Origin: Pontibacter burrus
GTDB taxonomy: Bacteria > Bacteroidota > Bacteroidia > Cytophagales > Hymenobacteraceae
Assembly: GCF_010686685.1 (NCBI RefSeq)
Contig: NZ_JAAGWD010000006.1
Location: 186,001-250,000 of the forward strand
Direction: 5' to 3'
DNA length: 64,000 bases
Part shown: positions 1 to 64,000 of the stretch, piece after piece
Numbering within the stretch: the stretch's first letter is position 1
How the letters are laid out: each line of letters opens with the position of its first letter
Program-made: the position numbers and the translations under genes
Notes under the pieces: generated by a model
What the model was told of the DNA's origin: nothing
Databases searched by the model: none
Seen by the model: the letters and a program-made list of their open reading frames with translations, nothing else

Positions 1-912
1 ATCTCCTGCCTTAAAATTATAGCCGTTCACTCCTTCCTTCAGAAAGGCTGTGGCAGCCCCTACGGCATTGCTGCAGAGCAACGGGAAACCGGCAGCTGCA
101 AACTCGTGTACCACTACACCCCAGGGCTCAAAATGCGAAGGTAATACAAACACACCTGTCTGGCTAATGAACTGCGGCAAATCTGCAGGCTGCACAAAAC
201 CGATGTGCCTGATCTTCGGGTGCTTCGCAGCTGTAGCTTCCAAAGGCCCTGTTCCCAGGCACCAGAGTTCCCATTCATTCGGCTGCTCTTCCTGCAATTG
301 GATGAAAGCCTGCCACAAGTCTGTTATCCCTTTCTGCGGCACATAACGGCCTACATAGATAAAACGCTTCGGAAACACACTCCCTTTTACAGCATTTTCC
401 TGCTTGTAAATAGCCTGGAAATATGGCACATCAGCAGAATAGTACCCTTGCAGAATATGCTGATCTTTAAAACCCAGTTTAAGTGCATACGCCTTTTGCG
501 GAGCACCAGCCACAAAGGCATGTGTGAAAAGTCGTTGTAAGGTAAATGGTGCCACTACGCGCGCTAGTTGCTGTTTAAGGGTACCCTGCCAATGGTTGTC
601 CATCCCTACCAGCACTGGTATCTGTTTTTTAAAAGACCGGACCACGGCCAGGTACTCCTTATCCATCCAGCCGCTGCAAAATACAAAGGCAGGGTTAATT
701 GTGTGGCTTAGCTCGACCAGTTGCTCACGGCTATACACCTGCTTTTCGTACACCCGCACTCCATCAGGTATAGCAAACTGAAAAGGTGCCTCTCTGTTTA
801 CCGGCCAGCGCACAAGATGCACTTCTACCGCATGTTCCTCCGTGAGCGCTCTAATGCAGGACAGAAAATACCCGGCAAGCTCGGTATATAGAAAAAGGAC
901 TTTAGTCTTCAT
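1..912 (-). CDS. GT4 family glycosyltransferase, partial (C-terminus beyond left edge)
   Basis: Open frame of 304 codons from the ATG at 912 (reads MKTKVLFLYTELAGYF) with no stop before the window edge, so the C-terminus is missing. It is a GT-B sugar transferase of the GT4 type. The second half carries the nucleotide-sugar-binding pattern: FIYVGRYVPQKG near residue 195, then PSHFEPWGVVVHE with the E-x7-E arrangement and FPLLCSNAVGAA after it. It probably transfers one sugar of the surface glycan assembled by this locus, at the cytoplasmic membrane. It lies 38 bp downstream of the Wzy/WaaL-like gene and is probably co-transcribed. Donor and acceptor cannot be read from sequence. Confidence 0.88.
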   Translation of the reverse strand, partial: MKTKVLFLYTELAGYFLSCIRALTEEHAVEVHLVRWPVNREAPFQFAIPDGVRVYEKQVYSREQLVELSHTINPAFVFCSGWMDKEYLAVVRSFKKQIPVLVGMDNHWQGTLKQQLARVVAPFTLQRLFTHAFVAGAPQKAYALKLGFKDQHILQGYYSADVPYFQAIYKQENAVKGSVFPKRFIYVGRYVPQKGITDLWQAFIQLQEEQPNEWELWCLGTGPLEATAAKHPKIRHIGFVQPADLPQFISQTGVFVLPSHFEPWGVVVHEFAAAGFPLLCSNAVGAATAFLKEGVNGYNFKAGD

Positions 913-950
913 TTTGTATGTTATTTCGCCACTTCTCACCCGGTTAGAAA

Positions 951-2363
951 CTATAGCTTGCTACTACGTGGCTGGAAAACAGGCAACCTTGGCTCACTAA
1001 TAGGTTCAGCCTCTGGTAAAACGGCCTGTTCATCTTTTACAATATAAATAAGCAGCGTGAGCAACATCAGTACCTGTATGGTAAACGGGTTTAGCGATGC
1101 CGCCAGCCAGGACTCTACCATGTTGGAAGCAATAACAGCAAAGGCAATAGGGAATGCCAGGTAAGAGTTTTTAGCTGCCTTCAGGAACAATGTTGCCCAC
1201 CCTACTATAAACAGGACCAGCCCTATAAGTCCGGTATCCAGCCACACCGTAAGGAAGGCATTGTGCGCGTTGCCTTCATGCCCCCGCATGCTGAGTTCCC
1301 AGAAGTGCTGGTGGTATATCCATTCTGTGAAGCTAAATCCCCTGCCAATCCAGAAATTCTTAGGTATTTGTTCCCAGGCAAATTCACGGGCCACCACCCT
1401 TCCCCCACCAGCCTCCAGAGTATCTACTCTTAAATAGTTCTCAAACCCTAAGGTGTGTGCAATGGCTACAATATCAATATCTATAGTTACCAGCATAATT
1501 CCGATTAGAGCAGAAATCAGCAGGCCCGCCGTTTTATTCCATTTAGATAAAAACATAGTAACCAGGAATACAATGACGGCAATAGTTTGCCCGCGGGAGC
1601 CGCTCCAGATAAGAGATGAAAAAATAAGCAGGTAGATGATGAGGTGCATTCTTTTAGAAGTAACCTCCGGGAAGTAATGCTTTATGGTAAAATATAGCAT
1701 AAAGAACAAGAAACAGAACATGCCGAGGCCATTTGGATTACCTAACGCACCTGACGAGCGTCCCCCTCCTGCATACATTACCAGCGATGGATTAACCAGG
1801 TACATGATGTAACCTGCTAGCAGCACGGCAGTGCCCAGGTAAACGATGGCTTTCAGGAAATCTGTTTGATGCGCTCTGTACAAACTATAGAACAGCACTG
1901 GCACAATCAGGAAAAGTAACAAGTAGGAAAACGTTTTCTGGAAAGCAGTGAAAGGAACCGGGCTAAAAATGATGCAGAAGAAAGCAAATATTGCAAAGGG
2001 TAAAAGGAGCCTGTGCAATGACTTGCCGATATCTAAGGGAAGGGTATCACGACGGAAAAAGATGAAGGGCAGCAGGAGCAAAGGCATCAACAGCGTTTTC
2101 AGATCCTGTGAAAAGGAAAGGGCACGTATTCTGCTATCAGAAAGAATGAGTGTGAAAAAGAACAGAGTAAATACGTATAAGTATCTCCCTTGATTTTGAA
2201 GGTAAAACGCGAACAGCAACAATACAGGAATAGCTAATGTATTTAAGGCAACCCCAATAGCCAGCCAGCTAAGTAGTAACAGAAAGAGCTGCTTATAGTT
2301 TGTATGACTATAGGCTGTCCCGCTTTGTAAAAAATTTACCTTATGCCCTACTTTAACTTGCAA
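951..2363 (-). CDS. O-antigen ligase/polymerase (Wzy/WaaL-type) integral membrane protein
   Basis: A 470-residue, very hydrophobic protein with about ten to twelve membrane segments. Two features of the O-antigen ligase (Wzy_C) family are visible: GSRGQT at residues 255-260 and a large loop ending in GHEGNAHNAF around 361-370, followed by WLDTGLIGLVLF. The family polymerises repeat units or ligates glycan to lipid A core at the periplasmic face, and sequence alone does not separate the two jobs. Because this locus exports by an ABC transporter (Wzm/Wzt), a ligase role is at least as likely as a polymerase role. The TAG stop lies inside a CTATAG motif. Preceded by an AT-rich 69-bp gap. Confidence 0.85.
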   Translation of the reverse strand: MQVKVGHKVNFLQSGTAYSHTNYKQLFLLLLSWLAIGVALNTLAIPVLLLFAFYLQNQGRYLYVFTLFFFTLILSDSRIRALSFSQDLKTLLMPLLLLPFIFFRRDTLPLDIGKSLHRLLLPFAIFAFFCIIFSPVPFTAFQKTFSYLLLFLIVPVLFYSLYRAHQTDFLKAIVYLGTAVLLAGYIMYLVNPSLVMYAGGGRSSGALGNPNGLGMFCFLFFMLYFTIKHYFPEVTSKRMHLIIYLLIFSSLIWSGSRGQTIAVIVFLVTMFLSKWNKTAGLLISALIGIMLVTIDIDIVAIAHTLGFENYLRVDTLEAGGGRVVAREFAWEQIPKNFWIGRGFSFTEWIYHQHFWELSMRGHEGNAHNAFLTVWLDTGLIGLVLFIVGWATLFLKAAKNSYLAFPIAFAVIASNMVESWLAASLNPFTIQVLMLLTLLIYIVKDEQAVLPEAEPISEPRLPVFQPRSSKL

Positions 2364-2432
2364 GTTATTGGATATAGAAATAATTAGTTATTAATAATAT
2401 TCAATGCTGCTTACGAAGAACTAAATACATAA

Positions 2433-3533
2433 CTATTTAATCTCCAGTAAATCGAAGTACATTTCTCTGACCGCACGCCACTGATACTTCATTTGGAATA
2501 AAAGATAAAGTTCTCTTCCTTTAGTAATTAGCCATTCGTTCGATGTTTTCTCCCTGATCCTATCTGACAGTGCCCCCTCTTTTGTCATATCTACAAGTAG
2601 ATCAGGATCTTCTACGATCCATCTATTTAACTCCCGTTTATGCAATAGTACAGGTAATGAGTTTTGCATTGCCTCAATAGTTACGTTGCCAAAGCCCTCA
2701 ATTAATGAGCTAAGTACAAAGAGGTCTGCTATGGCGTATGCCTCAGCAATATCATCTGGAGACAACATAAAATTAATAAATCTTTCACCTAACATTCGCT
2801 TTCCCAAGGCAATGATATCATCATCCTGCACTTTACCACAAAGGACCAATGTCCAGGTGCTATCAAGTTTTGCTGCCTCCCTTACAACATAATCCATCCT
2901 TTTTACGCCTGCGTTAATAGCCCCGACGCTCAATAGCACAAAGGGTGTTTTAATACCATACTTTTCTCTAAGCTCATCTTTAGTACAACTGCCATAATAC
3001 TTCTTATTCTCTGGCAGGGTATTAGGGATCAGAGAAAATTTATTAACATATGGGTAGGCTTTGTTTGCTTCTTTAAAGTGCTCAATGTTGACTAAGTGTA
3101 CTTTATCACTCATCCTTATATAATGTTCAGGAGTCAAGTTAATACCCATCCCATATACCAGAACAGGATTACCTGGCAATAATTTTCTTAGCTGGTATAA
3201 TGTCTTGGCTACTCGGGGCTCCTGAGTATAAACTGTATTGTATTTTAAATTATGTCTGTTGATGAAAACCAGGAATTGAAGTGCAAATTGAGCATATTCT
3301 AACCCATAAAAATCATTTATCAGTTTATAACCTAATCTATGTAATAAACTAAGATCTATTAAGCCATCTAACACAACTTCATTAGCAGCAGAAATACCAG
3401 AGCCTTTAAAAAGAGTAACTTCTAGATTCTCTTTTGTCTCTGAGATAAGATTATTAAAAAGGTTTCTAGAGGCATTTTCATATCCTCTATCCTTCCTATG
3501 CTCAAGCCCAGAACTTAGAATCGCAATTTTCAC
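2433..3533 (-). CDS. GT4 family glycosyltransferase
   Basis: 366 residues starting MKIAILSSGLEHRKDRG. The GT-B fold C-terminal half shows FVLLSVGAINAGVKRMDYV near 200, a TWTLVLCGK strand, and LFVLSSLIEGFGNVTIEAMQ near 275-290 (E-x7-E), typical of GT4 enzymes using NDP-sugars. A member of the polysaccharide operon, 43 bp downstream of the next glycosyltransferase. Its AT content is visibly higher than the flanking housekeeping genes, in line with a variable, horizontally exchanged glycan locus. Sugar specificity is unknown. Confidence 0.85.
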   Translation of the reverse strand: MKIAILSSGLEHRKDRGYENASRNLFNNLISETKENLEVTLFKGSGISAANEVVLDGLIDLSLLHRLGYKLINDFYGLEYAQFALQFLVFINRHNLKYNTVYTQEPRVAKTLYQLRKLLPGNPVLVYGMGINLTPEHYIRMSDKVHLVNIEHFKEANKAYPYVNKFSLIPNTLPENKKYYGSCTKDELREKYGIKTPFVLLSVGAINAGVKRMDYVVREAAKLDSTWTLVLCGKVQDDDIIALGKRMLGERFINFMLSPDDIAEAYAIADLFVLSSLIEGFGNVTIEAMQNSLPVLLHKRELNRWIVEDPDLLVDMTKEGALSDRIREKTSNEWLITKGRELYLLFQMKYQWRAVREMYFDLLEIK

Positions 3534-3576
3534 TACCTACTTACAATTTAATACCTTTGTTATCAAGTTACACAAA

Positions 3577-4746
3577 TCATATCTCACGATATAATCTATT
3601 CAGTGCATCAGCATTCTTTGAAGGATTATGATCAGCAGTGATGTGCCTGAGCGCATGTTCCCCTTTTATCCTAATTAAAGCTGGATCATTACAGATGGAG
3701 TCAATAATATTATATAGCTCTTCCTCAATTATATTTGAAAACACCTTCCTATCTGTCTCTGAAGTAAGTTTCCCATTTCCTAAAGTATCTATAGGAACAT
3801 TAATTACCCACCCGCACTTATCATTATTAATTTCTGGCAATGCTCTAATGTTTGTAGTTATAACAGGGCAGGCTGCTGCCTGAGCCTCTAACACAGAGTA
3901 GCCATAGGTATCTGCATAAGTAGGTAGTAACCCTATATGTGTCTTCTTAAGTAACTCCAATACCTGATCATTAGATAGTTTAGAAAAAAGGGAAATATAA
4001 CGCGGATGCTTTTCAATTATTTGCAGAGCATTTTCTTTATCACTCTTAGTAGTTCCAGAAGCGTAGTCCCCATACTGTAAGGAGGATACAATATTCAACT
4101 TTATGGGCGATCCTTTTGATAATAGTTTGTCAAAGACTGCTAGAATCTCCTTCCCACCCTTTCTGAAGAAATCAGCTCCAATAATCGTAAATGTTATATA
4201 ATCATCATTAAGTAACTTATCTTCATAGGAGTTGATAAGCAATTCCTGAGGAGGGTGAAGTACCATAGTTTTGCCAAGTATGGTTTCTTTATACTTGGGG
4301 AATTTGTTCAGATAATTTGATTGTATGTTTTTTGTACACTCAGAGACTGCTATTAACTTTTTGCAATTACCTCCAGCAAGTAGTTCAATCCCCTTCCTCT
4401 CTAGCCAATCAGGTACACGTCCCCATCTGGGCAGCAATGTTTCGAAAGTTGTTACCCAAGGAGTATTGCCAAAACTAATTGTGTTAAAGAAATGATGTAT
4501 ATCTTTTGTTTTAAAAGGCTCGTAGTGGCTATTTAGGAAAAAGCTATTTGATGCATTATAATACTTGAAATATAGAGCATTAGGCAATCTAAAAATGTTT
4601 AGTCTTTTCTTCACAACATAGTCGCGATGTGGGATGCTAACAAAGTTTCTAACTTGGTTATAGCCTAAAGCATCTGTGTAAATTGTTCTGAGCATGGCAG
4701 CAGCGGAAGCTTTCTTTGGAGTACAACCTAAAGGACTAAGCAGCAA
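3577..4746 (-). CDS. GT4-like glycosyltransferase with an unusual start (possible 1-nt frameshift)
   Basis: 389 residues if a TTG at 4746 is used (reads (M)LLSPLGCTPKKASAAAM). The C-terminal half has FTIIGADFFRKGGKEIL, a GT4 donor-site strand, and TYADTYGYSVLEAQAAACPV near 275-295, so the family call is secure. The start is odd. Just upstream, in another frame, lies ATGAAAG followed by the TTG. Removing that single G would give a normal M-K-L-L-L-S-P-L-G beginning. As written, the ATG frame stops after five codons. Alternatives are a genuine TTG start, an internal ATG at residue 18, or a frameshift by mutation or sequencing error. Part of the same minus-strand operon. Confidence 0.78.
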   Translation of the reverse strand: MLLSPLGCTPKKASAAAMLRTIYTDALGYNQVRNFVSIPHRDYVVKKRLNIFRLPNALYFKYYNASNSFFLNSHYEPFKTKDIHHFFNTISFGNTPWVTTFETLLPRWGRVPDWLERKGIELLAGGNCKKLIAVSECTKNIQSNYLNKFPKYKETILGKTMVLHPPQELLINSYEDKLLNDDYITFTIIGADFFRKGGKEILAVFDKLLSKGSPIKLNIVSSLQYGDYASGTTKSDKENALQIIEKHPRYISLFSKLSNDQVLELLKKTHIGLLPTYADTYGYSVLEAQAAACPVITTNIRALPEINNDKCGWVINVPIDTLGNGKLTSETDRKVFSNIIEEELYNIIDSICNDPALIRIKGEHALRHITADHNPSKNADALNRLYREI

Positions 4747-4768
4747 CTTTCATAGAGTCCGAGTAAAT

Positions 4769-5905
4769 CTAAAAAGTAACCAAATTTGACATTACATCTA
4801 TAGTTTTCTTAATTACAGTATCCCATGTAAAGGATTTGATTACTAATTGCAAAGATGCCTCTTTTTTTTTATGTAATGATTGTGCACCCAACTCTATTGC
4901 TTCAACTATAGCCTGCCTCAATGCCTTTTTATTTGCCGGAGGAATAAGCCAACCATTTTCTTCTGATACCATGGTTCTGACAGCTCCTACATCAGTTGCA
5001 ACAATAGCAAGCCCTGAGGCCATCGCTTCTAGAATTACAGTAGGCATGCCCTCCGAATAACTGGGGCAAACCAGTACATCCACATCTCGAAGGACATGCT
5101 TTACTTCCTGCTCCTCCTTTATGAGTCCGAGGTACTTTATATTATCTTTCCTTAGCTGCTTCTCTTCGGGAATGGGACCTATAAAGATAAATTCAAAACT
5201 ATAGTTTGTATCCAATTCTTTCAGAACTTGCTGTAGTTCCTCAATCCCTTTTCTTCGCTCGTATCTTCCAATAAATATAAACTTCCTGGTTTGCCTATTT
5301 TCTCTAGCAAACTCTCCGATCCAGTTTCTTTCAATGCCTATCGGAATTTCAAGCACTGGTTTAAGCGTAATTGCCTCCTGCAATGCTGTTAATTTACCTC
5401 CCAATGAAAAAACAATATCAGCATGCCGCAAATTATATTTTACAGGTGTGCGCAGTAGCAAATGCTGTAATCTGACGTTAAGGTTAGGAGCCTTTTGGAA
5501 CATCTCAACCCCATGAAAATTAATTCCTATTGGGGGCAGTTTACTCCCATTCTTTTTCGCGTGAACCAACTTCCACCCGGTGAAGCCTTGTGCATATATA
5601 AAGTGTACATCGTTCTGTCTAAGTAGATCCCGATAAATAGTAGCAGCATAAAGATACGACTCCAGCACATAGTGTCCGGGATATTTACCAACAGAAGGAA
5701 ATGGAATGTAAACAGAATGGATGAAAGATAATTCATCTTTGGTAAAGCCTGATAGTTCAGTTGTATTTGCTTCTGCAGGACCGGTGTGGTATAGCAATAC
5801 TTCTACTTTCTGTTGAGCCAGGTATTTTGCTAGGTAATACGAGTGCTTTTGCATTCCACCCAGCACATAAGGGTAGATTCCGTCTGTTAGTAAGGCTATT
5901 CTCAT
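4769..5905 (-). CDS. GT4 family glycosyltransferase
   Basis: 378 residues, start MRIALLTDGIYPYVLGGMQK with the glycine-rich acceptor-domain loop usual for GT4 enzymes. FIFIGRYERRKGIEELQ lies near 205-220 and VCPSYSEGMPTVILEAMASG near 285-305, followed by AIVATDVGAVRTMV; these form the donor-binding half with E-x7-E. It is the most canonical GT4 of this locus. It sits 5 bp from the next upstream coding region and is presumably translated from the same polycistronic mRNA. Donor and linkage unknown. Confidence 0.9.
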   Translation of the reverse strand: MRIALLTDGIYPYVLGGMQKHSYYLAKYLAQQKVEVLLYHTGPAEANTTELSGFTKDELSFIHSVYIPFPSVGKYPGHYVLESYLYAATIYRDLLRQNDVHFIYAQGFTGWKLVHAKKNGSKLPPIGINFHGVEMFQKAPNLNVRLQHLLLRTPVKYNLRHADIVFSLGGKLTALQEAITLKPVLEIPIGIERNWIGEFARENRQTRKFIFIGRYERRKGIEELQQVLKELDTNYSFEFIFIGPIPEEKQLRKDNIKYLGLIKEEQEVKHVLRDVDVLVCPSYSEGMPTVILEAMASGLAIVATDVGAVRTMVSEENGWLIPPANKKALRQAIVEAIELGAQSLHKKKEASLQLVIKSFTWDTVIKKTIDVMSNLVTF

Positions 5906-5910
5906 CAGGT

Positions 5911-7056
5911 TTAATTATCCAAGGTTTGAATAAGCCGTGTATACTGCTGCAGGTTGTTGGGTGAGCTTTTTAGAAAGTGTTGCTTTGCCAATTCATTTGA
6001 TCTGCCCCGGTCGCTATAAGCTAAAACTTTTAGGTCTAATGCTACTTCACCATTAGTCACAATACCACAGCTATTCTTTAAAACAAATTGTGTGTAATCA
6101 CCAAGCTCAGGTGAGATTATAACACCCAACCCTGATATCAAATATTCTGCAAACTTCGTTGGGGAAGCAACCTGATTGGTTACGGTGTTTTCCCGAATGA
6201 GAATACCATAATCGGCGATTGCTAAATACTTGTTTACTTCTCCCGGCGAAACCCACTTAATACTAACCTGTTTAGGATACTGCTCCTGCAAGAATAAATT
6301 ATTTTCATCCGACTTGGAAAGAAATATCACCTTCATGTTTAAGCAAGAATCAAGTATAGGTAGTAAGAAACTTTTCAGCAAATTAAATGATTGCCACCCT
6401 GCTGTTGAACCCGAATAAACAAGTACAATATCGTCCTGCTGGTACCCCAGTTCATTTCTGAAAAAAGCAATATCTTCTTCGCTTCTTAGCTCGAGCTCAA
6501 AATGTGAACTCAGGGTACAAGGGATGACAGCATGCGCCTGTGAAGCATACTCATAACGCTCACCCCAGTAAGATACCAACTTTGAGGAAACAGCAATCCT
6601 ATAGTCCGAGGCCAGAACGGCAGCTCTCTCATATTTAGCAATTCCAGCTTTAAGTGATTCCTCTTCAACTACTTCGTACTCTTCCCATTCTGCCGCAATT
6701 GCACCTCTGCCATCGTAACATACCTTATTAAGTAACCCTATCTTTTTAAGGGATAAAGCGATGTTAGTTGCCAATACATTCCGGCAAATGACTACACGCT
6801 CTCCTGTAAAAAGGCAGACCAGCGCCAGCATAAATACGTTAAGCTGCCAGTTTTGCAGCTTCGGGAACATAGGTAAAACAATTGCACCTGGATAACTACG
6901 CTTAATTTTCATCTTGTTCAGTCGAAATTCCCTGATCGAAATGAATGCTACTAAACGCACTTTAGCCTTTAGATTATGGCTGAGAAAGTGGCAAACATCA
7001 ATTACCTGGCCCTCATAAACACCAGAAGGCTGATCCCCTAACGTAACGTAAAGCAT
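5911..7056 (-). CDS. glycosyltransferase-like protein (GT-B fold, divergent)
   Basis: 381 residues, MLYVTLGDQPSGVYEGQVID. The C-terminal half has features of a GT-B transferase: DDIVLVYSGSTAGWQSF near 215, a KVIFLSKS strand, and YGILIRENTVTNQVASPTKFAEYL near 310, where the last segment resembles the donor-site helix (P-x-K-x-x-E-Y) of surface-polysaccharide glycosyltransferases. The start ATG overlaps the wecB stop by one base (TAATG), pointing to translational coupling. The family is less certain than for the neighbours because the GT4 E-x7-E pattern is not obvious. Confidence 0.7.
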   Translation of the reverse strand: MLYVTLGDQPSGVYEGQVIDVCHFLSHNLKAKVRLVAFISIREFRLNKMKIKRSYPGAIVLPMFPKLQNWQLNVFMLALVCLFTGERVVICRNVLATNIALSLKKIGLLNKVCYDGRGAIAAEWEEYEVVEEESLKAGIAKYERAAVLASDYRIAVSSKLVSYWGERYEYASQAHAVIPCTLSSHFELELRSEEDIAFFRNELGYQQDDIVLVYSGSTAGWQSFNLLKSFLLPILDSCLNMKVIFLSKSDENNLFLQEQYPKQVSIKWVSPGEVNKYLAIADYGILIRENTVTNQVASPTKFAEYLISGLGVIISPELGDYTQFVLKNSCGIVTNGEVALDLKVLAYSDRGRSNELAKQHFLKSSPNNLQQYTRLIQTLDN

Positions 7057-8153
7057 TAAATAACTGTGTTTAGGATTTCTACAATCCGCTCTGTTGACTT
7101 ACCATCCCAAAGTGGGGGTACACTGCCCTTCTTATGATTACCGGATGAAATGTCGTTAACTGCTTTCATTACCTCATCTACTTCAAAATCCAATAGTATA
7201 TTGCTACCAATCTCAATAGTAGATGGTCTTTCTGTATTGGCTCTCAACGTAAAGCAGGGTACCTGCTTAAAAGTTGTTTCTTCTTGTATTCCACCACTGT
7301 CAGTTACTACAGCAAAGCAGTTGGCAATCAGTTTCTGAAACGAAAAGTAATCAAGCGGCTCTAAAATTATGATATTTGAATTAGATTCGATTGAAGCGTA
7401 TAAATCAGATTCCTTTAATTTTTTCACAGTTCTGGGATGTATAGGAAATACAACCTTCAAATCAACAGTAAGCCGGTCAAGCAACTGTACCAGTTTGTTG
7501 AGGCCTGCTGGCTCATCCACATTAGAGGGCCTGTGCATCGTCATCAGTACATAGCTTCTTGGTAGAAGCGCCAGGTCCTCTAATATTGTAGACTTATTTA
7601 TCTCATCCTCAAAAGCAACCAACGTATCGATCATGGTGTTGCCAACAAAGTGAATAGCTTCTTTTGGCTTGCCTTCTATTTCAAGATTTTTAACTCCGCT
7701 AGCTTCCGTTACAAAGTAGAAATCAGAAATTTCATCCGTCAGGATTCGGTTTATCTCTTCCGGCATCTCTCGGTCGAAGCTGCGGAGACCGCTTTCCAAG
7801 TGCGCAATTTTTATACCTAGTTTGTTTCCTGTAAGGGCTGCCGCAAAAGTAGAGTTCACATCCCCCACCACCAGCATCAGATCAGGTCTAAAATCAGAAA
7901 TGACCTTCTCCAGCCGGATCATGATTTCGCCCATTTGGGTATTGGCACTTGCAGCAGGAATATCTAAGAAGAAGTCTGGATATATATTAAGCTGCTGAAA
8001 GAAAACATCTGCCATTTTATGGTCGAAATGCTGGCCGGTATGGGCAATTTTGATGTTTATAGCATCAGCATACTTGGCCGTAACGACAGCTTTAAAACGG
8101 GTAATTTTTATAAAGTTTGGTCGGGTGCCAACTACGATCAGAATGTTTTTCAT
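7056..8153 (-). CDS. wecB: UDP-N-acetylglucosamine 2-epimerase (non-hydrolysing)
   Basis: 365 residues from the ATG at 8153 (MKNILIVVGTRPNFIK). The open frame extends further upstream, but that extension overlaps the preceding gene and lacks family similarity, so it was trimmed. Family motifs in order: VVGTRPNFIK, GQHFDHKMAD, GDVNSTFAAAL, HLESGLRSFDREMPEE, TMHRPSNVDEP and TDSGGIQEE, covering the catalytic acidic/histidine residues and the UDP site. The enzyme interconverts UDP-GlcNAc and UDP-ManNAc in the cytoplasm, feeding a ManNAc-type (or ManNAcA) residue into the glycan. No UDP-ManNAc dehydrogenase is seen in the window. Overlaps the downstream gene by 1 nt. Confidence 0.95.
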   Translation of the reverse strand: MKNILIVVGTRPNFIKITRFKAVVTAKYADAINIKIAHTGQHFDHKMADVFFQQLNIYPDFFLDIPAASANTQMGEIMIRLEKVISDFRPDLMLVVGDVNSTFAAALTGNKLGIKIAHLESGLRSFDREMPEEINRILTDEISDFYFVTEASGVKNLEIEGKPKEAIHFVGNTMIDTLVAFEDEINKSTILEDLALLPRSYVLMTMHRPSNVDEPAGLNKLVQLLDRLTVDLKVVFPIHPRTVKKLKESDLYASIESNSNIIILEPLDYFSFQKLIANCFAVVTDSGGIQEETTFKQVPCFTLRANTERPSTIEIGSNILLDFEVDEVMKAVNDISSGNHKKGSVPPLWDGKSTERIVEILNTVI

Positions 8154-8163
8154 CAGAAACGTA

Positions 8164-9330
8164 CTAATTTTGCAAAGCTGAATACAGCAGCTGAGAGATT
8201 TGTTCAATCCTCTTCTCCGGATCACATAGTTCAGCAATATGTTTTCTCCCAGCCTTGCCCATCTTCTCAGCAAAGTCAGGGTTTTTAATAAGTTCAATTA
8301 TACTGTCACCCATGCCCTCATAATCAAACTCCTTTATCAGATATCCTGTTTTCCCATCTAGTACATTCTCAGGTATACCATTGTGCAACGTAGAAACGAC
8401 AGGAAGCTCATGAGCGGCAGCTTCAGCAAGGCTAATGGCAAAGCCTTCTTGATCTCCTGAATTAGCAGTTACGCTGTGCTGTGCATATACCCAATGCTGG
8501 TTCAAGATTGGAAAACTCTGCTCTCTATTTAACACGCCCAGCATATTCACAGATGAAAGCAGGTCTAAAGATTTTATCCTTTCCTGTACTTGTTGTTTTA
8601 ACTCACCATCGCCTACAATAGTAAGTCTGCTGTTAGGCACTTTGTTCTTCACAATCCTAAAAGCCTGTAGTAGAGCGAAAGGATTTTTCTTAGCGGTTAG
8701 CCTCCCCAGAAAAATTATACCTGGATCTGATTTCCTTCTTTCAGACCATGTCAGAGGCGAAATACTTTTTACATCAATACCGTACCTAATAACCCTTATT
8801 TTTTCATTATTACACCCTAGCAAAACCAGGAGTTTTCGGATATAATGTGAAGCCGCAATTATATACTTTGCCTCGGTAAATACCTGCTTAAGCTTTAATA
8901 AATATACGGGATCGTTAGTAGCTGAAGTAACATCGTAGCCATGGACGTGTACTATAAATGGTATGTTGTGTTCTTTAAAATAGTCAACTAGCAAGACCGC
9001 AGAAGTTGCATAATCTACATAAGCAACGTCTGGTCTTTGTGTTAAGCTCTTGTTTAAGGCTTTATAAGCATAATGTTGTTGTACTTTGTTTTTATACTTA
9101 AAGCCATTCCCTCCTGCTATCTGACCAAATTTATAAGCTAAGAAAGAGTTGCTTAGCCCTTCTTCTGCATAACCAGTATATACGATGGAGTTTATAGAAG
9201 AACTTCTATCTGCAATCTTCCCACAATAATATATAACGTCTAACCCCTTACGCCCTAATCCCTCATATAAGTCATAGATAAAGGTTTCAGAAGGAGATAT
9301 TGATGTATGAGAGAAATAGCCTATTTTCAT
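8164..9330 (-). CDS. GT4 family glycosyltransferase (WcaL/AmsK-like)
   Basis: 388 residues, MKIGYFSHTSISPSETFIYD. Contains HVHGYDVTS near 125 (acceptor-domain histidine loop seen in colanic-acid-type GT4 enzymes), IIFLGRLTAKKNPFALLQAF near 205, and GDQEGFAISLAEAAAHELPV near 300, followed by STLHNGIPENV. The long donor-domain motif with E-G-F-x-I-x-x-x-E resembles colanic acid/amylovoran transferases; that subfamily assignment is by memory of the pattern. The start overlaps the upstream glycosyltransferase by 4 bp, indicating one operon. Confidence 0.88.
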   Translation of the reverse strand: MKIGYFSHTSISPSETFIYDLYEGLGRKGLDVIYYCGKIADRSSSINSIVYTGYAEEGLSNSFLAYKFGQIAGGNGFKYKNKVQQHYAYKALNKSLTQRPDVAYVDYATSAVLLVDYFKEHNIPFIVHVHGYDVTSATNDPVYLLKLKQVFTEAKYIIAASHYIRKLLVLLGCNNEKIRVIRYGIDVKSISPLTWSERRKSDPGIIFLGRLTAKKNPFALLQAFRIVKNKVPNSRLTIVGDGELKQQVQERIKSLDLLSSVNMLGVLNREQSFPILNQHWVYAQHSVTANSGDQEGFAISLAEAAAHELPVVSTLHNGIPENVLDGKTGYLIKEFDYEGMGDSIIELIKNPDFAEKMGKAGRKHIAELCDPEKRIEQISQLLYSALQN

Positions 9331-10475
9331 TTTGATGCAATTCCGTTAAAGCTTTCTTCCAAAATCTTTATCATATTTTCAGCAATGACTTCCCATGTGA
9401 ATGTCCTTAAGATCCTTTCTCTTCCTAATTTTGAGTATCTTTCTAAATCTCCTTTATCAGTTAACAGCGCTACTATAGCCTTGGAGAAACATCCTATATC
9501 TTCTGGATCGATTGTTACACCGCAGTCACCCAAAACTTCTGGTATTCCCCCTCTGTTGGAAGCTATCACAGGAACGCCAGAAAGCATTGCTTCAGCTATA
9601 ACCATTCCAAATGGCTCCTCCCAAACAGATGGACAAACAAATAAACTAGCAGAACTATAGAAAGTATGGAGTTTATCATTGGGAACAAAGCCATGAAAGA
9701 AAATACTAGACTGGTTTATTGATAACTCTTGTAAATGACTAATAAATTCATCTACTCTGTTATCTCCAAAGTGTAAGGATCCTACAATATGTAATTCAGC
9801 TCCAGGAATGGCATTTAGAACCCCTAAGAATGCCCTTATCAGCAAGTCCACTCCTTTTTCTTTTACCAATCTACCTACAAATAAGATTTTTGGACTCTGC
9901 TCATTAAAGCTTTTATTTTGGACTAACGCAAATCTATTTTGATTTGCTCCATTGTAAATCGTCTTGATCTTTCTTCTATCACTAAGATTACTTATCATTA
10001 TAGCCTTATTGCTTAAATAATTACTACAATTTAAGAGTAAGTCTACTTTAGAAATAATTTTATACCTTGCTTCTATTGGGAGTTGTTCTAAGTTATCATT
10101 TTGTAGATGCAATATAACCTTAGCGTCCTTGTTAATTCTCTTTAAAATGTCGACATAGTAGCACCTATTAAGGATATGAATAGCATCATATTTATTAAGC
10201 TTTATTCTTAAAGCTATCTGAACTGGATAAGTGTAGTGATTAATAAACTCACAAACTCTATTAATAATATTAAACCTGCTCTTATATTTAATGGTAGAGA
10301 AACCTATTTTCCTGATTTTGAGAGATGGATAGAAATCTGTATCCCATGAAGGGGTAAATACATCCACTTGTACACTACCAATTAAAGGATAAACTTCATG
10401 GACCCATCTTGCTAATGCGCCTCCATGATGTTGTGAATATGGTTCTGAGGAAGGCAAAACTACAGCAATTTTCAT
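9327..10475 (-). CDS. GT4 family glycosyltransferase
   Basis: 382 residues, MKIAVVLPSSEPYSQHHGGA. The donor-binding half shows PKILFVGRLVKEKGVDLLIR near 190 and VCPSVWEEPFGMVIAEAMLS near 280-300, then VPVIASNRGGIPEVLGDCG. E-E-P-F-G-x-x-x-x-E is the classical GT4 signature. Strongly AT-rich coding sequence compared with the cbb3 genes further right. It overlaps its neighbours by 4 bp on each side, which fits translational coupling inside the polysaccharide operon. Specificity unknown. Confidence 0.9.
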   Translation of the reverse strand: MKIAVVLPSSEPYSQHHGGALARWVHEVYPLIGSVQVDVFTPSWDTDFYPSLKIRKIGFSTIKYKSRFNIINRVCEFINHYTYPVQIALRIKLNKYDAIHILNRCYYVDILKRINKDAKVILHLQNDNLEQLPIEARYKIISKVDLLLNCSNYLSNKAIMISNLSDRRKIKTIYNGANQNRFALVQNKSFNEQSPKILFVGRLVKEKGVDLLIRAFLGVLNAIPGAELHIVGSLHFGDNRVDEFISHLQELSINQSSIFFHGFVPNDKLHTFYSSASLFVCPSVWEEPFGMVIAEAMLSGVPVIASNRGGIPEVLGDCGVTIDPEDIGCFSKAIVALLTDKGDLERYSKLGRERILRTFTWEVIAENMIKILEESFNGIASK

Positions 10476-11350
10476 GAGAGAAATAAGCTTCTAATTATCG
10501 CATAAAAATATTTTCGCTTTAGCACACTAACAGGTGACAATTTTATAGCTTCTATTATATACTTTATACCTGCTCTTTTATTGATTGGAACTGATAAATC
10601 AGCAACTGCTAAATTTAGATCTATAAGCGATGTCAACAGATATTTAGATGGCAGGTATGTTTTATAAGTTTTATTAAAATAATTGAAGGTTCTCAGTTTC
10701 TCCATTTGACTTTTTAGATTCCATGATACCATATTATTCTCATGGAAAATATATTCTACAGTATATTTATTAATCTTGATTACTGGTAATAATTTAGATA
10801 ATCTTATCCATAAGTCGCGATCCTCCATATACCTCAAATCTTCATTAAATTTATTGAACTTCAATATGCTTGAAGGAAGACAAACAGTATGTACAGGAAA
10901 TGGATCATCAAGTATGTGACTTAGTGAACTTCCATTTATATATGTACGGGGTAATGATTTACTTCTAACACCATTTCTGTTTAAGTAACAGCGAGTATGA
11001 TAGAAGGCATCTTTAAAAAAGTTTCTTTTAATTGAGTTATATAATACAGCTAAATGATGCTCGTAGTAAATGTCATCATCATCAAGGAAACATATGAAAT
11101 TGCCATTGGCATTTTCTATCCCCGTATTTCTTGCTCCCGCTAAATACTTATTTTCCTGCTTGATGTATTTTATAGAACTGTGCTTCTGTACCTGATCTTC
11201 TATCTCACTGTAATCTACAGTTGAACCATCATTAACTATAATAATTTCAAAGCTTTTATATGTCTGATTAATTACAGTTCCTACTGCTCTTAATAGCTCT
11301 GTTGGTCTATTATGCGTAGGGATTATCACTGAGAAAAATGGCTTATCCAT
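10472..11350 (-). CDS. GT2 family glycosyltransferase
   Basis: 292 residues, MDKPFFSVIIPTHNRPTELL. A GT-A fold enzyme of family GT2: FSVIIPTHNRP at the N-terminus, IIIVNDGST near 36-44, GARNTGIENANG near 70, and the metal-binding acidic cluster FLDDDDIY near 88-95. It inverts configuration when transferring a sugar from an NDP donor. The start overlaps the stop region of the next GT2 by 25 bp. One of the lowest-GC parts of the window. Confidence 0.9.
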   Translation of the reverse strand: MDKPFFSVIIPTHNRPTELLRAVGTVINQTYKSFEIIIVNDGSTVDYSEIEDQVQKHSSIKYIKQENKYLAGARNTGIENANGNFICFLDDDDIYYEHHLAVLYNSIKRNFFKDAFYHTRCYLNRNGVRSKSLPRTYINGSSLSHILDDPFPVHTVCLPSSILKFNKFNEDLRYMEDRDLWIRLSKLLPVIKINKYTVEYIFHENNMVSWNLKSQMEKLRTFNYFNKTYKTYLPSKYLLTSLIDLNLAVADLSVPINKRAGIKYIIEAIKLSPVSVLKRKYFYAIIRSLFLS

Positions 11351-12219
11351 CTATAGTTCTTGGCTACTACTCTTGTTATTAAGGCTCTCAAATAGCTAAT
11401 TACCCTTCTAAATCTGCTTTGTCCTAGTTTGGCATCTAAATTAAAATATTCAATTTTATAGTTTAAGTACTCATAGACAGTAAGATTATTAAAGTTCGTC
11501 TTTTTTCTGCGGTGAAAAGCATCAAACTTGGCCATTAAGTGATATTGTCTCGCTAATTGTATATTTTTACCCTGCGAAATGCCATTGGCATGTTGTCTAT
11601 AGTAATAAAGCGCCTTATTGATAAATAAGGTTGGGCCTAGCTCTTCTAACTTCAAGTACAAGTCTTGATCTACTGCTCTCTTAAACTTTGTATGAATTCC
11701 ACTTGTCTCAAAGTAAAGCTTTCTTTTAAAAGTAGCAAAATGCGAGATCCTGGGGCCCGAGTATGTCAATTGAGACATACTTGATGGAATTGACCCAACG
11801 GATTTAGATAATTTCAAATCTGCTATATCACTACTCCATTCATAATATGTAGAGTATATTATGCTATGTAACGGCTGTTTATAGTGATTCTGAACCATTA
11901 TTTCAAGTGCTTGTATGTCAAGCACATCATCTGGATCTAAAAATCCACATAATTCACCATTAGCTTCAACTATACACCTATGCTTAGTATAGCCGCAGCC
12001 TTTATTTTTATGATTAATAAAGACTTTAATTTTGCCATTATTCTTGAGATGATCATAGATTTGGCATGAGTTGTCCGTGGAAGCATCATCAACAATAATG
12101 ATTTCCCATTTTTTATATGTTTGCTTCTTTACAGACTCAACTGCTTCTAAAAGATACTTTTCGTTGTTATAGTTGGCTATAAGAACAGAAAAAAGGGGAA
12201 GATTATTTTCAGACATCAA
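11326..12219 (-). CDS. GT2 family glycosyltransferase
   Basis: 297 residues, MMSENNLPLFSVLIANYNNE. GT2 motifs: FSVLIANYNNEKYL, IIIVDDASTDNS near 39-50, and GFLDPDDVLDI near 92-102, which supplies the metal-coordinating acids. The last 25 bp overlap the following GT2. The C-terminal third (YRQHANGISQG and beyond) is typical of GT2 proteins in O-antigen loci. Very AT-rich. Donor and acceptor cannot be assigned from sequence. Confidence 0.9.
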   Translation of the reverse strand: MMSENNLPLFSVLIANYNNEKYLLEAVESVKKQTYKKWEIIIVDDASTDNSCQIYDHLKNNGKIKVFINHKNKGCGYTKHRCIVEANGELCGFLDPDDVLDIQALEIMVQNHYKQPLHSIIYSTYYEWSSDIADLKLSKSVGSIPSSMSQLTYSGPRISHFATFKRKLYFETSGIHTKFKRAVDQDLYLKLEELGPTLFINKALYYYRQHANGISQGKNIQLARQYHLMAKFDAFHRRKKTNFNNLTVYEYLNYKIEYFNLDAKLGQSRFRRVISYLRALITRVVAKNYRWISHFSQ

Positions 12220-12235
12220 ACTCTAACAATGGCTT

Positions 12236-12982
12236 CTATTTTGAAAAGTGTCTCAGAGAAAAGGGGGTTACATCAAAGTTGCCTCCTGATCTTAATACAG
12301 AAAAATAATCAAAATGTTGAACCTGACATTTGAGTAAAGATTTCCATTCTAACACAATTTCCATTTCCTCTATTCTATTTGTATCATCAAGTAAAATAGT
12401 GTAATCGTCTGCTAACATATCCTTGATAAAAGGTATTGCTCCGAATCTAGAATACTTATTGATTCCTGGAGGAGCGTCAACAATAACCAAATCAATTTCT
12501 GATAAAATTAGCTTATGTAATATTTCAGTATTGTACCAAGTATTATGCTCTTTAAATTGAAATGGACTCTCCAGAAGAGGTACATACTCCAAAGATACGT
12601 AGTTAGATATCTCCTCCAACTCTAATTGTCGCAGCATTAACCTATACCATTCATAATTAGATTCTACTGAAATATACTTTGTTTCTAAATTATTCTTCTT
12701 TATTAATTTAGCTATATAGAAAGTAGATATCCCTGGCCCAAACTCAACCACCATCTTCCTATTATTAATGACCACATCATTTAAAAGCAGGTTTATTGCA
12801 CCTGCTGTCATACTCCAAGTAGTGGTTGGGGCATAAATATTTTTAGGGCTTAAATTCCTTATTGCCTCTAAAGCAAGAATTTCTTTATTCCGTGTTTGTT
12901 CTCTTAAAATAGCTAATATATAGTTCACCAGAGAGTTGTAACCAGAGATAGTTTTCAACTTCTCTTTGATATAATTTTTCAT
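12236..12982 (-). CDS. SAM-dependent methyltransferase-like protein
   Basis: 248 residues. A class I methyltransferase-type glycine-containing loop, VEFGPGISTFYIAKLIKKN, lies near residues 79-97. It is followed by an acidic residue after the second strand (YISVESNYEW) and a hydrophobic strand with acidic end (IDLVIVDAPPG) near 165, as in Rossmann-fold methyltransferases. The gene overlaps the wzt stop by 4 bp (ATGA), so it probably acts on the same glycan, for instance as a sugar or terminal-residue methylase. Terminal modification read by the Wzt C-terminal domain is known in ABC-dependent O-antigen systems; applying that here is inference. The family call is moderately certain. Confidence 0.6.
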   Translation of the reverse strand: MKNYIKEKLKTISGYNSLVNYILAILREQTRNKEILALEAIRNLSPKNIYAPTTTWSMTAGAINLLLNDVVINNRKMVVEFGPGISTFYIAKLIKKNNLETKYISVESNYEWYRLMLRQLELEEISNYVSLEYVPLLESPFQFKEHNTWYNTEILHKLILSEIDLVIVDAPPGINKYSRFGAIPFIKDMLADDYTILLDDTNRIEEMEIVLEWKSLLKCQVQHFDYFSVLRSGGNFDVTPFSLRHFSK

Positions 12983-14238
12983 TTATTTTCTATTCTGAAA
13001 TTTACTAAAGAATCAGACTGCTCTTTAGGAGGTAGTTTTAGCGAGCTATAAAAGTTTCCTTCTGCAACTGAAAACTGATATGCGTTTTGTATCCAATCTG
13101 ATACATCTCCTAATATGTATATACAAGTAGTAATATAATACAAGCCAAAGTTGAGTGGGCAGCTAGGTACAATAAAGTTAATTCTATTTGAATTTATAGT
13201 TATTGGCATAAGTTCTGTACTTAACCAGGCAACTCTGACACCTATGTGGTTGTCAATTCTTAAATCAATTCGAATATCATTTGTGTTATACTTAATAAGG
13301 CTATCGAAAATTAACTCTATTATTAAGTCAGAACCAATGCTAACTATATGTTCGCTAATACTCGAATATACTTTAATAGCTCTAAGCTTTACCCTGCCAT
13401 TACCAGACCTATTTACGATCAACTCTCCCTTCAAATTTACCTCCCCAGTCGATGAGTAATATTTCTCAACACAATCATTGACATGGCCCACAACATCAAT
13501 TGTACCATTCTTTAGCACTAGTCCGTACTTGCATAGTTTAGATATTGTAGCCATATTATGGCTCACGAATAATACTGTTCTGCCTTGCTCTTTACTAATA
13601 TCCTGCATCTTCCCGATCGCCTTCTTCTGAAATTCAGCATCTCCCACAGCCAGTACCTCATCCACGATCAGAATTTCAGGGTCGAGATGTGCCGCTACAG
13701 CAAAGGCTAAACGCACCCGCATACCAGAAGAGTACCGCTTAACAGGTGTATCAATATACCGCTCTGTACCTGAGAAAGCTACTATTTCATCGAATTTAGC
13801 ACGAATTTCGGCCTTGGTCATACCCAGAATAGCGCCATTCAGGAAGATATTTTCACGACCAGTAAGCTCCTCATGAAAACCTGTACCGACCTCAAGAAGC
13901 GAAGCTATGCGACCTTTGGCCTTAATGCTCCCTGTAGTTGGAGCCGTAACGCGAGAGAGTAGCTTCAGTAAAGTAGATTTACCGGCACCATTCTTCCCGA
14001 TAATGCCCAACACCTCACCCTGCTTCACTTCAAAGTTAATATCGCGAAGCGCCCATACATAATCACTGTTTCCTTTGGTGCTACGGTCGTTAGTTTCCCC
14101 AATCTTCAGGTAAGGGTCTTCCTTGCCACGTATTCTGTGCCACCAGCGGTTCAGGTCATGCGACAGGGTACCCGTACCCAACTCGCCTAAACGATACTGC
14201 TTTGAGAGATTCTCAACCTTAATAACTACATCACTCAT
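12979..14238 (-). CDS. wzt: ABC transporter ATP-binding protein, Wzt type with C-terminal glycan-binding domain
   Basis: 419 residues. The N-terminal ATPase domain (about 1-250) has Walker A GIIGKNGAGKSTLLKLLSR near 75-93, the signature YSSGMRVRLAFAVAAHL near 168, Walker B ILIVDEVLAVGD near 190, and the switch histidine VSHNMATI. The C-terminal extension of about 150 residues is rich in beta strands and fits the Wzt_C carbohydrate-recognition domain, which selects finished O-antigen chains in characterised systems. With Wzm directly downstream of its promoter side, it forms the inner-membrane exporter of undecaprenyl-linked polysaccharide. Starts 1 bp after the wzm stop region. Confidence 0.93.
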   Translation of the reverse strand: MSDVVIKVENLSKQYRLGELGTGTLSHDLNRWWHRIRGKEDPYLKIGETNDRSTKGNSDYVWALRDINFEVKQGEVLGIIGKNGAGKSTLLKLLSRVTAPTTGSIKAKGRIASLLEVGTGFHEELTGRENIFLNGAILGMTKAEIRAKFDEIVAFSGTERYIDTPVKRYSSGMRVRLAFAVAAHLDPEILIVDEVLAVGDAEFQKKAIGKMQDISKEQGRTVLFVSHNMATISKLCKYGLVLKNGTIDVVGHVNDCVEKYYSSTGEVNLKGELIVNRSGNGRVKLRAIKVYSSISEHIVSIGSDLIIELIFDSLIKYNTNDIRIDLRIDNHIGVRVAWLSTELMPITINSNRINFIVPSCPLNFGLYYITTCIYILGDVSDWIQNAYQFSVAEGNFYSSLKLPPKEQSDSLVNFRIENK

Positions 14239-14239
14239 C

Positions 14240-15118
14240 TTACACCGTGTCCATAAATGACTTCTCCACCTTATTAAACACTACTATACCCAGAACAAGT
14301 ATAACAGCTGCAAACAGGGTTGAATAGCCTAAATACATCCAATTAAACGTACCTTCTCCTAAAAACGCATACCGGAAAGTCTCAATAATGCTTGACATCG
14401 GGTTTGCGAGAATGTAAAGCTTATATTTCTCAGGTAGCGTGGAAATCGGGTAAATCACTGGAGAAGCATACATTGCCAGTTGCACCCCGAATGTAATCAG
14501 GAACTTCATGTCGCGGTACTTGGTGGTCATGGCCGAGATCAGCATCCCGAAACCCAACCCTAAAGCCGCCATCAACAGCACTAAAAACGGCACCAACACT
14601 ACTGCCCAGTTAGGTTGTACACCGGAACCAGCAAATACATAATAGGCCAGCAAAACCAGAAACAGCACAAACTGTACGCCAAACTTCAGCAAGTTTGAGA
14701 CAACTATTGAAAGCGGCATAATCAGTCTCGGGAAGTACACCTTCCCGAAAATGTTAGCATTCTGTATAAAAGTATTCGAGGTGGTGGTCAGGCATTCTGA
14801 AAAATAATTCCATCCTACTATACCGGCCATATAGAACAGCAGCGGTGGCACCCCATCGGTTGAGATGCCGGCTATATTACCGAACACGATGGTAAAGGTA
14901 ATAGTAGTAAAGAGCGGCTGCAGGAAGAACCAGATCGGGCCGAGTATAGTTTGTTTGTACACAGCTACAAAATCCCGTCGCACGAACATTTGCAGCAGAT
15001 CCCTGTAGCGCCATACTTCCCTAAGCTGCAAATCAAAAAGACCGGAACTGGGCTTAATGACCAGGGTCCAGTCTTCTTCTTTTTCTTTCATTAAAGAATT
15101 GTAAGTAAGATGTTTCAT
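14240..15118 (-). CDS. wzm: ABC transporter permease, Wzm type
   Basis: 292 residues from the ATG at 15118. A longer reading from a GTG at 15139 would place the start inside a terminator-like hairpin and is less likely; an ATG at 15091 (MKEKEEDWTLVIKP) is also possible. WTLVIKPSSGLFDLQLREVW followed by RYRDLLQMFVRRD is the typical cytoplasmic entry of polysaccharide ABC-2 permeases. It precedes six membrane segments, with QTILGPIWFFLQP and YRDMKF loops. Pairs with Wzt to flip lipid-linked glycan across the inner membrane. Expression may depend on read-through of the hairpin immediately upstream. Confidence 0.93.
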   Translation of the reverse strand: MKHLTYNSLMKEKEEDWTLVIKPSSGLFDLQLREVWRYRDLLQMFVRRDFVAVYKQTILGPIWFFLQPLFTTITFTIVFGNIAGISTDGVPPLLFYMAGIVGWNYFSECLTTTSNTFIQNANIFGKVYFPRLIMPLSIVVSNLLKFGVQFVLFLVLLAYYVFAGSGVQPNWAVVLVPFLVLLMAALGLGFGMLISAMTTKYRDMKFLITFGVQLAMYASPVIYPISTLPEKYKLYILANPMSSIIETFRYAFLGEGTFNWMYLGYSTLFAAVILVLGIVVFNKVEKSFMDTV

Positions 15119-15119
15119 T

Positions 15120-15166
15120 AAAAAAACCTCAAAAGGCACTATAAAATTAGTGAATCCTTTTGAGGT
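15120..15166 (-). terminator. strong intrinsic-terminator hairpin immediately upstream of wzm (attenuator candidate)
   Basis: On the minus strand an 11-bp stem (ACCTCAAAAGG with CCTTTTGAGGT; plus-strand arms 15126-15136 and 15156-15166) encloses a second 5-bp stem. It is followed at once by seven T residues (plus-strand A run 15120-15126), and the wzm ATG comes 1-2 nt later. It lies after gmd and before wzm in an otherwise tightly packed operon. There is no room for a promoter between the U-tract and the ATG, so wzm and everything beyond should depend on read-through. Confidence 0.8.
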
Positions 15167-15215
15167 ATAAGCGATCTCAATTAAGAATTAATTAAATAAA
15201 ATAATGAAATCCTCC

Positions 15216-16328
15216 TTATTCATGATAATTAAGTACTCTGTGGCCACCTTCTAGCAAATATGTATCTCGCTTAAAGAGTTCTAAGTCAGCTTGCATCATA
15301 TCTTTGACAAGAGCAGACAGATCGTACTTGGGTTCCCAACCAAGCTTTGTTTTAGACTTGGTAGCATCCCCGATAAGTAATTCAACTTCGGTAGGACGGA
15401 AATAATTTGGATCTACACACACGATTTCTTTACCTATCTCTAGCTGATAATCTGGGTTAGTGCACGCTGCTACATAACCTTTTTCTTCCACACCTTCACC
15501 TTTAAAAGCAATCTCTATACCTACTTCAGCAAACGACATTTTTACGAAATCGCGTACAGTAGTAGTTACGCCGGTGGCAATAACAAAATCTTCTGGAGTA
15601 TCTTGTTGTAGAATGCGCCACATAGCTTCTACATAGTCTTTGGCATGTCCCCAGTCACGTTTAGCATCCATGTTACCTAAGTATAATTTATCCTGCAAGC
15701 CTAAGGCAATGCGAGCTGCAGCTCGTGTTATTTTACGGGTTACAAAGGTCTCTCCTCGCAGCGGAGACTCATGGTTGAACAGGATACCGTTGCAGGCAAA
15801 CATGTTATAAGCTTCTCTATAGTTTACCGTGATCCAGTAAGCATATAGTTTTGCTACGGCATAAGGTGAACGAGGGTAGAATGGTGTAGTCTCTGATTGT
15901 GGCACAGCCTGCACCAAGCCATATAGCTCAGAAGTAGAAGCCTGATAAATCTTTGTTTTCTCCGTCAAACCAAGAATACGGATTGCTTCCAGAATACGTA
16001 ATGTACCCAATCCATCTGCATTGGCTGTGTATTCCGGCGTATCAAAGCTTACCTTCACGTGGCTCATGGCTGCCAGGTTATAAATCTCATCGGGCTGCGT
16101 TTCCTGGATGATACGGATGATGTTAGTAGAGTCCGTCAGGTCGCCGTAGTGTAATTTAAAATTAATATTTTTCTCGTGCGGGTCTTGGTACAGGTGGTCT
16201 ATACGGTCTGTGTTAAGCATAGAGCTTCTACGCTTTACGCCATGTACTTTATAGCCTTTGCTTAAAAGTAATTCTGCTAAATAGGCGCCATCCTGGCCAG
16301 TTACTCCGGTAATAAGGGCTGTCTTCAT
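15216..16328 (-). CDS. gmd: GDP-mannose 4,6-dehydratase
   Basis: 370 residues. Extended SDR with the NAD(P)-binding [16 protein letters not shown] at residues 8-23, [24 protein letters not shown], and the catalytic region [10 protein letters not shown] plus [12 protein letters not shown] (Tyr-xxx-Lys). Converts GDP-D-mannose to GDP-4-keto-6-deoxymannose in the cytoplasm. Fcl, encoded just upstream, completes GDP-L-fucose. Length is normal for the family. Located between the fcl gene and the terminator-like hairpin ahead of wzm. Confidence 0.97.
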
Positions 16329-16421
16329 TATTTGCTGTTTTATAAATAGGGGTAATTATATTTCAGATGCTCTATACTTATACTTTATAGTTTAGTTTTA
16401 GTTTTCTTATACTTTCTATGC

Positions 16422-17387
16422 TTAAGAAAGAGCCTTAGCGGTATGTTTCTCTTTAAAATCAGCATACGCTAAGGCAATGCCCTCATGCAGTTCTATTTTG
16501 TGCCGGTAGCCTGTATTATGCAACTTACTCACGTCCATCAATTTGCGAGGAGTGCCGTCAGGTTTGGTGGTGTCAAACACCAGTTCCCCTTTAAAACCGG
16601 TCACTTCTTTTACGAGCAGAGCCAGTTCCCGTATCGAGATATCCTCGCCTGTTCCAATATTTACCAGTTCGCGCTCATTATAATGCTCCATCAGGTACAG
16701 GCAGGCGTCTGCCAGGTCGTCTGCAAACAGGAACTCACGCTTCGGGCTTCCGGTACCCCAAACCACTACCTCTGCTGCTCCGTTCTCCTTTGCCTCATGA
16801 AATTTGCGGATCAGGGCAGGCAACACGTGTGAGTTGTTCAGATCATAGTTGTCGTTATAGCCATACAGGTTCGTAGGCATTACACTGATAAAGTTGCAGC
16901 CGTACTGGTCGCGGTAAGCTTCACACAATTTAATACCAGCTATCTTCGCTATCGCATAGGGTTCATTTGTAGGCTCCAATGGGCCGGCTAAGAGATACTC
17001 TTCTTTCAAAGGCTGCGGGGCCATCTTAGGGTAGATACAGGACGAGCCCAGGAACATCAACTTGGTAACCTGTTGCAGGTAAGCTGCATGAATAATGTTT
17101 GCTTCGATCATCAGGTTATCGTACAGGAAGTCTGCCCGGTAGGTGTTGTTGGCATGTATGCCGCCTACTCTAGCTGCAGCCAGGAAAACGTAATCCGGCT
17201 TTTCAGCAGCAAAGAAATCAAGTACAGCCTGCTGATTACGCAGGTCCAATTCAGCTGATGTGCGTGCAATAATGTTGTTGAACCCGTTGGCCTGTAGCTT
17301 CCGGCAAATAGCAGAGCCAACCATTCCGCGGTGCCCGGCTACATATATTTTAGAATCTTTGTGCATAGTAAAGGGTGATGTGATCAT
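16422..17387 (-). CDS. fcl: GDP-L-fucose synthase
   Basis: 321 residues from the ATG at 17387; an ATG at 17366 ([14 protein letters not shown]) is an equally plausible start. NADPH-binding loop [16 protein letters not shown], then [19 protein letters not shown] and [11 protein letters not shown] give the Ser-Tyr-Lys catalytic set of GDP-4-keto-6-deoxymannose epimerase/reductase. Together with gmd it makes GDP-L-fucose, so the glycan of this locus very probably contains fucose (or a fucose derivative). 93 bp separate it from gmd. Confidence 0.96.
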
Positions 17388-17476
17388 AGTTTAATAATTA
17401 GAATTGTGTTCCGGTTGAACAAGAATCAACCTCCATTACGAATATCGCAGAATTAGGGTATAGGTGAAAAAGCTGT

Positions 17477-19840
17477 TTAAAACTTAAAACGCTTATACCA
17501 GGGCTGCTGTTCCAGGTCGTCGGAGTAATACCCATAGCCATAGCCATAGCCGTACCCATAGTTTAATTTACGGTAATCCACATCGTTAAACAGGATGGCT
17601 GTGTTCTGTATTTTTCCGGTCTCAAATTGCTGTTGAATACTGTTCAGGAAAGATTTCATGGTATAGTCCTGGCGCACCATAAAAATGTTAACATCCGAGA
17701 TCTGCATTAGTTCAAGGCCATCTGATAATATACCAACTGGGGGGGTATCGATAATGATATAATCGTACTCCTGCCGTAAATTACCTAAAAGTTCCTCCAT
17801 GCGTTTATTAAGCAACAGTTCCGAAGGGTTGGGAGGGATATCACCGGATGGAAGAATGAAAAGATGTTCCTGGATGGTCTGGTGAATAACATCTTCCGCC
17901 CTGGCGTACCCGGCCAGATAATTACTTAGCCCGACCCTGCTAGTCACGCCATAGTCCGTATTATTATTCGGTTTACGCATGTCCGCATTAATAAGCAGGG
18001 TTCGCTCCCCGGAAATAGAGAAAATATAGGCTAGGTTCTTTGCTGAAAAAGTTTTGCCCTCCCCACTGATAGATGAGGTAATTACAAACACCTTTCCCTT
18101 ATCACTTTCACCGCTTATCATAAAGCGTAGATTGGAACGCACTGTACGGAAAGCTTCGGCCAGCGCAGATTTCGGGCTCTGATCAATCAGGCTGGATGTA
18201 CCTTTTTTATTATGGCCTACCATACCAAGTATGGGTAGCATGGTTAATTTATGGATATCATCTACAGAGGTGACTTTGGTGTTCAGAATCTCTTTCAGAA
18301 AAATGAATGCTACCGGTAATAGAAGCCCTGCAAAAAGGCCTATCAGGTAATTTTGGCTTGGTTTAGGGGTAATTACGCCTTTTACTTCAGCCTCATTCAC
18401 CATCTTGGCATCGGCCGTGGCAGCAGCCGTAGAAATACCGGCCTCTGCCCGTTTCTGCATTAAAAACACATAAAGTCCTTCACTCAGCTCATACATCCTG
18501 TTCAGGTTGATGAACTGTCTTTCTGCAGAAGGTAATCGTTGAAGGCTGCCTGCTAACCGTGTAATACGGTTATTGATATCGGTTTGCGCTATCTGATTAG
18601 CGCGTTGGAGATTACGCAAGTTCTCGGCTATGCTACGAAGCAATTCGTTGGCCCGTGTTTGGGCTGCTTGTATCTGTGTAGTAACGATAGGGTTTTGTCC
18701 TTTCTGATCGCTTAAAGCTGACAGCTCGAGTTGAACCTCAACTAATTGTGCAATTAAATTATTCAAAACAGGATCGCCTACACCAAAAGATGAAGGTGTA
18801 ACGATACGTTCTGTCACATCGCCTGCGGCGATATATTGCCTTAAGTAATCAAAATATTTTGCGTTGATCAACAGCGCAGCTTTTTCCTTTTCCAGTTCCT
18901 GGATTCGTTCGCTGGCTTGGGAACCCTCTACACTTAATGATACACCGGGATTACCTTTTTTAAACTGTTCGAGCCTGTTCTCAACTAAGAACAGAGAGTC
19001 AGAGATTTCCTGGAGCTGTGCATCGATAAAATTAATGGTATTGATTGCAGTTGTATTCTTTTCCTGTAAGCTGTTCTGAATATACGTCTGAACATGCTGG
19101 TTCAGGAAGTCGGCTGCTTTGGCAGGTTCTTCGCTACTGGTAGCTACCTCTAAAATGGAAGTCTCTTTAACAGGGGTAATATTTAAACTCCGTCGATACT
19201 GATTAACAAGATCTTCAGTTTTATTGAATCTAAAAAAGAGATCGTAAGGGAAAGATTCTGCTGATTGTTTGCGGGTAACAGAGAACCTAAACCCATCCCC
19301 AGCTATCGCCTGCCCGGACTGAAAGGTTTTGCCCTGGAAGTAAGCATTGATGGCCGGGTTATCAGTACTCAGTTCAATTTTATTCCCCGCAAGTAAATTA
19401 CACTTAATCAGAACGCCGTAAGGCAGGTTGGATGATGCGGTGTCTATAACTACCTTTACCGGGCTCCAGTTATATACCTCCGTAAAACGGATGTCGCCCT
19501 CTGCAAAATAGGAAACCCCGAATTCTAAGTTTTCAAGGGTCTTCTTAACAAGATCCTTAGATTTAAGTAAAATAGATTCGTTGTTCAGATTTTTTGTGTT
19601 TGAAAACGGTTCCTCCCCGTAAAGAAGACTTAGAGGCGCATTTGAAAGATCTGTAGGATCCTTTACCAACACAGCTGCTGAAACTTCATAAACTGGTGCT
19701 GTATATCTTGTTACAAGGAATGCAATAAATAAAGCAAACGGAACAGAAATTACAAATAAATACCAGTACTGCCTTAGTTTTTGCAGTATGAACTGAATAT
19801 CTATGAGACTGTCCTGTTGATGAATAGAGTTAGGATTCAC
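17477..19840 (-). CDS. Wzc-type polysaccharide co-polymerase/tyrosine autokinase
   Basis: 787 residues. N-terminal Wzz-like chain-length domain with a membrane segment near 30-50, a long periplasmic coiled-coil region (about 230-470), a second membrane segment near 505 (YLIGLFAGLLLPVAFIFL), and a C-terminal BY-kinase. The kinase has Walker A SSISGEGKTFSAKNLAY near 590, Walker A' LLINADMRKP near 620, and Walker B YIIIDTPPVGILSDG near 695. The tail is a tyrosine cluster with repeated Tyr-Gly pairs, then YYSDD, the expected autophosphorylation site. It regulates export and chain length with the Wza-like protein 24 bp upstream. The Tyr-Gly repeats are encoded by a short 6-bp tandem repeat. Confidence 0.93.
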   Translation of the reverse strand: MNPNSIHQQDSLIDIQFILQKLRQYWYLFVISVPFALFIAFLVTRYTAPVYEVSAAVLVKDPTDLSNAPLSLLYGEEPFSNTKNLNNESILLKSKDLVKKTLENLEFGVSYFAEGDIRFTEVYNWSPVKVVIDTASSNLPYGVLIKCNLLAGNKIELSTDNPAINAYFQGKTFQSGQAIAGDGFRFSVTRKQSAESFPYDLFFRFNKTEDLVNQYRRSLNITPVKETSILEVATSSEEPAKAADFLNQHVQTYIQNSLQEKNTTAINTINFIDAQLQEISDSLFLVENRLEQFKKGNPGVSLSVEGSQASERIQELEKEKAALLINAKYFDYLRQYIAAGDVTERIVTPSSFGVGDPVLNNLIAQLVEVQLELSALSDQKGQNPIVTTQIQAAQTRANELLRSIAENLRNLQRANQIAQTDINNRITRLAGSLQRLPSAERQFINLNRMYELSEGLYVFLMQKRAEAGISTAAATADAKMVNEAEVKGVITPKPSQNYLIGLFAGLLLPVAFIFLKEILNTKVTSVDDIHKLTMLPILGMVGHNKKGTSSLIDQSPKSALAEAFRTVRSNLRFMISGESDKGKVFVITSSISGEGKTFSAKNLAYIFSISGERTLLINADMRKPNNNTDYGVTSRVGLSNYLAGYARAEDVIHQTIQEHLFILPSGDIPPNPSELLLNKRMEELLGNLRQEYDYIIIDTPPVGILSDGLELMQISDVNIFMVRQDYTMKSFLNSIQQQFETGKIQNTAILFNDVDYRKLNYGYGYGYGYGYYSDDLEQQPWYKRFKF

Positions 19841-19864
19841 TCTTGTTAAAATAGAGTTACAGAT

Positions 19865-20644
19865 TTATAAAAAACGGGTCAGAATTAAAGTAAGTGCAGA
19901 AACAACCGACAGCGTTAAACTCACATTGGTCAGTAAATTCTCCCTTACATTCTTTGCCGGAAGCGGGTCTACCACGATCATATCATTAGGCTGCAAGTAG
20001 AAATTTGCCTGTGCAATCGTGTTGTCGTCTAACAGGCTAAATGTATAAAGCTTTGCCTTAGCAGCTTCGTAACGTAATAATTTTATTTTGCCACGATTGG
20101 CATAAGGAGAAAAACCACCAGCTGTAGCAATAGCTTCCATTACATTAATATCATCCTGATAAGTTGTAAACTGACCTTGCCCGCCTACTTCACCCAACAC
20201 TGTATAACGGAATGTAAGCAGCCTTAAATTCACTGTCGGATCAGCTAGGTATTGCGTAAGCGCCTCTGTTATTTTAACTCGGGCCTCTGCCATGGTTAAA
20301 CCGTTCAGATTTACTTTTCCAACTATTGGAATTAGCATATTCCCCTCTGCATCCAGTGTATAGCCTTGCAGCACAGGATCTGTAGTAGTGGTTGCCGTAG
20401 TAGCATCACCTAGAAAATTATATTCAGCAGGCGTAGTGGTCTGTACTTTTAACGAGAGTACATCACCGGGCTTTAAAGTGTAAACAGGACGCTGTAAATC
20501 AAATGATTTTAATAAGGCATCAGCATCAGCCCGATCTTCCGCATCTGGTTTGTCCTGCAAAAGTAATAATCTCTTTTGTGGCACACAGGATGCAAAAAAC
20601 AGCACGCCCAGCAGCACACAAACTATAGAAAGGGTGTTTCGCAT
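19865..20644 (-). CDS. Wza-like polysaccharide export lipoprotein
   Basis: 259 residues. Lipoprotein signal peptide with lipobox FASC (Cys near residue 20). Poly_export domain YTLKPGDVLSLKVQTT near 55-70, then an SLBB-type region with YTVLGEVGGQGQFTTYQ near 150 and INVMEAIATAGGFSPYANRG. A hydrophobic C-terminal helix (VSLTLSVVSALTLILTRFL) ends the protein, as in outer-membrane Wza channels. It should form the outer-membrane exit channel with the Wzc-like kinase beneath it. First clear export gene of the operon in transcription order. Confidence 0.92.
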   Translation of the reverse strand: MRNTLSIVCVLLGVLFFASCVPQKRLLLLQDKPDAEDRADADALLKSFDLQRPVYTLKPGDVLSLKVQTTTPAEYNFLGDATTATTTTDPVLQGYTLDAEGNMLIPIVGKVNLNGLTMAEARVKITEALTQYLADPTVNLRLLTFRYTVLGEVGGQGQFTTYQDDINVMEAIATAGGFSPYANRGKIKLLRYEAAKAKLYTFSLLDDNTIAQANFYLQPNDMIVVDPLPAKNVRENLLTNVSLTLSVVSALTLILTRFL

Positions 20645-20775
20645 TTTAAGTGCTTCTACACTAGTTGGTTAAGGTTCGTAGAAGTGATACAACACACTTC
20701 GGCAAAATCTGTTTGTGAAATTAAGAATAATTTCTCTTTCAATTATATTAAATCAAATGAAAAATTGCACAAGTA

Positions 20776-21663
20776 TTAAAAGTTGAGCTGCACGCCATTT
20801 GTTATGGCATATACAAAACGGGTTACGGGAACTATAGGCTTATCTTCGAAAGTACAGCTAAAACCAGTTCTGAACGAAAGTACGTTATTTAATTTAAAAA
20901 GTAAGTTTGTGTCGCCGCTCACTCTATTCCGGAAAGCTTCTATGCCGCTGTCATATCCAGTCTGGTAATAAACTATACCTTCTATAGTTACATTGCTATT
21001 CAACACAGCTCTGGTACTCACATAGTTTGTCAGCTTAGCGAGGTCGGATTTGATCTGGTTTCCAGTTTCAGGAGATTGCCATGTCTCATGTTCGTGCATT
21101 AAACCAGATCCAAAATATAAACTGGTATTCTCATGCCTGAAAACGGCGAGTCTCACTCCTGCTCCTGCCAATGTTCTTAAATCCAGTCCACGTGCCTTAT
21201 CGGTCTGGAACTGCGTGAACAGCTCGTAAGACAGCCGGCGCTGACGTAAAAGGTTTGCTCTGAAATGAATATGTCCGTTACTTGCTACGGTATTTCGCTG
21301 TTCTTTATTATCGTAGTTAATAAGCAGGTAGTTATAGTAGTTAAGCAACAGATAACTATGTTTTTCAGATATGTAGGCTAAATCGCTGTTAAAAGTAAGT
21401 TGAAGGAAATTATTCGGGTTATCTTTTCCGGCATTACGGTTGAACATCGAAAAGTTAAACCCTGCTTTGCCTGTAAAATAATTTGCTGAATCGCGTTCTA
21501 CCCTTGCGCGCTCAATGTTGAGTATCTGGGCATTCGCTGTTAATGATGTAGACATCACAATACCTACAACCAGGCTAAACTTTATAATATATTTTACAAA
21601 CTGTAAACTATAATTACGATCTATAATTGTCTTTGGAATACTGTTGTCACTTTCATTGCTCAT
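20776..21663 (-). CDS. putative outer-membrane beta-barrel protein of the polysaccharide locus
   Basis: 295 residues. After a polar N-terminus of about 26 residues there is a signal peptide (KYIIKFSLVVGIVMSTSLTANAQ). The rest alternates polar and hydrophobic residues in short strands (for example SYLLLNYYNYLLINYD, LSYELFTQFQ, LYFGSGLMHEHE, NVTIEGIVYYQTGYD) and ends with an aromatic-rich final strand, VTRFVYAITNGVQLNF. This matches small outer-membrane beta-barrels of the DUF481 kind. Function unknown. As first gene of the minus-strand run, it may help anchor or secrete the glycan, but that is guesswork from position. Confidence 0.7.
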   Translation of the reverse strand: MSNESDNSIPKTIIDRNYSLQFVKYIIKFSLVVGIVMSTSLTANAQILNIERARVERDSANYFTGKAGFNFSMFNRNAGKDNPNNFLQLTFNSDLAYISEKHSYLLLNYYNYLLINYDNKEQRNTVASNGHIHFRANLLRQRRLSYELFTQFQTDKARGLDLRTLAGAGVRLAVFRHENTSLYFGSGLMHEHETWQSPETGNQIKSDLAKLTNYVSTRAVLNSNVTIEGIVYYQTGYDSGIEAFRNRVSGDTNLLFKLNNVLSFRTGFSCTFEDKPIVPVTRFVYAITNGVQLNF

Positions 21664-21695
21664 ACTTCAAGTCTACTGCATAAATCAGATTTTGC

Positions 21696-21703
21696 CAAAT
21701 GTA
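21696..21703 (-). promoter_or_regulatory. TACATTTG -7-type promoter element ahead of the polysaccharide operon
   Basis: The plus strand reads CAAATGTA, giving TACATTTG on the minus strand, a full match to the Bacteroidota -7 consensus TAnnTTTG. It lies about 33 bp before the ATG at 21663. A TTG lies about 14 bp further upstream, slightly close for a -33 element. This is the best candidate I see for the start of the 20-kb minus-strand run. Confidence 0.5.
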
Positions 21704-21740
21704 ATTTGTAGCTCAGGCAATATTTTTAGAGCTTTGGCAG

Positions 21741-22397
21741 ATGCTTACACAACAGGTAATACTAGCTAAAACAGAAGCTTACGTTAAAAATTTGCTCACC
21801 GGCGAAGGCTCCGGTCATGATTGGTGGCACATCCTTAGAGTATGGAACAACGCCCGAACTATAGCTTTAAACGAACAAGCAGATCTTTTTAAAGTTGAGT
21901 TAGCTGCATTGTTGCACGATGTGGGCGACCATAAATTTCATAACGGTGATGAGACTGTCGGGCCCCGCATGGCAGAAGACTGGTTAACTAAATTGCAGGT
22001 GAATCCTGATATAATTGAGCATGTCACTACTATAATAAAAGAACTGTCATTTAAGGGAGCCGGCACATCTTCTAGAATGAGTTCTATTGAAGGTTGCATT
22101 GTACAGGATGCGGACCGCCTGGATGCCATTGGGGCCATCGGTATAGCGCGCACTTTTGCCTATGGCGGACATAAAAATCGTGAAATTTATAATCCGGAAA
22201 TCAGTCCTGAACTACATAATTCGTTTGAGGCTTATAAAAAAAGCACTGCTCCCACTATCAATCACTTTTATGAGAAGTTACTGCTTCTAAAAGACCGTAT
22301 GCATACCCAGACTGCTAAACAGTTAGCCGAACAGCGCCATCGTTACATGGAATTATACCTAGAGCAATTTTATGCTGAATGGCAAGGAGAACGCTAA
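21741..22397 (+). CDS. HD domain phosphohydrolase (YedJ-like)
   Basis: 218 residues. The HD superfamily metal ligands are visible: GSGHDWWHILRVW near 22-34 (first His), LAALLHDVGDHKF near 53-65 (the HD pair), and IVQDADRLDAIGAIGIARTF near 114-133 (last Asp). This pattern is that of the small YedJ/YpgQ-type HD hydrolases, some of which act on nucleotides; the substrate here is unknown. Transcribed away from the polysaccharide locus from the shared 77-bp intergenic region. Not obviously linked to the neighbouring DUF4136 gene, which converges on it. Confidence 0.88.
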   Translation: MLTQQVILAKTEAYVKNLLTGEGSGHDWWHILRVWNNARTIALNEQADLFKVELAALLHDVGDHKFHNGDETVGPRMAEDWLTKLQVNPDIIEHVTTIIKELSFKGAGTSSRMSSIEGCIVQDADRLDAIGAIGIARTFAYGGHKNREIYNPEISPELHNSFEAYKKSTAPTINHFYEKLLLLKDRMHTQTAKQLAEQRHRYMELYLEQFYAEWQGER

Positions 22398-22443
22398 AGG
22401 TTAGCTTAAACTATAACAGTACTTAACACTATAGCCCAGCAAA

Positions 22444-23040
22444 TTACCTCCCCCTGACTGGAGCAAGCACAGCTTCCACTTCCTTGTGCACGGTTTTATA
22501 GTTTGCCTTAAAATTACTTATTGCACCTTCAGTCCAGCCACGCCAGATAAGTTCTTTTGAACTTGGATCAATCAGGTCGATAATGAGGGTTCCGCTTTTA
22601 TACAGGTCTACGGCGCGGTAACCCGGCAACCTATTGTGCAAATAGCCATACCTGTAGCCTGCCATATAAGCATAACTATAGCCGAACCCCTCCAGGTAAT
22701 TTTGTGCCACATCTTTCTCAAGTGGTACCGATACACTTACGTCATAAGCGAGCAGTACATCAGGATTACCGTTAGTTGCTCTCGTAAAACCTTTCTCATT
22801 GAGTTCTGTTTCAATGGCAGTTCTGATATGCTGATCAAGCGATGAATGATACCCCTCATCAAATGCCACCGGCGCAACAGGCTGCTCCTGAAACCAGGCA
22901 TATGTCTTTAGGTTTTCGGTTAAGGCGCCCGTAGCCAAAACTGCTCTAGGCCCTGATGGTACCGAACTGGTGACACAGCCACCTGACACTAAAAGTAACA
23001 GAATCAGGTAGGGGTATAAAAATGATACAGTCTTTCTCAT
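22444..23040 (-). CDS. DUF4136 domain lipoprotein
   Basis: 198 residues. Lipobox LLLVSGGC (Cys near 22) after a hydrophobic signal segment. The body has the DUF4136 layout: YAWFQEQPVAP near 47, IRTAIETELNEKGFTRATNG near 72-91, DVLLAYDVSVSVPL, and near the end GTLIIDLIDPSSKELIWRGW. Found widely in Bacteroidota as an envelope lipoprotein of unknown function. A Tyr/Gly-rich stretch (GYSYAYMAGYRYGYL) lies in the middle. Convergent with the HD gene and divergent from the CoA-transferase gene. Confidence 0.85.
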   Translation of the reverse strand: MRKTVSFLYPYLILLLLVSGGCVTSSVPSGPRAVLATGALTENLKTYAWFQEQPVAPVAFDEGYHSSLDQHIRTAIETELNEKGFTRATNGNPDVLLAYDVSVSVPLEKDVAQNYLEGFGYSYAYMAGYRYGYLHNRLPGYRAVDLYKSGTLIIDLIDPSSKELIWRGWTEGAISNFKANYKTVHKEVEAVLAPVRGR

Positions 23041-23129
23041 AGTTACAATTTAAATCTCATACGCATATAATCACTTTATAAGTTATGAGCCTTCGCAAAG
23101 ATGGGCCAAAGTTAATATTGTCCTTTATA

Positions 23130-23172
23130 TGATGCTTATCATTTTTAAATTTATGAAGTAGCCGTTTGTTTG
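23130..23172 (+). promoter_or_regulatory. single FNR-like box with promoter-like element upstream of the CoA-transferase gene
   Basis: TGATGCTTATCA (TGAT-N4-ATCA) at 23130-23141, with TTTGTTTG (7 of 8 to TAnnTTTG) at 23165-23172. The offset from box to element is the same as in the four cbb3-region modules, but there is no second box. A chance match is possible: a TGAY-N4-RTCA dyad is expected a few times per 64 kb. Confidence 0.35.
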
Positions 23173-23280
23173 CACCAGTAATTAAAAGCCATGGTTAGTT
23201 AACGATCGGAAGCCAGTATCAACCAAATCTAAACATACATCCGAAAATCAAAGTATAGTTTGTTCAAAAATAGAAGACTC

Positions 23281-24570
23281 ATGAAAGATAATAAGCCAGT
23301 TTACACTACCGCAGAAGATGCATTATCCATTATTAAATCAAACGACAGAGTTTTTATACATGGCAGCGCTGCAACCCCTCAGTACATGATCCGCAAGCTT
23401 GCTGAGCGTGCCGATGAACTTCGTAATGTAGAACTGGTTAGCATCAGTACTTTTGGCGAAATGCCATGTGCTGAGGCTCGCTATGCAGAGTCTTTTTACA
23501 TAAACTCACTTTTCGTTTCTGCCAATGTAAGAGAGGCAGTAAACAGCGGCCGTGGCGACTATGTTCCTATTTTCTTAAGTGAGATTCCGCAGCTTTTCAG
23601 GTTAGGCATTATGCCGCTGAACGTAGCTATTGTACACGTTTCGCCACCCGACCGGCATGGCTACTGCTCGCTGGGCGTATCGGTTGATATTGCCAGACAG
23701 GCTGTAGAAAGCGCAGAGTATGTTATTGCTCAGGTTAACCCGCAAATGCCGCGTACGCATGGCGATGCCCTGATCCATATCCGCCGTTTTCATGCCCTGG
23801 TGGAAGTTAATGAGCCGCTTCCGGAAGTAGACTATAGTTTGCGCATAACCGAGACTGAAGATAGAATCGGAAGAAATGTAGCTGAACTGATTGAAGATAA
23901 AGCCACAATACAAATGGGTATTGGCGCTATTCCAGACGCCGTACTCAGAAGCCTGACCAACCACAAAGAACTCGGAATTCATACTGAAATGTTCTCAAAT
24001 GGTGTTTTGCCTTTAATTGAGCGTGGCGTGATCACAAATGAGCATAAGAAAATACACCGAGGCCGGATTGCGACCGCTTTTATAGCCGGAAACCGTGCGC
24101 TATACGATTACATTGATGATAACCCACTGATCACGATGTATGGAACTGACTTTGTTAACGACGTTACAATCATCAAATCCAACCCAAGAGTTACAGCCAT
24201 TAACAGCGCTATCGAAATTGACCTTACCGGTCAGGTAGTATCAGATTCTATAGGCACATACCAGTTTTCGGGTGTGGGCGGCCAGATGGACTTTATGCGG
24301 GGAGCAGCTCTATCTGAAAAAGGCAAACCGATCATTGCGCTTCCTTCTGTTACCAATAAGGGAATCTCACGGATTACGCCATTCCTTAACCCAGGCGGTG
24401 GTGTGGTAACTACCCGTGCACACGTACATTATGTTGTTACTGAATATGGTGTAGCATACCTGTATGGCAAAAACCTGCGTCAGAGGGCAAAGGCTCTGAT
24501 CGAGATTGCCCACCCGGATCACCGGGAGCGATTGTCTGAAGAAGCTTTCAAACGATTTAAAAGCTTATAA
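23281..24570 (+). CDS. acetyl-CoA hydrolase/transferase family protein (4-hydroxybutyrate/acetate CoA-transferase type)
   Basis: 429 residues from the ATG at 23281. The frame opens earlier at a TTG (23260), but the ATG gives the normal N-terminus (MKDNKPVYTTAEDALSIIKS). Family features: IHGSAATPQYMIRKL, VSPPDRHGYCSLGVSVD, MGIGAIPDAVL near 218, IHTEMFSNGVLPLIE near 238 (the glutamate that forms the CoA thioester in this family), and FSGVGGQMDFMRGA near 338. It moves CoA between an acyl-CoA and acetate or a similar acid; exact substrates are not readable. An FNR-like box upstream suggests oxygen-linked control. Confidence 0.92.
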   Translation: MKDNKPVYTTAEDALSIIKSNDRVFIHGSAATPQYMIRKLAERADELRNVELVSISTFGEMPCAEARYAESFYINSLFVSANVREAVNSGRGDYVPIFLSEIPQLFRLGIMPLNVAIVHVSPPDRHGYCSLGVSVDIARQAVESAEYVIAQVNPQMPRTHGDALIHIRRFHALVEVNEPLPEVDYSLRITETEDRIGRNVAELIEDKATIQMGIGAIPDAVLRSLTNHKELGIHTEMFSNGVLPLIERGVITNEHKKIHRGRIATAFIAGNRALYDYIDDNPLITMYGTDFVNDVTIIKSNPRVTAINSAIEIDLTGQVVSDSIGTYQFSGVGGQMDFMRGAALSEKGKPIIALPSVTNKGISRITPFLNPGGGVVTTRAHVHYVVTEYGVAYLYGKNLRQRAKALIEIAHPDHRERLSEEAFKRFKSL

Positions 24571-24634
24571 AATTAGAGTATAACTATAACCGCTGTTTAT
24601 TCGTGTAGGTGTGTAAAACAACTATTCGAAACAC

Positions 24635-25456
24635 GTGGATATAGCACAACATGTACCAGCACCCCCGTCGCAGTGGCTTCGGCGGATGGCCAAATTCGGA
24701 CTTACTGCCAAAGGTATAGTTTATTGCCTGGTAGGTATATTGGCCTTTATGGCTGCATTTGAACTAGGGAGCAGCTCGGCGCAACGCTCTGATAAGACCG
24801 GTGTCTTTCAATTTATATTGGAGCAGTCTTATGGCAAAGTGTTACTCGCATTAATTGCCTTAGGATTGTTTTGCTACACACTCTGGAGAATCATACAGGC
24901 GCTGAAAGATCCCAGCCAATCTGCCAAAGGTATCGGCAAAAGACTACGCTATGCATTTAGCGGGCTTGTTTATGCAGCACTGGCCTACTATGCAGCCAAC
25001 CTTGTACTTGGCAATGGAAGCAGCGGAAACGGAGACACACGCCAGACTGTAGCACGCGAGTTGCTGCAACAACCATTCGGCCAGTGGCTTGTCGGGATAT
25101 TGGCAGTAGGTACAGCTATAGCCGGCTTTTACCAGATTTACCTGGCCTTATCCGATAAGTATAAGAAACGCGTACAAAACGCCAGCCTAAAACATGACGT
25201 CGAGAATACCATGATTAGGGCAGGTAAAATTGGGTATGTAGCCAGGGGATTTGTATGGCTCATTATTGGTTATTTCTTTCTGCAGGCGGCCCTGCAGTCT
25301 GATCCTGGTGAGGCCGGTGGAACAGGAAGCGCTTTCGCTTTTTTAGAAGGCACATCCTATGGCTCTTATTTATTAGGCGCAGTCGCCTTAGGGTTAGTGT
25401 GTTATGGCGTATTCATGTTTATGCGGGCCCGCCACGAAAACATTGATGTATTTTAA
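24635..25456 (+). CDS. DUF1206 integral membrane protein
   Basis: 273 residues from a GTG (24635), 64 bp after the CoA-transferase stop. Three copies of a two-helix unit, each opening with a basic-Gly-Tyr/Leu-x-A-[KR]-G motif: KFGLTAKGIVYCLVGILAF near 19-37, RYAFSGLVYAALAYYAANL near 105, and KIGYVARGFVWLIIGYFFL near 197. This is the DUF1206 repeat, giving six membrane helices. Function unknown in the family. Ends just before a strong hairpin terminator. Confidence 0.88.
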   Translation: MDIAQHVPAPPSQWLRRMAKFGLTAKGIVYCLVGILAFMAAFELGSSSAQRSDKTGVFQFILEQSYGKVLLALIALGLFCYTLWRIIQALKDPSQSAKGIGKRLRYAFSGLVYAALAYYAANLVLGNGSSGNGDTRQTVARELLQQPFGQWLVGILAVGTAIAGFYQIYLALSDKYKKRVQNASLKHDVENTMIRAGKIGYVARGFVWLIIGYFFLQAALQSDPGEAGGTGSAFAFLEGTSYGSYLLGAVALGLVCYGVFMFMRARHENIDVF

Positions 25457-25461
25457 AAATT

Positions 25462-25500
25462 AATAAAACAGGCTAGGCTATAGTTCTAGCTTGTTTTATT
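25462..25500 (+). terminator. intrinsic terminator after the DUF1206 gene
   Basis: 15-bp stem with one G-T wobble: AATAAAACAGGCTAG (25462-25476) and CTAGCTTGTTTTATT (25486-25500), with a 9-nt loop that contains part of a CTATAG motif. Confidence 0.8.
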
Positions 25501-25583
25501 ATTATAGTTTTAACCCGTAAGTTTTGATTCCTAAACTATAGCAATGCCCCTATTTCGGATTTTCAGCTGACCTTTTTTAGTAG

Positions 25584-25591
25584 TAACTTTG
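25584..25591 (+). promoter_or_regulatory. TAACTTTG -7-type element ahead of the response regulator
   Basis: Full match to TAnnTTTG, 31 bp before the ATG at 25623. No clear TTG at the -33 position. Confidence 0.45.
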
Positions 25592-25622
25592 AAATTGTTA
25601 GTTACCCGTTTGAGCGCGATAC

Positions 25623-26981
25623 ATGAAGAACAGCCCTTTTAAGATCTTCATTCTGGATGATGATGTTTGGTACAGCGAGTTGCTGGAGTACCACCTGTCT
25701 CTGAACCCTGACTACGAACTTAAGAAGTTTCATTCTGCTAAAGACTTTTTTGCTCACCTGCACGAGCAACCCGATGTCGTTACAGTAGACTACTCTCTAC
25801 CTGATAAAAACGGAGGCGAAGTGCTCAAAATGCTAAAGGAGCGTGCCCCTGAAACGCAGGTGATTATAATTTCCGGTCAGGAGGATATTGCCACAGCCGT
25901 AAACTTGCTCAAACAAGGCGCTTACGACTACATCGTGAAAGATGAGGATACGCCTGAACGCCTCTGGAACACCATCAATAAAATACGGGAAACTGCCTCA
26001 CTTCGTGAAGAGATCAACTATCTGCGCGAAGAGATCAGTCAGAAGTACGATTTCAGTAATATTATAATCGGTAACAGCCCAGCCATTAAGAAGGTATTCA
26101 GTCTGATGGGCAAAGGTGTTAAAAACAACATTACTGTATCGATAAACGGCGAAACTGGCACAGGTAAGGAACTGGTTGCGAAGGCAATACATTATAACAG
26201 CCTTCGAAAAAAACAGCCCTACGTAGCTGTAAACGTTGCCGCCATACCACGCGAACTAATCGAGAGTGAACTTTTTGGACACGAAAAAGGCGCTTTTACC
26301 GGCGCCACAGCACGCCGCATAGGTAAGTTTGAGGAAGCCAATAAAGGCACTATTTTCTTGGACGAGATTGGTGAACTGGATATAAGCCTGCAGGCAAAGT
26401 TGTTACGTGTGCTGCAGGAAAGAGAAATAACCCGTGTTGGGGGCAATACAGTTGTGTCTGTAGATGTTCGGATTATAGTTGCTACACATAAGAACCTGGC
26501 TGAAGAAGTTAGAAAAGGTACTTTTAGAGAAGACCTGTACTATAGGTTACTTGGCTTGCCTATTAACCTGCCACCTCTCCGCGAACGTGGTAGCGACATT
26601 CTGGTGCTGGCGCGTCATTTTATGGATGCTTTTGCAAAAGAAAACGGTATGCCCCGCAAGAGTTTATCACCAGCTGCTCAGGAAAAGCTTCTATCCTACT
26701 CCTTCCCGGGAAACGTACGCGAATTGCGCGCATTAGTGGAACTAGCTATCGTGCTGGCTGACGAGGATGTTGTACAGGAACACGACATTAACTTTTCTAT
26801 AACGAATAACGACAAAGACCTGCTGGCAAAAGAACTTTCGCTTAAGGCATATACGACTAAAATCATCCAGTATTTTCTTGACAAATATGATCATAACGTG
26901 CTGCTGGTAGCTGATAAACTTGATATTGGAAAATCCACCATCTACCGTATGATCCAGAACAACGAGCTTCGTATAAAATAA
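25623..26981 (+). CDS. sigma-54-dependent response regulator (NtrC family)
   Basis: 452 residues in three domains. The receiver domain (1-120) has the acidic pocket LDDD at 11-14 and phospho-acceptor Asp56 in VTVDYSLPD. The AAA+ sigma-54 activation domain (about 145-380) has Walker A GETGTGKELVAKAIH, the GAFTGA loop that contacts sigma-54, Walker B GTIFLDEIGEL, and FREDLYYRL. The short C-terminal Fis-type helix-turn-helix (LLVADKLDIGKSTIYRMIQN) ends the protein. It activates RpoN promoters when phosphorylated. The large hybrid kinase 260 bp downstream is a candidate partner, although that kinase carries its own receiver and HPt. Confidence 0.95.
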   Translation: MKNSPFKIFILDDDVWYSELLEYHLSLNPDYELKKFHSAKDFFAHLHEQPDVVTVDYSLPDKNGGEVLKMLKERAPETQVIIISGQEDIATAVNLLKQGAYDYIVKDEDTPERLWNTINKIRETASLREEINYLREEISQKYDFSNIIIGNSPAIKKVFSLMGKGVKNNITVSINGETGTGKELVAKAIHYNSLRKKQPYVAVNVAAIPRELIESELFGHEKGAFTGATARRIGKFEEANKGTIFLDEIGELDISLQAKLLRVLQEREITRVGGNTVVSVDVRIIVATHKNLAEEVRKGTFREDLYYRLLGLPINLPPLRERGSDILVLARHFMDAFAKENGMPRKSLSPAAQEKLLSYSFPGNVRELRALVELAIVLADEDVVQEHDINFSITNNDKDLLAKELSLKAYTTKIIQYFLDKYDHNVLLVADKLDIGKSTIYRMIQNNELRIK

Positions 26982-27012
26982 TCCTTCTTCTGCTTTCGCC
27001 GGAACAAATTAA

Positions 27013-27020
27013 TATCTTTG
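27013..27020 (+). promoter_or_regulatory. TATCTTTG -7-type element upstream of the hybrid kinase
   Basis: Full TAnnTTTG match about 220 bp before the kinase ATG at 27242. The long leader in between holds three CTATAG motifs (27074, 27114, 27192) and no evident gene. It suggests the kinase can be transcribed separately from the response regulator. Confidence 0.45.
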
Positions 27021-27241
27021 CCGCTGAACCTATTCACAGACATACTGTTCTGAACAATGGACGGTGCTGGTAACTATAGTTTATAATGCGAAGCGCTCAG
27101 ACGAAGCTTTAAACTATAGTTCTACACGCTCCTATCAAACTATAAAACAAACTTTCTGCTTCTGTTTTTCAAGGCTTTATATCTGTAAAGCCTATAGTTC
27201 AGTTTTTATAATACACATTATTGCAATCAAAGTTAGTGCGA

Positions 27242-30200
27242 ATGGAATCAGTAGATGAGTTGGTTTTACTGCAGCAGCAGCTGAAGCAAGAGAAGGAAGC
27301 CCGTAATGCCGCTGAAAAGCAGCTAAAGGAAGTAACTCAGGAACTGAACCTACTCAAACAGCATGCGGATCATCTACAGGAGTCAACCCCAGCAGGCGTA
27401 AGTGCTGCTGAATTTCAGCAGGAATTCCCCGATCCTATCTTTAGACTGGATTTTGAAGGTAATATACTTTTCATCAATGCTTCCGGAGAACAGTTGCTGG
27501 ACCTTATACCTAAAAAACGCAGGTGGTTGTTAAGCAAACTGCTTTTAAAGAAAACTGAACGAACCCGCAGGTTTGGCACACCGCAAAGCCTGAAGAGTAA
27601 TATACTTGGTAAACACTACACCTTGTTTATAGTACCTTTTGAGGCAAAGGGCTACGCCAATATATACTTCAGCAACATTACCGAACGTCGTGAAGCAGAA
27701 CTGGCCCTGAGAGAAAGTCGCAATTTTGTACGCAATATTGCCCGTACTATTCCAAACATCATCTATATCTACGACCTTGACCTGGACCGTTGCATTTATG
27801 TTAACGATCACCTGAATACTGTTTTAGGCTATTCTGAGTCTGATGTAGCCGCAATGGGTGGCCACGTGTTGATGTCGCTGATTGTGCCGGAAGAGCTGCC
27901 TAAAATGTACCACCATATCTATGATATTATTCAGGCAACCGATGGCGAGATAAGAGAGGTCGAGTACCTGGTTAAAGACAAGAACGGACAACTGAAAAAC
28001 CTGCTCTGCCGCGAGAGTGTGTTTAAGCGAAAAGATAACGGCCAGGTTTTACAGGTAATTGGCTCAGCAGAAGATGTTACCCAGTTACGTAGCAAAGCTA
28101 ACGAACTCAAAGCCCAGAAGGATTTTTACGAATCTATTTTCAATAATCTGCCTTCCGATATTGCCGTTTATGATGCTGATCTGCGCTATACGTTTGTGAA
28201 CCCAGTCGCTGTCGCAGATCCTGAACATCGTAAGTTCATTATCGGCAAAACAAATATAGAATACGCCCGTTACCGCAACGTGCCACATGAGCGGTTGATG
28301 AACCGCGAAATGAACCTTGAGCTAGCCAAAGTTGGCAAGAGGCCTGTTCAGTTCGAAGAAAAACTGACATCTCCGGAAGGAGGAGAAAAGTATTTTCTGC
28401 GCAAGCTAAATCCTGTACTGGACCAGAATGGTAACCTGAAAATGATTATCGGGCATGGACTGAACATTACTGAACTCAAAAAAGCGCAGGAAGAAATTTC
28501 GCAGAGCGAAAGTAAGAACCGGGCTATATTGGCAGCTATTCCAGACCTGATGTTTATCATCAATAAAGAAGGTATTTACCTGGATATGATGAATGTAGAG
28601 CAGGAGCATTTATTGATCCCTAAAAACCAGGTGATCGGGAAACATATCTGCGAAATTATGCCGCCTGAGGTAAGCCAGCCTATTTCAGAGCTTATAGTTA
28701 ACGTAATACAGAATGGCCAGCCGGAGCGTATAGAATACAACCTTGAGCTGGAAGCCGGTATCCGGTATTACGAGGGCCGTATTATTAAATATAACAGCAA
28801 CGAAGTACTGGCCATTATCCGCGATACAACAGAGGAGCGCAATGCCAGTTTGGAAGCTAAAGAGAAAAACGAGTTTATAAAGCAGGTGATGGACCTTAGC
28901 CCAAGCCTTATTTATGTTAAAGACGGTAAAGGTAATTTTAAGCTGGCTAACCAGGAGTTGGCAAAGCTTATGGGCAAGTCTGAAACTGAAATCCTGAATC
29001 GCTGCCAGAGTGAGCTGATACCACATGCAGCTGAGTCGACTTACTTTTCAACTATAGACAGGCAGGTAATAACAGAAAGGCGTGAAATAACCGCCGAAGA
29101 GAAATATACAAAATCAGATGGCACTGTTGTATGGTTTAGAACAACAAAACGTCCGCTTATAACCAGTAATGGCGAAGTACATGTTTTGGGTATCTCAACA
29201 GACATAACTGCCCAGCGACAGGCCAGCAAAATGCTGGAAGAAAGCGAAGAAATGCACCGCCTGTTGTCTGAAAACTCAAAGGATGTGATATGCCTGCACG
29301 AGTTGGACGGCCGCTACAAGTATATCTCGAAAAGTGTGGAAGATATGCTGGGCTATACCACAGACGAGGTAGTAGGTAACTTACCACAGGCCATCATCTA
29401 TCCTGAGGACATTCATAAGCTTTACAATGCCTTGGAGCAGGTTAAGCAAGGTGCCAAATATGTAACTATAGAACACAGGGTGCTCCACAAGAACGGAGGC
29501 TTTGTGTGGGTAGAAACACAACTAAAACCTGTACTGGATGCAGACGGAAATGTGATCAGAATCCAGTCATCGGCCCGTGATATTAGTACACGCCGTAAAA
29601 ACGCAGAAGCGCTCAGAAACAGTGAGAAGAAATACCGCGACCTGATAAACTATAGCCAGGCCTTTATCTGTACACATACAATGGTCGGAGAAGTGCTTTC
29701 TGTTAACCCGTACCTGATGAATTTGCTTGGCTATCCGGAGGAACAAATTGTAGGCAGAAAGCTGCAAACCTTCTTCTCTCCTATTTACCGACGAAACTTT
29801 CATAAATACATTGCCCGGTTTGAGTATGCTAATCTTGTGGATGGTGTACTATGTATCCTGGATAAAGATAAGGAAGAGCGTTACCTGTACTATCAGAATT
29901 CCAAAGTAGTGGAGCCGGGCATGGCACCTTATATCATATGCATTGCACAGGATATAACAGACCGGATGAACGCTGAAAAGGAGCTGAAAAAAGCAAAAGA
30001 GGCAGCCGAAGAATCGGCCCGGGTAAAAGAAAATTTCCTGGCTAACATGAGCCATGAGATCCGTACACCAATGAACGGCATTCTAGGCATGGCTGGCCTG
30101 CTGTTTAAAACGGACTTGAATGACACACAGAGCAATTACCTAAAAATCATTCGTCAGTCGGCTGAGAACCTGCTTGTTGTGATAAATGATATTCTGGATA

Positions 30201-31534
30201 TTGCTAAAATTGAAGCAGGCAAAATGGAGGTGGAACAGATACCGTTTAACCTGGAAGAGATCATCCGAACTGCATACCAGACTCTTACCTATAAGGCTGA
30301 AGAAAAGGAGATTGCCTATACACTGGAACCGCTTAAGCTGGCGCATCCGATTCTTGTTGGTGACCCCTACCGCCTGCACCAAGTATTACTGAACCTGCTT
30401 AACAATGCTATTAAGTTTACAGACGAGGGTGGTGTTACACTCCGCTGTATTGTAAAAAAAGAAACAGCAGAAGAGCTAACTATAGAAATTACCGTTACCG
30501 ATACCGGCATCGGAATTCCGCAAGACAAGCTGAACCTTATCTTTGATGGCTTTACCCAGGCTTACTCCAGCATTACGCGCAAATATGGCGGAAGCGGCCT
30601 TGGCCTGAGCATCTGCAAAAGCCTGATTGAAATGCAGCATGGCAACATCTGGGTTACAAGTGAGCTTGGCACAGGCAGCACTTTCGGCTTCTCAATAACC
30701 TACTTGAAAGCTGCTGAGCAGGAACTACCGGATGCAAATGGCTCAACTATAGACTATGAGGCACTGGACAAGCTGCGCGTGTTAATTGCTGAAGATAACG
30801 AGATCAACATATTCCTGGCTCAGGCTATACTGGAAGGCTGGAAATTCAAGGTTGATGTTGCTCGTAATGGCCGCGAAGCTGTAGAAATGGCCTTAGATAA
30901 TACTTATGACATCATCCTGATGGATATACAGATGCCGGAGCTGAGCGGAATTGATGCTACACAACTAATCCGTGCTAATCCGGATGCGCAGAAAGGGGCA
31001 ATCCCGATTATAGCGCTTACTGCCAATGCCCTGAAAGGCGATGCAGATAAATACCTGAGCGCCGGCATGAACGACTATATTTCCAAACCTTTTGATGAAG
31101 AGTTACTGTATCAGAAGCTTATGACCCTGTTGCCTCATAAGTTAAAGGCGCTATCAGGTCCAAGACAAGTGAAACCAGTTGAAGTAAAGCTAACCGATCC
31201 CCTATACAACCTGGAGATGCTGCATAAAATGTCTCGCGGGAACCAGGCATTTATTAACCGCACAGTCGAGTTATTTATAAGTACAGCCCCGCAAACTATA
31301 GCTGAGCTGCAAGAGGCAGTTCAGCAACAGGACTGGCAAATGGTAAGCAGTACAGCGCATAAGCTTAAGTCAACTATAGATACACTAAAAATAGAGCAGT
31401 TAAAACAGGTAGTGCGTCAGGTGGAATCAGATGCTAAAAACCTGGTAAATACGGATGGAATTCAGAGCCTTGTATACTACATAGATGAGCACATACAGCT
31501 TGTAATCAAAGAGATTGCTAAGGAAATAAAATAG
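27242..31534 (+). CDS. multi-PAS hybrid sensor histidine kinase with receiver and HPt domains
   Basis: 1430 residues from the ATG at 27242; the frame opens 7 codons earlier at a TTG. N-terminal coiled coil (about 1-45), then about seven consecutive PAS/PAC modules up to about 915 (recurrent patterns such as VLGYSESDV, MLGYTTDEV, LLGYPEEQI and IQSSARDIS). HisKA follows with MSHEIRTPMNGILGMAG (His near 936), then HATPase (LLNNAIKFTD, DTGIGIPQDK, GGSGLGLSICK), a receiver (VLIAEDNEIN; Asp near 1226 in ILMDIQMPE), and an HPt with TAHKLKST (His near 1371). No membrane helix is evident, so it is probably a cytosolic sensor. The built-in His-Asp-His relay needs an external final receiver; the upstream NtrC-type regulator is a candidate. 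Confidence 0.94.
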   Translation: MESVDELVLLQQQLKQEKEARNAAEKQLKEVTQELNLLKQHADHLQESTPAGVSAAEFQQEFPDPIFRLDFEGNILFINASGEQLLDLIPKKRRWLLSKLLLKKTERTRRFGTPQSLKSNILGKHYTLFIVPFEAKGYANIYFSNITERREAELALRESRNFVRNIARTIPNIIYIYDLDLDRCIYVNDHLNTVLGYSESDVAAMGGHVLMSLIVPEELPKMYHHIYDIIQATDGEIREVEYLVKDKNGQLKNLLCRESVFKRKDNGQVLQVIGSAEDVTQLRSKANELKAQKDFYESIFNNLPSDIAVYDADLRYTFVNPVAVADPEHRKFIIGKTNIEYARYRNVPHERLMNREMNLELAKVGKRPVQFEEKLTSPEGGEKYFLRKLNPVLDQNGNLKMIIGHGLNITELKKAQEEISQSESKNRAILAAIPDLMFIINKEGIYLDMMNVEQEHLLIPKNQVIGKHICEIMPPEVSQPISELIVNVIQNGQPERIEYNLELEAGIRYYEGRIIKYNSNEVLAIIRDTTEERNASLEAKEKNEFIKQVMDLSPSLIYVKDGKGNFKLANQELAKLMGKSETEILNRCQSELIPHAAESTYFSTIDRQVITERREITAEEKYTKSDGTVVWFRTTKRPLITSNGEVHVLGISTDITAQRQASKMLEESEEMHRLLSENSKDVICLHELDGRYKYISKSVEDMLGYTTDEVVGNLPQAIIYPEDIHKLYNALEQVKQGAKYVTIEHRVLHKNGGFVWVETQLKPVLDADGNVIRIQSSARDISTRRKNAEALRNSEKKYRDLINYSQAFICTHTMVGEVLSVNPYLMNLLGYPEEQIVGRKLQTFFSPIYRRNFHKYIARFEYANLVDGVLCILDKDKEERYLYYQNSKVVEPGMAPYIICIAQDITDRMNAEKELKKAKEAAEESARVKENFLANMSHEIRTPMNGILGMAGLLFKTDLNDTQSNYLKIIRQSAENLLVVINDILDIAKIEAGKMEVEQIPFNLEEIIRTAYQTLTYKAEEKEIAYTLEPLKLAHPILVGDPYRLHQVLLNLLNNAIKFTDEGGVTLRCIVKKETAEELTIEITVTDTGIGIPQDKLNLIFDGFTQAYSSITRKYGGSGLGLSICKSLIEMQHGNIWVTSELGTGSTFGFSITYLKAAEQELPDANGSTIDYEALDKLRVLIAEDNEINIFLAQAILEGWKFKVDVARNGREAVEMALDNTYDIILMDIQMPELSGIDATQLIRANPDAQKGAIPIIALTANALKGDADKYLSAGMNDYISKPFDEELLYQKLMTLLPHKLKALSGPRQVKPVEVKLTDPLYNLEMLHKMSRGNQAFINRTVELFISTAPQTIAELQEAVQQQDWQMVSSTAHKLKSTIDTLKIEQLKQVVRQVESDAKNLVNTDGIQSLVYYIDEHIQLVIKEIAKEIK

Positions 31535-31561
31535 AACTATAGTTTTCCTGCACAAAATAAG

Positions 31562-31588
31562 AGAGCCACTTAAAAGGTGGCTCTTTGT
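31562..31588. terminator. hairpin terminator between convergent kinase and CNBD genes
   Basis: 10-bp stem with one wobble: AGAGCCACTT (31562-31571) and AGGTGGCTCT (31575-31584), followed by TTGTTT on the plus strand and preceded by an A-rich run, so it can serve both directions. Confidence 0.7.
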
Positions 31589-31607
31589 TTCATTAGTGAT
31601 AAGTAGC

Positions 31608-31973
31608 TTATTCGTAAGCGTCGATTTTAGCAGTAGCATATTGGCTTAGCTGCTGCATCAGGTAAAACCTAAGGGCTGCATGTAGCTGGAGAGCTTGCAA
31701 CATCTCATCTTTCTGTATAAAAATAACCTTAGCAGCTTCTTTAAAATATACTTTATAATGATAATGTTCCTGCATCAGGTCGGGCAATCCGAGTAGCTTA
31801 CCGGGCTCTACCTGTTGTTCCGGCATCCCCTGCTTTACTACCGATGCAGTTCCTTTGACCAGAAAATAAAATCCTTTATTCGGTTCGCCGGGTTTAAAAA
31901 GGGAAGCTTCGGGTGCTATATCCAGAAGCTCTCCTCGTATCTGGCCATTTTCAATCATGCTTCGGAGTAACAT
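31608..31973 (-). CDS. small cyclic-nucleotide-binding-domain-like protein, no DNA-binding domain
   Basis: 121 residues. The sequence follows the cNMP-binding beta-roll of CRP/FNR proteins: LLDIAPEASLFKPGEPNKGF near 17-36, YFLVKGTASVVKQG near 36-49, then EPGKLLGLPDLMQEHYHYKV, and ends with a helix (RFYLMQQLSQY). It lacks a helix-turn-helix, so it is either a stand-alone sensor domain or a reduced regulator. A promoter module like those of the cbb3 genes lies about 190-250 bp upstream and points toward it, suggesting oxygen-controlled expression. Function unknown. Confidence 0.7.
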   Translation of the reverse strand: MLLRSMIENGQIRGELLDIAPEASLFKPGEPNKGFYFLVKGTASVVKQGMPEQQVEPGKLLGLPDLMQEHYHYKVYFKEAAKVIFIQKDEMLQALQLHAALRFYLMQQLSQYATAKIDAYE

Positions 31974-32160
31974 ATTAAGATCGGTTTAAAACTATGCTAA
32001 AACTATAAGGGATTTCCGGTTTATGATAATAGTAAAGTTTAGCATGCTGCTAACTATAGTTCCGTACAGAATGTAACTATTGTTAAGACCAATGGAAGCC
32101 AAACTATAGCTAACTCAAACTTATAGATAACTATAGTTGAGCAATGCCTTTCGAATGATG

Positions 32161-32225
32161 TAAATGTAGATAGGGTAAAGCTTGTGTACACTGAGCGCTG
32201 TCACCGGATCCGGTGACTTATGTCA
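32161..32225 (-). promoter_or_regulatory. FNR-like dyad pair and -7 element facing the CNBD gene
   Basis: Boxes TGAGCGCTGTCA (32192-32203) and TGACTTATGTCA (32214-32225), 22 bp apart start to start. Plus-strand TAAATGTA (32161-32168, 7 of 8 to the reversed -7 consensus) sits exactly 24 bp below the proximal box. Same geometry as upstream of ccoG, ccoNO and ccoI. The distal box overlaps an 18-bp perfect palindrome. Confidence 0.65.
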
Positions 32226-32237
32226 GTTTAGAAACGC

Positions 32238-32269
32238 CAAAAGCTATAGTTGTGCAACTATAGCTTTTG
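32238..32269 (-). terminator. perfect 15-bp inverted repeat downstream of the TauE/SafE gene
   Basis: CAAAAGCTATAGTTG, a 2-nt centre (TG), then CAACTATAGCTTTTG. Each arm contains one CTATAG motif. Position 26 bp after the TauE/SafE stop suggests a terminator, but the T-tract after it is weak, so another role is possible. Confidence 0.55.
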
Positions 32270-32294
32270 AGTGCTGCTTAATAAAAAAAGAAGT

Positions 32295-33029
32295 CTATTC
32301 TGCAGTTGCCACCGTGCCAGGCTTGGTACAACAGCTCATTTCAGTTTTGTGACTGGCAGTTTCTACGACTTTTGGACTTAGATACGGGATACCTAAGCCT
32401 AATCCTCGAACTATAAAAAGCATAGCCAATACCATTCCAACATAAGGTACAGCTCTGTTAAACATACTGCGCATTTTCAGGCTGATCAGCTTACCTGATA
32501 GCGAAACCAGGAACATAAGCGGGAAAGTGCCCAGCCCGAAAAGTGTCATGTACAGCATGGCACCCTCTATACCCGGCGCGCTGATAGCTCCGGCCAGGGC
32601 GATGTATACAAAGCCGCAAGGGAGCAAGCCGTTCAGTACTCCAACCATAAACAGGGAGCCAGTTGAGTTTTTCTGAAAATAGTAACCCAGTTTCTTTCTA
32701 ACCCAGGTCATCAATTTATCGGTACCAAGTAAACTGGCCGACTTACCTTTTATAGCAGCAGGCAATACAAGTAAAAGCAGAATCAGCACACCAGAGATAA
32801 TCGATACTGTCTGCTGCAATCCAGCCAGTTGAAGTGACTCACCAAAAGCGCCAGCCAGTGCCCCAAGCAGTGCGTATGTTACAATTCTGCCAACATTGTA
32901 CAGGAGCCGGCCGGCATAATATTGCCAGCCGGAACTCCCGACAAAGGGTAGTGACATCGCGATTGGGCCGCACATCCCGACACAATGGAAACTACCTAAA
33001 AGCCCGAAAAGAAAACCAGCCCAGATCAT
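32295..33029 (-). CDS. sulfite exporter TauE/SafE family membrane protein (cbb3-cluster type)
   Basis: 244 residues with about six membrane helices. N-terminal GFLFGLLGSFHCVGMCGPIA (residues 5-24) is the signature of the TauE/SafE branch (DsbD-like fold) found beside ccoG/ccoH in cbb3 operons, where it is thought to help oxidase maturation, possibly copper or electron transfer. Later NGLLPCGFVYIALAGA near 130 carries a second conserved Cys. The soluble tail has MSCCTKPG, a possible metal-binding motif. Starts 2 bp after the ccoH stop, so it is translated from the same mRNA. Confidence 0.88.
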   Translation of the reverse strand: MIWAGFLFGLLGSFHCVGMCGPIAMSLPFVGSSGWQYYAGRLLYNVGRIVTYALLGALAGAFGESLQLAGLQQTVSIISGVLILLLLVLPAAIKGKSASLLGTDKLMTWVRKKLGYYFQKNSTGSLFMVGVLNGLLPCGFVYIALAGAISAPGIEGAMLYMTLFGLGTFPLMFLVSLSGKLISLKMRSMFNRAVPYVGMVLAMLFIVRGLGLGIPYLSPKVVETASHKTEMSCCTKPGTVATAE

Positions 33030-33031
33030 GC

Positions 33032-33502
33032 TTACTTCAGTTGTATGGTTTTCTCAGTGTAATAATCTTCGTTGTTTGCGCTAAACTTAACACGCACCTT
33101 CCAAAGGCCGCTCTCCAGGTCTCCTACTTCCAGTAACTGGCTTTGGTCACGGCCCAACTGTAGCGGTATCTGCTTATCCAGTTTGTCGTCAGACGGACGG
33201 AACAGTGTTACGGTACCTGTAACATTCATGCCTTGATAAGTAGCAGGCAGTTGCAGTAAGATAGATTTTTCTTCTGCTCTATAGTTTAGCATCACATCTC
33301 CGAGTGCCTGCGTGCGGCGCACGCGCTCAATCTGATCCTGATACTTAATCTCCTGCTCATAATAGTCCTTGCTTACCAGGTCTACATCCTGGTTCATGGC
33401 CTTGTACACGAACATGGCAATGTAAGCCATAAAGCATACCATACAGAAAACTATAGCATATGGCCAAAGCGTAAATGATTTATTTTTTTGTGCGGTTTTC
33501 AT
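33032..33502 (-). CDS. ccoH: FixH/CcoH-type cbb3 oxidase assembly protein
   Basis: 156 residues. One N-terminal membrane helix (LWPYAIVFCMVCFMAYIAMFVY, residues 12-33), then DLVSKDYYEQEIKYQDQI, which is the recognisable FixH stretch, and a periplasmic beta-rich domain (GTVTLFRPSDDKLDKQIPL). In other bacteria CcoH binds and stabilises CcoP-CcoNO assembly. Lies between ccoG (38 bp) and the TauE/SafE gene (2 bp), as usual in Bacteroidota cbb3 clusters. Confidence 0.9.
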   Translation of the reverse strand: MKTAQKNKSFTLWPYAIVFCMVCFMAYIAMFVYKAMNQDVDLVSKDYYEQEIKYQDQIERVRRTQALGDVMLNYRAEEKSILLQLPATYQGMNVTGTVTLFRPSDDKLDKQIPLQLGRDQSQLLEVGDLESGLWKVRVKFSANNEDYYTEKTIQLK

Positions 33503-33540
33503 GTCAATTCTTTATTTATATTTTTTATTAAGTCTGAGGC

Positions 33541-34944
33541 TTATTTTCCTGGGCCTAAAAACTTGGTATCTGTTGTCGTAATCAGTTCGTCGCCATGATA
33601 CACCCCAATCTCAATCTCGGAATTCATACCATCCAGGTCTTTCTGAGCAATCTCGGTAAAGAACACGCCCTCTACAATGCCCTGTGCCGGAAGAGTAAGC
33701 TCCTTGCCCACTACTTTTATAGTTCCCTCTTTATCAACTAGCTTAAGGGTAAGTGGCATTTCGTGGTTTGTTTTATTAATGACCGAGATGTTATACAGGT
33801 TTTTGATATGCCCGTTCTCACTTTTCTGGTACAACTGGCCTGGTGTGCGAAGTATAGTTGCTTCAGCTTCGTCGCGTGTTAAGAGCAGTGCTGTCAGTGC
33901 CATAAGTACCAGGAACAAAACTGCGGTATAGCCCATCACGCGAGGTGTAAAAAAGGTCCATTTCTTACTGGTCTCGAGCGCCTCTTCCGATTCATAGCGA
34001 ATCAGGCCTTCCGGTTTACCGATCATGCGCATGATGTCGTTGCAGGCATCAATACAGGCGGTACAGTTAATGCATTCCAGCTGCTGTGCGCCGTTTCGGA
34101 TATCGATGCCGGTTGGGCAAACCTGCACACACTGGTTACAATCAATACAGTCTCCTTCGGTGCGCTCCTGATTCTTGCGAAGCTTGCCGCGTGGTTCCCC
34201 ACGCGTATAGTCGTAGGCTACCACTACCGTTTTCTTATCCTGCATTACACCTTGCAGTCGTCCGTATGGGCAAACTATAGTACATACCTGCTCCCGGAAC
34301 CAGGCAAATACCCAGAAAAAGACGCCTGTAAACACAAGCAATGCACCAAAGCCTGCTGTATGTTCCAGTGGTCCATCCGTGATCACCTTCTGCAACTCAT
34401 CAACCCCGATCACATAAGCCAGGAACAGGTTTGAGATAAGGAAAGAGATGAGGAGGAAAATGGTGATTTTAGAACCTTTCTTCAGGATCTTCTCGGTATT
34501 CCAGGGCATCTTATCCAGTGCGCGCTGTTTTGTGTAATCGCCTTCTATAGCATATTCTATGCGCCGGAAAACCATTTCCAGGAAGATGGTTTGCGGGCAA
34601 ATCCAACCACAGAAAACACGGCCGTAAACAACTGTAAAAAGAATAATAAAAATGACCAGCGCCAGAAAAGCCAGCACCAGAATAAAAAAATCCTGTGGCC
34701 AGAACAGCACACCAAAGATCACGAACTTGCGCTCAACTACATTCAGCATGAGTAGCGGCAAACCATTGATCTTAATAAACGGCCCCGCAAACAGAAGCGC
34801 TAAAAGCAGGTAGCTTACATATTTGCGGTAGTTATATAATTTGCCTTTCGGCTTTTTCGGGTATACCCAAACGCGTTTACCCTCGGCATCTACAGTCGAG
34901 ATGTGGTCCCGAAATTCATCGGTTGGTTTTGATTTTGTTGCCAT
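33541..34944 (-). CDS. ccoG: cytochrome c oxidase accessory protein CcoG (FixG/RdxA)
   Basis: 467 residues. About five membrane helices. A first cysteine motif GRVFCGWICPQTIFLEM lies near 108-124, then CTIVCPYGRLQG near 221, and two 4Fe-4S ligand sets follow: CIDCNQCVQVCPTG near 269-282 and CINCTACIDACND near 290-302. The C-terminal part is the FixG immunoglobulin-like periplasmic domain. CcoG reduces copper(II) for CuB insertion into cbb3 oxidase (known in Rhodobacter). A dyad pair and -7-like element lie 125-190 bp upstream, giving it its own promoter within the cluster. Confidence 0.95.
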   Translation of the reverse strand: MATKSKPTDEFRDHISTVDAEGKRVWVYPKKPKGKLYNYRKYVSYLLLALLFAGPFIKINGLPLLMLNVVERKFVIFGVLFWPQDFFILVLAFLALVIFIILFTVVYGRVFCGWICPQTIFLEMVFRRIEYAIEGDYTKQRALDKMPWNTEKILKKGSKITIFLLISFLISNLFLAYVIGVDELQKVITDGPLEHTAGFGALLVFTGVFFWVFAWFREQVCTIVCPYGRLQGVMQDKKTVVVAYDYTRGEPRGKLRKNQERTEGDCIDCNQCVQVCPTGIDIRNGAQQLECINCTACIDACNDIMRMIGKPEGLIRYESEEALETSKKWTFFTPRVMGYTAVLFLVLMALTALLLTRDEAEATILRTPGQLYQKSENGHIKNLYNISVINKTNHEMPLTLKLVDKEGTIKVVGKELTLPAQGIVEGVFFTEIAQKDLDGMNSEIEIGVYHGDELITTTDTKFLGPGK

Positions 34945-35068
34945 GGCAGTGGTAATTTGTGCGGATATTATTCCTGCCTGATTTAATTATGAATAACTGA
35001 ATTTTGAATGAGTGAATTTGTAATGCATGAATAGCAGAAACTTCACCGATCATTCAAATTATCTGTTG

Positions 35069-35133
35069 CAAAATTCCTCAATCAACAGCTTTAAAAAGAT
35101 GACCTGGGTCATGTATTCAGGTGATTGTCATCA
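35069..35133 (-). promoter_or_regulatory. FNR-like dyad pair and -7-like element of the ccoG promoter
   Basis: Boxes TGACCTGGGTCA (35100-35111) and TGATTGTCATCA (35122-35133), 22 bp apart. Plus-strand CAAAATTC (35069-35076, 7 of 8 to CAAAnnTA) sits exactly 24 bp below the proximal box. The proximal box is preceded by AAAAAGA, as at ccoNO. Predicted transcription start is near 35064, about 120 nt before the ccoG ATG. Confidence 0.7.
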
Positions 35134-35229
35134 ACTATAGGTAAGAGCCATTAAAACAGAAAGAGCCACCAGTACTATAGTTCAGTACCGGCAGCTCATT
35201 CAGGTTTATCATAACAGGTTGTGTTCTAC

Positions 35230-36432
35230 TTACATCTTTTCGCCTTGAGGCTCTTTTGCATCAGCAGGATTTGTACCCTGCAGGCTCAGGATGTAGCTTG
35301 ATACTTCCAGCATCTGGTCTTTGGTAAGCTTACCTTGCCAAGGCACCATCCCTTTTGAAGGTACACCATATTTAACCGTCTTGAAGATTGCATTCACATC
35401 GCCGCCATGCAGCCAGTACTCATCCGTCAGGTTAGGTCCTACTGTTCCTTGGCCTTCTGCTCCGTGGCAGGCCGCACAGTTTGTGAGGTAAACAGACTTT
35501 CCTGATTCCAATGCCGCAGCGTCTGTTAAGACTTCGTAGTTAGTTACAGCATTCGGATCATCTGCATTTTTGGCAGCAAGCAGCGCAGCTTCCTGCATCT
35601 CCAGTTCATATTCTTCTGTCTGTAATGCTCCAGTTCCGAACACGTGGTAGTGCAACATATAAGCAACCGCAAAAACTATAGTTACATAGAACAGCGCTTT
35701 CCACCATGGTGGCAGGTCGTTGTCATACTCCTGAATACCATCGAAATCATGATTAGAATGGATGTGGTCTTTTGCTTTACCTGTTACCACAGTAGCATCG
35801 CCACGCAGCAGAAACAGCACACGCCCCGCAAAAGACGTTCTGAAATCTTCATCATAGATCGAGTCGCCCAGCATCGGGATGAACAGGCGGAACATCAGCA
35901 CCAGTACCAGGAGAGTAAGCAATATAATTACTGCTGCCAGACCAAAAGTAAATAGCAAGGCTGGTGGCAGATCCAGGAACGCTACTTCAGCGGGTGCAGC
36001 AGCTTCAGCCACAGCAGCCTGGTCGGTAGCAGGTACTTCAACTGCTGCTACAGATGCCTTGGTGCTTTCGTCTTTAATAAAGGCGATTACATTTTTTATA
36101 TCGTCTTCAGATAGCAAAGTTTTAAAAGCCGGCATTGGCATTTTATTAAACTTCTCGAACACTTCTATCGCATCTTTATCGCCGGATTGAACAAGCTCCT
36201 GTGAGTTTTGAATAAACTTCATCAGCCACTCGTCTCCGCGGCGTTCGTGCACATTTTTCAGGGCAGGACCAACTACATCAGCATCTATGCTATGGCAAAC
36301 AGCACAGTTTGCATCAAATATTACTTTACCGGCAACAGCATCCTGTGCCTGCACAGTCGGTGTTCCCATCAGCAGCAGACCAGCCGCCAGCGCCAGACTG
36401 CTTTTACCGAATATTTTTTTCAGAGAGATCAT
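35230..36432 (-). CDS. ccoP: cbb3-type cytochrome c oxidase subunit III (CcoP) with an extra N-terminal cytochrome c domain
   Basis: 400 residues. Signal-like N-terminus (SSLALAAGLLLMGTPTVQAQ), then a cytochrome c domain with CAVCH near 43-47 and methionines near 98-105. An Ala-rich linker leads to a membrane helix near 155-180, the CcoP_N part with FDGIQEYDNDLPPWWKALF near 235, a second helix (VTIVFAVAYMLHYHVFG), and a C-terminal cytochrome c with CAACHG near 325. Textbook CcoP has two c-type domains after the helix; here one is N-terminal. It receives electrons and passes them to CcoO. The start overlaps the ccoQ-like stop by 4 bp. Confidence 0.93.
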   Translation of the reverse strand: MISLKKIFGKSSLALAAGLLLMGTPTVQAQDAVAGKVIFDANCAVCHSIDADVVGPALKNVHERRGDEWLMKFIQNSQELVQSGDKDAIEVFEKFNKMPMPAFKTLLSEDDIKNVIAFIKDESTKASVAAVEVPATDQAAVAEAAAPAEVAFLDLPPALLFTFGLAAVIILLTLLVLVLMFRLFIPMLGDSIYDEDFRTSFAGRVLFLLRGDATVVTGKAKDHIHSNHDFDGIQEYDNDLPPWWKALFYVTIVFAVAYMLHYHVFGTGALQTEEYELEMQEAALLAAKNADDPNAVTNYEVLTDAAALESGKSVYLTNCAACHGAEGQGTVGPNLTDEYWLHGGDVNAIFKTVKYGVPSKGMVPWQGKLTKDQMLEVSSYILSLQGTNPADAKEPQGEKM

Positions 36433-36623
36433 TGTATTGCTCTTTCAAAGGTGGTGTCTTCTGTTTCCTCTTCGCATGCGAAGCTGCTCATTGCGGATAC
36501 ATACTTTTTGTCCATCAGGACCACATACACGATCAGGCCCAGGAAAAACAGGAAGAAGATACCAAACGAGATCAGCGGATATATTTCGATGCCATCTATG
36601 GCTTGCAAAACGTTCTTATACAT
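36429..36623 (-). CDS. ccoQ: CcoQ-like small membrane subunit of cbb3 oxidase
   Basis: 64 residues from the ATG at 36623 (MYKNVLQAIDGIEIYPLISF). The longer frame reading back to 36695 has no family-like sequence and covers a repeat-like intergenic stretch. One membrane helix (FGIFFLFFLGLIVYVVLM), then a short acidic cytoplasmic tail. Size, topology and place between ccoNO and ccoP identify it as the CcoQ/FixQ component, which stabilises the oxidase. Sequence conservation in this family is low, so the call leans on position. Confidence 0.8.
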   Translation of the reverse strand: MYKNVLQAIDGIEIYPLISFGIFFLFFLGLIVYVVLMDKKYVSAMSSFACEEETEDTTFERAIQ

Positions 36624-36711
36624 TGTCTTAGAATTTTTTTGACTTTGGGACAAAGGACAAAAGACCTGAGTATTATCTCCTTCGTCTTTTGTCACTCTGT
36701 CTTATGTCAGG

Positions 36712-38901
36712 TTATTCCTGTGTTTCTTTCACTTTAATATCAGTACCCAGGCGCTGCAGGTAGGCAATCAGAGCCACAATCTCAGCTTCTGGTTTAACCT
36801 CAATGCCTTCCTTAGCCAGCTGGCCGGTAATTTCATTGGCCTGCTTCATCAGCTCTTCGTTGGCATTGGCGATGTACTCATCTTCGTAAGGAACACCCAG
36901 TTTTTTCAGGGTTTCCAGTTTCGCCTGCGTTGTTCTCAGGTCAATTTCCTGCTCAAACAACCATGGATAAGCCGGCATAATAGAGCCTGGTGACATTGAC
37001 GTTGGATCAAGCATGTGGTGATAGTGCCAGCTGTGCGGGTACTTACCTCCCACTCTGTGCAGATCCGGACCGGTACGCTTAGAACCCCACAGGAAGTTGT
37101 GGTCATACACAAACTCACCTGCTTTTGAGTACTCGCCGTAGCGCTCTGTCTCAGACCTGAATGGCCGAACCATCTGCGTGTGACAGTTAACGCAACCTTC
37201 TTTTATGTACAGGTCACGGCCCTGCAGCTCCAGCGATGTATAAGGCTTCACACTTTCTATAGTTGGCACGTTAGATTTGATCACGAAAGCAGGGATGAAC
37301 TCTACCAGACCACCTATCAGAATCGCTACTGTAGCCCAGATAGCCATTTGAGTAGGGCGTTTCTCGATCCATGAGTGCCAGTGACCGGCGTTCATGCTCT
37401 GTGTTGGTACAATCACTGGTGCTTCGGTGCGCTCGTTAGCAACCAGGCTGCCAGCTTTCGCTGTCTTATACAGGTTGTAAACCATCAGGAACACGCCACC
37501 AAGGTAAAGTATACCACCGATACCACGCAGGTAGTACATTGGCACAATCTGTAGCACTGTCTCCAGGAAGTTAGAATACTGTAGTGTACCTTCTGCAGTG
37601 AACTGTTTCCACATCAGGCCTTGTGTAAAGCCAGCCCAGTACATTGGGATAGCATAGAAAAGGATGCCCAGTGTACCTAACCAGAAGTGCGTATTAGCAA
37701 GCTTTTTAGAGTATAGTTCTGTTTTATAGATACGTGGGAACAACCAGTAAAGCATCGCAAAAGTCAGGAAGCCGTTCCAGCCTAAGGCACCTACGTGCAC
37801 GTGTGCTACGATCCAGTCAGTAAAGTGGGCAATAGCGTTTACGTTTTTAAGCGACAGCATCGGGCCTTCGAACGTAGCCATACCATAAGCTGTAATAGCT
37901 ACCACCATGAACTTCAATACCGGCTCAACGCGAACCTTATCCCAGGCACCACGCAGTGTTAAAAGACCGTTGATCATACCACCCCAGCTTGGAGCGATCA
38001 GCATTACCGAGAATACCACACCCAGCGACTGAGCCCAGTCAGGTAAGGAAGTGTAAAGCAAGTGGTGCGGACCAGCCCAGATGTAAATAAAGATCAGGGA
38101 CCAGAAGTGAATGATAGATAAGCGGTAAGAATAAACCGGACGGTTAGCAGCCTTTGGCAGGAAGTAATACATCAGGCCCAGGAACGGTGTTGTTAAGAAG
38201 AACGCAACCGCGTTGTGGCCATACCACCACTGCACCAGCGCATCCTGCACACCTGCATAACCAGAGTAGCTCTTGAAGAAGTTAACCGGCAATGCATAAG
38301 AGTTTACGATGTGCAGTACTGCTACTGTAAGGAAAGTAGCGATGTAGAACCAGATAGCTACATACATGTGCTTCTCGCGACGACGTGCTATAGTTCCGAA
38401 CATATTCCATCCGAACACAACCCATATCAGCGTGATAGCTATATCGATAGGCCACTCCAGTTCAGCATATTCTTTAGATGAAGTCATCCCCAGCGGAAGC
38501 GTGATAACTGCTGCTACGATTATCAGCTGCCAGCCCCAGAAGTGTATCTTGCTGAGCTTGTCAGAGAACATGCGCGACTTACAAAGACGCTGAAGCGAAT
38601 AGTAAACACCCATAAAAATGGCGTTGCCCACAAACGCGAAAATCACGGCATTGGTGTGTAATGGTCTTACCCGACCAAATGTTGTGTACTGGTTGCCCAT
38701 GTTTACGTCAGGGTTAGCCAACTGAAAAGCGATAATTACGCCTATCAGCATACCGGCTACGCCCCAGAAAACAGTGGCTATACCAAAATCCCGAACGATC
38801 TTATTGTCATAAAAGAACGTGTCGGTCACGCCCCGGTCCGTACCTTTCGGCACAATCCTATCGGGCGCATTTTCTAAGACTTCAGCTACATTAGTTGACA
38901 T
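36712..38901 (-). CDS. ccoNO: fused cbb3 oxidase subunits I and II (CcoN-CcoO)
   Basis: 729 residues. Residues 1 to about 500 are the CcoN catalytic subunit: twelve or more membrane helices with many conserved His, such as LHTNAVIFAFVGNAIF near 81, WWYGHNAVAFFLTTP near 226, YIWAGPHHLLYTSLP near 275, and IVAHVHVGALGWNGF near 367. After a further helix the CcoO part begins near 560. It has the haem c motif CVNCHTQMVRPF near 588 and PGSIMPAYPWL with the Met ligand. It reduces O2 to water in the inner membrane. A Shine-Dalgarno-like GGAGGA lies about 9 nt before the ATG. Fused CcoNO is common in Bacteroidota. Confidence 0.96.
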   Translation of the reverse strand: MSTNVAEVLENAPDRIVPKGTDRGVTDTFFYDNKIVRDFGIATVFWGVAGMLIGVIIAFQLANPDVNMGNQYTTFGRVRPLHTNAVIFAFVGNAIFMGVYYSLQRLCKSRMFSDKLSKIHFWGWQLIIVAAVITLPLGMTSSKEYAELEWPIDIAITLIWVVFGWNMFGTIARRREKHMYVAIWFYIATFLTVAVLHIVNSYALPVNFFKSYSGYAGVQDALVQWWYGHNAVAFFLTTPFLGLMYYFLPKAANRPVYSYRLSIIHFWSLIFIYIWAGPHHLLYTSLPDWAQSLGVVFSVMLIAPSWGGMINGLLTLRGAWDKVRVEPVLKFMVVAITAYGMATFEGPMLSLKNVNAIAHFTDWIVAHVHVGALGWNGFLTFAMLYWLFPRIYKTELYSKKLANTHFWLGTLGILFYAIPMYWAGFTQGLMWKQFTAEGTLQYSNFLETVLQIVPMYYLRGIGGILYLGGVFLMVYNLYKTAKAGSLVANERTEAPVIVPTQSMNAGHWHSWIEKRPTQMAIWATVAILIGGLVEFIPAFVIKSNVPTIESVKPYTSLELQGRDLYIKEGCVNCHTQMVRPFRSETERYGEYSKAGEFVYDHNFLWGSKRTGPDLHRVGGKYPHSWHYHHMLDPTSMSPGSIMPAYPWLFEQEIDLRTTQAKLETLKKLGVPYEDEYIANANEELMKQANEITGQLAKEGIEVKPEAEIVALIAYLQRLGTDIKVKETQE

Positions 38902-38970
38902 GTGCGGTGTCCTCCGATGGTTTAAGTGTTGTATGTGTTTGATTTGTTTTTAGTCCTTGAACTATGGGTA

Positions 38971-39035
38971 CAAATTTCCGCAGGCGCAGGCCAGAAAAAG
39001 ATGACCTAAGTCAGTTCCGGAAATGATAGATATCA
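38971..39035 (-). promoter_or_regulatory. FNR-like dyad pair and -7-like element of the ccoNO promoter
   Basis: Boxes TGACCTAAGTCA (39002-39013) and TGATAGATATCA (39024-39035), 22 bp apart. Plus-strand CAAATTTC (38971-38978, 7 of 8 to CAAAnnTA) sits 24 bp below the proximal box. AAAAAGA precedes the proximal box, as at ccoG. Predicted transcript start is near 38966, about 65 nt before the ATG. Confidence 0.72.
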
Positions 39036-39158
39036 GCCAGGCGAGTTAGAGAAGGATGCGTTTAGGTGTTTAGGAGTGAACAAAACTATAGTTCAGAACC
39101 CTGCTTAACAGCTCTTATCCTTCTCATAATCAGCATCATTAAAATGTCACACTGACGC

Positions 39159-39344
39159 TTATGTGGCTATTTCCTCTTTCGGGCTTTTATTATCTTTTGC
39201 AGGTACCTCGTTATCGAAGAGCATTCTTACCGCAGGCGTATAGTCGTCGTCGTACTGGCCGGAGCGCACAGCCCACAGGAAAGCTCCCAGGAAAGCTGCT
39301 GCTACCGTTACACTCACTGCGATCATTAAAAAGATGATATACAT
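39159..39344 (-). CDS. ccoS: cbb3-type oxidase assembly protein CcoS
   Basis: 61 residues: one membrane helix (MYIIFLMIAVSVTVAAAFLG) followed by FLWAVRSGQYDDDYTPAVRM. The W-x-x-[RK]-S-G-Q-[YF]-D-D motif is the CcoS signature. Needed for haem b/CuB insertion into cbb3 oxidase in Rhodobacter. It lies downstream of the copper ATPase ccoI, separated by 135 bp containing short repeat-like sequence, and is likely transcribed with it. Confidence 0.95.
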   Translation of the reverse strand: MYIIFLMIAVSVTVAAAFLGAFLWAVRSGQYDDDYTPAVRMLFDNEVPAKDNKSPKEEIAT

Positions 39345-39479
39345 ATCAGTTAGAAAGTTTAGAAGTTAGAGAGTGACTTTAATGAATAGCAGGTAATGAT
39401 TAATGACTAACCTGTTTCATTTAGCCTTATTCGTCCACTATACATCATTCACTACTCATTCATCATTCATTATTAGACA

Positions 39480-41888
39480 TTACAATCCGGCTTTTCTGGC
39501 GGCGTACTTCACGGATAGTGTGGCGAATGTCATCACGCTAAGCGTACTGATCGGCATCAGGATAGCAGACACGATTGGTGTGAACAGCCCCATTACAGCC
39601 ATCGTTAAGCCAATCACGTTGTAAACCAGCGACACAGCAAAGGTCATCAGGATCAGCGTCATCGTTGTTTTGGAGAAGTTGAGAAAGTTGCTCAGCCTGT
39701 CGAAAGCGCTTGCATCCAGTATGGCGTCGCAGGATGGTGAGAAGTTGGTTACGCTGTTGCTCAGGGCAATACCTGCATCACTTTGCTTCAGGGCACCTGC
39801 ATCGTTCAGGCCATCGCCTACCATCAGCACCTGGCGGTTTTCCCGGGCTTTCAGCTGTTGTATGTATTCCAGCTTCTGCACCGGCGATTGATTGAAGTTG
39901 AGCTCCGCTTCTTTGCCGAGCAGCTCTCTCAGGCGTGCTTCCTCATGGTCGTTGTCGCCAGACAAAACGGCTATTTTCTTATCTCCCAGCCCCTGTAACA
40001 CTTGCTGTAGCCCATCGCGGTAAACGTTGTAGAAAGTATAGTAACCCAACACCACACCATCAATTGAGACATACACGGTAGTTTTGAGTGTATCCTTTTG
40101 CTTTTCGGCAGGAACACCCAGGTATGATGCAGATCCAACCCGAACCAACATGCCATTTACTTCGCCTACCAGCCCTTTTCCGGTAAACTCCTGAAAATCG
40201 GTAACTGGTAAGGCGCTACCACTTAAGCCCAGGCTGATGCGCTGGCTGAGCGGGTGTGTAGAGTGGCGCAACACAGACAATACAGCTTGTTTCTGGGCTG
40301 AGGTAAGTTCTTTACCAGTATAGGTAAGCTCTGCCTCACTTGGCTCGGTGAGTGTACCTGTTTTGTCAAAAACAACCGTATCTATTTTGGCAAGGCGCTC
40401 TACAACGCCTGTATTTTTGAGGTAGAACTTATTGCGTCCAAATACCCGCATGGTATGCCCATGCACAAATGGTGTAGCCAGCGACAGCGCACATGGGCAA
40501 GCGATGATCAGAACAGAAGTAAAGGCTCTCATGGCCATATCCATGTCGCGCGGCACCCAGTAAATAAGGGCTCCGGCTGCCACCATCATGGTAACTATAA
40601 TAAACCATTTACCGGCAATGTTTGAGTAAGTATGCAGGTACTGCTCCTCATTTTTGTTGAACACCGTATCGTTCCATAGTTGGGTCAGGTAACCTTGCGA
40701 TACTTCCTTCACCACTTCCAGCTCGATGCTCTCGCCTACCTGCCGGCCACCAGCATAGATCACCTCACCTACTACTTTTTCAACCGGCTCCGATTCACCT
40801 GAAACGAAACTATAGTCTATCAAAGCGCGGCCGTGCATCAGCATCGCATCAGCTGGGATAAGTTCCTGATTACGAATACGGATACGATCACCTACTTTAA
40901 GGTTTCGTACAGCTGTTGACGACTCTTCGCCATCTTCTTTCAGCACCGTTATAGAAACCGGAAAATAAGAGGTATAGTCGCGGTCAAAAGACAAACTATC
41001 GAAGGTGCGCTGCTGAAAATACTTGCCAATTAGCATGAAAAATACCAGCCCCGTAAACGAGTCGAGATAGCCAGGTCCGCGACCTGTTAAAATATCAAAG
41101 ATGGAAACAAAGAAGAGCGCCAGTAACCCCGTAGAGATAGGCAGGTCGATGTTGACCATGCGCTGCTTGATGCCCTCCCAGGCAGATGTGAAAAAGCCAC
41201 GGGCACTATAAAAGAATACAGGTATAGACAACAGAATGCTCAGGTAACCAAAGAAAGAGCCGAACGTGCGCTGCAAGCCCTGTGTAAAGTCCACGTAATC
41301 CGGGAAGGCCAGCAACATGACGTTACCAAATGCAAAGCCCGCAATACCCAGTTTATAGATGATGGTACGGCTAGGTTTGCTGGTCTTCTTGCCATCGGTG
41401 TTAGCCAAAGTAATTTCCGGCTCATAGCCAATGCGTGCCAGCAGCGTTACCACGTCGCGCAAGGTAGTTTTCTGAGGGAAATAAGTTAATGATACTTCCT
41501 TTCGCAGGAAATTAACTGTAGACTCAGAAATTCCAGGATTAATTTTGAATAGGTTCTCAAGCAGCCAGATACATGAGCTACAGTGCATTTGCGGTATGTA
41601 GAACGTGATCTTGGCGATGTTATCGCTCTTGAAGCTGATCAGCTGTGCTTCTACGCCGGCGTCGTCCAGATAAGCGAATCGGGCTTCGGCCACAGGCTTC
41701 TTGCCTGTAATTCCCGGGTTCTCTTCCAGGTTATAGTAATTGCAAAGATTATTCTCTTCTAAGAGCTCATAAACCGTTTTGCAGCCATCGCAGCAGAACG
41801 ACTTATCATGTGCTACAATCGGTTCGTCCTCGCAGGAGTCACCGCAATGGTAGCAGGTCTGAACATTGGTTTGGAGTGCGGCTTCCAT
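39480..41888 (-). CDS. ccoI: copper-translocating P-type ATPase of cbb3 assembly (CcoI/FixI)
   Basis: 802 residues from the ATG at 41888. A reading from an upstream TTG (41918) would overlap the promoter element. N-terminal metal-binding cysteine knuckle (CYHCGDSC and FCCDGC), HMA-like PQMHCSSCIWLLENLF near 98-113, eight membrane helices, and SFVSGESEPVEK (A domain). The copper channel motif CPCALSLATP lies near 462, the phosphorylation site DKTGTLTEP near 506, an HP motif in HSTHPLS, and GDGLNDAGAL near 685. CcoI exports copper for the CuB site of cbb3. It has its own dyad-pair promoter 28-92 bp upstream. Confidence 0.95.
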   Translation of the reverse strand: MEAALQTNVQTCYHCGDSCEDEPIVAHDKSFCCDGCKTVYELLEENNLCNYYNLEENPGITGKKPVAEARFAYLDDAGVEAQLISFKSDNIAKITFYIPQMHCSSCIWLLENLFKINPGISESTVNFLRKEVSLTYFPQKTTLRDVVTLLARIGYEPEITLANTDGKKTSKPSRTIIYKLGIAGFAFGNVMLLAFPDYVDFTQGLQRTFGSFFGYLSILLSIPVFFYSARGFFTSAWEGIKQRMVNIDLPISTGLLALFFVSIFDILTGRGPGYLDSFTGLVFFMLIGKYFQQRTFDSLSFDRDYTSYFPVSITVLKEDGEESSTAVRNLKVGDRIRIRNQELIPADAMLMHGRALIDYSFVSGESEPVEKVVGEVIYAGGRQVGESIELEVVKEVSQGYLTQLWNDTVFNKNEEQYLHTYSNIAGKWFIIVTMMVAAGALIYWVPRDMDMAMRAFTSVLIIACPCALSLATPFVHGHTMRVFGRNKFYLKNTGVVERLAKIDTVVFDKTGTLTEPSEAELTYTGKELTSAQKQAVLSVLRHSTHPLSQRISLGLSGSALPVTDFQEFTGKGLVGEVNGMLVRVGSASYLGVPAEKQKDTLKTTVYVSIDGVVLGYYTFYNVYRDGLQQVLQGLGDKKIAVLSGDNDHEEARLRELLGKEAELNFNQSPVQKLEYIQQLKARENRQVLMVGDGLNDAGALKQSDAGIALSNSVTNFSPSCDAILDASAFDRLSNFLNFSKTTMTLILMTFAVSLVYNVIGLTMAVMGLFTPIVSAILMPISTLSVMTFATLSVKYAARKAGL

Positions 41889-41915
41889 CTCAATTTTCCT
41901 TTTTATGGTTTGATG

Positions 41916-41980
41916 CAAAGGTAGATGGGCCGCAAGCCCTAAAGGATGATAACAGTCATTTTTGAAGCTGATAGATGTCA
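41916..41980 (-). promoter_or_regulatory. FNR-like dyad pair and -7 element of the ccoI promoter
   Basis: Boxes TGATAACAGTCA (41947-41958) and TGATAGATGTCA (41969-41980), 22 bp apart. Plus-strand CAAAGGTA (41916-41923) is a full match to the reversed TAnnTTTG and sits 24 bp below the proximal box. If transcription starts about 5 nt after the element, the proximal box is centred near -41.5, the class II activator position, and the distal one near -63.5. Confidence 0.75.
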
Positions 41981-42153
41981 GTGCCTATAGTTTATAAATG
42001 GCAGACATTTGTAATGTAGATCAGCAGAAAAAGAGCTGGCGCAACTATAGTTCGGCAACTATAAATGCAGCTATAGTTATAGTTTAAAAGTGAAAGGTGT
42101 TTAGTTTATAAGTTTAGTATTAGGTGTTTAGTGGTATGTTGTACATACTACAA

Positions 42154-42187
42154 CAAAAAAAGGCAGGCTCTCTTGGGCCTGCCTTTT
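42154..42187 (-). terminator. intrinsic terminator after the FNR-type regulator gene
   Basis: 11-bp stem AAAAGGCAGGC (42158-42168) with GCCTGCCTTTT (42177-42187) and an 8-nt loop. On the minus strand it is followed by a T run (plus-strand A run 42154-42161). The rest of the 325-bp gap to ccoI holds the ccoI promoter, several CTATAG motifs and a short GTGTTTAG-type repeat, with no gene. Confidence 0.85.
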
Positions 42188-42213
42188 GTTTTAAACTATA
42201 GTTCAGCTGTACT

Positions 42214-42921
42214 TTAATCGTACAGGTGACAGATCTTAAATAACTTATCCGAATCAAGGATCGTGATGCTGCTGCCTTTGGTCATGATAATCTGCTCATC
42301 TTTAAACTCCGACAGCAGGCGAATCGTGGTTTCTTTGGCCGTACCAACTATAGATGCAAGGTCTTCGCGGGAAATAGAGATTGTAAACTTATCCTCTCCA
42401 TCTTGCTGCTGGTAAGTTTTCTGCAATAGCAATAGCGCTTCGGCCAGACGTTCACGAACCGGTTTATACGCCATCTGCACAACGCGCTCTTCCGCCTCCC
42501 CCAACGCACGAGAAAACAGCCTCATTAGCCCACTAGAAAAGTCGTTGTTTGTTGCGATCAGCTCCAGGAACTGCGATTTTGGTATAAAGCACACCACGGC
42601 ATCATCTAGGGCTATCGCCGAAGCAGAGTAGTTGCTGTCTGCCATCAGGGCGCGATACCCTACCACATCACCTGGCTTAGCTAAACGTACGATCTGCTCT
42701 TTGCCATCGCTACCCATTTTAGACACCTTTACCTTACCGGAACTCACACAATGCAAGCCGGAGGGGCGGGTGCCTTCATGAAAAATCACTTGCCCTTTTT
42801 TGAATGTAAAGCAAGACTTACTGGCACTTACATCTTCTAACTCATGGCCCTTGCAAGTGCCAAGCAATGAGTACTTGCGGGTCGGACAGCTCTGACAGTC
42901 TGGTGCTGAAAACTTGATCAT
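42214..42921 (-). CDS. FNR/CRP family transcriptional regulator with N-terminal cysteines
   Basis: 235 residues from the ATG at 42921; a GTG at 42957 is an alternative. The N-terminus has DCQSCPTRKYSLLGTC and a further Cys in SKSCFTF, matching the cysteine spacing expected of an oxygen-labile 4Fe-4S FNR-type sensor. cNMP-fold VIFHEGTRPSGLHCVSSGKV and LAKPGDVVGYRALM follow. The C-terminal helix-turn-helix has ISREDLASIVGTAKETTIRL, keeping Glu and Arg at the positions that read TGA half-sites in FNR (E-x-x-x-R). It probably controls the adjacent cbb3 genes through the TGA-N6-TCA dyads. Its own upstream region shows a TAAATGTA element but no dyad pair. Confidence 0.92.
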   Translation of the reverse strand: MIKFSAPDCQSCPTRKYSLLGTCKGHELEDVSASKSCFTFKKGQVIFHEGTRPSGLHCVSSGKVKVSKMGSDGKEQIVRLAKPGDVVGYRALMADSNYSASAIALDDAVVCFIPKSQFLELIATNNDFSSGLMRLFSRALGEAEERVVQMAYKPVRERLAEALLLLQKTYQQQDGEDKFTISISREDLASIVGTAKETTIRLLSEFKDEQIIMTKGSSITILDSDKLFKICHLYD

Positions 42922-43051
42922 AAATTCTGAATAGTGCTGTAAATGTATAACATTCACAACTAATTAATCACAGAAACACGCTTTATTTCATTTTAACTCT
43001 GGAAGCCATCTATGTCCTACCATCACAAAATAGCGGGCTAAACTATAGTTG

Positions 43052-43498
43052 TCAGGTAATTATTCCGGCTTCCGGCGATAATACTGAAAAGGTGTTATCT
43101 GAGTAAACCAAAATCACCTGCTTTAGTTTCTTTTCCGATACTGCTGTGTTTTTTAATGGCGTATCAGAAGCATTATTTATTTGCACTTTTTCTGCATCAA
43201 GCTCTGAAACCAAAGTTTCTGACGGCTTTTCTGAGATGGATTTTCGTGGAACCATAGGTTCTGTCTCGCAGGTCGGTTTTGGTGCTACTGAAATTAGCAT
43301 TTCGCCTTTTCCATGCAGCAGCCAATCAGGGCTTACCTTTTCATTATTTGCTAATATCTTGATTATCACATCCAGACTGGGCTTGTTTCGGCCACTAAGT
43401 ATGTGACTGAGTACAGCACGCGGCACTTCAATTCTATCAGCAAACTGTGAGCTTGATTGCCCCAAATGCTCCATAAGTTCCCTGATCCTGTCTACCAT
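43052..43498 (-). CDS. XRE-family helix-turn-helix regulator
   Basis: 148 residues from the ATG at 43498 (MVDRIRELMEHLGQSSSQFA). The frame runs further upstream but reads as non-family sequence across operator-like DNA. The HTH_3 fold covers about 1-65: SSSQFADRIEVPRAVLSHIL then SGRNKPSLDVIIKILANNEK and SPDWLLHGKGEML. The remaining 80 residues are a low-complexity linker and a short hydrophobic end (QVILVYSDNTFSVLSPE). Targets unknown. Palindromic sites immediately upstream suggest autoregulation. Cytophagales carry many such regulators. Confidence 0.85.
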   Translation of the reverse strand: MVDRIRELMEHLGQSSSQFADRIEVPRAVLSHILSGRNKPSLDVIIKILANNEKVSPDWLLHGKGEMLISVAPKPTCETEPMVPRKSISEKPSETLVSELDAEKVQINNASDTPLKNTAVSEKKLKQVILVYSDNTFSVLSPEAGIIT

Positions 43499-43517
43499 AT
43501 TAGCGGGTTTGTTATAG

Positions 43518-43529
43518 TTACAAATGTAA
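43518..43529. promoter_or_regulatory. operator-like palindrome TTACAAATGTAA before the XRE gene
   Basis: Inverted repeat TTACA-AA-TGTAA, 19 bp before the ATG at 43498. It contains TACATTTG on the minus strand (plus 43521-43528), a full -7 consensus, so a protein bound here would cover the promoter. Related copies lie at 43666-43689. Confidence 0.5.
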
Positions 43530-43665
43530 TAAACCATACCAATTAACCAAACTTCGAGAAGTAAACAGCAGTAATAAACGACATAAAAACGCTTTAAACA
43601 CAACACCACTAATACCTAATCTACAACCAGTTACATCGTCGATAACCTTATCAATACTATGTAAT

Positions 43666-43689
43666 TTACATTTGTATATACATTTGTAA
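43666..43689. repeat. tandem 12-bp operator-like repeat
   Basis: TTACATTTGTAT directly followed by ATACATTTGTAA, each a near-palindrome of the TTACA-N2-TGTAA type seen at 43518-43529. Each unit also contains TACATTTG, a -7-type element on the plus strand, so tandem promoters are an alternative reading. Confidence 0.6.
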
Positions 43690-43833
43690 ATTCAATGGTT
43701 ATGGGTATCAAATGTTATGATTTGACTTAGAGTAACTAGATTATAGTTCAGGTGGAGAAGCTAACTATGTGATGCTCAATATTTATTAGAAATTTACACA
43801 CCATGTCATAATGACACACTGAAAATGCCCCTA

Positions 43834-43857
43834 TGTGGATAAACCGAGTTATCCACA
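43834..43857. promoter_or_regulatory. inverted pair of perfect DnaA-box consensus sequences
   Basis: TGTGGATAA (43834-43842), a 6-bp spacer ACCGAG, then TTATCCACA (43849-43857). Both match the TTATCCACA consensus without mismatch. Set in AT-rich DNA between a regulator gene and a terminator. Confidence 0.7.
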
Positions 43858-44039
43858 AATCGGTAAAAAGCTAATTTGTAATAGCTTAACTACGTTTATC
43901 GCATCTATACTTCACTGCCAAGTATACACCCACAGATGTAATAAAAGCTCCATATATCAACCAAATACCTTATACACTCAACCAACTAAACATCGACTAT
44001 AATTTTATCAAGATAAGGCGCAGACACTCATAAAAGCAA

Positions 44040-44071
44040 AACGCCGCTACTCAATAAAGAGTAGCGGCGTT
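44040..44071 (-). terminator. intrinsic terminator after the cupredoxin gene
   Basis: Perfect 13-bp stem AACGCCGCTACTC (44040-44052 region) with GAGTAGCGGCGTT (44059-44071), loop AATAAA, and a T-rich tail on the minus strand. Ends the L,D-transpeptidase-cupredoxin transcript. Confidence 0.88.
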
Positions 44072-44089
44072 CGCTCTGATGTTAAATGC

Positions 44090-44626
44090 TTACCTTGTTT
44101 CTTTCACAATGAGTACACCCCGCATCTTTTTCCAGTGGTCGGGATACGTGCACACGAAACTATACTCCCCTGGCGGCGGCGCTTTAAACTCGTGGTGTAC
44201 TGTTTGCCCTGGTAAAGCGAGCGGTGTTCCAGTAAGTACAAGTTCACTGTCTGGGATGTAATTGCCCGGAGATGCTACCTCTGCTCCTGCTAAGGCTACT
44301 TCCTTATACTTATCTTTTACCGTAACCACAAAGTTATGAATCATGGTCAGTTCCGTACCTTCGTTTATCAGCGTTAACGAAACAAGTGCATCCGCCGGAA
44401 CTACCAGTGTATCCTGGTCGTAGTGTATTTCTTCCTGGTTATTGCCAATAGCGCGCAGCGTTAGCTCAACTACCGGCTGTAAGGTTGTATCGGCCTCAAC
44501 TGCTATAGTTGCTGCTGTATCTGTCATAGCTTGCTCAGTTAGCGGCTCAGAATCGGGTGTACCTGTGTTGCAGGAAGTCAGACCCAAGACAGAAACAAAT
44601 AGCGCTATCAATCCGGATAGTTTCAT
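44090..44626 (-). CDS. cupredoxin (type I copper, azurin/auracyanin-like) lipoprotein
   Basis: 178 residues. Lipobox LGLTSC (Cys near 19). A threonine/glutamate-rich linker leads to a cupredoxin fold. The copper ligands are visible as His in TMIHNFVVTV near 101 and the C-terminal set SFVCTYPDHWKKMRG (Cys-x4-His-x3-Met), which is the azurin/auracyanin arrangement. It is therefore probably a periplasm-facing electron carrier anchored to a membrane, perhaps donating to a terminal oxidase such as the nearby cbb3. Lies 12 bp after the L,D-transpeptidase gene, likely the same transcript. Confidence 0.88.
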   Translation of the reverse strand: MKLSGLIALFVSVLGLTSCNTGTPDSEPLTEQAMTDTAATIAVEADTTLQPVVELTLRAIGNNQEEIHYDQDTLVVPADALVSLTLINEGTELTMIHNFVVTVKDKYKEVALAGAEVASPGNYIPDSELVLTGTPLALPGQTVHHEFKAPPPGEYSFVCTYPDHWKKMRGVLIVKETR

Positions 44627-44638
44627 ACAGCACCTATT

Positions 44639-46378
44639 TTACCCGAAGAACTCATTTGCCAGTTTCTTGTCGTGCCCATAGATATCGTCGCGGAAGTGAA
44701 CATTTCCCTCGTCATCCACCCAGCTGGTAAAATACACCAGGTATACCTGTATCTTTTTAGGTAGCGTTATCCAGGTTTCTTCGCCGCCAGCAATTGTCTC
44801 ATTTATGCGCTGATCCGTCCACTCCGGCATATCTTTAAGTACGTATTTTGCAAGGTCAAGGGGTTTTTCAAGGCGAACACAGCCGTGGCTGAACCCTCGC
44901 TCTGTCTGGCTGAAAAGAGCATCGGCAGGAGTATCGTGCAGGTATACATTATACTCGTTCGGGAACAGGAATTTAACATCGCCAAGCGAGTTTTTTGCCC
45001 CCGGTCGCTGGCGCACCATGTATTGGAAATTCTTCTGCGTAACGCTTGCCCAGTCAATATCGGAAGCAGAAATTGGCTTTGGATTGCGCTCTTTAGTCAC
45101 GATCTCCATGTTATTACGATCGAGGTAGCCTGGATCCCGAAGCATGGCCGGTTTAATTTCGCCTTCTACAATGCTGTTCGGCACGTTCCAGTAAGGCGCT
45201 AGCACCACGTATTCCATCTTATCGCTAAAAATAGGGGTCGAGTTCAGCTCTTTCCCAACTATCACGCGCATTTCGTACACCTTTTTGTACTCTCTTTCAG
45301 CTTCCGGATCGTTGTCCGGGTCCTCGTAGATGTATAGTTTATATTCCGGGATATTTACCCAGATATATTTCTGATCAAGGCTTTTAGGCACCAGGCGCTT
45401 CGGTATCCAGCGCCAGCGCTCCATGTTCATCATGATCTGCTGAATGCGATCGTCTACTGATACGTTCATCATGCGCAGGGTATTCCCTCCTACTTTACCG
45501 TCTTGGTCCAGACCGTGCAGCAACTGAAACTTTTTAACCTGAGCCACCAGCCCATCATCAAAAACACGCATTTTAGCATCCTTTAAGTTGAGCGGTTGTT
45601 CCGGGTTCAGGCGTTTGCGCAGCTGTATTACAACCTGGCCTGTGTCGCCTTTCTGCAGCATTTTCTTATTTGCAAGCTCTATTTTATGCCAGCCACCTGC
45701 ATCCTGTAGTTTACGGTACCTTTGCAACACATCGCGCAGGTCTGTGTAACCTTTGTGCAGAGCCTCAAATTCGTAGTAAGGATAAGTGCTTTCCCGCTCC
45801 TGTAGTATTGTTTGCAGGGCCTTATTAAGCTTTATTTTGTTGCGCTTAACGTTCCAGTCAATAGAGCCAACCTCTGCCGGATTTACCCGCCCGCGGTAGA
45901 AGTCTGAAGCATAGTTAAAGTAAGATGCTGTTAAGGCCACATCAATCTCTTCCTGCAGCTTTAAACGGGCAGAATCACGACCACGCATATCGTCATAGCG
46001 TTTGATCATGTTTTTCAGATCCACAATTTGGTATTTCTTTGGATCGAGCCCCTCGCGCTTTGAGTCGTCTATAGTTGTCAGAAACTTTTCAGCTTCGGGT
46101 ACGATCTTATTGTCCCGGAACCAGGCGAGCTCATAGTCTCGGTCGCCATAGAAAAGGTACATCAGATCAGCATGTTGCTTAAAGGCTGCTTTATCACTGA
46201 TATAGTTTCTGATGAAAAGGCTATCGGTTGTGGTTTGCGGAAGGGCACTTATGCCAAGTATATCACCTATTTTTTTATCTCCATCGTCTTTTTTGTTCTT
46301 GTTGCAGCCTGTAAAGGCAAGCAGCATAAACAAAGCAGCCAGGCTAAGAATTGTTCTTTTATAAATACAAGGGTTCAT
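44639..46378 (-). CDS. L,D-transpeptidase (YcbB/LdtD-type) lipoprotein
   Basis: 579 residues. Lipobox LLAFTGC (Cys near 25). Large N-terminal scaffold domain, a peptidoglycan-binding unit (GQVVIQLRKRLNPEQ and VKKFQLLHGLDQDGKVGGNT near 245-310), then the YkuD catalytic domain with RVIVGKELNSTPIFSDKMEY and active-site SHGCVRLEKPLDLAKYVL near 510. The Cys of HGCVR forms the acyl-enzyme in 3-3 peptidoglycan cross-linking. The length fits the YcbB class. A CTATAG motif lies in frame (TTIDDS). Confidence 0.94.
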   Translation of the reverse strand: MNPCIYKRTILSLAALFMLLAFTGCNKNKKDDGDKKIGDILGISALPQTTTDSLFIRNYISDKAAFKQHADLMYLFYGDRDYELAWFRDNKIVPEAEKFLTTIDDSKREGLDPKKYQIVDLKNMIKRYDDMRGRDSARLKLQEEIDVALTASYFNYASDFYRGRVNPAEVGSIDWNVKRNKIKLNKALQTILQERESTYPYYEFEALHKGYTDLRDVLQRYRKLQDAGGWHKIELANKKMLQKGDTGQVVIQLRKRLNPEQPLNLKDAKMRVFDDGLVAQVKKFQLLHGLDQDGKVGGNTLRMMNVSVDDRIQQIMMNMERWRWIPKRLVPKSLDQKYIWVNIPEYKLYIYEDPDNDPEAEREYKKVYEMRVIVGKELNSTPIFSDKMEYVVLAPYWNVPNSIVEGEIKPAMLRDPGYLDRNNMEIVTKERNPKPISASDIDWASVTQKNFQYMVRQRPGAKNSLGDVKFLFPNEYNVYLHDTPADALFSQTERGFSHGCVRLEKPLDLAKYVLKDMPEWTDQRINETIAGGEETWITLPKKIQVYLVYFTSWVDDEGNVHFRDDIYGHDKKLANEFFG

Positions 46379-46653
46379 GTGTCTTTGATTAGGTGCAACG
46401 TTATAGTGTTTCTAAACTATAGTTCAACAACTATCATGTTATAATACAATTTAAAACACTGCATTTGCATGTTATAAGATGATTTAGCTTTATGTACTCC
46501 AACTTTAATTAAAAAGTTATTGCCTAAACTATAGTTTGCACCAGAGTTAAAATGCTGGATATAGAATGGGTTTGCAGGGCAAGGATGGGTTTCAAGGCAG
46601 TTTTTCAGGTTAGCCGGAAATGACTAACTTACACAGGAATCTAACCTTTACGT

Positions 46654-48552
46654 ATGAAGCCTTATCAGCAGTATTTATTGGGTTTAGGATTGGCCGGAAG
46701 CCTTTGCCTGCCCGCATGCACAACACAAACCAACACCAACACCGAAACTATGACCACAGCACAACAGGCACAAAACCAGATTTCAGAGGATGTGCACAGC
46801 TATGCCGAACCTACCAAAGCAGTAGCCCGCCACCTTGACCTGGATATCGCTGTTAATTTTGATACAAAAACCTTAAGCGGCACCGCGAGCTACGATATTG
46901 AGAACCTGGCTAAAGGCAACGAAATCATTTTTGACACACGCGGCCTGCAGATTGAAAAAGTATACCTGGGCGACAAACAGGAAGAAACCACTTTCCGCCT
47001 GGGCGAGAGCGATAAATACCTGGGCCAGCCCCTGCACATAACTATAAAACCGGAAACAAAGCGTGTAACTATAGTTTATAAAACGTCTCCGGATGCGGCG
47101 GCTCTGCAATGGCTGAACCCACAGCAGACAGCCGGCAAAAAGCACCCGTTCCTGTTCACGCAGTCGCAGGCTATCCTGGCCCGCACCTGGATTCCGATTC
47201 AGGACAGCCCGGGCATACGCATCACATACAGCGCCAAAGTACAGGTACCTAAAGAGTTGCTTGCCGTTATGAGCGCTGAAAACCCGATAGAGAAGAATGC
47301 TACTGGCAACTATAGCTTTGAAATGAAACAACCGATCCCCTCTTACCTGATGGCGCTTTCGGTTGGCGACCTGGTATTTAGTAAAGTTGGGGCGCAAACG
47401 GGTATCTACGCTGAACCGGCAACTATAAAAGCTGCTGCTTACGAGTTTGCCGAGATGGACAAAATGCTGGTGGCCGCCGAGAAACTATACGGCAAATACC
47501 GTTGGGACCGCTACGACCTGCTCGTGCTTCCGCCTTCGTTCCCGTTTGGCGGCATGGAGAACCCACGCCTTACTTTCGTAACGCCTACTGTGCTGGCTAA
47601 AGACCGATCGCTTACCAGCCTGATTGCGCACGAACTGGCGCACAGCTGGAGTGGTAACCTGGTAACCAACGCTACCTGGGATGATTTCTGGCTGAACGAA
47701 GGCTTTACCGTATACTTCGAGCGCCGCATTATGGAAGAACTATACGGCAAATCGTATGCTGATATGCTGAATGTGCTGGGCTACCAGGATCTGCAGAATA
47801 CCCTGAAAGAACTGGGCGAGACAAGCGAGGACACCCGCCTGAAGCTTGACCTGGAAGGCCGTGACCCGGATGAAGGTCTAACCGATATAGCTTACGAGAA
47901 AGGCAATTTCTTTTTACAGAACATTGAGCAGGCCGTTGGTCGTCAGAAGTTTGATGCGTTCCTGAACAAGTACTTTAATACTTTTGCCTTCCAGACTACC
48001 AACACAGACAAGTTTCTAGAGTTTTTGAGAACAGAGCTGATAAAAGGCGACGAAGCACTGGCTGAGAAGATAAACATCGAAGGTTGGGTATTTTCGCCAG
48101 GTTTGCCACAGGATCATGTAGTACCAACCTCAGAGCGCTTTACGAAAGTAGAAGAAAGCTACCAGGCCTGGAAAAATGGCAAACCCGCCGCACAACTCAA
48201 CACAAAGGATTGGTCGAGCCACGAGTGGCTGCACTTTATACGCATGTTGCCTGAGCAAATGAGCCAACAGCAGTTGCAGGACCTGGACAAAGCCTTTAAC
48301 CTGACCAACTCAGGTAACTCTGAAGTGCTGGCTGCCTGGTTCATCCATACCATCCGGAACAACTATACCACGGCAGACAAGGCTTTAGAAACATTCCTGA
48401 CCAATGTAGGCCGTCGTAAGTTCCTGGTACCAATTTACAAAGCGCTGGCTGCCACACCAGAAGGCAAAAAGAAAGCGCTGGCCATTTATGCCAAAGCAAG
48501 ACCGAATTACCACGCTGTTTCTACTGTAACGCTGGATGAAATGCTGAAATAG
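46654..48552 (+). CDS. M1 family zinc aminopeptidase (leukotriene-A4-hydrolase-like) lipoprotein
   Basis: 632 residues. Signal peptide with lipobox CLPAC (Cys near 23). Beta-sandwich N-domain, then substrate loop FGGMENPRLTFV near 297-308 (GxMEN exopeptidase motif) and zinc site HELAHSW near 328 with the third ligand in LNEGFTVYFERR (HExxH-x18-E). The C-terminal helical domain (about 460-632) resembles LTA4 hydrolase, as in the cold-active Colwellia aminopeptidase. Removes N-terminal amino acids from peptides, probably in the periplasm. Several in-frame CTATAG motifs. Followed by a bidirectional terminator. Confidence 0.94.
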   Translation: MKPYQQYLLGLGLAGSLCLPACTTQTNTNTETMTTAQQAQNQISEDVHSYAEPTKAVARHLDLDIAVNFDTKTLSGTASYDIENLAKGNEIIFDTRGLQIEKVYLGDKQEETTFRLGESDKYLGQPLHITIKPETKRVTIVYKTSPDAAALQWLNPQQTAGKKHPFLFTQSQAILARTWIPIQDSPGIRITYSAKVQVPKELLAVMSAENPIEKNATGNYSFEMKQPIPSYLMALSVGDLVFSKVGAQTGIYAEPATIKAAAYEFAEMDKMLVAAEKLYGKYRWDRYDLLVLPPSFPFGGMENPRLTFVTPTVLAKDRSLTSLIAHELAHSWSGNLVTNATWDDFWLNEGFTVYFERRIMEELYGKSYADMLNVLGYQDLQNTLKELGETSEDTRLKLDLEGRDPDEGLTDIAYEKGNFFLQNIEQAVGRQKFDAFLNKYFNTFAFQTTNTDKFLEFLRTELIKGDEALAEKINIEGWVFSPGLPQDHVVPTSERFTKVEESYQAWKNGKPAAQLNTKDWSSHEWLHFIRMLPEQMSQQQLQDLDKAFNLTNSGNSEVLAAWFIHTIRNNYTTADKALETFLTNVGRRKFLVPIYKALAATPEGKKKALAIYAKARPNYHAVSTVTLDEMLK

Positions 48553-48587
48553 AAACTATAAACTATAGCAATTATAACTATAAAAAG

Positions 48588-48616
48588 AGAAGCCCAACCG
48601 TATTGGTTGGGCTTCT
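48588..48616. terminator. bidirectional terminator between M1 peptidase and DUF892 genes
   Basis: Perfect 12-bp stem AGAAGCCCAACC (48588-48599) with GGTTGGGCTTCT (48605-48616), 5-nt loop, T-rich tail on one side and A-run on the other. Serves the two convergent genes. Confidence 0.88.
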
Positions 48617-48690
48617 TTATGTGTACTCTGTAGCTTTCTTACCTGCTTGGGGAGCCAGGCGAAACGACAGAGTTTGTGCTTTTAAACTTT

Positions 48691-49182
48691 TTAGCGCTCA
48701 GCTTTCAGGTTTACAGCCTGCTCTGCAATCATGGAAAGTTTCTGGTCTGTCTGTTTTTCTTCATCCAGTGTTATACCCAGTTGCTTCACTACATCATTCA
48801 GGCCGAGTTGCTTGGCATACGTACAAACTGTGCCATAAGCTGCAATCTCATAATGTTCTACACGCTGTGCGCAGGCAATAAGGGCAGCATCCATTACACT
48901 TTCATCGGCACGTTCGCTCATCATCGACTCGCACTCCTTAATAATGCCTTCCATTGCTTTGCAGTGCTCTGAGGTGGCTTTCTTACCTAACATCTTAAAT
49001 ACATCATCCAGACGTTTAATCTGCTGCTCGGTCACTTTCAGGTGTTCCTCAAAAGCAGCCTTCAGCTGGTTTGAGGATGCGGCCTTGATCATTTTAGGCA
49101 AAGCCTTTGTGATCTGGTGTTCGGCACTGTAAATGTCCTTCAGTTCATGGATCATCAGATCCTCTAAGTTGTTTAATTTCAT
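48691..49182 (-). CDS. DUF892 (YciE/YciF-type) ferritin-like protein
   Basis: 163 residues. Starts MKLNNLEDLMIHELKDIYSA and continues EHQITKALPKMIKAA. The paired acidic/His residues (HELKDIY..EHQ near 13-23, E-x2-H further on, EHYEIAAYGT near 109) fit the four-helix ferritin-like fold of the YciF family. Members are induced by osmotic or general stress; a ferroxidase-like role is proposed but not firm. Convergent with the M1 peptidase and followed upstream by a long gene-free stretch. Confidence 0.9.
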   Translation of the reverse strand: MKLNNLEDLMIHELKDIYSAEHQITKALPKMIKAASSNQLKAAFEEHLKVTEQQIKRLDDVFKMLGKKATSEHCKAMEGIIKECESMMSERADESVMDAALIACAQRVEHYEIAAYGTVCTYAKQLGLNDVVKQLGITLDEEKQTDQKLSMIAEQAVNLKAER

Positions 49183-49511
49183 AGCTTGGAAAGGTTTAGC
49201 GTCTTACATTGCCCGACAGCGGGCTTGTGGACTTACTATACGTGCCCTCAAGGCAAGGGTTAAGCTATATTTGTAATTTTCTTAAACAAAACACTGCTTT
49301 AAAAGCATACAAAAGGCTAAATATATAATTATACTAATTTTCAAGAATCTTATACCGGATAGTCTCCTTTTATGAAAAGGCGCACATTTAGCAGCTGTTT
49401 TGCAACGAAAAATTTCAGAAACTGTTAGATTTATAGTTACCTGCAGCAGGCAAGCTTGCTGACTGCAGAATTAGTCATTTAAAGTACCATAAACCGAATA
49501 AACTTTTACCT
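49183..49511. other. 329-bp intergenic region, nothing recognised
   Basis: AT-rich sequence between the divergent DUF892 and cyanophycinase genes. No coding region, hairpin terminator or RNA gene is apparent. It must hold both promoters, but no full TAnnTTTG element with good spacing was found. Confidence 0.5.
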
Positions 49512-50405
49512 GTGAAGAAACCAAAAGGAAAGCTGATAGCAGTTGGCGGAAACGAAGACAAAGGAACTTACCCTAACCCAAAGTCTAAAAAGAAATATTA
49601 CCTCGATTTTTTTGAGTTGGGCATCTTAAAGAGATTTTTACAGGAGATACCGGCCAGGCAGCCTCAGATCGAAGTTATTACTACTGCATCACTTATTCCT
49701 GAAGAAGTTGGCGAGCGTTACCTGAGCGCATTCAGTATTCTGGGTACTGAGAACGTTCGGCTGATGCACATAAAAAATGAAGAAGATGCGCTAAAGCCGG
49801 AGTATGTGGAACGCCTGCGGAACGCTGATGGCATTATGATGAGTGGAGGCAACCAGTCGCGGTTAACCCAGATATTTGGCGGCACAGAGTTCCTGGATAT
49901 AATGAAAAGACGTTACCAGGAAGAGGAGTTTGTGATTGCCGGCACCAGTGCAGGTGCTATGGCCATGTCCCAGATCATGATCAAAGGAGGCAGCGCGCCC
50001 GAATCGTTGTTGCGCGGCTCTGTAAAAATGTCGCATGGCTTAGGTTTGATAGACGGTGTTATAATCGACTCGCATTTTGTTGTGCGTGGCCGTTTTGGAA
50101 GGCTGATAGAAGCTGTAGTTACACACCCAAAAACGATAGGCATAGGCCTGGGCGAAGATACCGGCGTACTGATTACCGAAGGCGACCTGATTGAAACGAT
50201 AGGCTCGAACTTAGTAGTTATAGTTGATGGCCATAGCGTGGGCTACACCAACGTACACGATGTACCGGTAGGACGCCCCATCTCTATTGAAAACGTAATG
50301 ATGCATGTACTTGCCAAAGGCAATGTTTACAACATGGACACCAGAGAGTTCTTTAAAGACGAAGCAACCCAGAAACAAATGATGATGCAGGTTACGCAGC
50401 GTTAA
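49512..50405 (+). CDS. cphB: cyanophycinase (peptidase S51)
   Basis: 297 residues from a GTG at 49512 (reads (M)KKPKGKLIAVGGNEDKGT). The nucleophile elbow GTSAGAMAMS, with catalytic Ser near 146, is preceded by GIMMSGGNQSRLTQIFGGT near 112 and followed by HGLGLIDGVIIDSHFVVRGR near 176-195, all CphB landmarks. The enzyme cuts multi-L-arginyl-poly-L-aspartate (cyanophycin) to beta-Asp-Arg dipeptides. Its partner reaction is encoded by the convergent, 4-bp-overlapping isoaspartyl peptidase. No cyanophycin synthetase gene is in the window. Confidence 0.93.
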   Translation: MKKPKGKLIAVGGNEDKGTYPNPKSKKKYYLDFFELGILKRFLQEIPARQPQIEVITTASLIPEEVGERYLSAFSILGTENVRLMHIKNEEDALKPEYVERLRNADGIMMSGGNQSRLTQIFGGTEFLDIMKRRYQEEEFVIAGTSAGAMAMSQIMIKGGSAPESLLRGSVKMSHGLGLIDGVIIDSHFVVRGRFGRLIEAVVTHPKTIGIGLGEDTGVLITEGDLIETIGSNLVVIVDGHSVGYTNVHDVPVGRPISIENVMMHVLAKGNVYNMDTREFFKDEATQKQMMMQVTQR

Positions 50406-51373
50406 ACTTTCTGCTGTAGTTTGCTGCTCATACTATCAGGCATCTTGTCCTTGTAAATAGCAATATAAGGTTCCGACCTGCTGTTCATGCAGCCCCGGTA
50501 CATACCCTCTGAGTTAAAGGGCATGGCAATGTTGCCTTCGTTGTCTACAGCTATAAGGCCACCTTCGCCACCGAGTTGTACCAGCTTCTTTTTTACTACT
50601 GTGTCGCAGGCATCCTGCAGACTCAGGCCCTTGTATTCCATTAAGCAGGAAACATCATAAGCAACCACCGCCCTTAAAAAATATTCGCCGTGGCCCGTGC
50701 ACGATACAGCACAGGTATGGTTGTTTGCATAAGTACCCGCTCCTATCACTGGCGTGTCACCTATTCGGTTATAGTTCTTGTTGGTCATGCCGCCCGTAGA
50801 GGTTGCAGATGCAAGGTTTCCCTGCAGGTCCATGGCCACCGCCCCTACTGTACCAAATTTTTCATCTCCTGCAGTATGGTCCAGCATAAATACATCTGAG
50901 TCACGTACCTCGCCCCACTGTTTGTAGCGCAAAGCGTCAAAAAAATACTCTTCCGGGGCAAAAGCTATATTCTGCCTGCGGGCAAACTCTTCGGCTCCAT
51001 AGCCACTCATAAACACATGGTCTGAGTTCTCGATAATGGCGCGTGCGAGGTTCACGGGGTTTTTGATACTATAAACACCTGCAACTGCACCAGCCTGCAG
51101 TGTTTTTCCGCACATAATAGCGGCATCCATTTCGTGCTTGCCATGCTTGGTAAAAACAGATCCTCTTCCGGCATTAAACAATGGTGTGTCTTCCAGAGCA
51201 ACTACCGTGTGTTGCACGGCATCCAGGGCAGATCCGCCCTGCGCTAGTATGGCAGCCCCTACTTCCAGTGCTTCGCGCAGCGCAGTTTTATACTTTACTT
51301 CCAGTTCGGGTGTCATAGATGCCGGGGTAATGGTACCGGCACCACCATGTATTGCAATCGAAAAATGAGCCAT
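50402..51373 (-). CDS. iaaA: isoaspartyl peptidase/L-asparaginase (Ntn hydrolase)
   Basis: 323 residues. MAHFSIAIHGGAGTITPASM is the typical opening. NAGRGSVFTKHGKHEMDAAI lies near 67-86. The autoprocessing site is GTVGAVAMD, where the Thr near 173 becomes the N-terminal nucleophile of the small subunit, followed by GNLASATSTGGMTNKNYNRI. It cleaves beta-aspartyl dipeptides and, less well, asparagine. This is the second step after cyanophycinase, and the shared 3' overlap strengthens that link, although the enzyme also serves general isoaspartate repair. Confidence 0.94.
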   Translation of the reverse strand: MAHFSIAIHGGAGTITPASMTPELEVKYKTALREALEVGAAILAQGGSALDAVQHTVVALEDTPLFNAGRGSVFTKHGKHEMDAAIMCGKTLQAGAVAGVYSIKNPVNLARAIIENSDHVFMSGYGAEEFARRQNIAFAPEEYFFDALRYKQWGEVRDSDVFMLDHTAGDEKFGTVGAVAMDLQGNLASATSTGGMTNKNYNRIGDTPVIGAGTYANNHTCAVSCTGHGEYFLRAVVAYDVSCLMEYKGLSLQDACDTVVKKKLVQLGGEGGLIAVDNEGNIAMPFNSEGMYRGCMNSRSEPYIAIYKDKMPDSMSSKLQQKV

Positions 51374-51471
51374 GTATAAGTAATAGTAATTAATTTAATG
51401 TTCTTTACGGGCACGGTCAGGGAGTGGCTGCAGTTTGCAAAAAAAGTGCATTTGTTCTGCATAAAAACACA

Positions 51472-51499
51472 TTTGATATGCCCTAATTTCGTATCTTTG
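51472..51499 (+). promoter_or_regulatory. Bacteroidota-type promoter of the DUF3127 gene
   Basis: TTTG at 51472-51475 and TATCTTTG at 51492-51499 with 16 bp between, close to the TTTG / TAnnTTTG consensus. Predicted leader to the ATG at 51533 is about 30 nt. Confidence 0.65.
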
Positions 51500-51532
51500 T
51501 AATTAAGTTAATTTAATAAAAATACAGAAATT

Positions 51533-51904
51533 ATGTCGTTTGATATCCAAGGAAAACTGCACGAGATCTTCGCGGAAAACCAGGTAAGTGATAAATTCAG
51601 AAAGCGCGAGTTCGTGCTTGAAATTCCGGATGGCTCTTATACTCAGTACGCTAAGTTCCAGTTGACTCAGGACAAGTGCAACCTGCTAGACCAGTTCCAG
51701 AAAGGCCAGGAAGTAAAAGTTACATTCAACTTGTCGGGTAAGCCTTTCGTGAAAAACGGTGAGACGCTTTACTTTACCAACCTGCAGGCCTGGAGACTGG
51801 AACCAGCAAACGCCGGCGGTAATTTTGGTAACGCCCCTGCAGCCGCTCCGGCTCAGGCTCCTACGTTCTATTCATCTGATGCTGATAATGACCTGCCTTT
51901 CTAA
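51533..51904 (+). CDS. DUF3127 protein (OB-fold-like)
   Basis: 123 residues, MSFDIQGKLHEIFAENQVSD then KFRKREFVLEI. The core (about 1-95) is the DUF3127 family, predicted to adopt an OB-like fold resembling single-stranded DNA-binding proteins; YAKFQLTQDKCNLLDQF and KVTFNLSGKPFVKNGE are the conserved strands. A flexible Gly/Ala/Pro-rich tail ends in DADNDLPF, strikingly like the acidic D-D-x-P-F tip of SSB that recruits partner proteins. The function is not established. Own promoter and terminator, so a monocistronic gene. Confidence 0.9.
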   Translation: MSFDIQGKLHEIFAENQVSDKFRKREFVLEIPDGSYTQYAKFQLTQDKCNLLDQFQKGQEVKVTFNLSGKPFVKNGETLYFTNLQAWRLEPANAGGNFGNAPAAAPAQAPTFYSSDADNDLPF

Positions 51905-51926
51905 GCGCAGAAGTAATATAAACAGA

Positions 51927-51954
51927 AAAGCGGGCCTTAAAGTCCGCTTTTTTT
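51927..51954 (+). terminator. intrinsic terminator after the DUF3127 gene
   Basis: 9-bp stem with one wobble, AAAGCGGGC (51927-51935) and GTCCGCTTT (51942-51950), followed by a T run to 51954. Confidence 0.82.
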
Positions 51955-52029
51955 ATGGCTACCAAGGCAAACCTTTCGCGTAAAGTATAGTACACTTTGC
52001 CCATCTGCCCTTTAACTCTTGTTGAAACT

Positions 52030-52650
52030 ATGGACGAACTCCAGCGCCTGATCTGGCAGGGCGAAAACGACCAGGTAGATTTTAAGCAACGCGTAACACA
52101 GCCCGAGAAAATTGCCCGAACCATGGTATCGTTTGCCAACACGCGCGGCGGCACCATCCTGATCGGTGTAAAAGACAACGGCACCGTTACGGGTATAGAC
52201 CCCGAAGAAGAGAAGCACACGCTGCAATTGGCTGCAGATTTTTACTGCAACCCACCGGTAACACTGACTTTTGAAGAACTGGAAGCCGAAAGGCGCATTG
52301 TGCTGAAGGTAACTATAGCTGAGAGCTCCACCAAACCGCATTTTGCCAAAATAAAAGAAGACGAATGGCGCGGTTATGTGCGTGTAAAAGACACCAGCGT
52401 GCAAACCAGTAAAATGGTAAACAAAGTGCTGGAACACGAAGCACCGCAGTTCGAGAGCTTACAACTGGACCGCCACGAGAATGCAGCCCTGGAGATGCTG
52501 CAAAAGCAACCGCGCATCACCCTTAAACAGTACATGAAGGCCGCTAACCTGTCAGAGCGCCGGGCATACCGCATACTGGTTAAACTGGTAATACACGGCT
52601 ACCTGCGCCTGCACGACAAGGAAAAGGAAGACTACTATACTCTTAGCTAG
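52030..52650 (+). CDS. AlbA_2 (Schlafen-like) putative ATP-binding/DNA-binding protein
   Basis: 206 residues from the ATG at 52030; the frame opens earlier at a TTG within the gap. N-terminal AlbA_2 domain: ENDQVDFKQRVTQPEKIART near 13-32, then MVSFANTRGGTILIGVKDNG near 33-52, the glycine-rich conserved core of this family. A C-terminal winged-helix-like part (ITLKQYMKAANLSERRAYRI near 160) could bind DNA. Described as a predicted transcriptional regulator in many genomes, with function unproven. Contains an in-frame CTATAG site (VTIAES). Convergent with the MORN-like gene, 9 bp apart. Confidence 0.85.
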   Translation: MDELQRLIWQGENDQVDFKQRVTQPEKIARTMVSFANTRGGTILIGVKDNGTVTGIDPEEEKHTLQLAADFYCNPPVTLTFEELEAERRIVLKVTIAESSTKPHFAKIKEDEWRGYVRVKDTSVQTSKMVNKVLEHEAPQFESLQLDRHENAALEMLQKQPRITLKQYMKAANLSERRAYRILVKLVIHGYLRLHDKEKEDYYTLS

Positions 52651-52659
52651 AACTGCAGG

Positions 52660-53148
52660 TTAATCTTTCCGGCCAAGCAGGTTTCCTTTCAGGTAGGTTT
52701 CGGTATGGCTATAGTTGCCTTGCTCGTCGTACACCTGCCATTCTCCTTCCCAATAATAGTGCGCCATTTCAGAATTGCTGATCATTTTGGCAGTGCCTAC
52801 TTTAGCCAGTTTCCCGTTCTGATGGTATTTCCTTACCTGGATGTTGTCTGAGCCTCGCTTGTACTTCTCAACCATGTATAAACCACCCTCAGGGTAATAG
52901 TAACGCCATTTACCAGCTTCTTTGCCATGCCTGAAACGCCCGTTCCGGATCAGATCTTGGTCGTTGTTGATATAGATTTTCCAGCGCCCATGATAATTAC
53001 CTTCCTTGTCAAAAGCATTTGTCCGGAAAGGCTGGTACCACTTTTTAATTCTAACTGGTTTGGAAGAGTCTGTAATAGACTCGATCTGCGCCTGAACTGC
53101 CATGGGCAGCGTTGCAAGAAATAGCGATAAAAATAAGATTCGGTTCAT
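52660..53148 (-). CDS. secreted MORN-repeat-like (YwqK-type) protein
   Basis: 162 residues from the ATG at 53148. The frame extends 12 codons further, but MNRILFLSLFLATLPMAVQA from this ATG is a clean signal peptide. The mature part repeats short beta-hairpin units with G-x-W/Y-x-x-Y patterns: EGNYHGRWKIYINNDQ, GRFRHGKEAGKWRYYYPEGG, VRKYHQNGKLAKVG and WEGEWQVYDEQGNYSHTETY. This is the MORN-like repeat annotated as YwqK-type antitoxin in databases, although no toxin partner is visible here. Probably a periplasmic or envelope protein of unknown role. Confidence 0.75.
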   Translation of the reverse strand: MNRILFLSLFLATLPMAVQAQIESITDSSKPVRIKKWYQPFRTNAFDKEGNYHGRWKIYINNDQDLIRNGRFRHGKEAGKWRYYYPEGGLYMVEKYKRGSDNIQVRKYHQNGKLAKVGTAKMISNSEMAHYYWEGEWQVYDEQGNYSHTETYLKGNLLGRKD

Positions 53149-53438
53149 AGATATAGTGGTTAAGGTGACAGGATGCCGGAACAAATTACAATTATTTTAC
53201 TGTATAACTAAGAATTTAGTTATAAATAACTTCTTCATTCTGAAGCACCTGCAAATGTGTGCTGTAACACTTCATAAACTATAGTTTCAAACTATAGCAA
53301 AAAGCCTATAAAAACACCCCCGCCAGCCATGCTTTCACGTACACTAAACTATAAGTTCGCCTCCCATTTCTAAACCTGAACTTATGCATACTGCCACTAA
53401 TACAGGCAGAATTGGTTTCCACCCTTAACCAAGTTTTT

Positions 53439-54866
53439 ATGCCAAAAGCAAACGCATCAACAGCAAAAGAGAAATCAGCTAAAACCGCTCCTGCTTCTAA
53501 AACCAGCCACGTACGTGCACCAAAAGCCAGTAGCAAAACACTAAGCGCCACGGAGCGTAAGGTATTTGTGCTCGATACATCGGTTATACTCTACGATCAT
53601 AGTGCCATCCAGAACTTTCAGGAGCATGATGTAGCCATACCCATAACTGTGCTTGAAGAGCTTGATAACTTCAAGAAAGGCAACGATATCAAGAACTTTG
53701 AGGCCCGTGAGTTTATCCGCTTTATCGATAAACTGTCAGCTGAGCACAAACTGCAGGAATGGATTCCATTGAACGGCAAGACCAAAGGCAGTTTCAGGGT
53801 AGTGATGAACCAGAGCGTGAGCCTGGATGCTGTTAAAGTATTCGGGGATAAGAACGACCATCATATCCTGAATTCTGCCATCCAGATACAACAGGAACAG
53901 CCGGACCGCAAGGTGGTGCTGGTAACAAAAGACATTAACCTGCGCCTGAAAGCCCGTGCCCTGAACCTGATCTCGGAAGATTATGAAACCGGAAAGATAC
54001 AGGACGTAGCTGGTCTTTATACCGGAAGCGACACTTTGGAAGATGTACCGGCCAATTTGATAAATGAACTGTATGAAAAAGGAGTCTGTGAGGCAGATAA
54101 TATATTGCCTACTCCCCCGCTGGACAATCACTTCTTCATACTGAAAAGCTTTAAGAACTCCGTTTTATCGTTCTATAATTCAGCTGATAAAGTACTGGAG
54201 CGCGTTGATAAACATAACGCTTTCGGAGTTAAGCCACGCAATGCCGAACAGGCTTTTGCCCTGCATGCCTTGCTGAACCCGAACATAAAACTGGTATCGG
54301 TGCAGGGCGTGGCTGGCACTGGTAAAACCTTACTGGCACTGGCGAGTGCTTTGGAGCAGCGTCGCAACTATAAACAGATCTACCTGGCAAGGCCAATTGT
54401 TCCGCTCAGTAATAAAGACATCGGTTATCTGCCCGGCGATATTAAGTCGAAATTGAACCCGTATATGGAGCCGCTTTGGGATAACCTGAAGTACATTCAG
54501 AACCAATACCCGGAGACCAGTAAGGAGTATCAGAAAATAAAGGACATGGTGGAGCAGGAAAAACTGATGATCACACCGCTGGCTTACATTCGCGGCAGAA
54601 GCCTTTCGAATATTATTTTTATAGTTGACGAAGCACAGAACCTGACTCCGCACGAAGTGAAAACGATCATTTCACGGGCCGGCGAAAACACCAAGATCAT
54701 CTTTACCGGAGATATCTACCAGATCGACACGCCATACCTCGACTCTCAAAGTAATGGTTTATCTTACCTGATAGATCGTGCTAAGAACCACCCACTTTAC
54801 GCGCACATCACATTACTAAAAGGAGAAAGATCTGAGCTCGCCAACCTGGCAAATGAACTGCTATAG
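53439..54866 (+). CDS. phoH: PIN-PhoH fusion protein (PhoH family ATPase)
   Basis: 475 residues from the ATG at 53439; a TTG at 53412 opens the frame earlier. After a Lys/Ala/Ser-rich disordered start (about 1-45), a PIN nuclease domain begins with KVFVLDTSVILYDHSAIQNF and continues TVLEELDNFKKGND, with conserved acids. From about 270 the PhoH ATPase follows: Walker A GVAGTGKTLLALASA near 292, RPIVPLSNKDIGYLPGD, and Walker B IIFIVDEAQNLTPHE near 393. Such PhoH2-type proteins are RNA helicase/nucleases in mycobacteria. The TAG stop lies in a CTATAG motif. Confidence 0.94.
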   Translation: MPKANASTAKEKSAKTAPASKTSHVRAPKASSKTLSATERKVFVLDTSVILYDHSAIQNFQEHDVAIPITVLEELDNFKKGNDIKNFEAREFIRFIDKLSAEHKLQEWIPLNGKTKGSFRVVMNQSVSLDAVKVFGDKNDHHILNSAIQIQQEQPDRKVVLVTKDINLRLKARALNLISEDYETGKIQDVAGLYTGSDTLEDVPANLINELYEKGVCEADNILPTPPLDNHFFILKSFKNSVLSFYNSADKVLERVDKHNAFGVKPRNAEQAFALHALLNPNIKLVSVQGVAGTGKTLLALASALEQRRNYKQIYLARPIVPLSNKDIGYLPGDIKSKLNPYMEPLWDNLKYIQNQYPETSKEYQKIKDMVEQEKLMITPLAYIRGRSLSNIIFIVDEAQNLTPHEVKTIISRAGENTKIIFTGDIYQIDTPYLDSQSNGLSYLIDRAKNHPLYAHITLLKGERSELANLANELL

Positions 54867-54970
54867 TTTTGGAGTTAGAGAGTTTTGGAGTTTGGGAGAT
54901 GTAGACTCTCAATCCTACTTGAATTTAGCTTATACTCTATTGCATTCAGAAATCTGAAATTATCTTTTAT

Positions 54971-55015
54971 AAACTATAAAGCCGCTGTTGAATTTTGACA
55001 GCGGCTTTATAGTTT
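54971..55015. terminator. bidirectional 18-bp-stem terminator between phoH and the DinB gene
   Basis: Perfect 18-bp arms at 54971-54988 and 54998-55015 (outer part AAACTATAAAGCCGCTG) with a 9-nt loop. The outer pairs are a CTATA variant of the dispersed motif. Serves convergent genes. Confidence 0.85.
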
Positions 55016-55030
55016 GTGGTCCCAGCATAT

Positions 55031-55567
55031 TTAAGCCTTCAGCTTCAGGTAACGTTCTTTCAGAATGCCCATATGGTGACGTTCGTGAGCAGCTACAATG
55101 TGTATGAGCGCACGTACGGTTATTGGCTTTCCATTTGCATTACCGGTATAACTCAACATATCAGCAGTGAAACTTCGAAACAGGTAGATGTTTGATTTCC
55201 GCACCAGTTCATATTCCTCCAGCATATCCCTCAGCAAGCGAATGTTTGCCATCGAGTTATAAGCATAAGTATTCTCATCGAAACCCGGTAGTGGAGCCTC
55301 TTCGCCGCGCGCAATGCATAAAGCTCTGTATGCAAATATCCGCTCAGAGTCTATCATGTGCTGTAAAAGCTCTTTTATTGACCATTTACCTTCGGCATAC
55401 CCTACCTGGGCCTGCTCCTCCGTTACGGGCAATAGCATAGAGCGCAGATCCAGCGCCTGCTGTTCAAGCAGGTAAAAAAGATCTCCCTGTTCCGGTAATT
55501 GCCGCATATAAGTATGGTAATACTCCGGATATTCAGTTTGTTGCGGTCTTTCAATGATGAGTGCCAT
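55031..55567 (-). CDS. DinB family protein
   Basis: 178 residues. Four-helix DinB/YfiT-like fold with three metal-ligand histidines: ELLQHMIDSERIFAYRAL near 67-84 (first His), and the HIVAAHERHHMGIL pattern near 154-167 (second and third His). In this superfamily such proteins act as metal-dependent transferases or hydrolases, often linked to bacillithiol-type thiols or stress; the reaction here is unknown. Starts 4 bp after the SRPBCC stop, forming a two-gene operon. Confidence 0.88.
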   Translation of the reverse strand: MALIIERPQQTEYPEYYHTYMRQLPEQGDLFYLLEQQALDLRSMLLPVTEEQAQVGYAEGKWSIKELLQHMIDSERIFAYRALCIARGEEAPLPGFDENTYAYNSMANIRLLRDMLEEYELVRKSNIYLFRSFTADMLSYTGNANGKPITVRALIHIVAAHERHHMGILKERYLKLKA

Positions 55568-55571
55568 AGTT

Positions 55572-56132
55572 CTATTTCTTAGCGGTGTTATGTTTTGTAT
55601 CGGTAATAAGCGCGTTCAGGTTACTTAAGCCTTGTTGCACTTCGTTCTGCGTCTTATAATTAAACCACACGCCTTTGTAAAGCGCCAGTATATTGTCTTC
55701 CAGCGGTGTTTTCTGTAGCCAGGTAACCAGCGTTGTGCCGTTTTCATATTTTTGTAGGGTAAAAGCGCCTTTGGTAACTATAGTTTGTCCCTGCTGCTTG
55801 AGGTCATAGCTCAGGCTGTCGGGGGCTGTGCTGGTTGTAAAAACCATTTGCCAGGTACCTGTTTTATCGCCACTCCAGCTTTGCCTTGCCCCTTCCCCGC
55901 TCAATGGTCCACCATACATATAGATCAGCGTCGGGTCGTAGGTAGTGTTCCATGCGCTCCAGCGTTTCCATTCTGTAGGGTTATTCAGCAGTGGAAATAT
56001 TTTCTCAGGAGCAGCATTAATAACAATACTTTGCTTTACTACCGCTTCACGGGGCAGTTTGTATGAGACCCCGATCACACCAACAGCCAGTATGGCCAGC
56101 AATACAGCACAGATCTTGAGCAGAAGCTTCAT
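55572..56132 (-). CDS. SRPBCC (START-like) family protein with N-terminal membrane anchor
   Basis: 186 residues. N-terminal hydrophobic helix (LLLKICAVLLAILAVGVIGVSY), then the helix-grip polyketide-cyclase fold: VVKQSIVINAAPEKIFPLLN near 31-50, EWKRWSAWNTTYDPT, GARQSWSGDKTGTWQM, and GTTLVTWLQKTPLED with the long C-terminal helix. The fold makes a hydrophobic pocket, but ligand and function are unknown. Likely cotranscribed with DinB. An AACTATAGTT site (55776-55785) lies in frame as Q-T-I-V-T. Confidence 0.85.
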   Translation of the reverse strand: MKLLLKICAVLLAILAVGVIGVSYKLPREAVVKQSIVINAAPEKIFPLLNNPTEWKRWSAWNTTYDPTLIYMYGGPLSGEGARQSWSGDKTGTWQMVFTTSTAPDSLSYDLKQQGQTIVTKGAFTLQKYENGTTLVTWLQKTPLEDNILALYKGVWFNYKTQNEVQQGLSNLNALITDTKHNTAKK

Positions 56133-56334
56133 AAAATTAGCAGAAAAAGAAACGGTTTTATCTTAATACAATAAGCCGATATTTATCTCTAATTTAAGGC
56201 AAGTAAGAGGTGCAAAACAATAGGCAGCGAGGTAATATTTTAGTATCGGTAAAAGTGTTTTAAAAGTGCATTTAAACAGCTAAAACAACATATTATTCGT
56301 AAGGTATAGCATTTACAAGTATAACTCTGACACT

Positions 56335-56784
56335 ATGTTACAGGATTTAATACAAAAAGGCCTTCGATTATCGCAACACGCCATCTTCCGGAAGTTTGTA
56401 GGTAAGGCCGGTGGAGTACTAGCCAGGCCAGCCAAACTAGCCATCTTACTTACCTCTGCTTACGATAAACTGATAGATACAAACAGCACACAAAGCGGCT
56501 TTGCACAGATAAAGGACGTGATGCAAACGTTTATACGACTGGTTAAAGCTTATGCTAACGGCAGTTACCGCTCGGTTTCCAACAGGTCGCTTCTCCTTGG
56601 TATAGGAGTGTTGCTTTATCTTGTAACACCTATCGATGTTATCCCGGATTTTATACCGGTGCTGGGTTTACTGGATGATATCAGTTTGATGGCTTGGTTT
56701 GTAAATGCTTTTCAGAAAGAGATCACGAATTTCAGAGAATGGGAGATGCATCGAAGTCCACAGCCGAATATGGGGGTTTTGTAA
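56335..56784 (+). CDS. YkvA/DUF1232 membrane protein
   Basis: 149 residues. The conserved DUF1232 core is RSVSNRSLLLGIGVLLYLVT then PIDVIPDFIPVLGLLDDISL (residues about 80-119), with the typical P-x-D-x-x-P-D-x-[IL]-P motif inside a hairpin of membrane segments. The N-terminal part (LSQHAIFRKFVGKAGGVLAR) is amphipathic. Function unknown in the family. Monocistronic, followed by the longest gene-free repeat region of the window. Confidence 0.88.
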   Translation: MLQDLIQKGLRLSQHAIFRKFVGKAGGVLARPAKLAILLTSAYDKLIDTNSTQSGFAQIKDVMQTFIRLVKAYANGSYRSVSNRSLLLGIGVLLYLVTPIDVIPDFIPVLGLLDDISLMAWFVNAFQKEITNFREWEMHRSPQPNMGVL

Positions 56785-57610
56785 CAGGTATTTTGTCATA
56801 GCGAAGAATGCAATGAGAAATCTATCGCAAACTATAGTTCTGTTTTGTCATTCTGAGCATTCTTGAGACGCGAGTCGAAGAGAGCCAGCGTAGCTGTGAA
56901 GGATCTTATTTGCCCTATAGTTGACTATAGTTACAACTCGACACAAGCAGTTTCTTTCATAGTTCCCGTTTATCCTGGGAGCTCTACCAACCTACTGCTT
57001 TATAGTTGCTTTGGTGGGCTCATGGCCGCGAGGCCTCGTCTTTGCGTTTCGCGCTGCTTTCGCTTACTTGGCTCGTGCCTCGCCATGCCTGACGGCACCG
57101 GAACCTCTCGAGGCGCTCAACCCAAAGACTGAAATCAATTCGATAGCTAAACTATAGTTTAGCTTAACAGCTATAGCTCTGTGGCTTTTTCGTAGTTATA
57201 GTTACAAAGGGCAGGCTGTGCCTGCCTGTTCATGGTCTGGAACTATAGAACTCTAAAAAAACTATAGCAAAGGCAGGATTCCCCTCTTGGGAGGGGCAGG
57301 GTGGGTTAATTGCTAACTATAGAAATAGAGCCAGCGACTTTATTTTTACCTGTCCCTGCCGGGCCAGTTGAGTCAAGAGATTCAACACTATAGTTAGACA
57401 CGGGTTACAAACCCGCGCCAGCAAAAGGATAAACAATAGCTGTTAATCATGAAAATCCTTAAATCCTGTAAATCTTGATTCAGACAATGCTCCCTCCCAA
57501 ACTCCCAAACTCACTAACTCACAAACTCCTCAACTCTCTAACTCTTTTGCATCCTTAGGCATTTTAGAGTAATTTCAGCCAGTCAAATTTTAACAACTAT
57601 ACTTTCATCC
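56785..57610. repeat. 826-bp gene-free mosaic of dispersed-repeat-like segments
   Basis: No credible gene. Segments in order: a TGTCATTCTGAGCATTC-type block (56847 onward), a GC-rich patch with GGCCGCGAGGCC (about 57023-57035) and CTCGAGGCG, a GGCAGGC-TGT-GCCTGCC inverted repeat near 57210, a GGATTCCCCTCTTGGGAGG block near 57276, a CGGGTTACAAACCCGCG inverted repeat near 57401, an AAATCCTGTAAATCTTG block near 57461, and an AACTC-rich microrepeat at 57496-57545. Nine CTATAG motifs fall within 560 bp. Segments of this style recur between genes in Cytophagales genomes (from memory, not searched). Confidence 0.65.
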
Positions 57611-59923
57611 ATGATCAGTAAACGCATTTATGCTTTTATAGCAGCTGCTATGCTGAGTATCGGAATCAGCTCTGCCCGCCCCGACGAAGGCATGTGGCTG
57701 CCTATGCTCCTTAAACAGCTAAACGAGTCTGACATGCAGAAAAAGGGCATGAAGCTCACTGCCGACGACATTTATAGTGTAAACCAGTCCAGCTTAAAAG
57801 ATGCCATCGTGTCTTTTGGCGGGTTCTGTACCGGCGAAATGATATCTCCGGAAGGCTTGTTGCTGACCAACCACCACTGCGGTTACGGGCAGATACAGCA
57901 GCACAGCTCCGTAGAAAACGATTACCTGACCAAAGGCTTCTGGGCCATGGATAAAAGCCAGGAATTGCCTAACCCGGGCCTGACTGCCACTTTTATCGTG
58001 CGCATGGAAGATGTGACCAAGCAGATTTTAGCCGGAACTGAGAACGCTAAAACCGAAGCTCAGCGCGAAGCCATCATCCAGAAAAATATTGCCAAAGTAC
58101 GCCAGGAAACTACTGCCGGCTCGCATTACGACGCCGTAATCCGTCCGTTTTTCTATGGCAACGAGTATTACATGTATGTTACCGAAACCTTCAAGGACAT
58201 CCGCCTGGTAGGTGCACCGCCATCAGCAATTGGTAAGTTTGGTGGCGATACAGATAACTGGATGTGGCCACGCCATACCGGAGACTTTGCCTTATTCCGT
58301 ATTTACGCCGGCCCTAACAACGAGCCGGCAGAGTACTCTCCTAACAACAAGCCTTATAAGCCGAAGCATCACCTGCCAATCTCATTGAGCGGTGTAAAGG
58401 AGAATGACTTTACGATGGTGTTTGGTTTCCCGGGCCGTACTAACGAGTACCTGACCTCACACGCCATCGAGGAAATCTACAATGTATCGAACCCGGCGAA
58501 GATCAAAATTCGCACTACAAAGCTGAACGTGCTGGATGAGGACATGAAAGCTTCGGATGCGGTGCGTATACAGTATGCAGCCAAACACGCCAGCATAGCC
58601 AACGCCTGGAAAAAATGGCAGGGCGAGAACCGTGGTCTGCGCAAAGCCAATACCATACAGAAGAAAAAAGAACTGGAGCGCCAGTTTATAACCTGGGTTA
58701 ATGCCGATGCAGCACGTAAGCAGCAGTATGGCAACTTAATGGCAGAGTTCGGAAAGAACTACAAAGCGCTGGATGGCATCACCATTTCCCGCGATTATAT
58801 TATGGAAGCGGCGAACGGCGTGGAGCTGATCCGTTATGCAACCGGTTTTGCCAAACTACAGCAACTGATCGACAGCAAAGCATCGCAGAATGAGATAAAT
58901 GCCGAGGCTGACAAGTTGGAGCGTGCTGCTGCGGTTTACTTTAAAAACTACAACGCCCCTACCGACCAGAAAGTGTTTGTTGCTTTAATGGGCTTATACT
59001 ATAACGACCTGGACAAAAAGCTGCTTCCGGAAGCGGTAAAAACTGCCGGCGATAAAAACAAAGGCGATTTCACGAAACTGGCAAGCGACATCTACAGCAA
59101 AACTAACCTTGCATCTGAAGCAGGTGTTAAAAAGATGCTGGCCGATGTAAAAGCAGGTAAAACAGATGCGCTGAAAAAAGATCCTGCCTTTGTGCTTGCC
59201 AACGCAATTGATACGCATTACCGTACGCAGGTGCTGCCAACTTATAATGCAGTAAACGATAACCTGAACCTGCTGTACAGATCGTACATGAACGGTCTGC
59301 GTGCCATGCAACAGGACAAAAAGTTCTACCCGGATGCTAACTCTACGCTTCGTGTGGCTTATGGCAAAGTAGAACCTTACAAACCTGTAGATGGTGTTTC
59401 TTACGACTACTTTACAACCCTGGAAGGTGTAATGGAAAAAGCCGCCATGACGGAAGTAGAGGATTATGTGATTCCTGAAAAACTGCGTGAGCTGTACAGA
59501 AACAAGGATTACGGACGCTACGGAGTAAATGGCAAAATGCCGGTAGGCTTTGTTTCATCTAACCATACAACGGGTGGTAACTCAGGCTCGCCGGTTATCA
59601 ATGCCAATGGTCAGCTGATCGGTATTAACTTCGACCGTAACTGGGAAGGCACTATGAGCGACATCGCATATAACCCGGATCAGGTGCGTAACATTGCTGT
59701 TGATGCCCGTTACATGCTGTTTATAGTTGATAAATTTGCCGGCGCCGGCCACCTGGTGCAGGAAATGACACTGGTGACAGACGATACATCTGGCCTTCCG
59801 CAGGTAGATAGCCGCAGCAAAGCAGGTGCTACCAATCTTTCTAAAAAAGAGCAGCGCAAAGCTGAAAAAGCAGCCAAGAAAGCTGCCAAAAAGAAGGAAA
59901 AAGAAGCAGCAGAAGTAAACTAA
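57611..59923 (+). CDS. S46 family dipeptidyl peptidase (DPP7/DPP11 type)
   Basis: 770 residues. Signal peptide ending ISSARP, then DEGMWLPMLL, a hallmark of S46. Chymotrypsin-like triad: His in GLLLTNHHCGYGQIQQHSS near 91, Asp in GKFGGDTDNWMWPRHTGDFA near 220, and Ser in NHTTGGNSGSPVINANGQLI near 652, inserted by an alpha-helical domain (about 290-570). Cuts dipeptides from the N-terminus of peptides in the periplasm. The residue after Gly in GGNSGSP and later NFDRNWEG are the region deciding DPP7 (hydrophobic) versus DPP11 (acidic); NFDRNWE fits many S46 members, so I do not choose. A Lys/Ala/Glu tail ends the protein. Confidence 0.95.
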   Translation: MISKRIYAFIAAAMLSIGISSARPDEGMWLPMLLKQLNESDMQKKGMKLTADDIYSVNQSSLKDAIVSFGGFCTGEMISPEGLLLTNHHCGYGQIQQHSSVENDYLTKGFWAMDKSQELPNPGLTATFIVRMEDVTKQILAGTENAKTEAQREAIIQKNIAKVRQETTAGSHYDAVIRPFFYGNEYYMYVTETFKDIRLVGAPPSAIGKFGGDTDNWMWPRHTGDFALFRIYAGPNNEPAEYSPNNKPYKPKHHLPISLSGVKENDFTMVFGFPGRTNEYLTSHAIEEIYNVSNPAKIKIRTTKLNVLDEDMKASDAVRIQYAAKHASIANAWKKWQGENRGLRKANTIQKKKELERQFITWVNADAARKQQYGNLMAEFGKNYKALDGITISRDYIMEAANGVELIRYATGFAKLQQLIDSKASQNEINAEADKLERAAAVYFKNYNAPTDQKVFVALMGLYYNDLDKKLLPEAVKTAGDKNKGDFTKLASDIYSKTNLASEAGVKKMLADVKAGKTDALKKDPAFVLANAIDTHYRTQVLPTYNAVNDNLNLLYRSYMNGLRAMQQDKKFYPDANSTLRVAYGKVEPYKPVDGVSYDYFTTLEGVMEKAAMTEVEDYVIPEKLRELYRNKDYGRYGVNGKMPVGFVSSNHTTGGNSGSPVINANGQLIGINFDRNWEGTMSDIAYNPDQVRNIAVDARYMLFIVDKFAGAGHLVQEMTLVTDDTSGLPQVDSRSKAGATNLSKKEQRKAEKAAKKAAKKKEKEAAEVN

Positions 59924-59940
59924 ACTATAGTTTATAGTTA

Positions 59941-59979
59941 CAAAAAAGCCCCGCCTATAGTTTAGGTGGGGCTTTTTTG
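59941..59979. terminator. bidirectional terminator between S46 peptidase and helicase genes
   Basis: 17-bp stem with one wobble: CAAAAAAGCCCCGCCTA (59941-59957) and TAGGTGGGGCTTTTTTG (59963-59979). The CTATAG core overlaps one arm and the loop. Confidence 0.88.
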
Positions 59980-60009
59980 TATATCAATATAGAGCAATAG
60001 CCTGGTAAG

Positions 60010-61152
60010 TTACATTCCCTTTAGTTCAACCTCATCGGCCGGAACTATAGTTACCTGTCTGCCCATTTTCTTCTGGATAATTCTAAAGTGATGCTGGTCT
60101 TCGGGTGTTATAAGCGAGATAGCTTTGCCTGAAGCCTCTGCCCTGCCCGTACGGCCTATGCGGTGTATGTAATCTTTCGGCGAGCGTGGCAATTCATAGT
60201 TTATAACGTAGGGCAAAAACTGTATATCGATGCCTCGCGAAGCCAGGTCAGTAGCTACCAGAACCCGCAGTTTACCGGCCTTAAATTGTTTCAGGGCTTC
60301 GGTACGCGCGCCCTGGCTTTTGTCTCCGTGCAAAGCAGCAGCTTCTATTCCGTTTTTCTTTAGCTTACCTACTATATTATCTGCCGTCCGGATGGACGAT
60401 GCAAAAACCAGCACCTGCTGCATGTTCTCCTGCTTTATCAGGTAACGTAAAAAGGGACCTTTCTTCTCCGGACTAATCAGGTACGCCACCTGTTCAATCA
60501 TTTCAGGTACGGTTTCCTGTGCTTCTACCTGTATGGTTACAGGATTGTGCAGCTGCGTTTCAACTATAGTTGCCACATCGCCGCCAAGCGTTGCTGAGAA
60601 CAACAGATTCTGGCGCTTTTTGGGCAGCAGGGCAAACAACTGGTCCATCTCTTCTTTAAAGCCCAGGTTCAGCATCTTATCGGCCTCGTCCAGCACCAGT
60701 ATTTTAACTTCCGAAAGTTTTACCGCATTATGGTTTACCAGATCAAGCAACCTGCCAGGCGTCGCAATAAGTACATCCGTTCCGCTCAGTTTCATCATTT
60801 GCGGGTTTATGGATACCCCGCCATAAACGGCCATTGTCTTTAGCTTCTGTGGCAGATAAGCGCTGAGGGCACGAAATGTCTCTTCTACCTGCACGGCCAG
60901 CTCACGTGTGGGTACCAGCACCAGTGCAGCCACATACCGGTTACGACTTGTGGTTTTACGGAGCAGTAACTCCAGAACAGGCAACGCAAATGCAGCCGTT
61001 TTCCCGGAGCCGGTCTGGGCAATACCCAGCACATCCTGACCTTTCAGAACAGCAGGAATAGCCTGCTCCTGAATAGGAAACGGAGTGGTAAACCCGGCTG
61101 CTTCCGTACCTTTTACTAACCCCTGTGATAAACCAAACGACAAAAAAGTCAT
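60010..61152 (-). CDS. DEAD-box RNA helicase (RhlE-like, compact)
   Basis: 380 residues, only the two RecA-like domains with no C-terminal extension. Motifs in order: Q-motif GFTTPFPIQEQAIP, I AQTGSGKTAAF near 46, Ia PTRELA, Ib TPGRL, II DEAD near 153, III SAT, IV LVFASS, V ATDLASRGID, and VI HRIGRTGRA near 331. Unwinds RNA duplexes using ATP, typically in ribosome assembly or mRNA decay under cold or stress. Two AACTATAGTT sites are in frame (V-T-I-V-P and A-T-I-V-E). A good promoter lies 30-60 bp upstream. Confidence 0.94.
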   Translation of the reverse strand: MTFLSFGLSQGLVKGTEAAGFTTPFPIQEQAIPAVLKGQDVLGIAQTGSGKTAAFALPVLELLLRKTTSRNRYVAALVLVPTRELAVQVEETFRALSAYLPQKLKTMAVYGGVSINPQMMKLSGTDVLIATPGRLLDLVNHNAVKLSEVKILVLDEADKMLNLGFKEEMDQLFALLPKKRQNLLFSATLGGDVATIVETQLHNPVTIQVEAQETVPEMIEQVAYLISPEKKGPFLRYLIKQENMQQVLVFASSIRTADNIVGKLKKNGIEAAALHGDKSQGARTEALKQFKAGKLRVLVATDLASRGIDIQFLPYVINYELPRSPKDYIHRIGRTGRAEASGKAISLITPEDQHHFRIIQKKMGRQVTIVPADEVELKGM

Positions 61153-61181
61153 GCTCCTGAACTATAGTTTAAAATATACTG

Positions 61182-61213
61182 CAAAGATACGGGCTAATAC
61201 CGGAGTTGCTCAG
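61182..61213 (-). promoter_or_regulatory. Bacteroidota-type promoter of the DEAD-box helicase
   Basis: On the minus strand TATCTTTG (plus 61182-61189) with a TTG (plus 61211-61213) 21 bp upstream, fitting TTG-N19-23-TAnnTTTG. The leader to the ATG at 61152 is about 23 nt and contains an AACTATAGTT site (61160-61169). Confidence 0.65.
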
Positions 61214-61293
61214 CAAGCGTGAAATTAAGTTAGGAACCTTGTTCAAGACATTAACCAGAACACTAAAACAGTATAGCTATAGTTTGACAGCAA

Positions 61294-61326
61294 CAAAAAA
61301 AGCAGTGGTTTGGAGCCACTGCTTTT
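61294..61326 (-). terminator. intrinsic terminator after the SDR gene
   Basis: 11-bp stem AAAAGCAGTGG (61298-61308) with CCACTGCTTTT (61316-61326), and a T run on the minus strand (plus A run 61294-61301). Confidence 0.85.
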
Positions 61327-61340
61327 ATGTTATGGTTTAC

Positions 61341-62213
61341 TTACTGGCCTTTGCCGCGCATCTGCTTTTCCATGGCATCCCACATTTCCTGCGGAATCAT
61401 ATCAAAAGCATTAAACTCGCCGGCGCCGTACAGCCATTCGCCACCATCTATAGTTACCACTTCGCCGTTCACAAACGAAGCGTAATCCGATACAAGGTAA
61501 GCGGCCAGGTTTGCCAGTTCCTGGTGCTCGCCAAATCGCCCTACCGGGATACGCTTTACAGGGTCCAGTTTATCGGCCAGTTGTTTCGGGAAAAGGCGTG
61601 TCCAGGCACCTTCTGTCGGGAATGGCCCCGGTGCAATGGCATTTGACCGGATACCATATTTTGCCCATTCCGATGCCAGTGAGCGCGTCATGGCCAGTAC
61701 ACCAGCCTTAGCGCAGGCCGAAGGAACCACATAACCAGAGCCGGTCCAGGCATAGGTAGTTACAATGTTTAGTATAGTGGCCTGCTGCTTCTGCTCTATC
61801 CAGTGTTTGCCTAACGCAAGCGTACAGTTATAGCTTCCTTTCAATACAATATCGGTAATCACATCAAATGCTTTATGGCTCAGGCGCTCTGTTGGGCTCA
61901 CAAAGTTACCGGCTGCATTATTTACCAGCACATCTACTCGGCCAAACTTTTCCAGCGTGGCCTGCAGCATGGCTTCTATCTCGTTGTATTTGCGCACGTC
62001 GCAGGCTATAGGGAGTACCTGACCGCCGGTTTCCTGCATCAATTCCTGCGCCGTTTTCTCCAGCACATCCAGCTTCCGGCTGCAGATCACGATGTTCGCG
62101 CCCAGCTCCAGAAAATATTTTACCATGGAGCGACCCAACCCGGTGCCACCGCCTGTAACTATAATTGTTTTGCCCTGCAGGGCACCTTCTTTCAGCATTG
62201 GTTCTGCCTTCAT
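61341..62213 (-). CDS. SDR oxidoreductase of the 2,4-dienoyl-CoA reductase type
   Basis: 290 residues. Rossmann loop TGGGTGLGRSMVKYFLELGA near 20-39, CDVRKYNEIE, and NNAAGNFVSP near 97. The catalytic stretch reads SGYVVPSACAKAGVLAMTRS near 164-183, so the usual SDR Tyr of YxxxK is absent while Lys is kept. The same pattern, with the following SEWAKYGIRSNAIAPGPFPT and ending GEFNAF, is what I recall of mitochondrial/peroxisomal 2,4-dienoyl-CoA reductases. It probably reduces dienoyl-CoA with NADPH in unsaturated fatty-acid beta-oxidation. Single gene with its own terminator. Confidence 0.85.
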   Translation of the reverse strand: MKAEPMLKEGALQGKTIIVTGGGTGLGRSMVKYFLELGANIVICSRKLDVLEKTAQELMQETGGQVLPIACDVRKYNEIEAMLQATLEKFGRVDVLVNNAAGNFVSPTERLSHKAFDVITDIVLKGSYNCTLALGKHWIEQKQQATILNIVTTYAWTGSGYVVPSACAKAGVLAMTRSLASEWAKYGIRSNAIAPGPFPTEGAWTRLFPKQLADKLDPVKRIPVGRFGEHQELANLAAYLVSDYASFVNGEVVTIDGGEWLYGAGEFNAFDMIPQEMWDAMEKQMRGKGQ

Positions 62214-62335
62214 ACTTTTATTTGTTTAAAGTGAGATTAGCTTCGTATACTAGCTGCTACGTAGATGTTTGCTAAATATAAGCAACCATCACGGCAAATG
62301 CTTATAGTTACGACAAATTAAACCTTAACCTGCTT

Positions 62336-62740
62336 ATGAACCAGGAACAACTACAGAACGAGCTAAAGCCGCTATACGACGGCCTGCTGATGCGAAGCGA
62401 AACAGACAGCCCGTTTGAGTTCTACTACTTCGAAAACACGCAGGGCCTACCCCTGAACGCCGACACCGTAGCCAAGCTGACCGGAAAGTCGAACGGAAGT
62501 GAGATAAAAACGGAGCCGCTCGATCACTTTTTCCGAAACATGGTTCGCCTGTACCCTGAAGACGGCGAAGACCGCAAACAGGAAGCGGAACGGTACAAAA
62601 AATTGCAGGAGAGGTTGCAGGCCCTGTTACAACATGTGCAGGTCTACAAAGCCGACGAAATAAGCATCACGGCCTACCTGCTGGGCCAGCTCCCCAACGG
62701 CGACATTGCCGGTCTGCGCACGGTAGTAGTAGAAACCTGA
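62336..62740 (+). CDS. nuiA: NuiA-like nuclease inhibitor protein
   Basis: 134 residues. Pattern of the NuiA family: ELKPLYDGLLMRSETDSPFE near 10-29, LNADTVAKLTGKS near 40, EPLDHFFRNMVRLYPED near 60-76, and a C-terminal block VQVYKADEISITAYLLGQLP then GDIAGLRTVVVET. In Anabaena NuiA is a tight inhibitor of the secreted nuclease NucA. Here the gene points at, and is separated by only a shared terminator from, a NucA-type nuclease, so an inhibitor-nuclease pair is very likely. Without a signal peptide it should stay in the cytoplasm and protect the cell from unexported enzyme. Confidence 0.88.
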   Translation: MNQEQLQNELKPLYDGLLMRSETDSPFEFYYFENTQGLPLNADTVAKLTGKSNGSEIKTEPLDHFFRNMVRLYPEDGEDRKQEAERYKKLQERLQALLQHVQVYKADEISITAYLLGQLPNGDIAGLRTVVVET

Positions 62741-62744
62741 AATA

Positions 62745-62773
62745 AAAACAGCCCGGATAACCCGGGCTGTTTT
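62745..62773. terminator. bidirectional terminator between nuiA and the nuclease gene
   Basis: Perfect 12-bp stem AAAACAGCCCGG (62745-62756) with CCGGGCTGTTTT (62762-62773) and a 5-nt loop; symmetrical A and T runs. Confidence 0.88.
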
Positions 62774-62798
62774 ACTTGTAACTGGTTTAGGTTATAGT

Positions 62799-63686
62799 TT
62801 ATTGGGTCGGGCCGTTATCCACTCGGGCTTCTATAACGCTTTGTACTGAGCTCGACACATTGGAAAGCAGATTGTAACCTGTCTTCGCTTCGATGGCATC
62901 AACGGTAGTGCGGTAAGTACCCCAGCTGCTGCTGATAGAGGTTGAGTTTGGTGTATCAATGGCAATAACGCGCGTGCTGGAAGTAACTCTCGATACATCG
63001 CCGGTACCAACCGGCAATACCACGATCACTTTCCAGATGCGGTTTGGCACCGTTAGTTTACCACCTGCCAGGGTCTCTTTGTAACCTGCGCTGCCGGTAC
63101 CACCTATGCCGTACTGGCCCATGATAATGTACAGCTCGTTGCCCTGGTTTACTAGCGTACGGCAATAGTTCTCCAGGTTAGCCCATGTCTGCTGGTTGTT
63201 GGTTGGCGCCTGCGGAATCATGTTGCTCATCAGGAAGGTAGCCGAATTATCAGTTACAGTAAGCGTACGGTCTGCTGATGGCGTGTTGTGACCACGGTCG
63301 AAACCACTGCCGGTGTAGTCAGCGGGCGTTACGCGGTAAAAAGCGGTTGGTAATGAGTTGTCTGCTCTAAAGTCGTCCTGCCGCGGGGTGCTGCCCAGCC
63401 ATGCAGCGCTTAGATGCCAGCTTACCCAGTTGGGTGTGCCCCGGTAGCTGTTGTAGGACATGGAGTACTGTGCCTTGTTGATCAGGTAATTAGAGTAGCT
63501 GGTGCCGGCTCCGCTTGGGTTGCCCATGGCCAGGTTACCATCTTTGGTAGCTGTGGCGTTGGCTACTCTGGAAACAGCTTCCAGTTCTTTCAAACCGGCT
63601 TCGGGTTGCATCTCGTCCTTCGAACAGGACACCAGCATCAGGCCTGCAAACGCCAGATACAGTAAACGGTGTAAAGATTTTTTCAT
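62799..63686 (-). CDS. nucA: DNA/RNA non-specific endonuclease (NucA type), lipoprotein
   Basis: 295 residues from the ATG at 63686. The frame runs to 63824, but MKKSLHRLLYLAFAGLMLVSC is a clear lipoprotein signal from this ATG. The beta-beta-alpha-Me nuclease core has GSGFDRGHNTPSADR near 160-174 (DRGH, catalytic His) and the metal-binding Asn in NQQTWANLENYCR near 198. GNELYIIMGQYG follows. It degrades DNA and RNA outside the cytoplasm with Mg2+, perhaps for nutrient scavenging. Convergent with its presumed inhibitor NuiA. Tandem Ser/Asn-Tyr stretches (SYSNYLINKAQYSMSYNSYR) precede the core. Confidence 0.93.
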   Translation of the reverse strand: MKKSLHRLLYLAFAGLMLVSCSKDEMQPEAGLKELEAVSRVANATATKDGNLAMGNPSGAGTSYSNYLINKAQYSMSYNSYRGTPNWVSWHLSAAWLGSTPRQDDFRADNSLPTAFYRVTPADYTGSGFDRGHNTPSADRTLTVTDNSATFLMSNMIPQAPTNNQQTWANLENYCRTLVNQGNELYIIMGQYGIGGTGSAGYKETLAGGKLTVPNRIWKVIVVLPVGTGDVSRVTSSTRVIAIDTPNSTSISSSWGTYRTTVDAIEAKTGYNLLSNVSSSVQSVIEARVDNGPTQ

Positions 63687-64000
63687 GTAGTTTAATATAG
63701 GGTTGATTAATCTTATAAAATTGAAGATAATTGTATAAAATAAAGCTATACCCAATATCAAATTTTTAGTATATAGAAAGATATTCATTCTTTTATACCA
63801 TAGTCTACATTTTAAACACCACAAACTTTAGTTAATTGATAACCAAGGCAAAACACTGTTATAACATTAAACTAGAGTTTCCATACCGATGGTGCAACAC
63901 TTAATTTACAGGTAAGCTTCTGATTCCTTAAAGCAGCATGAAACTATAACTTTAGCCAGATATTAAAATAACATCAGGTTACAGCCTTTGATCCCGGATA
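63687..64000. other. 314-bp AT-rich stretch at the right edge, no gene seen
   Basis: Upstream region of the nuclease gene. No coding region, RNA or hairpin is evident. CAAATTTT at 63759-63766 is a 7 of 8 match to the reversed -7 consensus and could be the nuclease promoter, about 73 bp from its ATG. Confidence 0.45.

Follow-up and report, generated by a model that had tools for sequence, protein, structure and literature searches.

The closest described counterpart of the system reported here is that of Rhizobium leguminosarum 3841, where a network of hFixL-FxkR-FixK and FnrN acts on anaeroboxes (accessible part of PMC7888657). Promoters with two upstream sites for dimers of the same activator are known from Escherichia coli as tandem FNR/CRP (class III) promoters; the examples in the accessible parts of PMC11264516 and PMC5957442 are of the yfiD type, with sites at -40.5/-93.5, deoC, with sites at -40/-90, or engineered. 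Control by oxygen is, in our judgement, little described in Bacteroidota beside Proteobacteria. Among open-licence papers in PubMed Central, a scope outside which most subscription papers fall, we recognised no description of a Bacteroidota REC-CRP/FNR regulator or of the paired promoter.

The DNA analysed here, referred to as the window, is a 64,000-nt stretch of Pontibacter burrus (GCF_010686685.1, contig NZ_JAAGWD010000006.1, 186,001-250,000 of the forward strand). Four of its promoters, in the region of the cbb3 oxidase genes, carry two TGA-N6-TCA dyads 22 bp apart (Table 1). These had been listed in a preliminary description of the DNA, and positions and spacing proved exact in every case: allowing up to one mismatch, the window holds four matches, all of them exact, whereas 100 shuffles give an expectation of 0.10. 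The pair belonging to the small CNBD gene ends 218 bp before the start codon. Homologues of the protein encoded there are found in eight other members of the genus, and seven of the nine are exactly 121 aa long.

Table 1. Paired sites, -7-like elements and genes in the window
Feature	Position	Strand	Remarks
Dyad pair upstream of ccoI	41947..41980 (distal 41969-41980, proximal 41947-41958)	(-)	Exact match; 41947/41969
-7-like element of ccoI, TACCTTTG	41916..41923	(-)	N23 from proximal dyad; fits TAnnTTTG at 8/8
ccoI, copper-type P-type ATPase	39480..41918 (annotated start tentative)	(-)	E1-E2_ATPase, HMA, ATPase-cat_bd
Dyad pair upstream of ccoNO	39002..39035	(-)	Exact match; 39002/39024
-7-like element of ccoNO, GAAATTTG	38971..38978	(-)	Gap N23; fits TAnnTTTG at 7/8
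ccoNO, cbb3 oxidase subunits I and II fused	36712..38901	(-)	COX1, FixO
ccoP	35230..36432	(-)	Cytochrom_C, FixP_N
Dyad pair upstream of ccoG	35100..35133	(-)	Exact match; 35100/35122
-7-like element of ccoG, GAATTTTG	35069..35076	(-)	Gap N23; fits TAnnTTTG at 7/8
ccoG	33541..34944	(-)	Fer4_18, FixG_C
Dyad pair upstream of small CNBD gene	32192..32225	(-)	Exact match; 32192/32214
-7-like element of small CNBD gene, TACATTTA	32161..32168	(-)	Gap N23; fits TAnnTTTG at 7/8
121-aa cyclic-nucleotide-binding-like protein without HTH	31608..31973	(-)	cNMP_binding only
Cys-FNR, FNR-type regulator with N-terminal cysteines, candidate reader	42214..42921	(-)	cNMP_binding, HTH_Crp_2

The distance from the proximal dyad to the first base of the -7-like element is 24 nt in all four promoters, bearing out the earlier claim of a TAnnTTTG-like sequence, matching at seven or eight of eight positions, at one fixed offset. 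The ccoNO and ccoG elements deviate from the consensus at their first base, and the deviation is itself conserved in the genus: this base is G or C in 47/47 ccoNO promoters and G in all 42 ccoG promoters that have the pair. The ccoI element reads TAnnTTTG in 43/43 genus promoters with the pair, and that of the CNBD gene TAnnTTTA in 14 of the 16 members with a pair there. Across the whole P. burrus genome the combination dyad-N23-TAnnTTTG occurs at nine sites (reversed-pattern control, 0); leaving the gap free between N8 and N38 gives 32 matches, nine of them at exactly N23, compared with 29 in total for the control. A dyad therefore lies at constant distance from a -7/-10 element, as in class II promoters of the FNR/FixK type. 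Of 52 dyad-N23-TAnnTTTG sites, 36 are accompanied by another perfect dyad 22 bp away, and at most two by one at 21 or 23 bp. Among 69 pairs, oriented by nearest gene only, an element scoring 5-6/6 at N23 lies on the gene side in 54 and on the opposite side in 12. These observations support a tandem FNR-type promoter module that keeps one distance to a -7 element of the Bacteroidota type.

The genome-wide scan that the preliminary description had proposed as a check shows that the pair is not randomly distributed. The 34-mer dyad-N10-dyad occurs at six places, four of them in the window, and its reversed-pattern control at none. With the inter-dyad gap free (N0-30), 11 pairs are found, six with N10, one with N11 (upstream of hemA) and four with other gaps, compared with four in the control.

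Within the genus, the pair precedes ccoNO in 47/47 ccoN-bearing members, ccoI in 43/44 and ccoG in 42/47, and at the CNBD gene it is found at the same place in 16 of 43 members tested (15 N10, one N11). At ccoNO, ccoI and ccoG the dyads and -7 element are kept while the flanks drift, the reverse of the loss of dyads in relatives that had been named beforehand as counting against the module. Both dyads are retained in the ccoNO promoters, which on this evidence have two putative sites for the same activator, in the manner of class III-like tandem CRP/FNR promoters. The 47 ccoN-bearing members have 2-10 pairs per genome; the ccoN-less members G005, G016 and G020 have 0, 1 and 1, with controls of 0, 2 and 1.

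Further afield, we examined 80 ccoN loci, mostly from Bacteroidota. A gap of N10 was found in 72 pairs spread over 41 loci (control at N10, 0), N11 in seven pairs and each remaining gap in at most three. Since there were no pairs at N20-N22 in the 80 loci, it is the distance that is kept and not only the helical face, which disfavours an explanation in which any whole number of turns would serve. The N10 pair is absent from 39 of the 80 loci, including all eight from Sphingobacterium, and no pair was found in locus L124. The whole module of two dyads, N23 and -7-like element, a 65-mer, occurs in 30 of 395 genomes scanned across the phylum, and the genus and phylum scans together tally 152 pair-positive genomes. 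The resemblance to the E. coli tandems, as these appear in the accessible text of PMC11264516 and PMC5957442, extends to two sites of the same activator upstream of the promoter, but in the present case several operons, in many genera, share a single 22-bp spacing together with a TAnnTTTG-type -7 element.

Two regulators are candidate readers of the pairs. The first, Cys-FNR, adjoins the cbb3 cluster and matches PDB FNR 5cvr with E 5.9e-22. Like E. coli-type FNR it has an N-terminal Cys pair and the recognition-helix Glu and Arg; the presence of these residues for reading TGA half-sites had been correctly noted beforehand, and they are found also in the second regulator, REC-FNR. Cys-FNR has a further Cys and one Cys that lines up with the one in PDB FNR; its conserved cysteines are enough in number for a putative four-Cys cluster, and their spacing differs from that of E. 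coli-type FNR. We call it FNR-like, rather than Fnr, because it scores 104 bits against a cut-off of 228 for NCBIfam Fnr. It is probably a direct iron-sulphur oxygen sensor. The adjacent protein had been put forward as the reader of the sites, which its distribution does not support in that form: an orthologue is present in 27 of 50 genus members and in 27 of the 47 that bear ccoN, leaving 20 without, and mean pairs per genome are 5.9 with the orthologue and 5.6 without it.

The second candidate, REC-FNR, is encoded elsewhere in the P. burrus genome, away from the cbb3 cluster, and its gene shares a row with those of a receiver protein, a receiver-kinase and a FixL-like PAS kinase. It combines Response_reg, cNMP_binding and HTH_Crp_2 domains in one protein (two proteins checked), and its receiver is complete, as in a REC-CRP/FNR response regulator. 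Receiver residues Asp9, Asp52, Thr82 and Lys104 and recognition-helix residues Glu316 and Arg320 are intact and do not vary among 18 aligned relatives. A homologue as long as the fusion is present in 47/47 ccoN-bearing and 48/50 of all genus members; G016 retains REC-FNR without ccoN, which counts against the explanation favoured below.

Pair abundance tracks REC-FNR both across the phylum and within a single genus. The 56 of 395 phylum genomes with REC-FNR contain 224 pairs and the other 339 contain 173 (control sums 3 and 33, counted by eye), these being raw counts that ignore kinship, with five candidates scored per genome. In genus g15, the pair is present in 7/7 genomes with REC-FNR compared with 2/16 without. 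The link is physical as well as statistical: of the 30 genomes with the 65-mer, 11 carry it 3' of the REC-FNR gene at a distance of no more than 200 nt. REC-FNR is encoded in 30 of the 80 ccoN loci (aligned length threshold 140). Where hemA stands beside REC-FNR, a pair lies between them in L190 and L199 and none does in L192 and L193. An exact pair is absent from 12 of the 56 REC-FNR genomes. REC-FNR is not required for pairs, because six genomes with the 65-mer have Cys-FNR only and one (G100) has neither; a receiver as requirement is rejected on the same six genomes. Overall, the distribution makes REC-FNR, and not only the adjacent Cys-FNR, the likely main regulator.

The kinase encoded beside REC-FNR aligns over about 126 residues with the PAS domain of Bradyrhizobium-type FixL 1dp6 (E 1.1e-35), and both of its PAS domains contain HDxY and IIGIGREV motifs, which we take to be the His- and Arg-bearing motifs of FixL PAS domains. 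It is called FixL-like, and is not filed as FixL, since its 337.5 bits against the NCBIfam FixL equivalog fall short of the cut-off of 850. It differs from FixL in having two such PAS domains and in standing in a row with REC and REC-CRP/FNR proteins instead of FixJ. It is a probable oxygen-sensing kinase, presumably through haem.

We consider it probable that cbb3 and haem genes are activated, when oxygen is low, by paired dimers of the FNR family, with REC-FNR and Cys-FNR as readers. The pairs would be neighbouring sites for two dimers of FNR/FixK-type activators, the proximal bound at about -41.5, a class II position if the start site is placed from the -7 element, and the distal one footprint further upstream at about -63.5. 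Under low oxygen both dimers would jointly bring RNA polymerase to promoters with weak elements of their own. The outputs would be the cbb3 oxidase together with the genes for its assembly, to which some genomes add haem genes. REC-FNR would be FixJ receiver and FixK activator in one protein, presumably supplied with phosphate by transfer. As far as the accessible part of PMC7888657 goes, the likeness to the rhizobial network lies in a FixL-type PAS kinase route and a cysteine-bearing FNR that both lead to one DNA motif before cbb3 (fixNOQP, fixGHIS) genes; there, however, receiver protein and FixK are separate, and the fixNOQP and fixGHIS promoters are activated from a single anaerobox at around -33 rather than from paired sites.

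The 22-bp spacing itself might be due to phosphorylated REC-FNR dimers touching through their receivers, plain FNR lineages having merely inherited it, a suggestion that we regard as tentative. The linkage of pairs to REC-FNR in the phylum and in g15, the invariant receiver residues and the keeping of distance as well as helical face argue for such contacts. N10 is also kept, however, in Cys-FNR-only genomes, and the predicted structure of a relative (L096, pTM 0.40) leaves the placement of the receiver unfixed.

That Cys-FNR alone reads the pairs, REC-FNR serving other promoters, is improbable. The position of its gene, its cysteines and its recognition residues would suit such a role, as would the six pair-bearing genomes with an orthologue (44-49%) but no REC-FNR, and in G199, G432 and G369 the gene adjoins a pair. 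Yet the 20 ccoN-bearing genus members that lack the orthologue retain at least two pairs each, on which ground Cys-FNR as sole reader is rejected, and in g15 all 16 REC-FNR-less genomes have a Cys-FNR-type match (36-41%) but only two a pair. Equally doubtful is a division of labour after the example of E. coli yfiD, with one dyad for activation and the other for damping or fine-tuning, which would give an expression window at intermediate oxygen levels. Upstream FNR sites in E. coli can repress near -85 to -95 (work cited in the accessible part of PMC11264516), but the upstream site here would lie outside that range. Such a window would suit cbb3 oxidases, which are microaerobic enzymes. Chance or composition is a negligible explanation, for although dyads on their own are frequent (the window has 25), the shuffle and genome-wide controls, a count of 273 pairs against 17 for the control in 50 genus genomes, a 65-mer control of 0 in the 395 phylum genomes and the restriction of conservation to module bases all reject it.

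With the preferred reading of paired FNR-family dimers, one may speculate, though without much confidence, that Bacteroidota and their relatives have a FixL-FixJ-FixK-like circuit with fused receiver and activator, in which receiver contacts would give a steep oxygen threshold and whose paired sites Cys-FNR lineages later adopted. CRP/FNR homologues in Ignavibacteria, Flavobacteriales and Saprospiraceae genomes have been predicted to sense carbon (accessible part of PMC8510549), and the paired sites offer an alternative to that prediction. The promoter rule, dyads 22 bp apart followed by 23 nt and TAnnTTTG, would make low-oxygen regulons readable from sequence in many genera, and two regulators and one kinase can now be named as candidates for their control.

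All four TGA-N6-TCA dyad pairs, with their offsets to a -7-like element (TAnnTTTG), lie in the window as the preliminary description placed them, and its view that they exceed chance is borne out by four matches against 0.10 expected. A scan of the whole genome (G000, 4.31 Mb in 29 contigs, containing the window) retrieved the paired pattern at six places, two of them outside the window (loci L006 and L001), and its reversed control at none. With the gap between dyads left free from 0 to 30, 11 pairs were seen, six at gap 10 (the 22 bp spacing), and the control gave four. A dyad stands exactly 23 nt ahead of TAnnTTTG at nine sites (control, none); with this distance free over 31 values, nine of 32 matches fall at N23, the control giving 29 overall. 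At these nine sites the second dyad at 22 bp is perfect in two cases and five-of-six in two, the remaining five being single-site promoters. The N23 sites elsewhere in the genome (loci L012, L013, L015, L016, L017 and L018) precede CcmC-like, universal-stress-like, metallo-beta-lactamase/rhodanese, TauE-like and UPF0176/rhodanese genes, the CcmC and TauE names coming from reading of the sequence, and likely form part of a wider regulon.

Coordinates of the features discussed (window positions unless genome and contig are given)
Feature	Position	Strand	Remarks
FNR-type gene, ccoI, ccoNO, ccoP, ccoG, ccoH, DsbD_2-type gene, small CNBD gene		-	
Fourth paired promoter	32192/32214		before small CNBD gene
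Small CNBD protein	31608-31973		121 aa, after fourth pair
Large hybrid sensor kinase	27221-31534	opposite	1437 aa by open frame; adjoins cbb3 cluster
AACTATAGTT	32052, 32129, 35674, 39084, 42043, 42194, 43041		palindrome; among its copies
REC-FNR gene	G000:C23:65357-66418		Response_reg + cNMP_binding + HTH_Crp_2
Pair, locus L006	G000:C27:90317		before proline dehydrogenase gene
Pair, locus L001	G000:C23:182514		before 125-aa protein without Pfam match, then large open frame
ccoNO match, genus member G035	G035:C1:538953-541133		one internal stop

Conservation was assessed in the cbb3 regions of the other 46 ccoN-bearing members of the genus, the stretch before each gene being taken without requiring the pattern. 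The CcoNO of the window has matches of 91-94% in four named Pontibacter contigs. Counting the window, a gap-10 pair precedes ccoNO in 47/47 genomes, ccoI in 43/44 (in three more either no gene or the region edge was met) and ccoG in 42/47. In this comparison of orthologous loci, proposed earlier as a check, the fixed bases of dyads and -7 element stand out from variable spacers and flanks. Each promoter retains its own -7 form across the genus: TAnnTTTG in 43/43 at ccoI, a first base of G or C in 47/47 at ccoNO, G in 42/42 at ccoG, and TAnnTTTA in 14/16 at the fourth promoter. Since the element is weakened at ccoNO and ccoG, these two promoters may lean more on their activator. Overall, the pair occurs in 49 of 50 genus members (273 pairs versus 17 in the control). 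The three members lacking ccoN (G005, G016 and G020) have zero, one and one pair, respectively.

The architecture reaches well beyond the genus. Among the best 80 of at least 594 ccoN loci, mostly from Bacteroidota with some from Ignavibacteria, Calditrichota and others, 72 pairs at gap 10 are spread over 41 loci, with none in the control; gap 11 accounts for seven and every other gap from 0 to 40 for at most three, N20-N22 having none. The gap-10 pair is absent from the other 39 of these 80, including all eight Sphingobacterium loci. When 69 pairs were aligned on the dyads only and oriented by the nearest gene, TAnnTTTG emerged on the side facing the gene: at least 5 of its 6 positions match there in 54 cases, versus 12 on the opposite side. 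A second perfect dyad lies at 22 bp in 36 of 52 dyad-N23-TAnnTTTG sites. Among the genes that follow the 72 pairs are ccoNO (23), ccoI (14), kinase genes of REC-HK type (5), ccoG and hemN (4 each) and universal stress genes (3). Four loci (L060, L062, L096, L127) show at least three dyads near one promoter, with several gaps at the same place. Phylum-wide, the full 65-base pattern of dyad pair, 23 nt and TAnnTTTG is present in 30/395 genomes (reversed control, 0/395). The dyad pairs with their -7 element are thus a real, conserved promoter module, and the DNA part of the original claim is strengthened.

The protein part required revision. The FNR-type protein adjacent to the cbb3 cluster (Cys-FNR) stands as one candidate reader of the sites, not as the only one: a search of the 50 genus members with it as query found orthologues, 67-100% identical, in only 27, and a second match at 41-50%, in an open frame of at least 353 residues, in 48, including 47/47 with ccoN. 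In G000 this second match is a receiver fused to a CRP/FNR part (REC-FNR), matched at 77-80% in nine further members, the fusion in the rest being read from frame length. Among the members without ccoN, the genus search gave no REC-FNR match in G005 and, in G020, just a fragment interrupted by an internal stop; G016 (87% complete) retains one.

In G000 the REC-FNR gene follows a PAS kinase matching FixL (E 1.1e-35), with HDxY and IIGIGREV motifs in both PAS domains, a receiver protein and a receiver-kinase; downstream come a small gene, the genome's single gap-11 pair and hemA. This row recurs in four other genus members (loci L191, L192, L193, L199), adjoining the cbb3 cluster in the first three; a pair between REC-FNR and hemA is present in L199 and was not found in L192 or L193. 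Outside the genus, in G207 and G113, a kinase that shares this PAS motif adjoins ccoI and a pair, with REC-FNR about 14-17 kb away on the same contig. PAS domains are likewise present in the REC-HK-matched kinase of eight more ccoN loci.

Across the 395 phylum genomes (E up to 1e-60), REC-FNR was found in at least 56, misses being possible because five candidates were scored per genome. These 56 carry 224 pairs, 44 having at least one, versus 173 pairs in the other 339, of which 108 are positive (Mann-Whitney p ~1e-18, kinship uncorrected); the hand-counted controls came to 3 and 33, respectively. Within genus g15 the pair occurs in 7/7 genomes with REC-FNR versus 2/16 without (p 1.5e-4), all 16 of the latter having a Cys-FNR-type match. 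Among the 30 genomes bearing the 65-base pattern, 11 have it at most 200 nt downstream of the REC-FNR gene. Seven of the 30 lack REC-FNR; six of these carry a Cys-FNR orthologue at 44-49%, and in G100 neither was found. The orthologue's gene adjoins a pair in G199, G432 and G369, the G369 protein lacking one N-terminal cysteine common to the other five. Taken with the REC-FNR association, these Cys-FNR-only genomes mean that two kinds of regulator accompany one site architecture.

In E. coli, a CRP or FNR dimer bound at -41.5 touches polymerase directly, and one further upstream can reach the alpha subunits. Given the footprint of an FNR-type dimer, two dimers 22 bp apart would be neighbours on the DNA. 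The preference for gap 10, with no pair a further helical turn apart (N20-N22) in the 80 ccoN loci, suggests either that the dimers touch each other or that both engage polymerase in a rigid arrangement. In REC-FNR the receivers may add contacts of their own; these could not be the whole reason for the gap, since Cys-FNR lineages keep it. Low oxygen is the putative signal, in view of the FixL-type PAS domains, the cysteines and the target genes. The E. coli promoter classes I-III are outlined in sections of PMC5957442.

Two other features of the window deserve mention. The palindrome AACTATAGTT looks over-represented, with 22 copies where base composition predicts 0.12; none of the 19 others with the same letters has more than one copy. 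The small CNBD protein has a cNMP-binding-like domain and a helix-like C-terminal end, with no HTH, and was seen in 9/47 of the genus regions retrieved, many of which stop short of its place. One might speculate that it is a dimer partner blocking an FNR-type protein.

Rhizobium leguminosarum has the closest comparable network: in the sections of PMC7888657 drawn on here, hFixL-FxkR-FixK and FnrN converge on anaeroboxes; fixNOQP and fixGHIS there have a single activating box each, in contrast to the present pairs. Tandem FNR sites are known in E. coli (as cited in part of PMC11264516). Searches of open-licence PubMed Central papers brought up no description of either REC-FNR or the paired promoter of Bacteroidota. 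In the portion relevant here, a metatranscriptome study (PMC8510549) gave a carbon-sensing role to CRP/FNR homologues of Ignavibacteria, Flavobacteriales and Saprospiraceae; the present loci suggest that, for some proteins of this kind, the signal may be oxygen.
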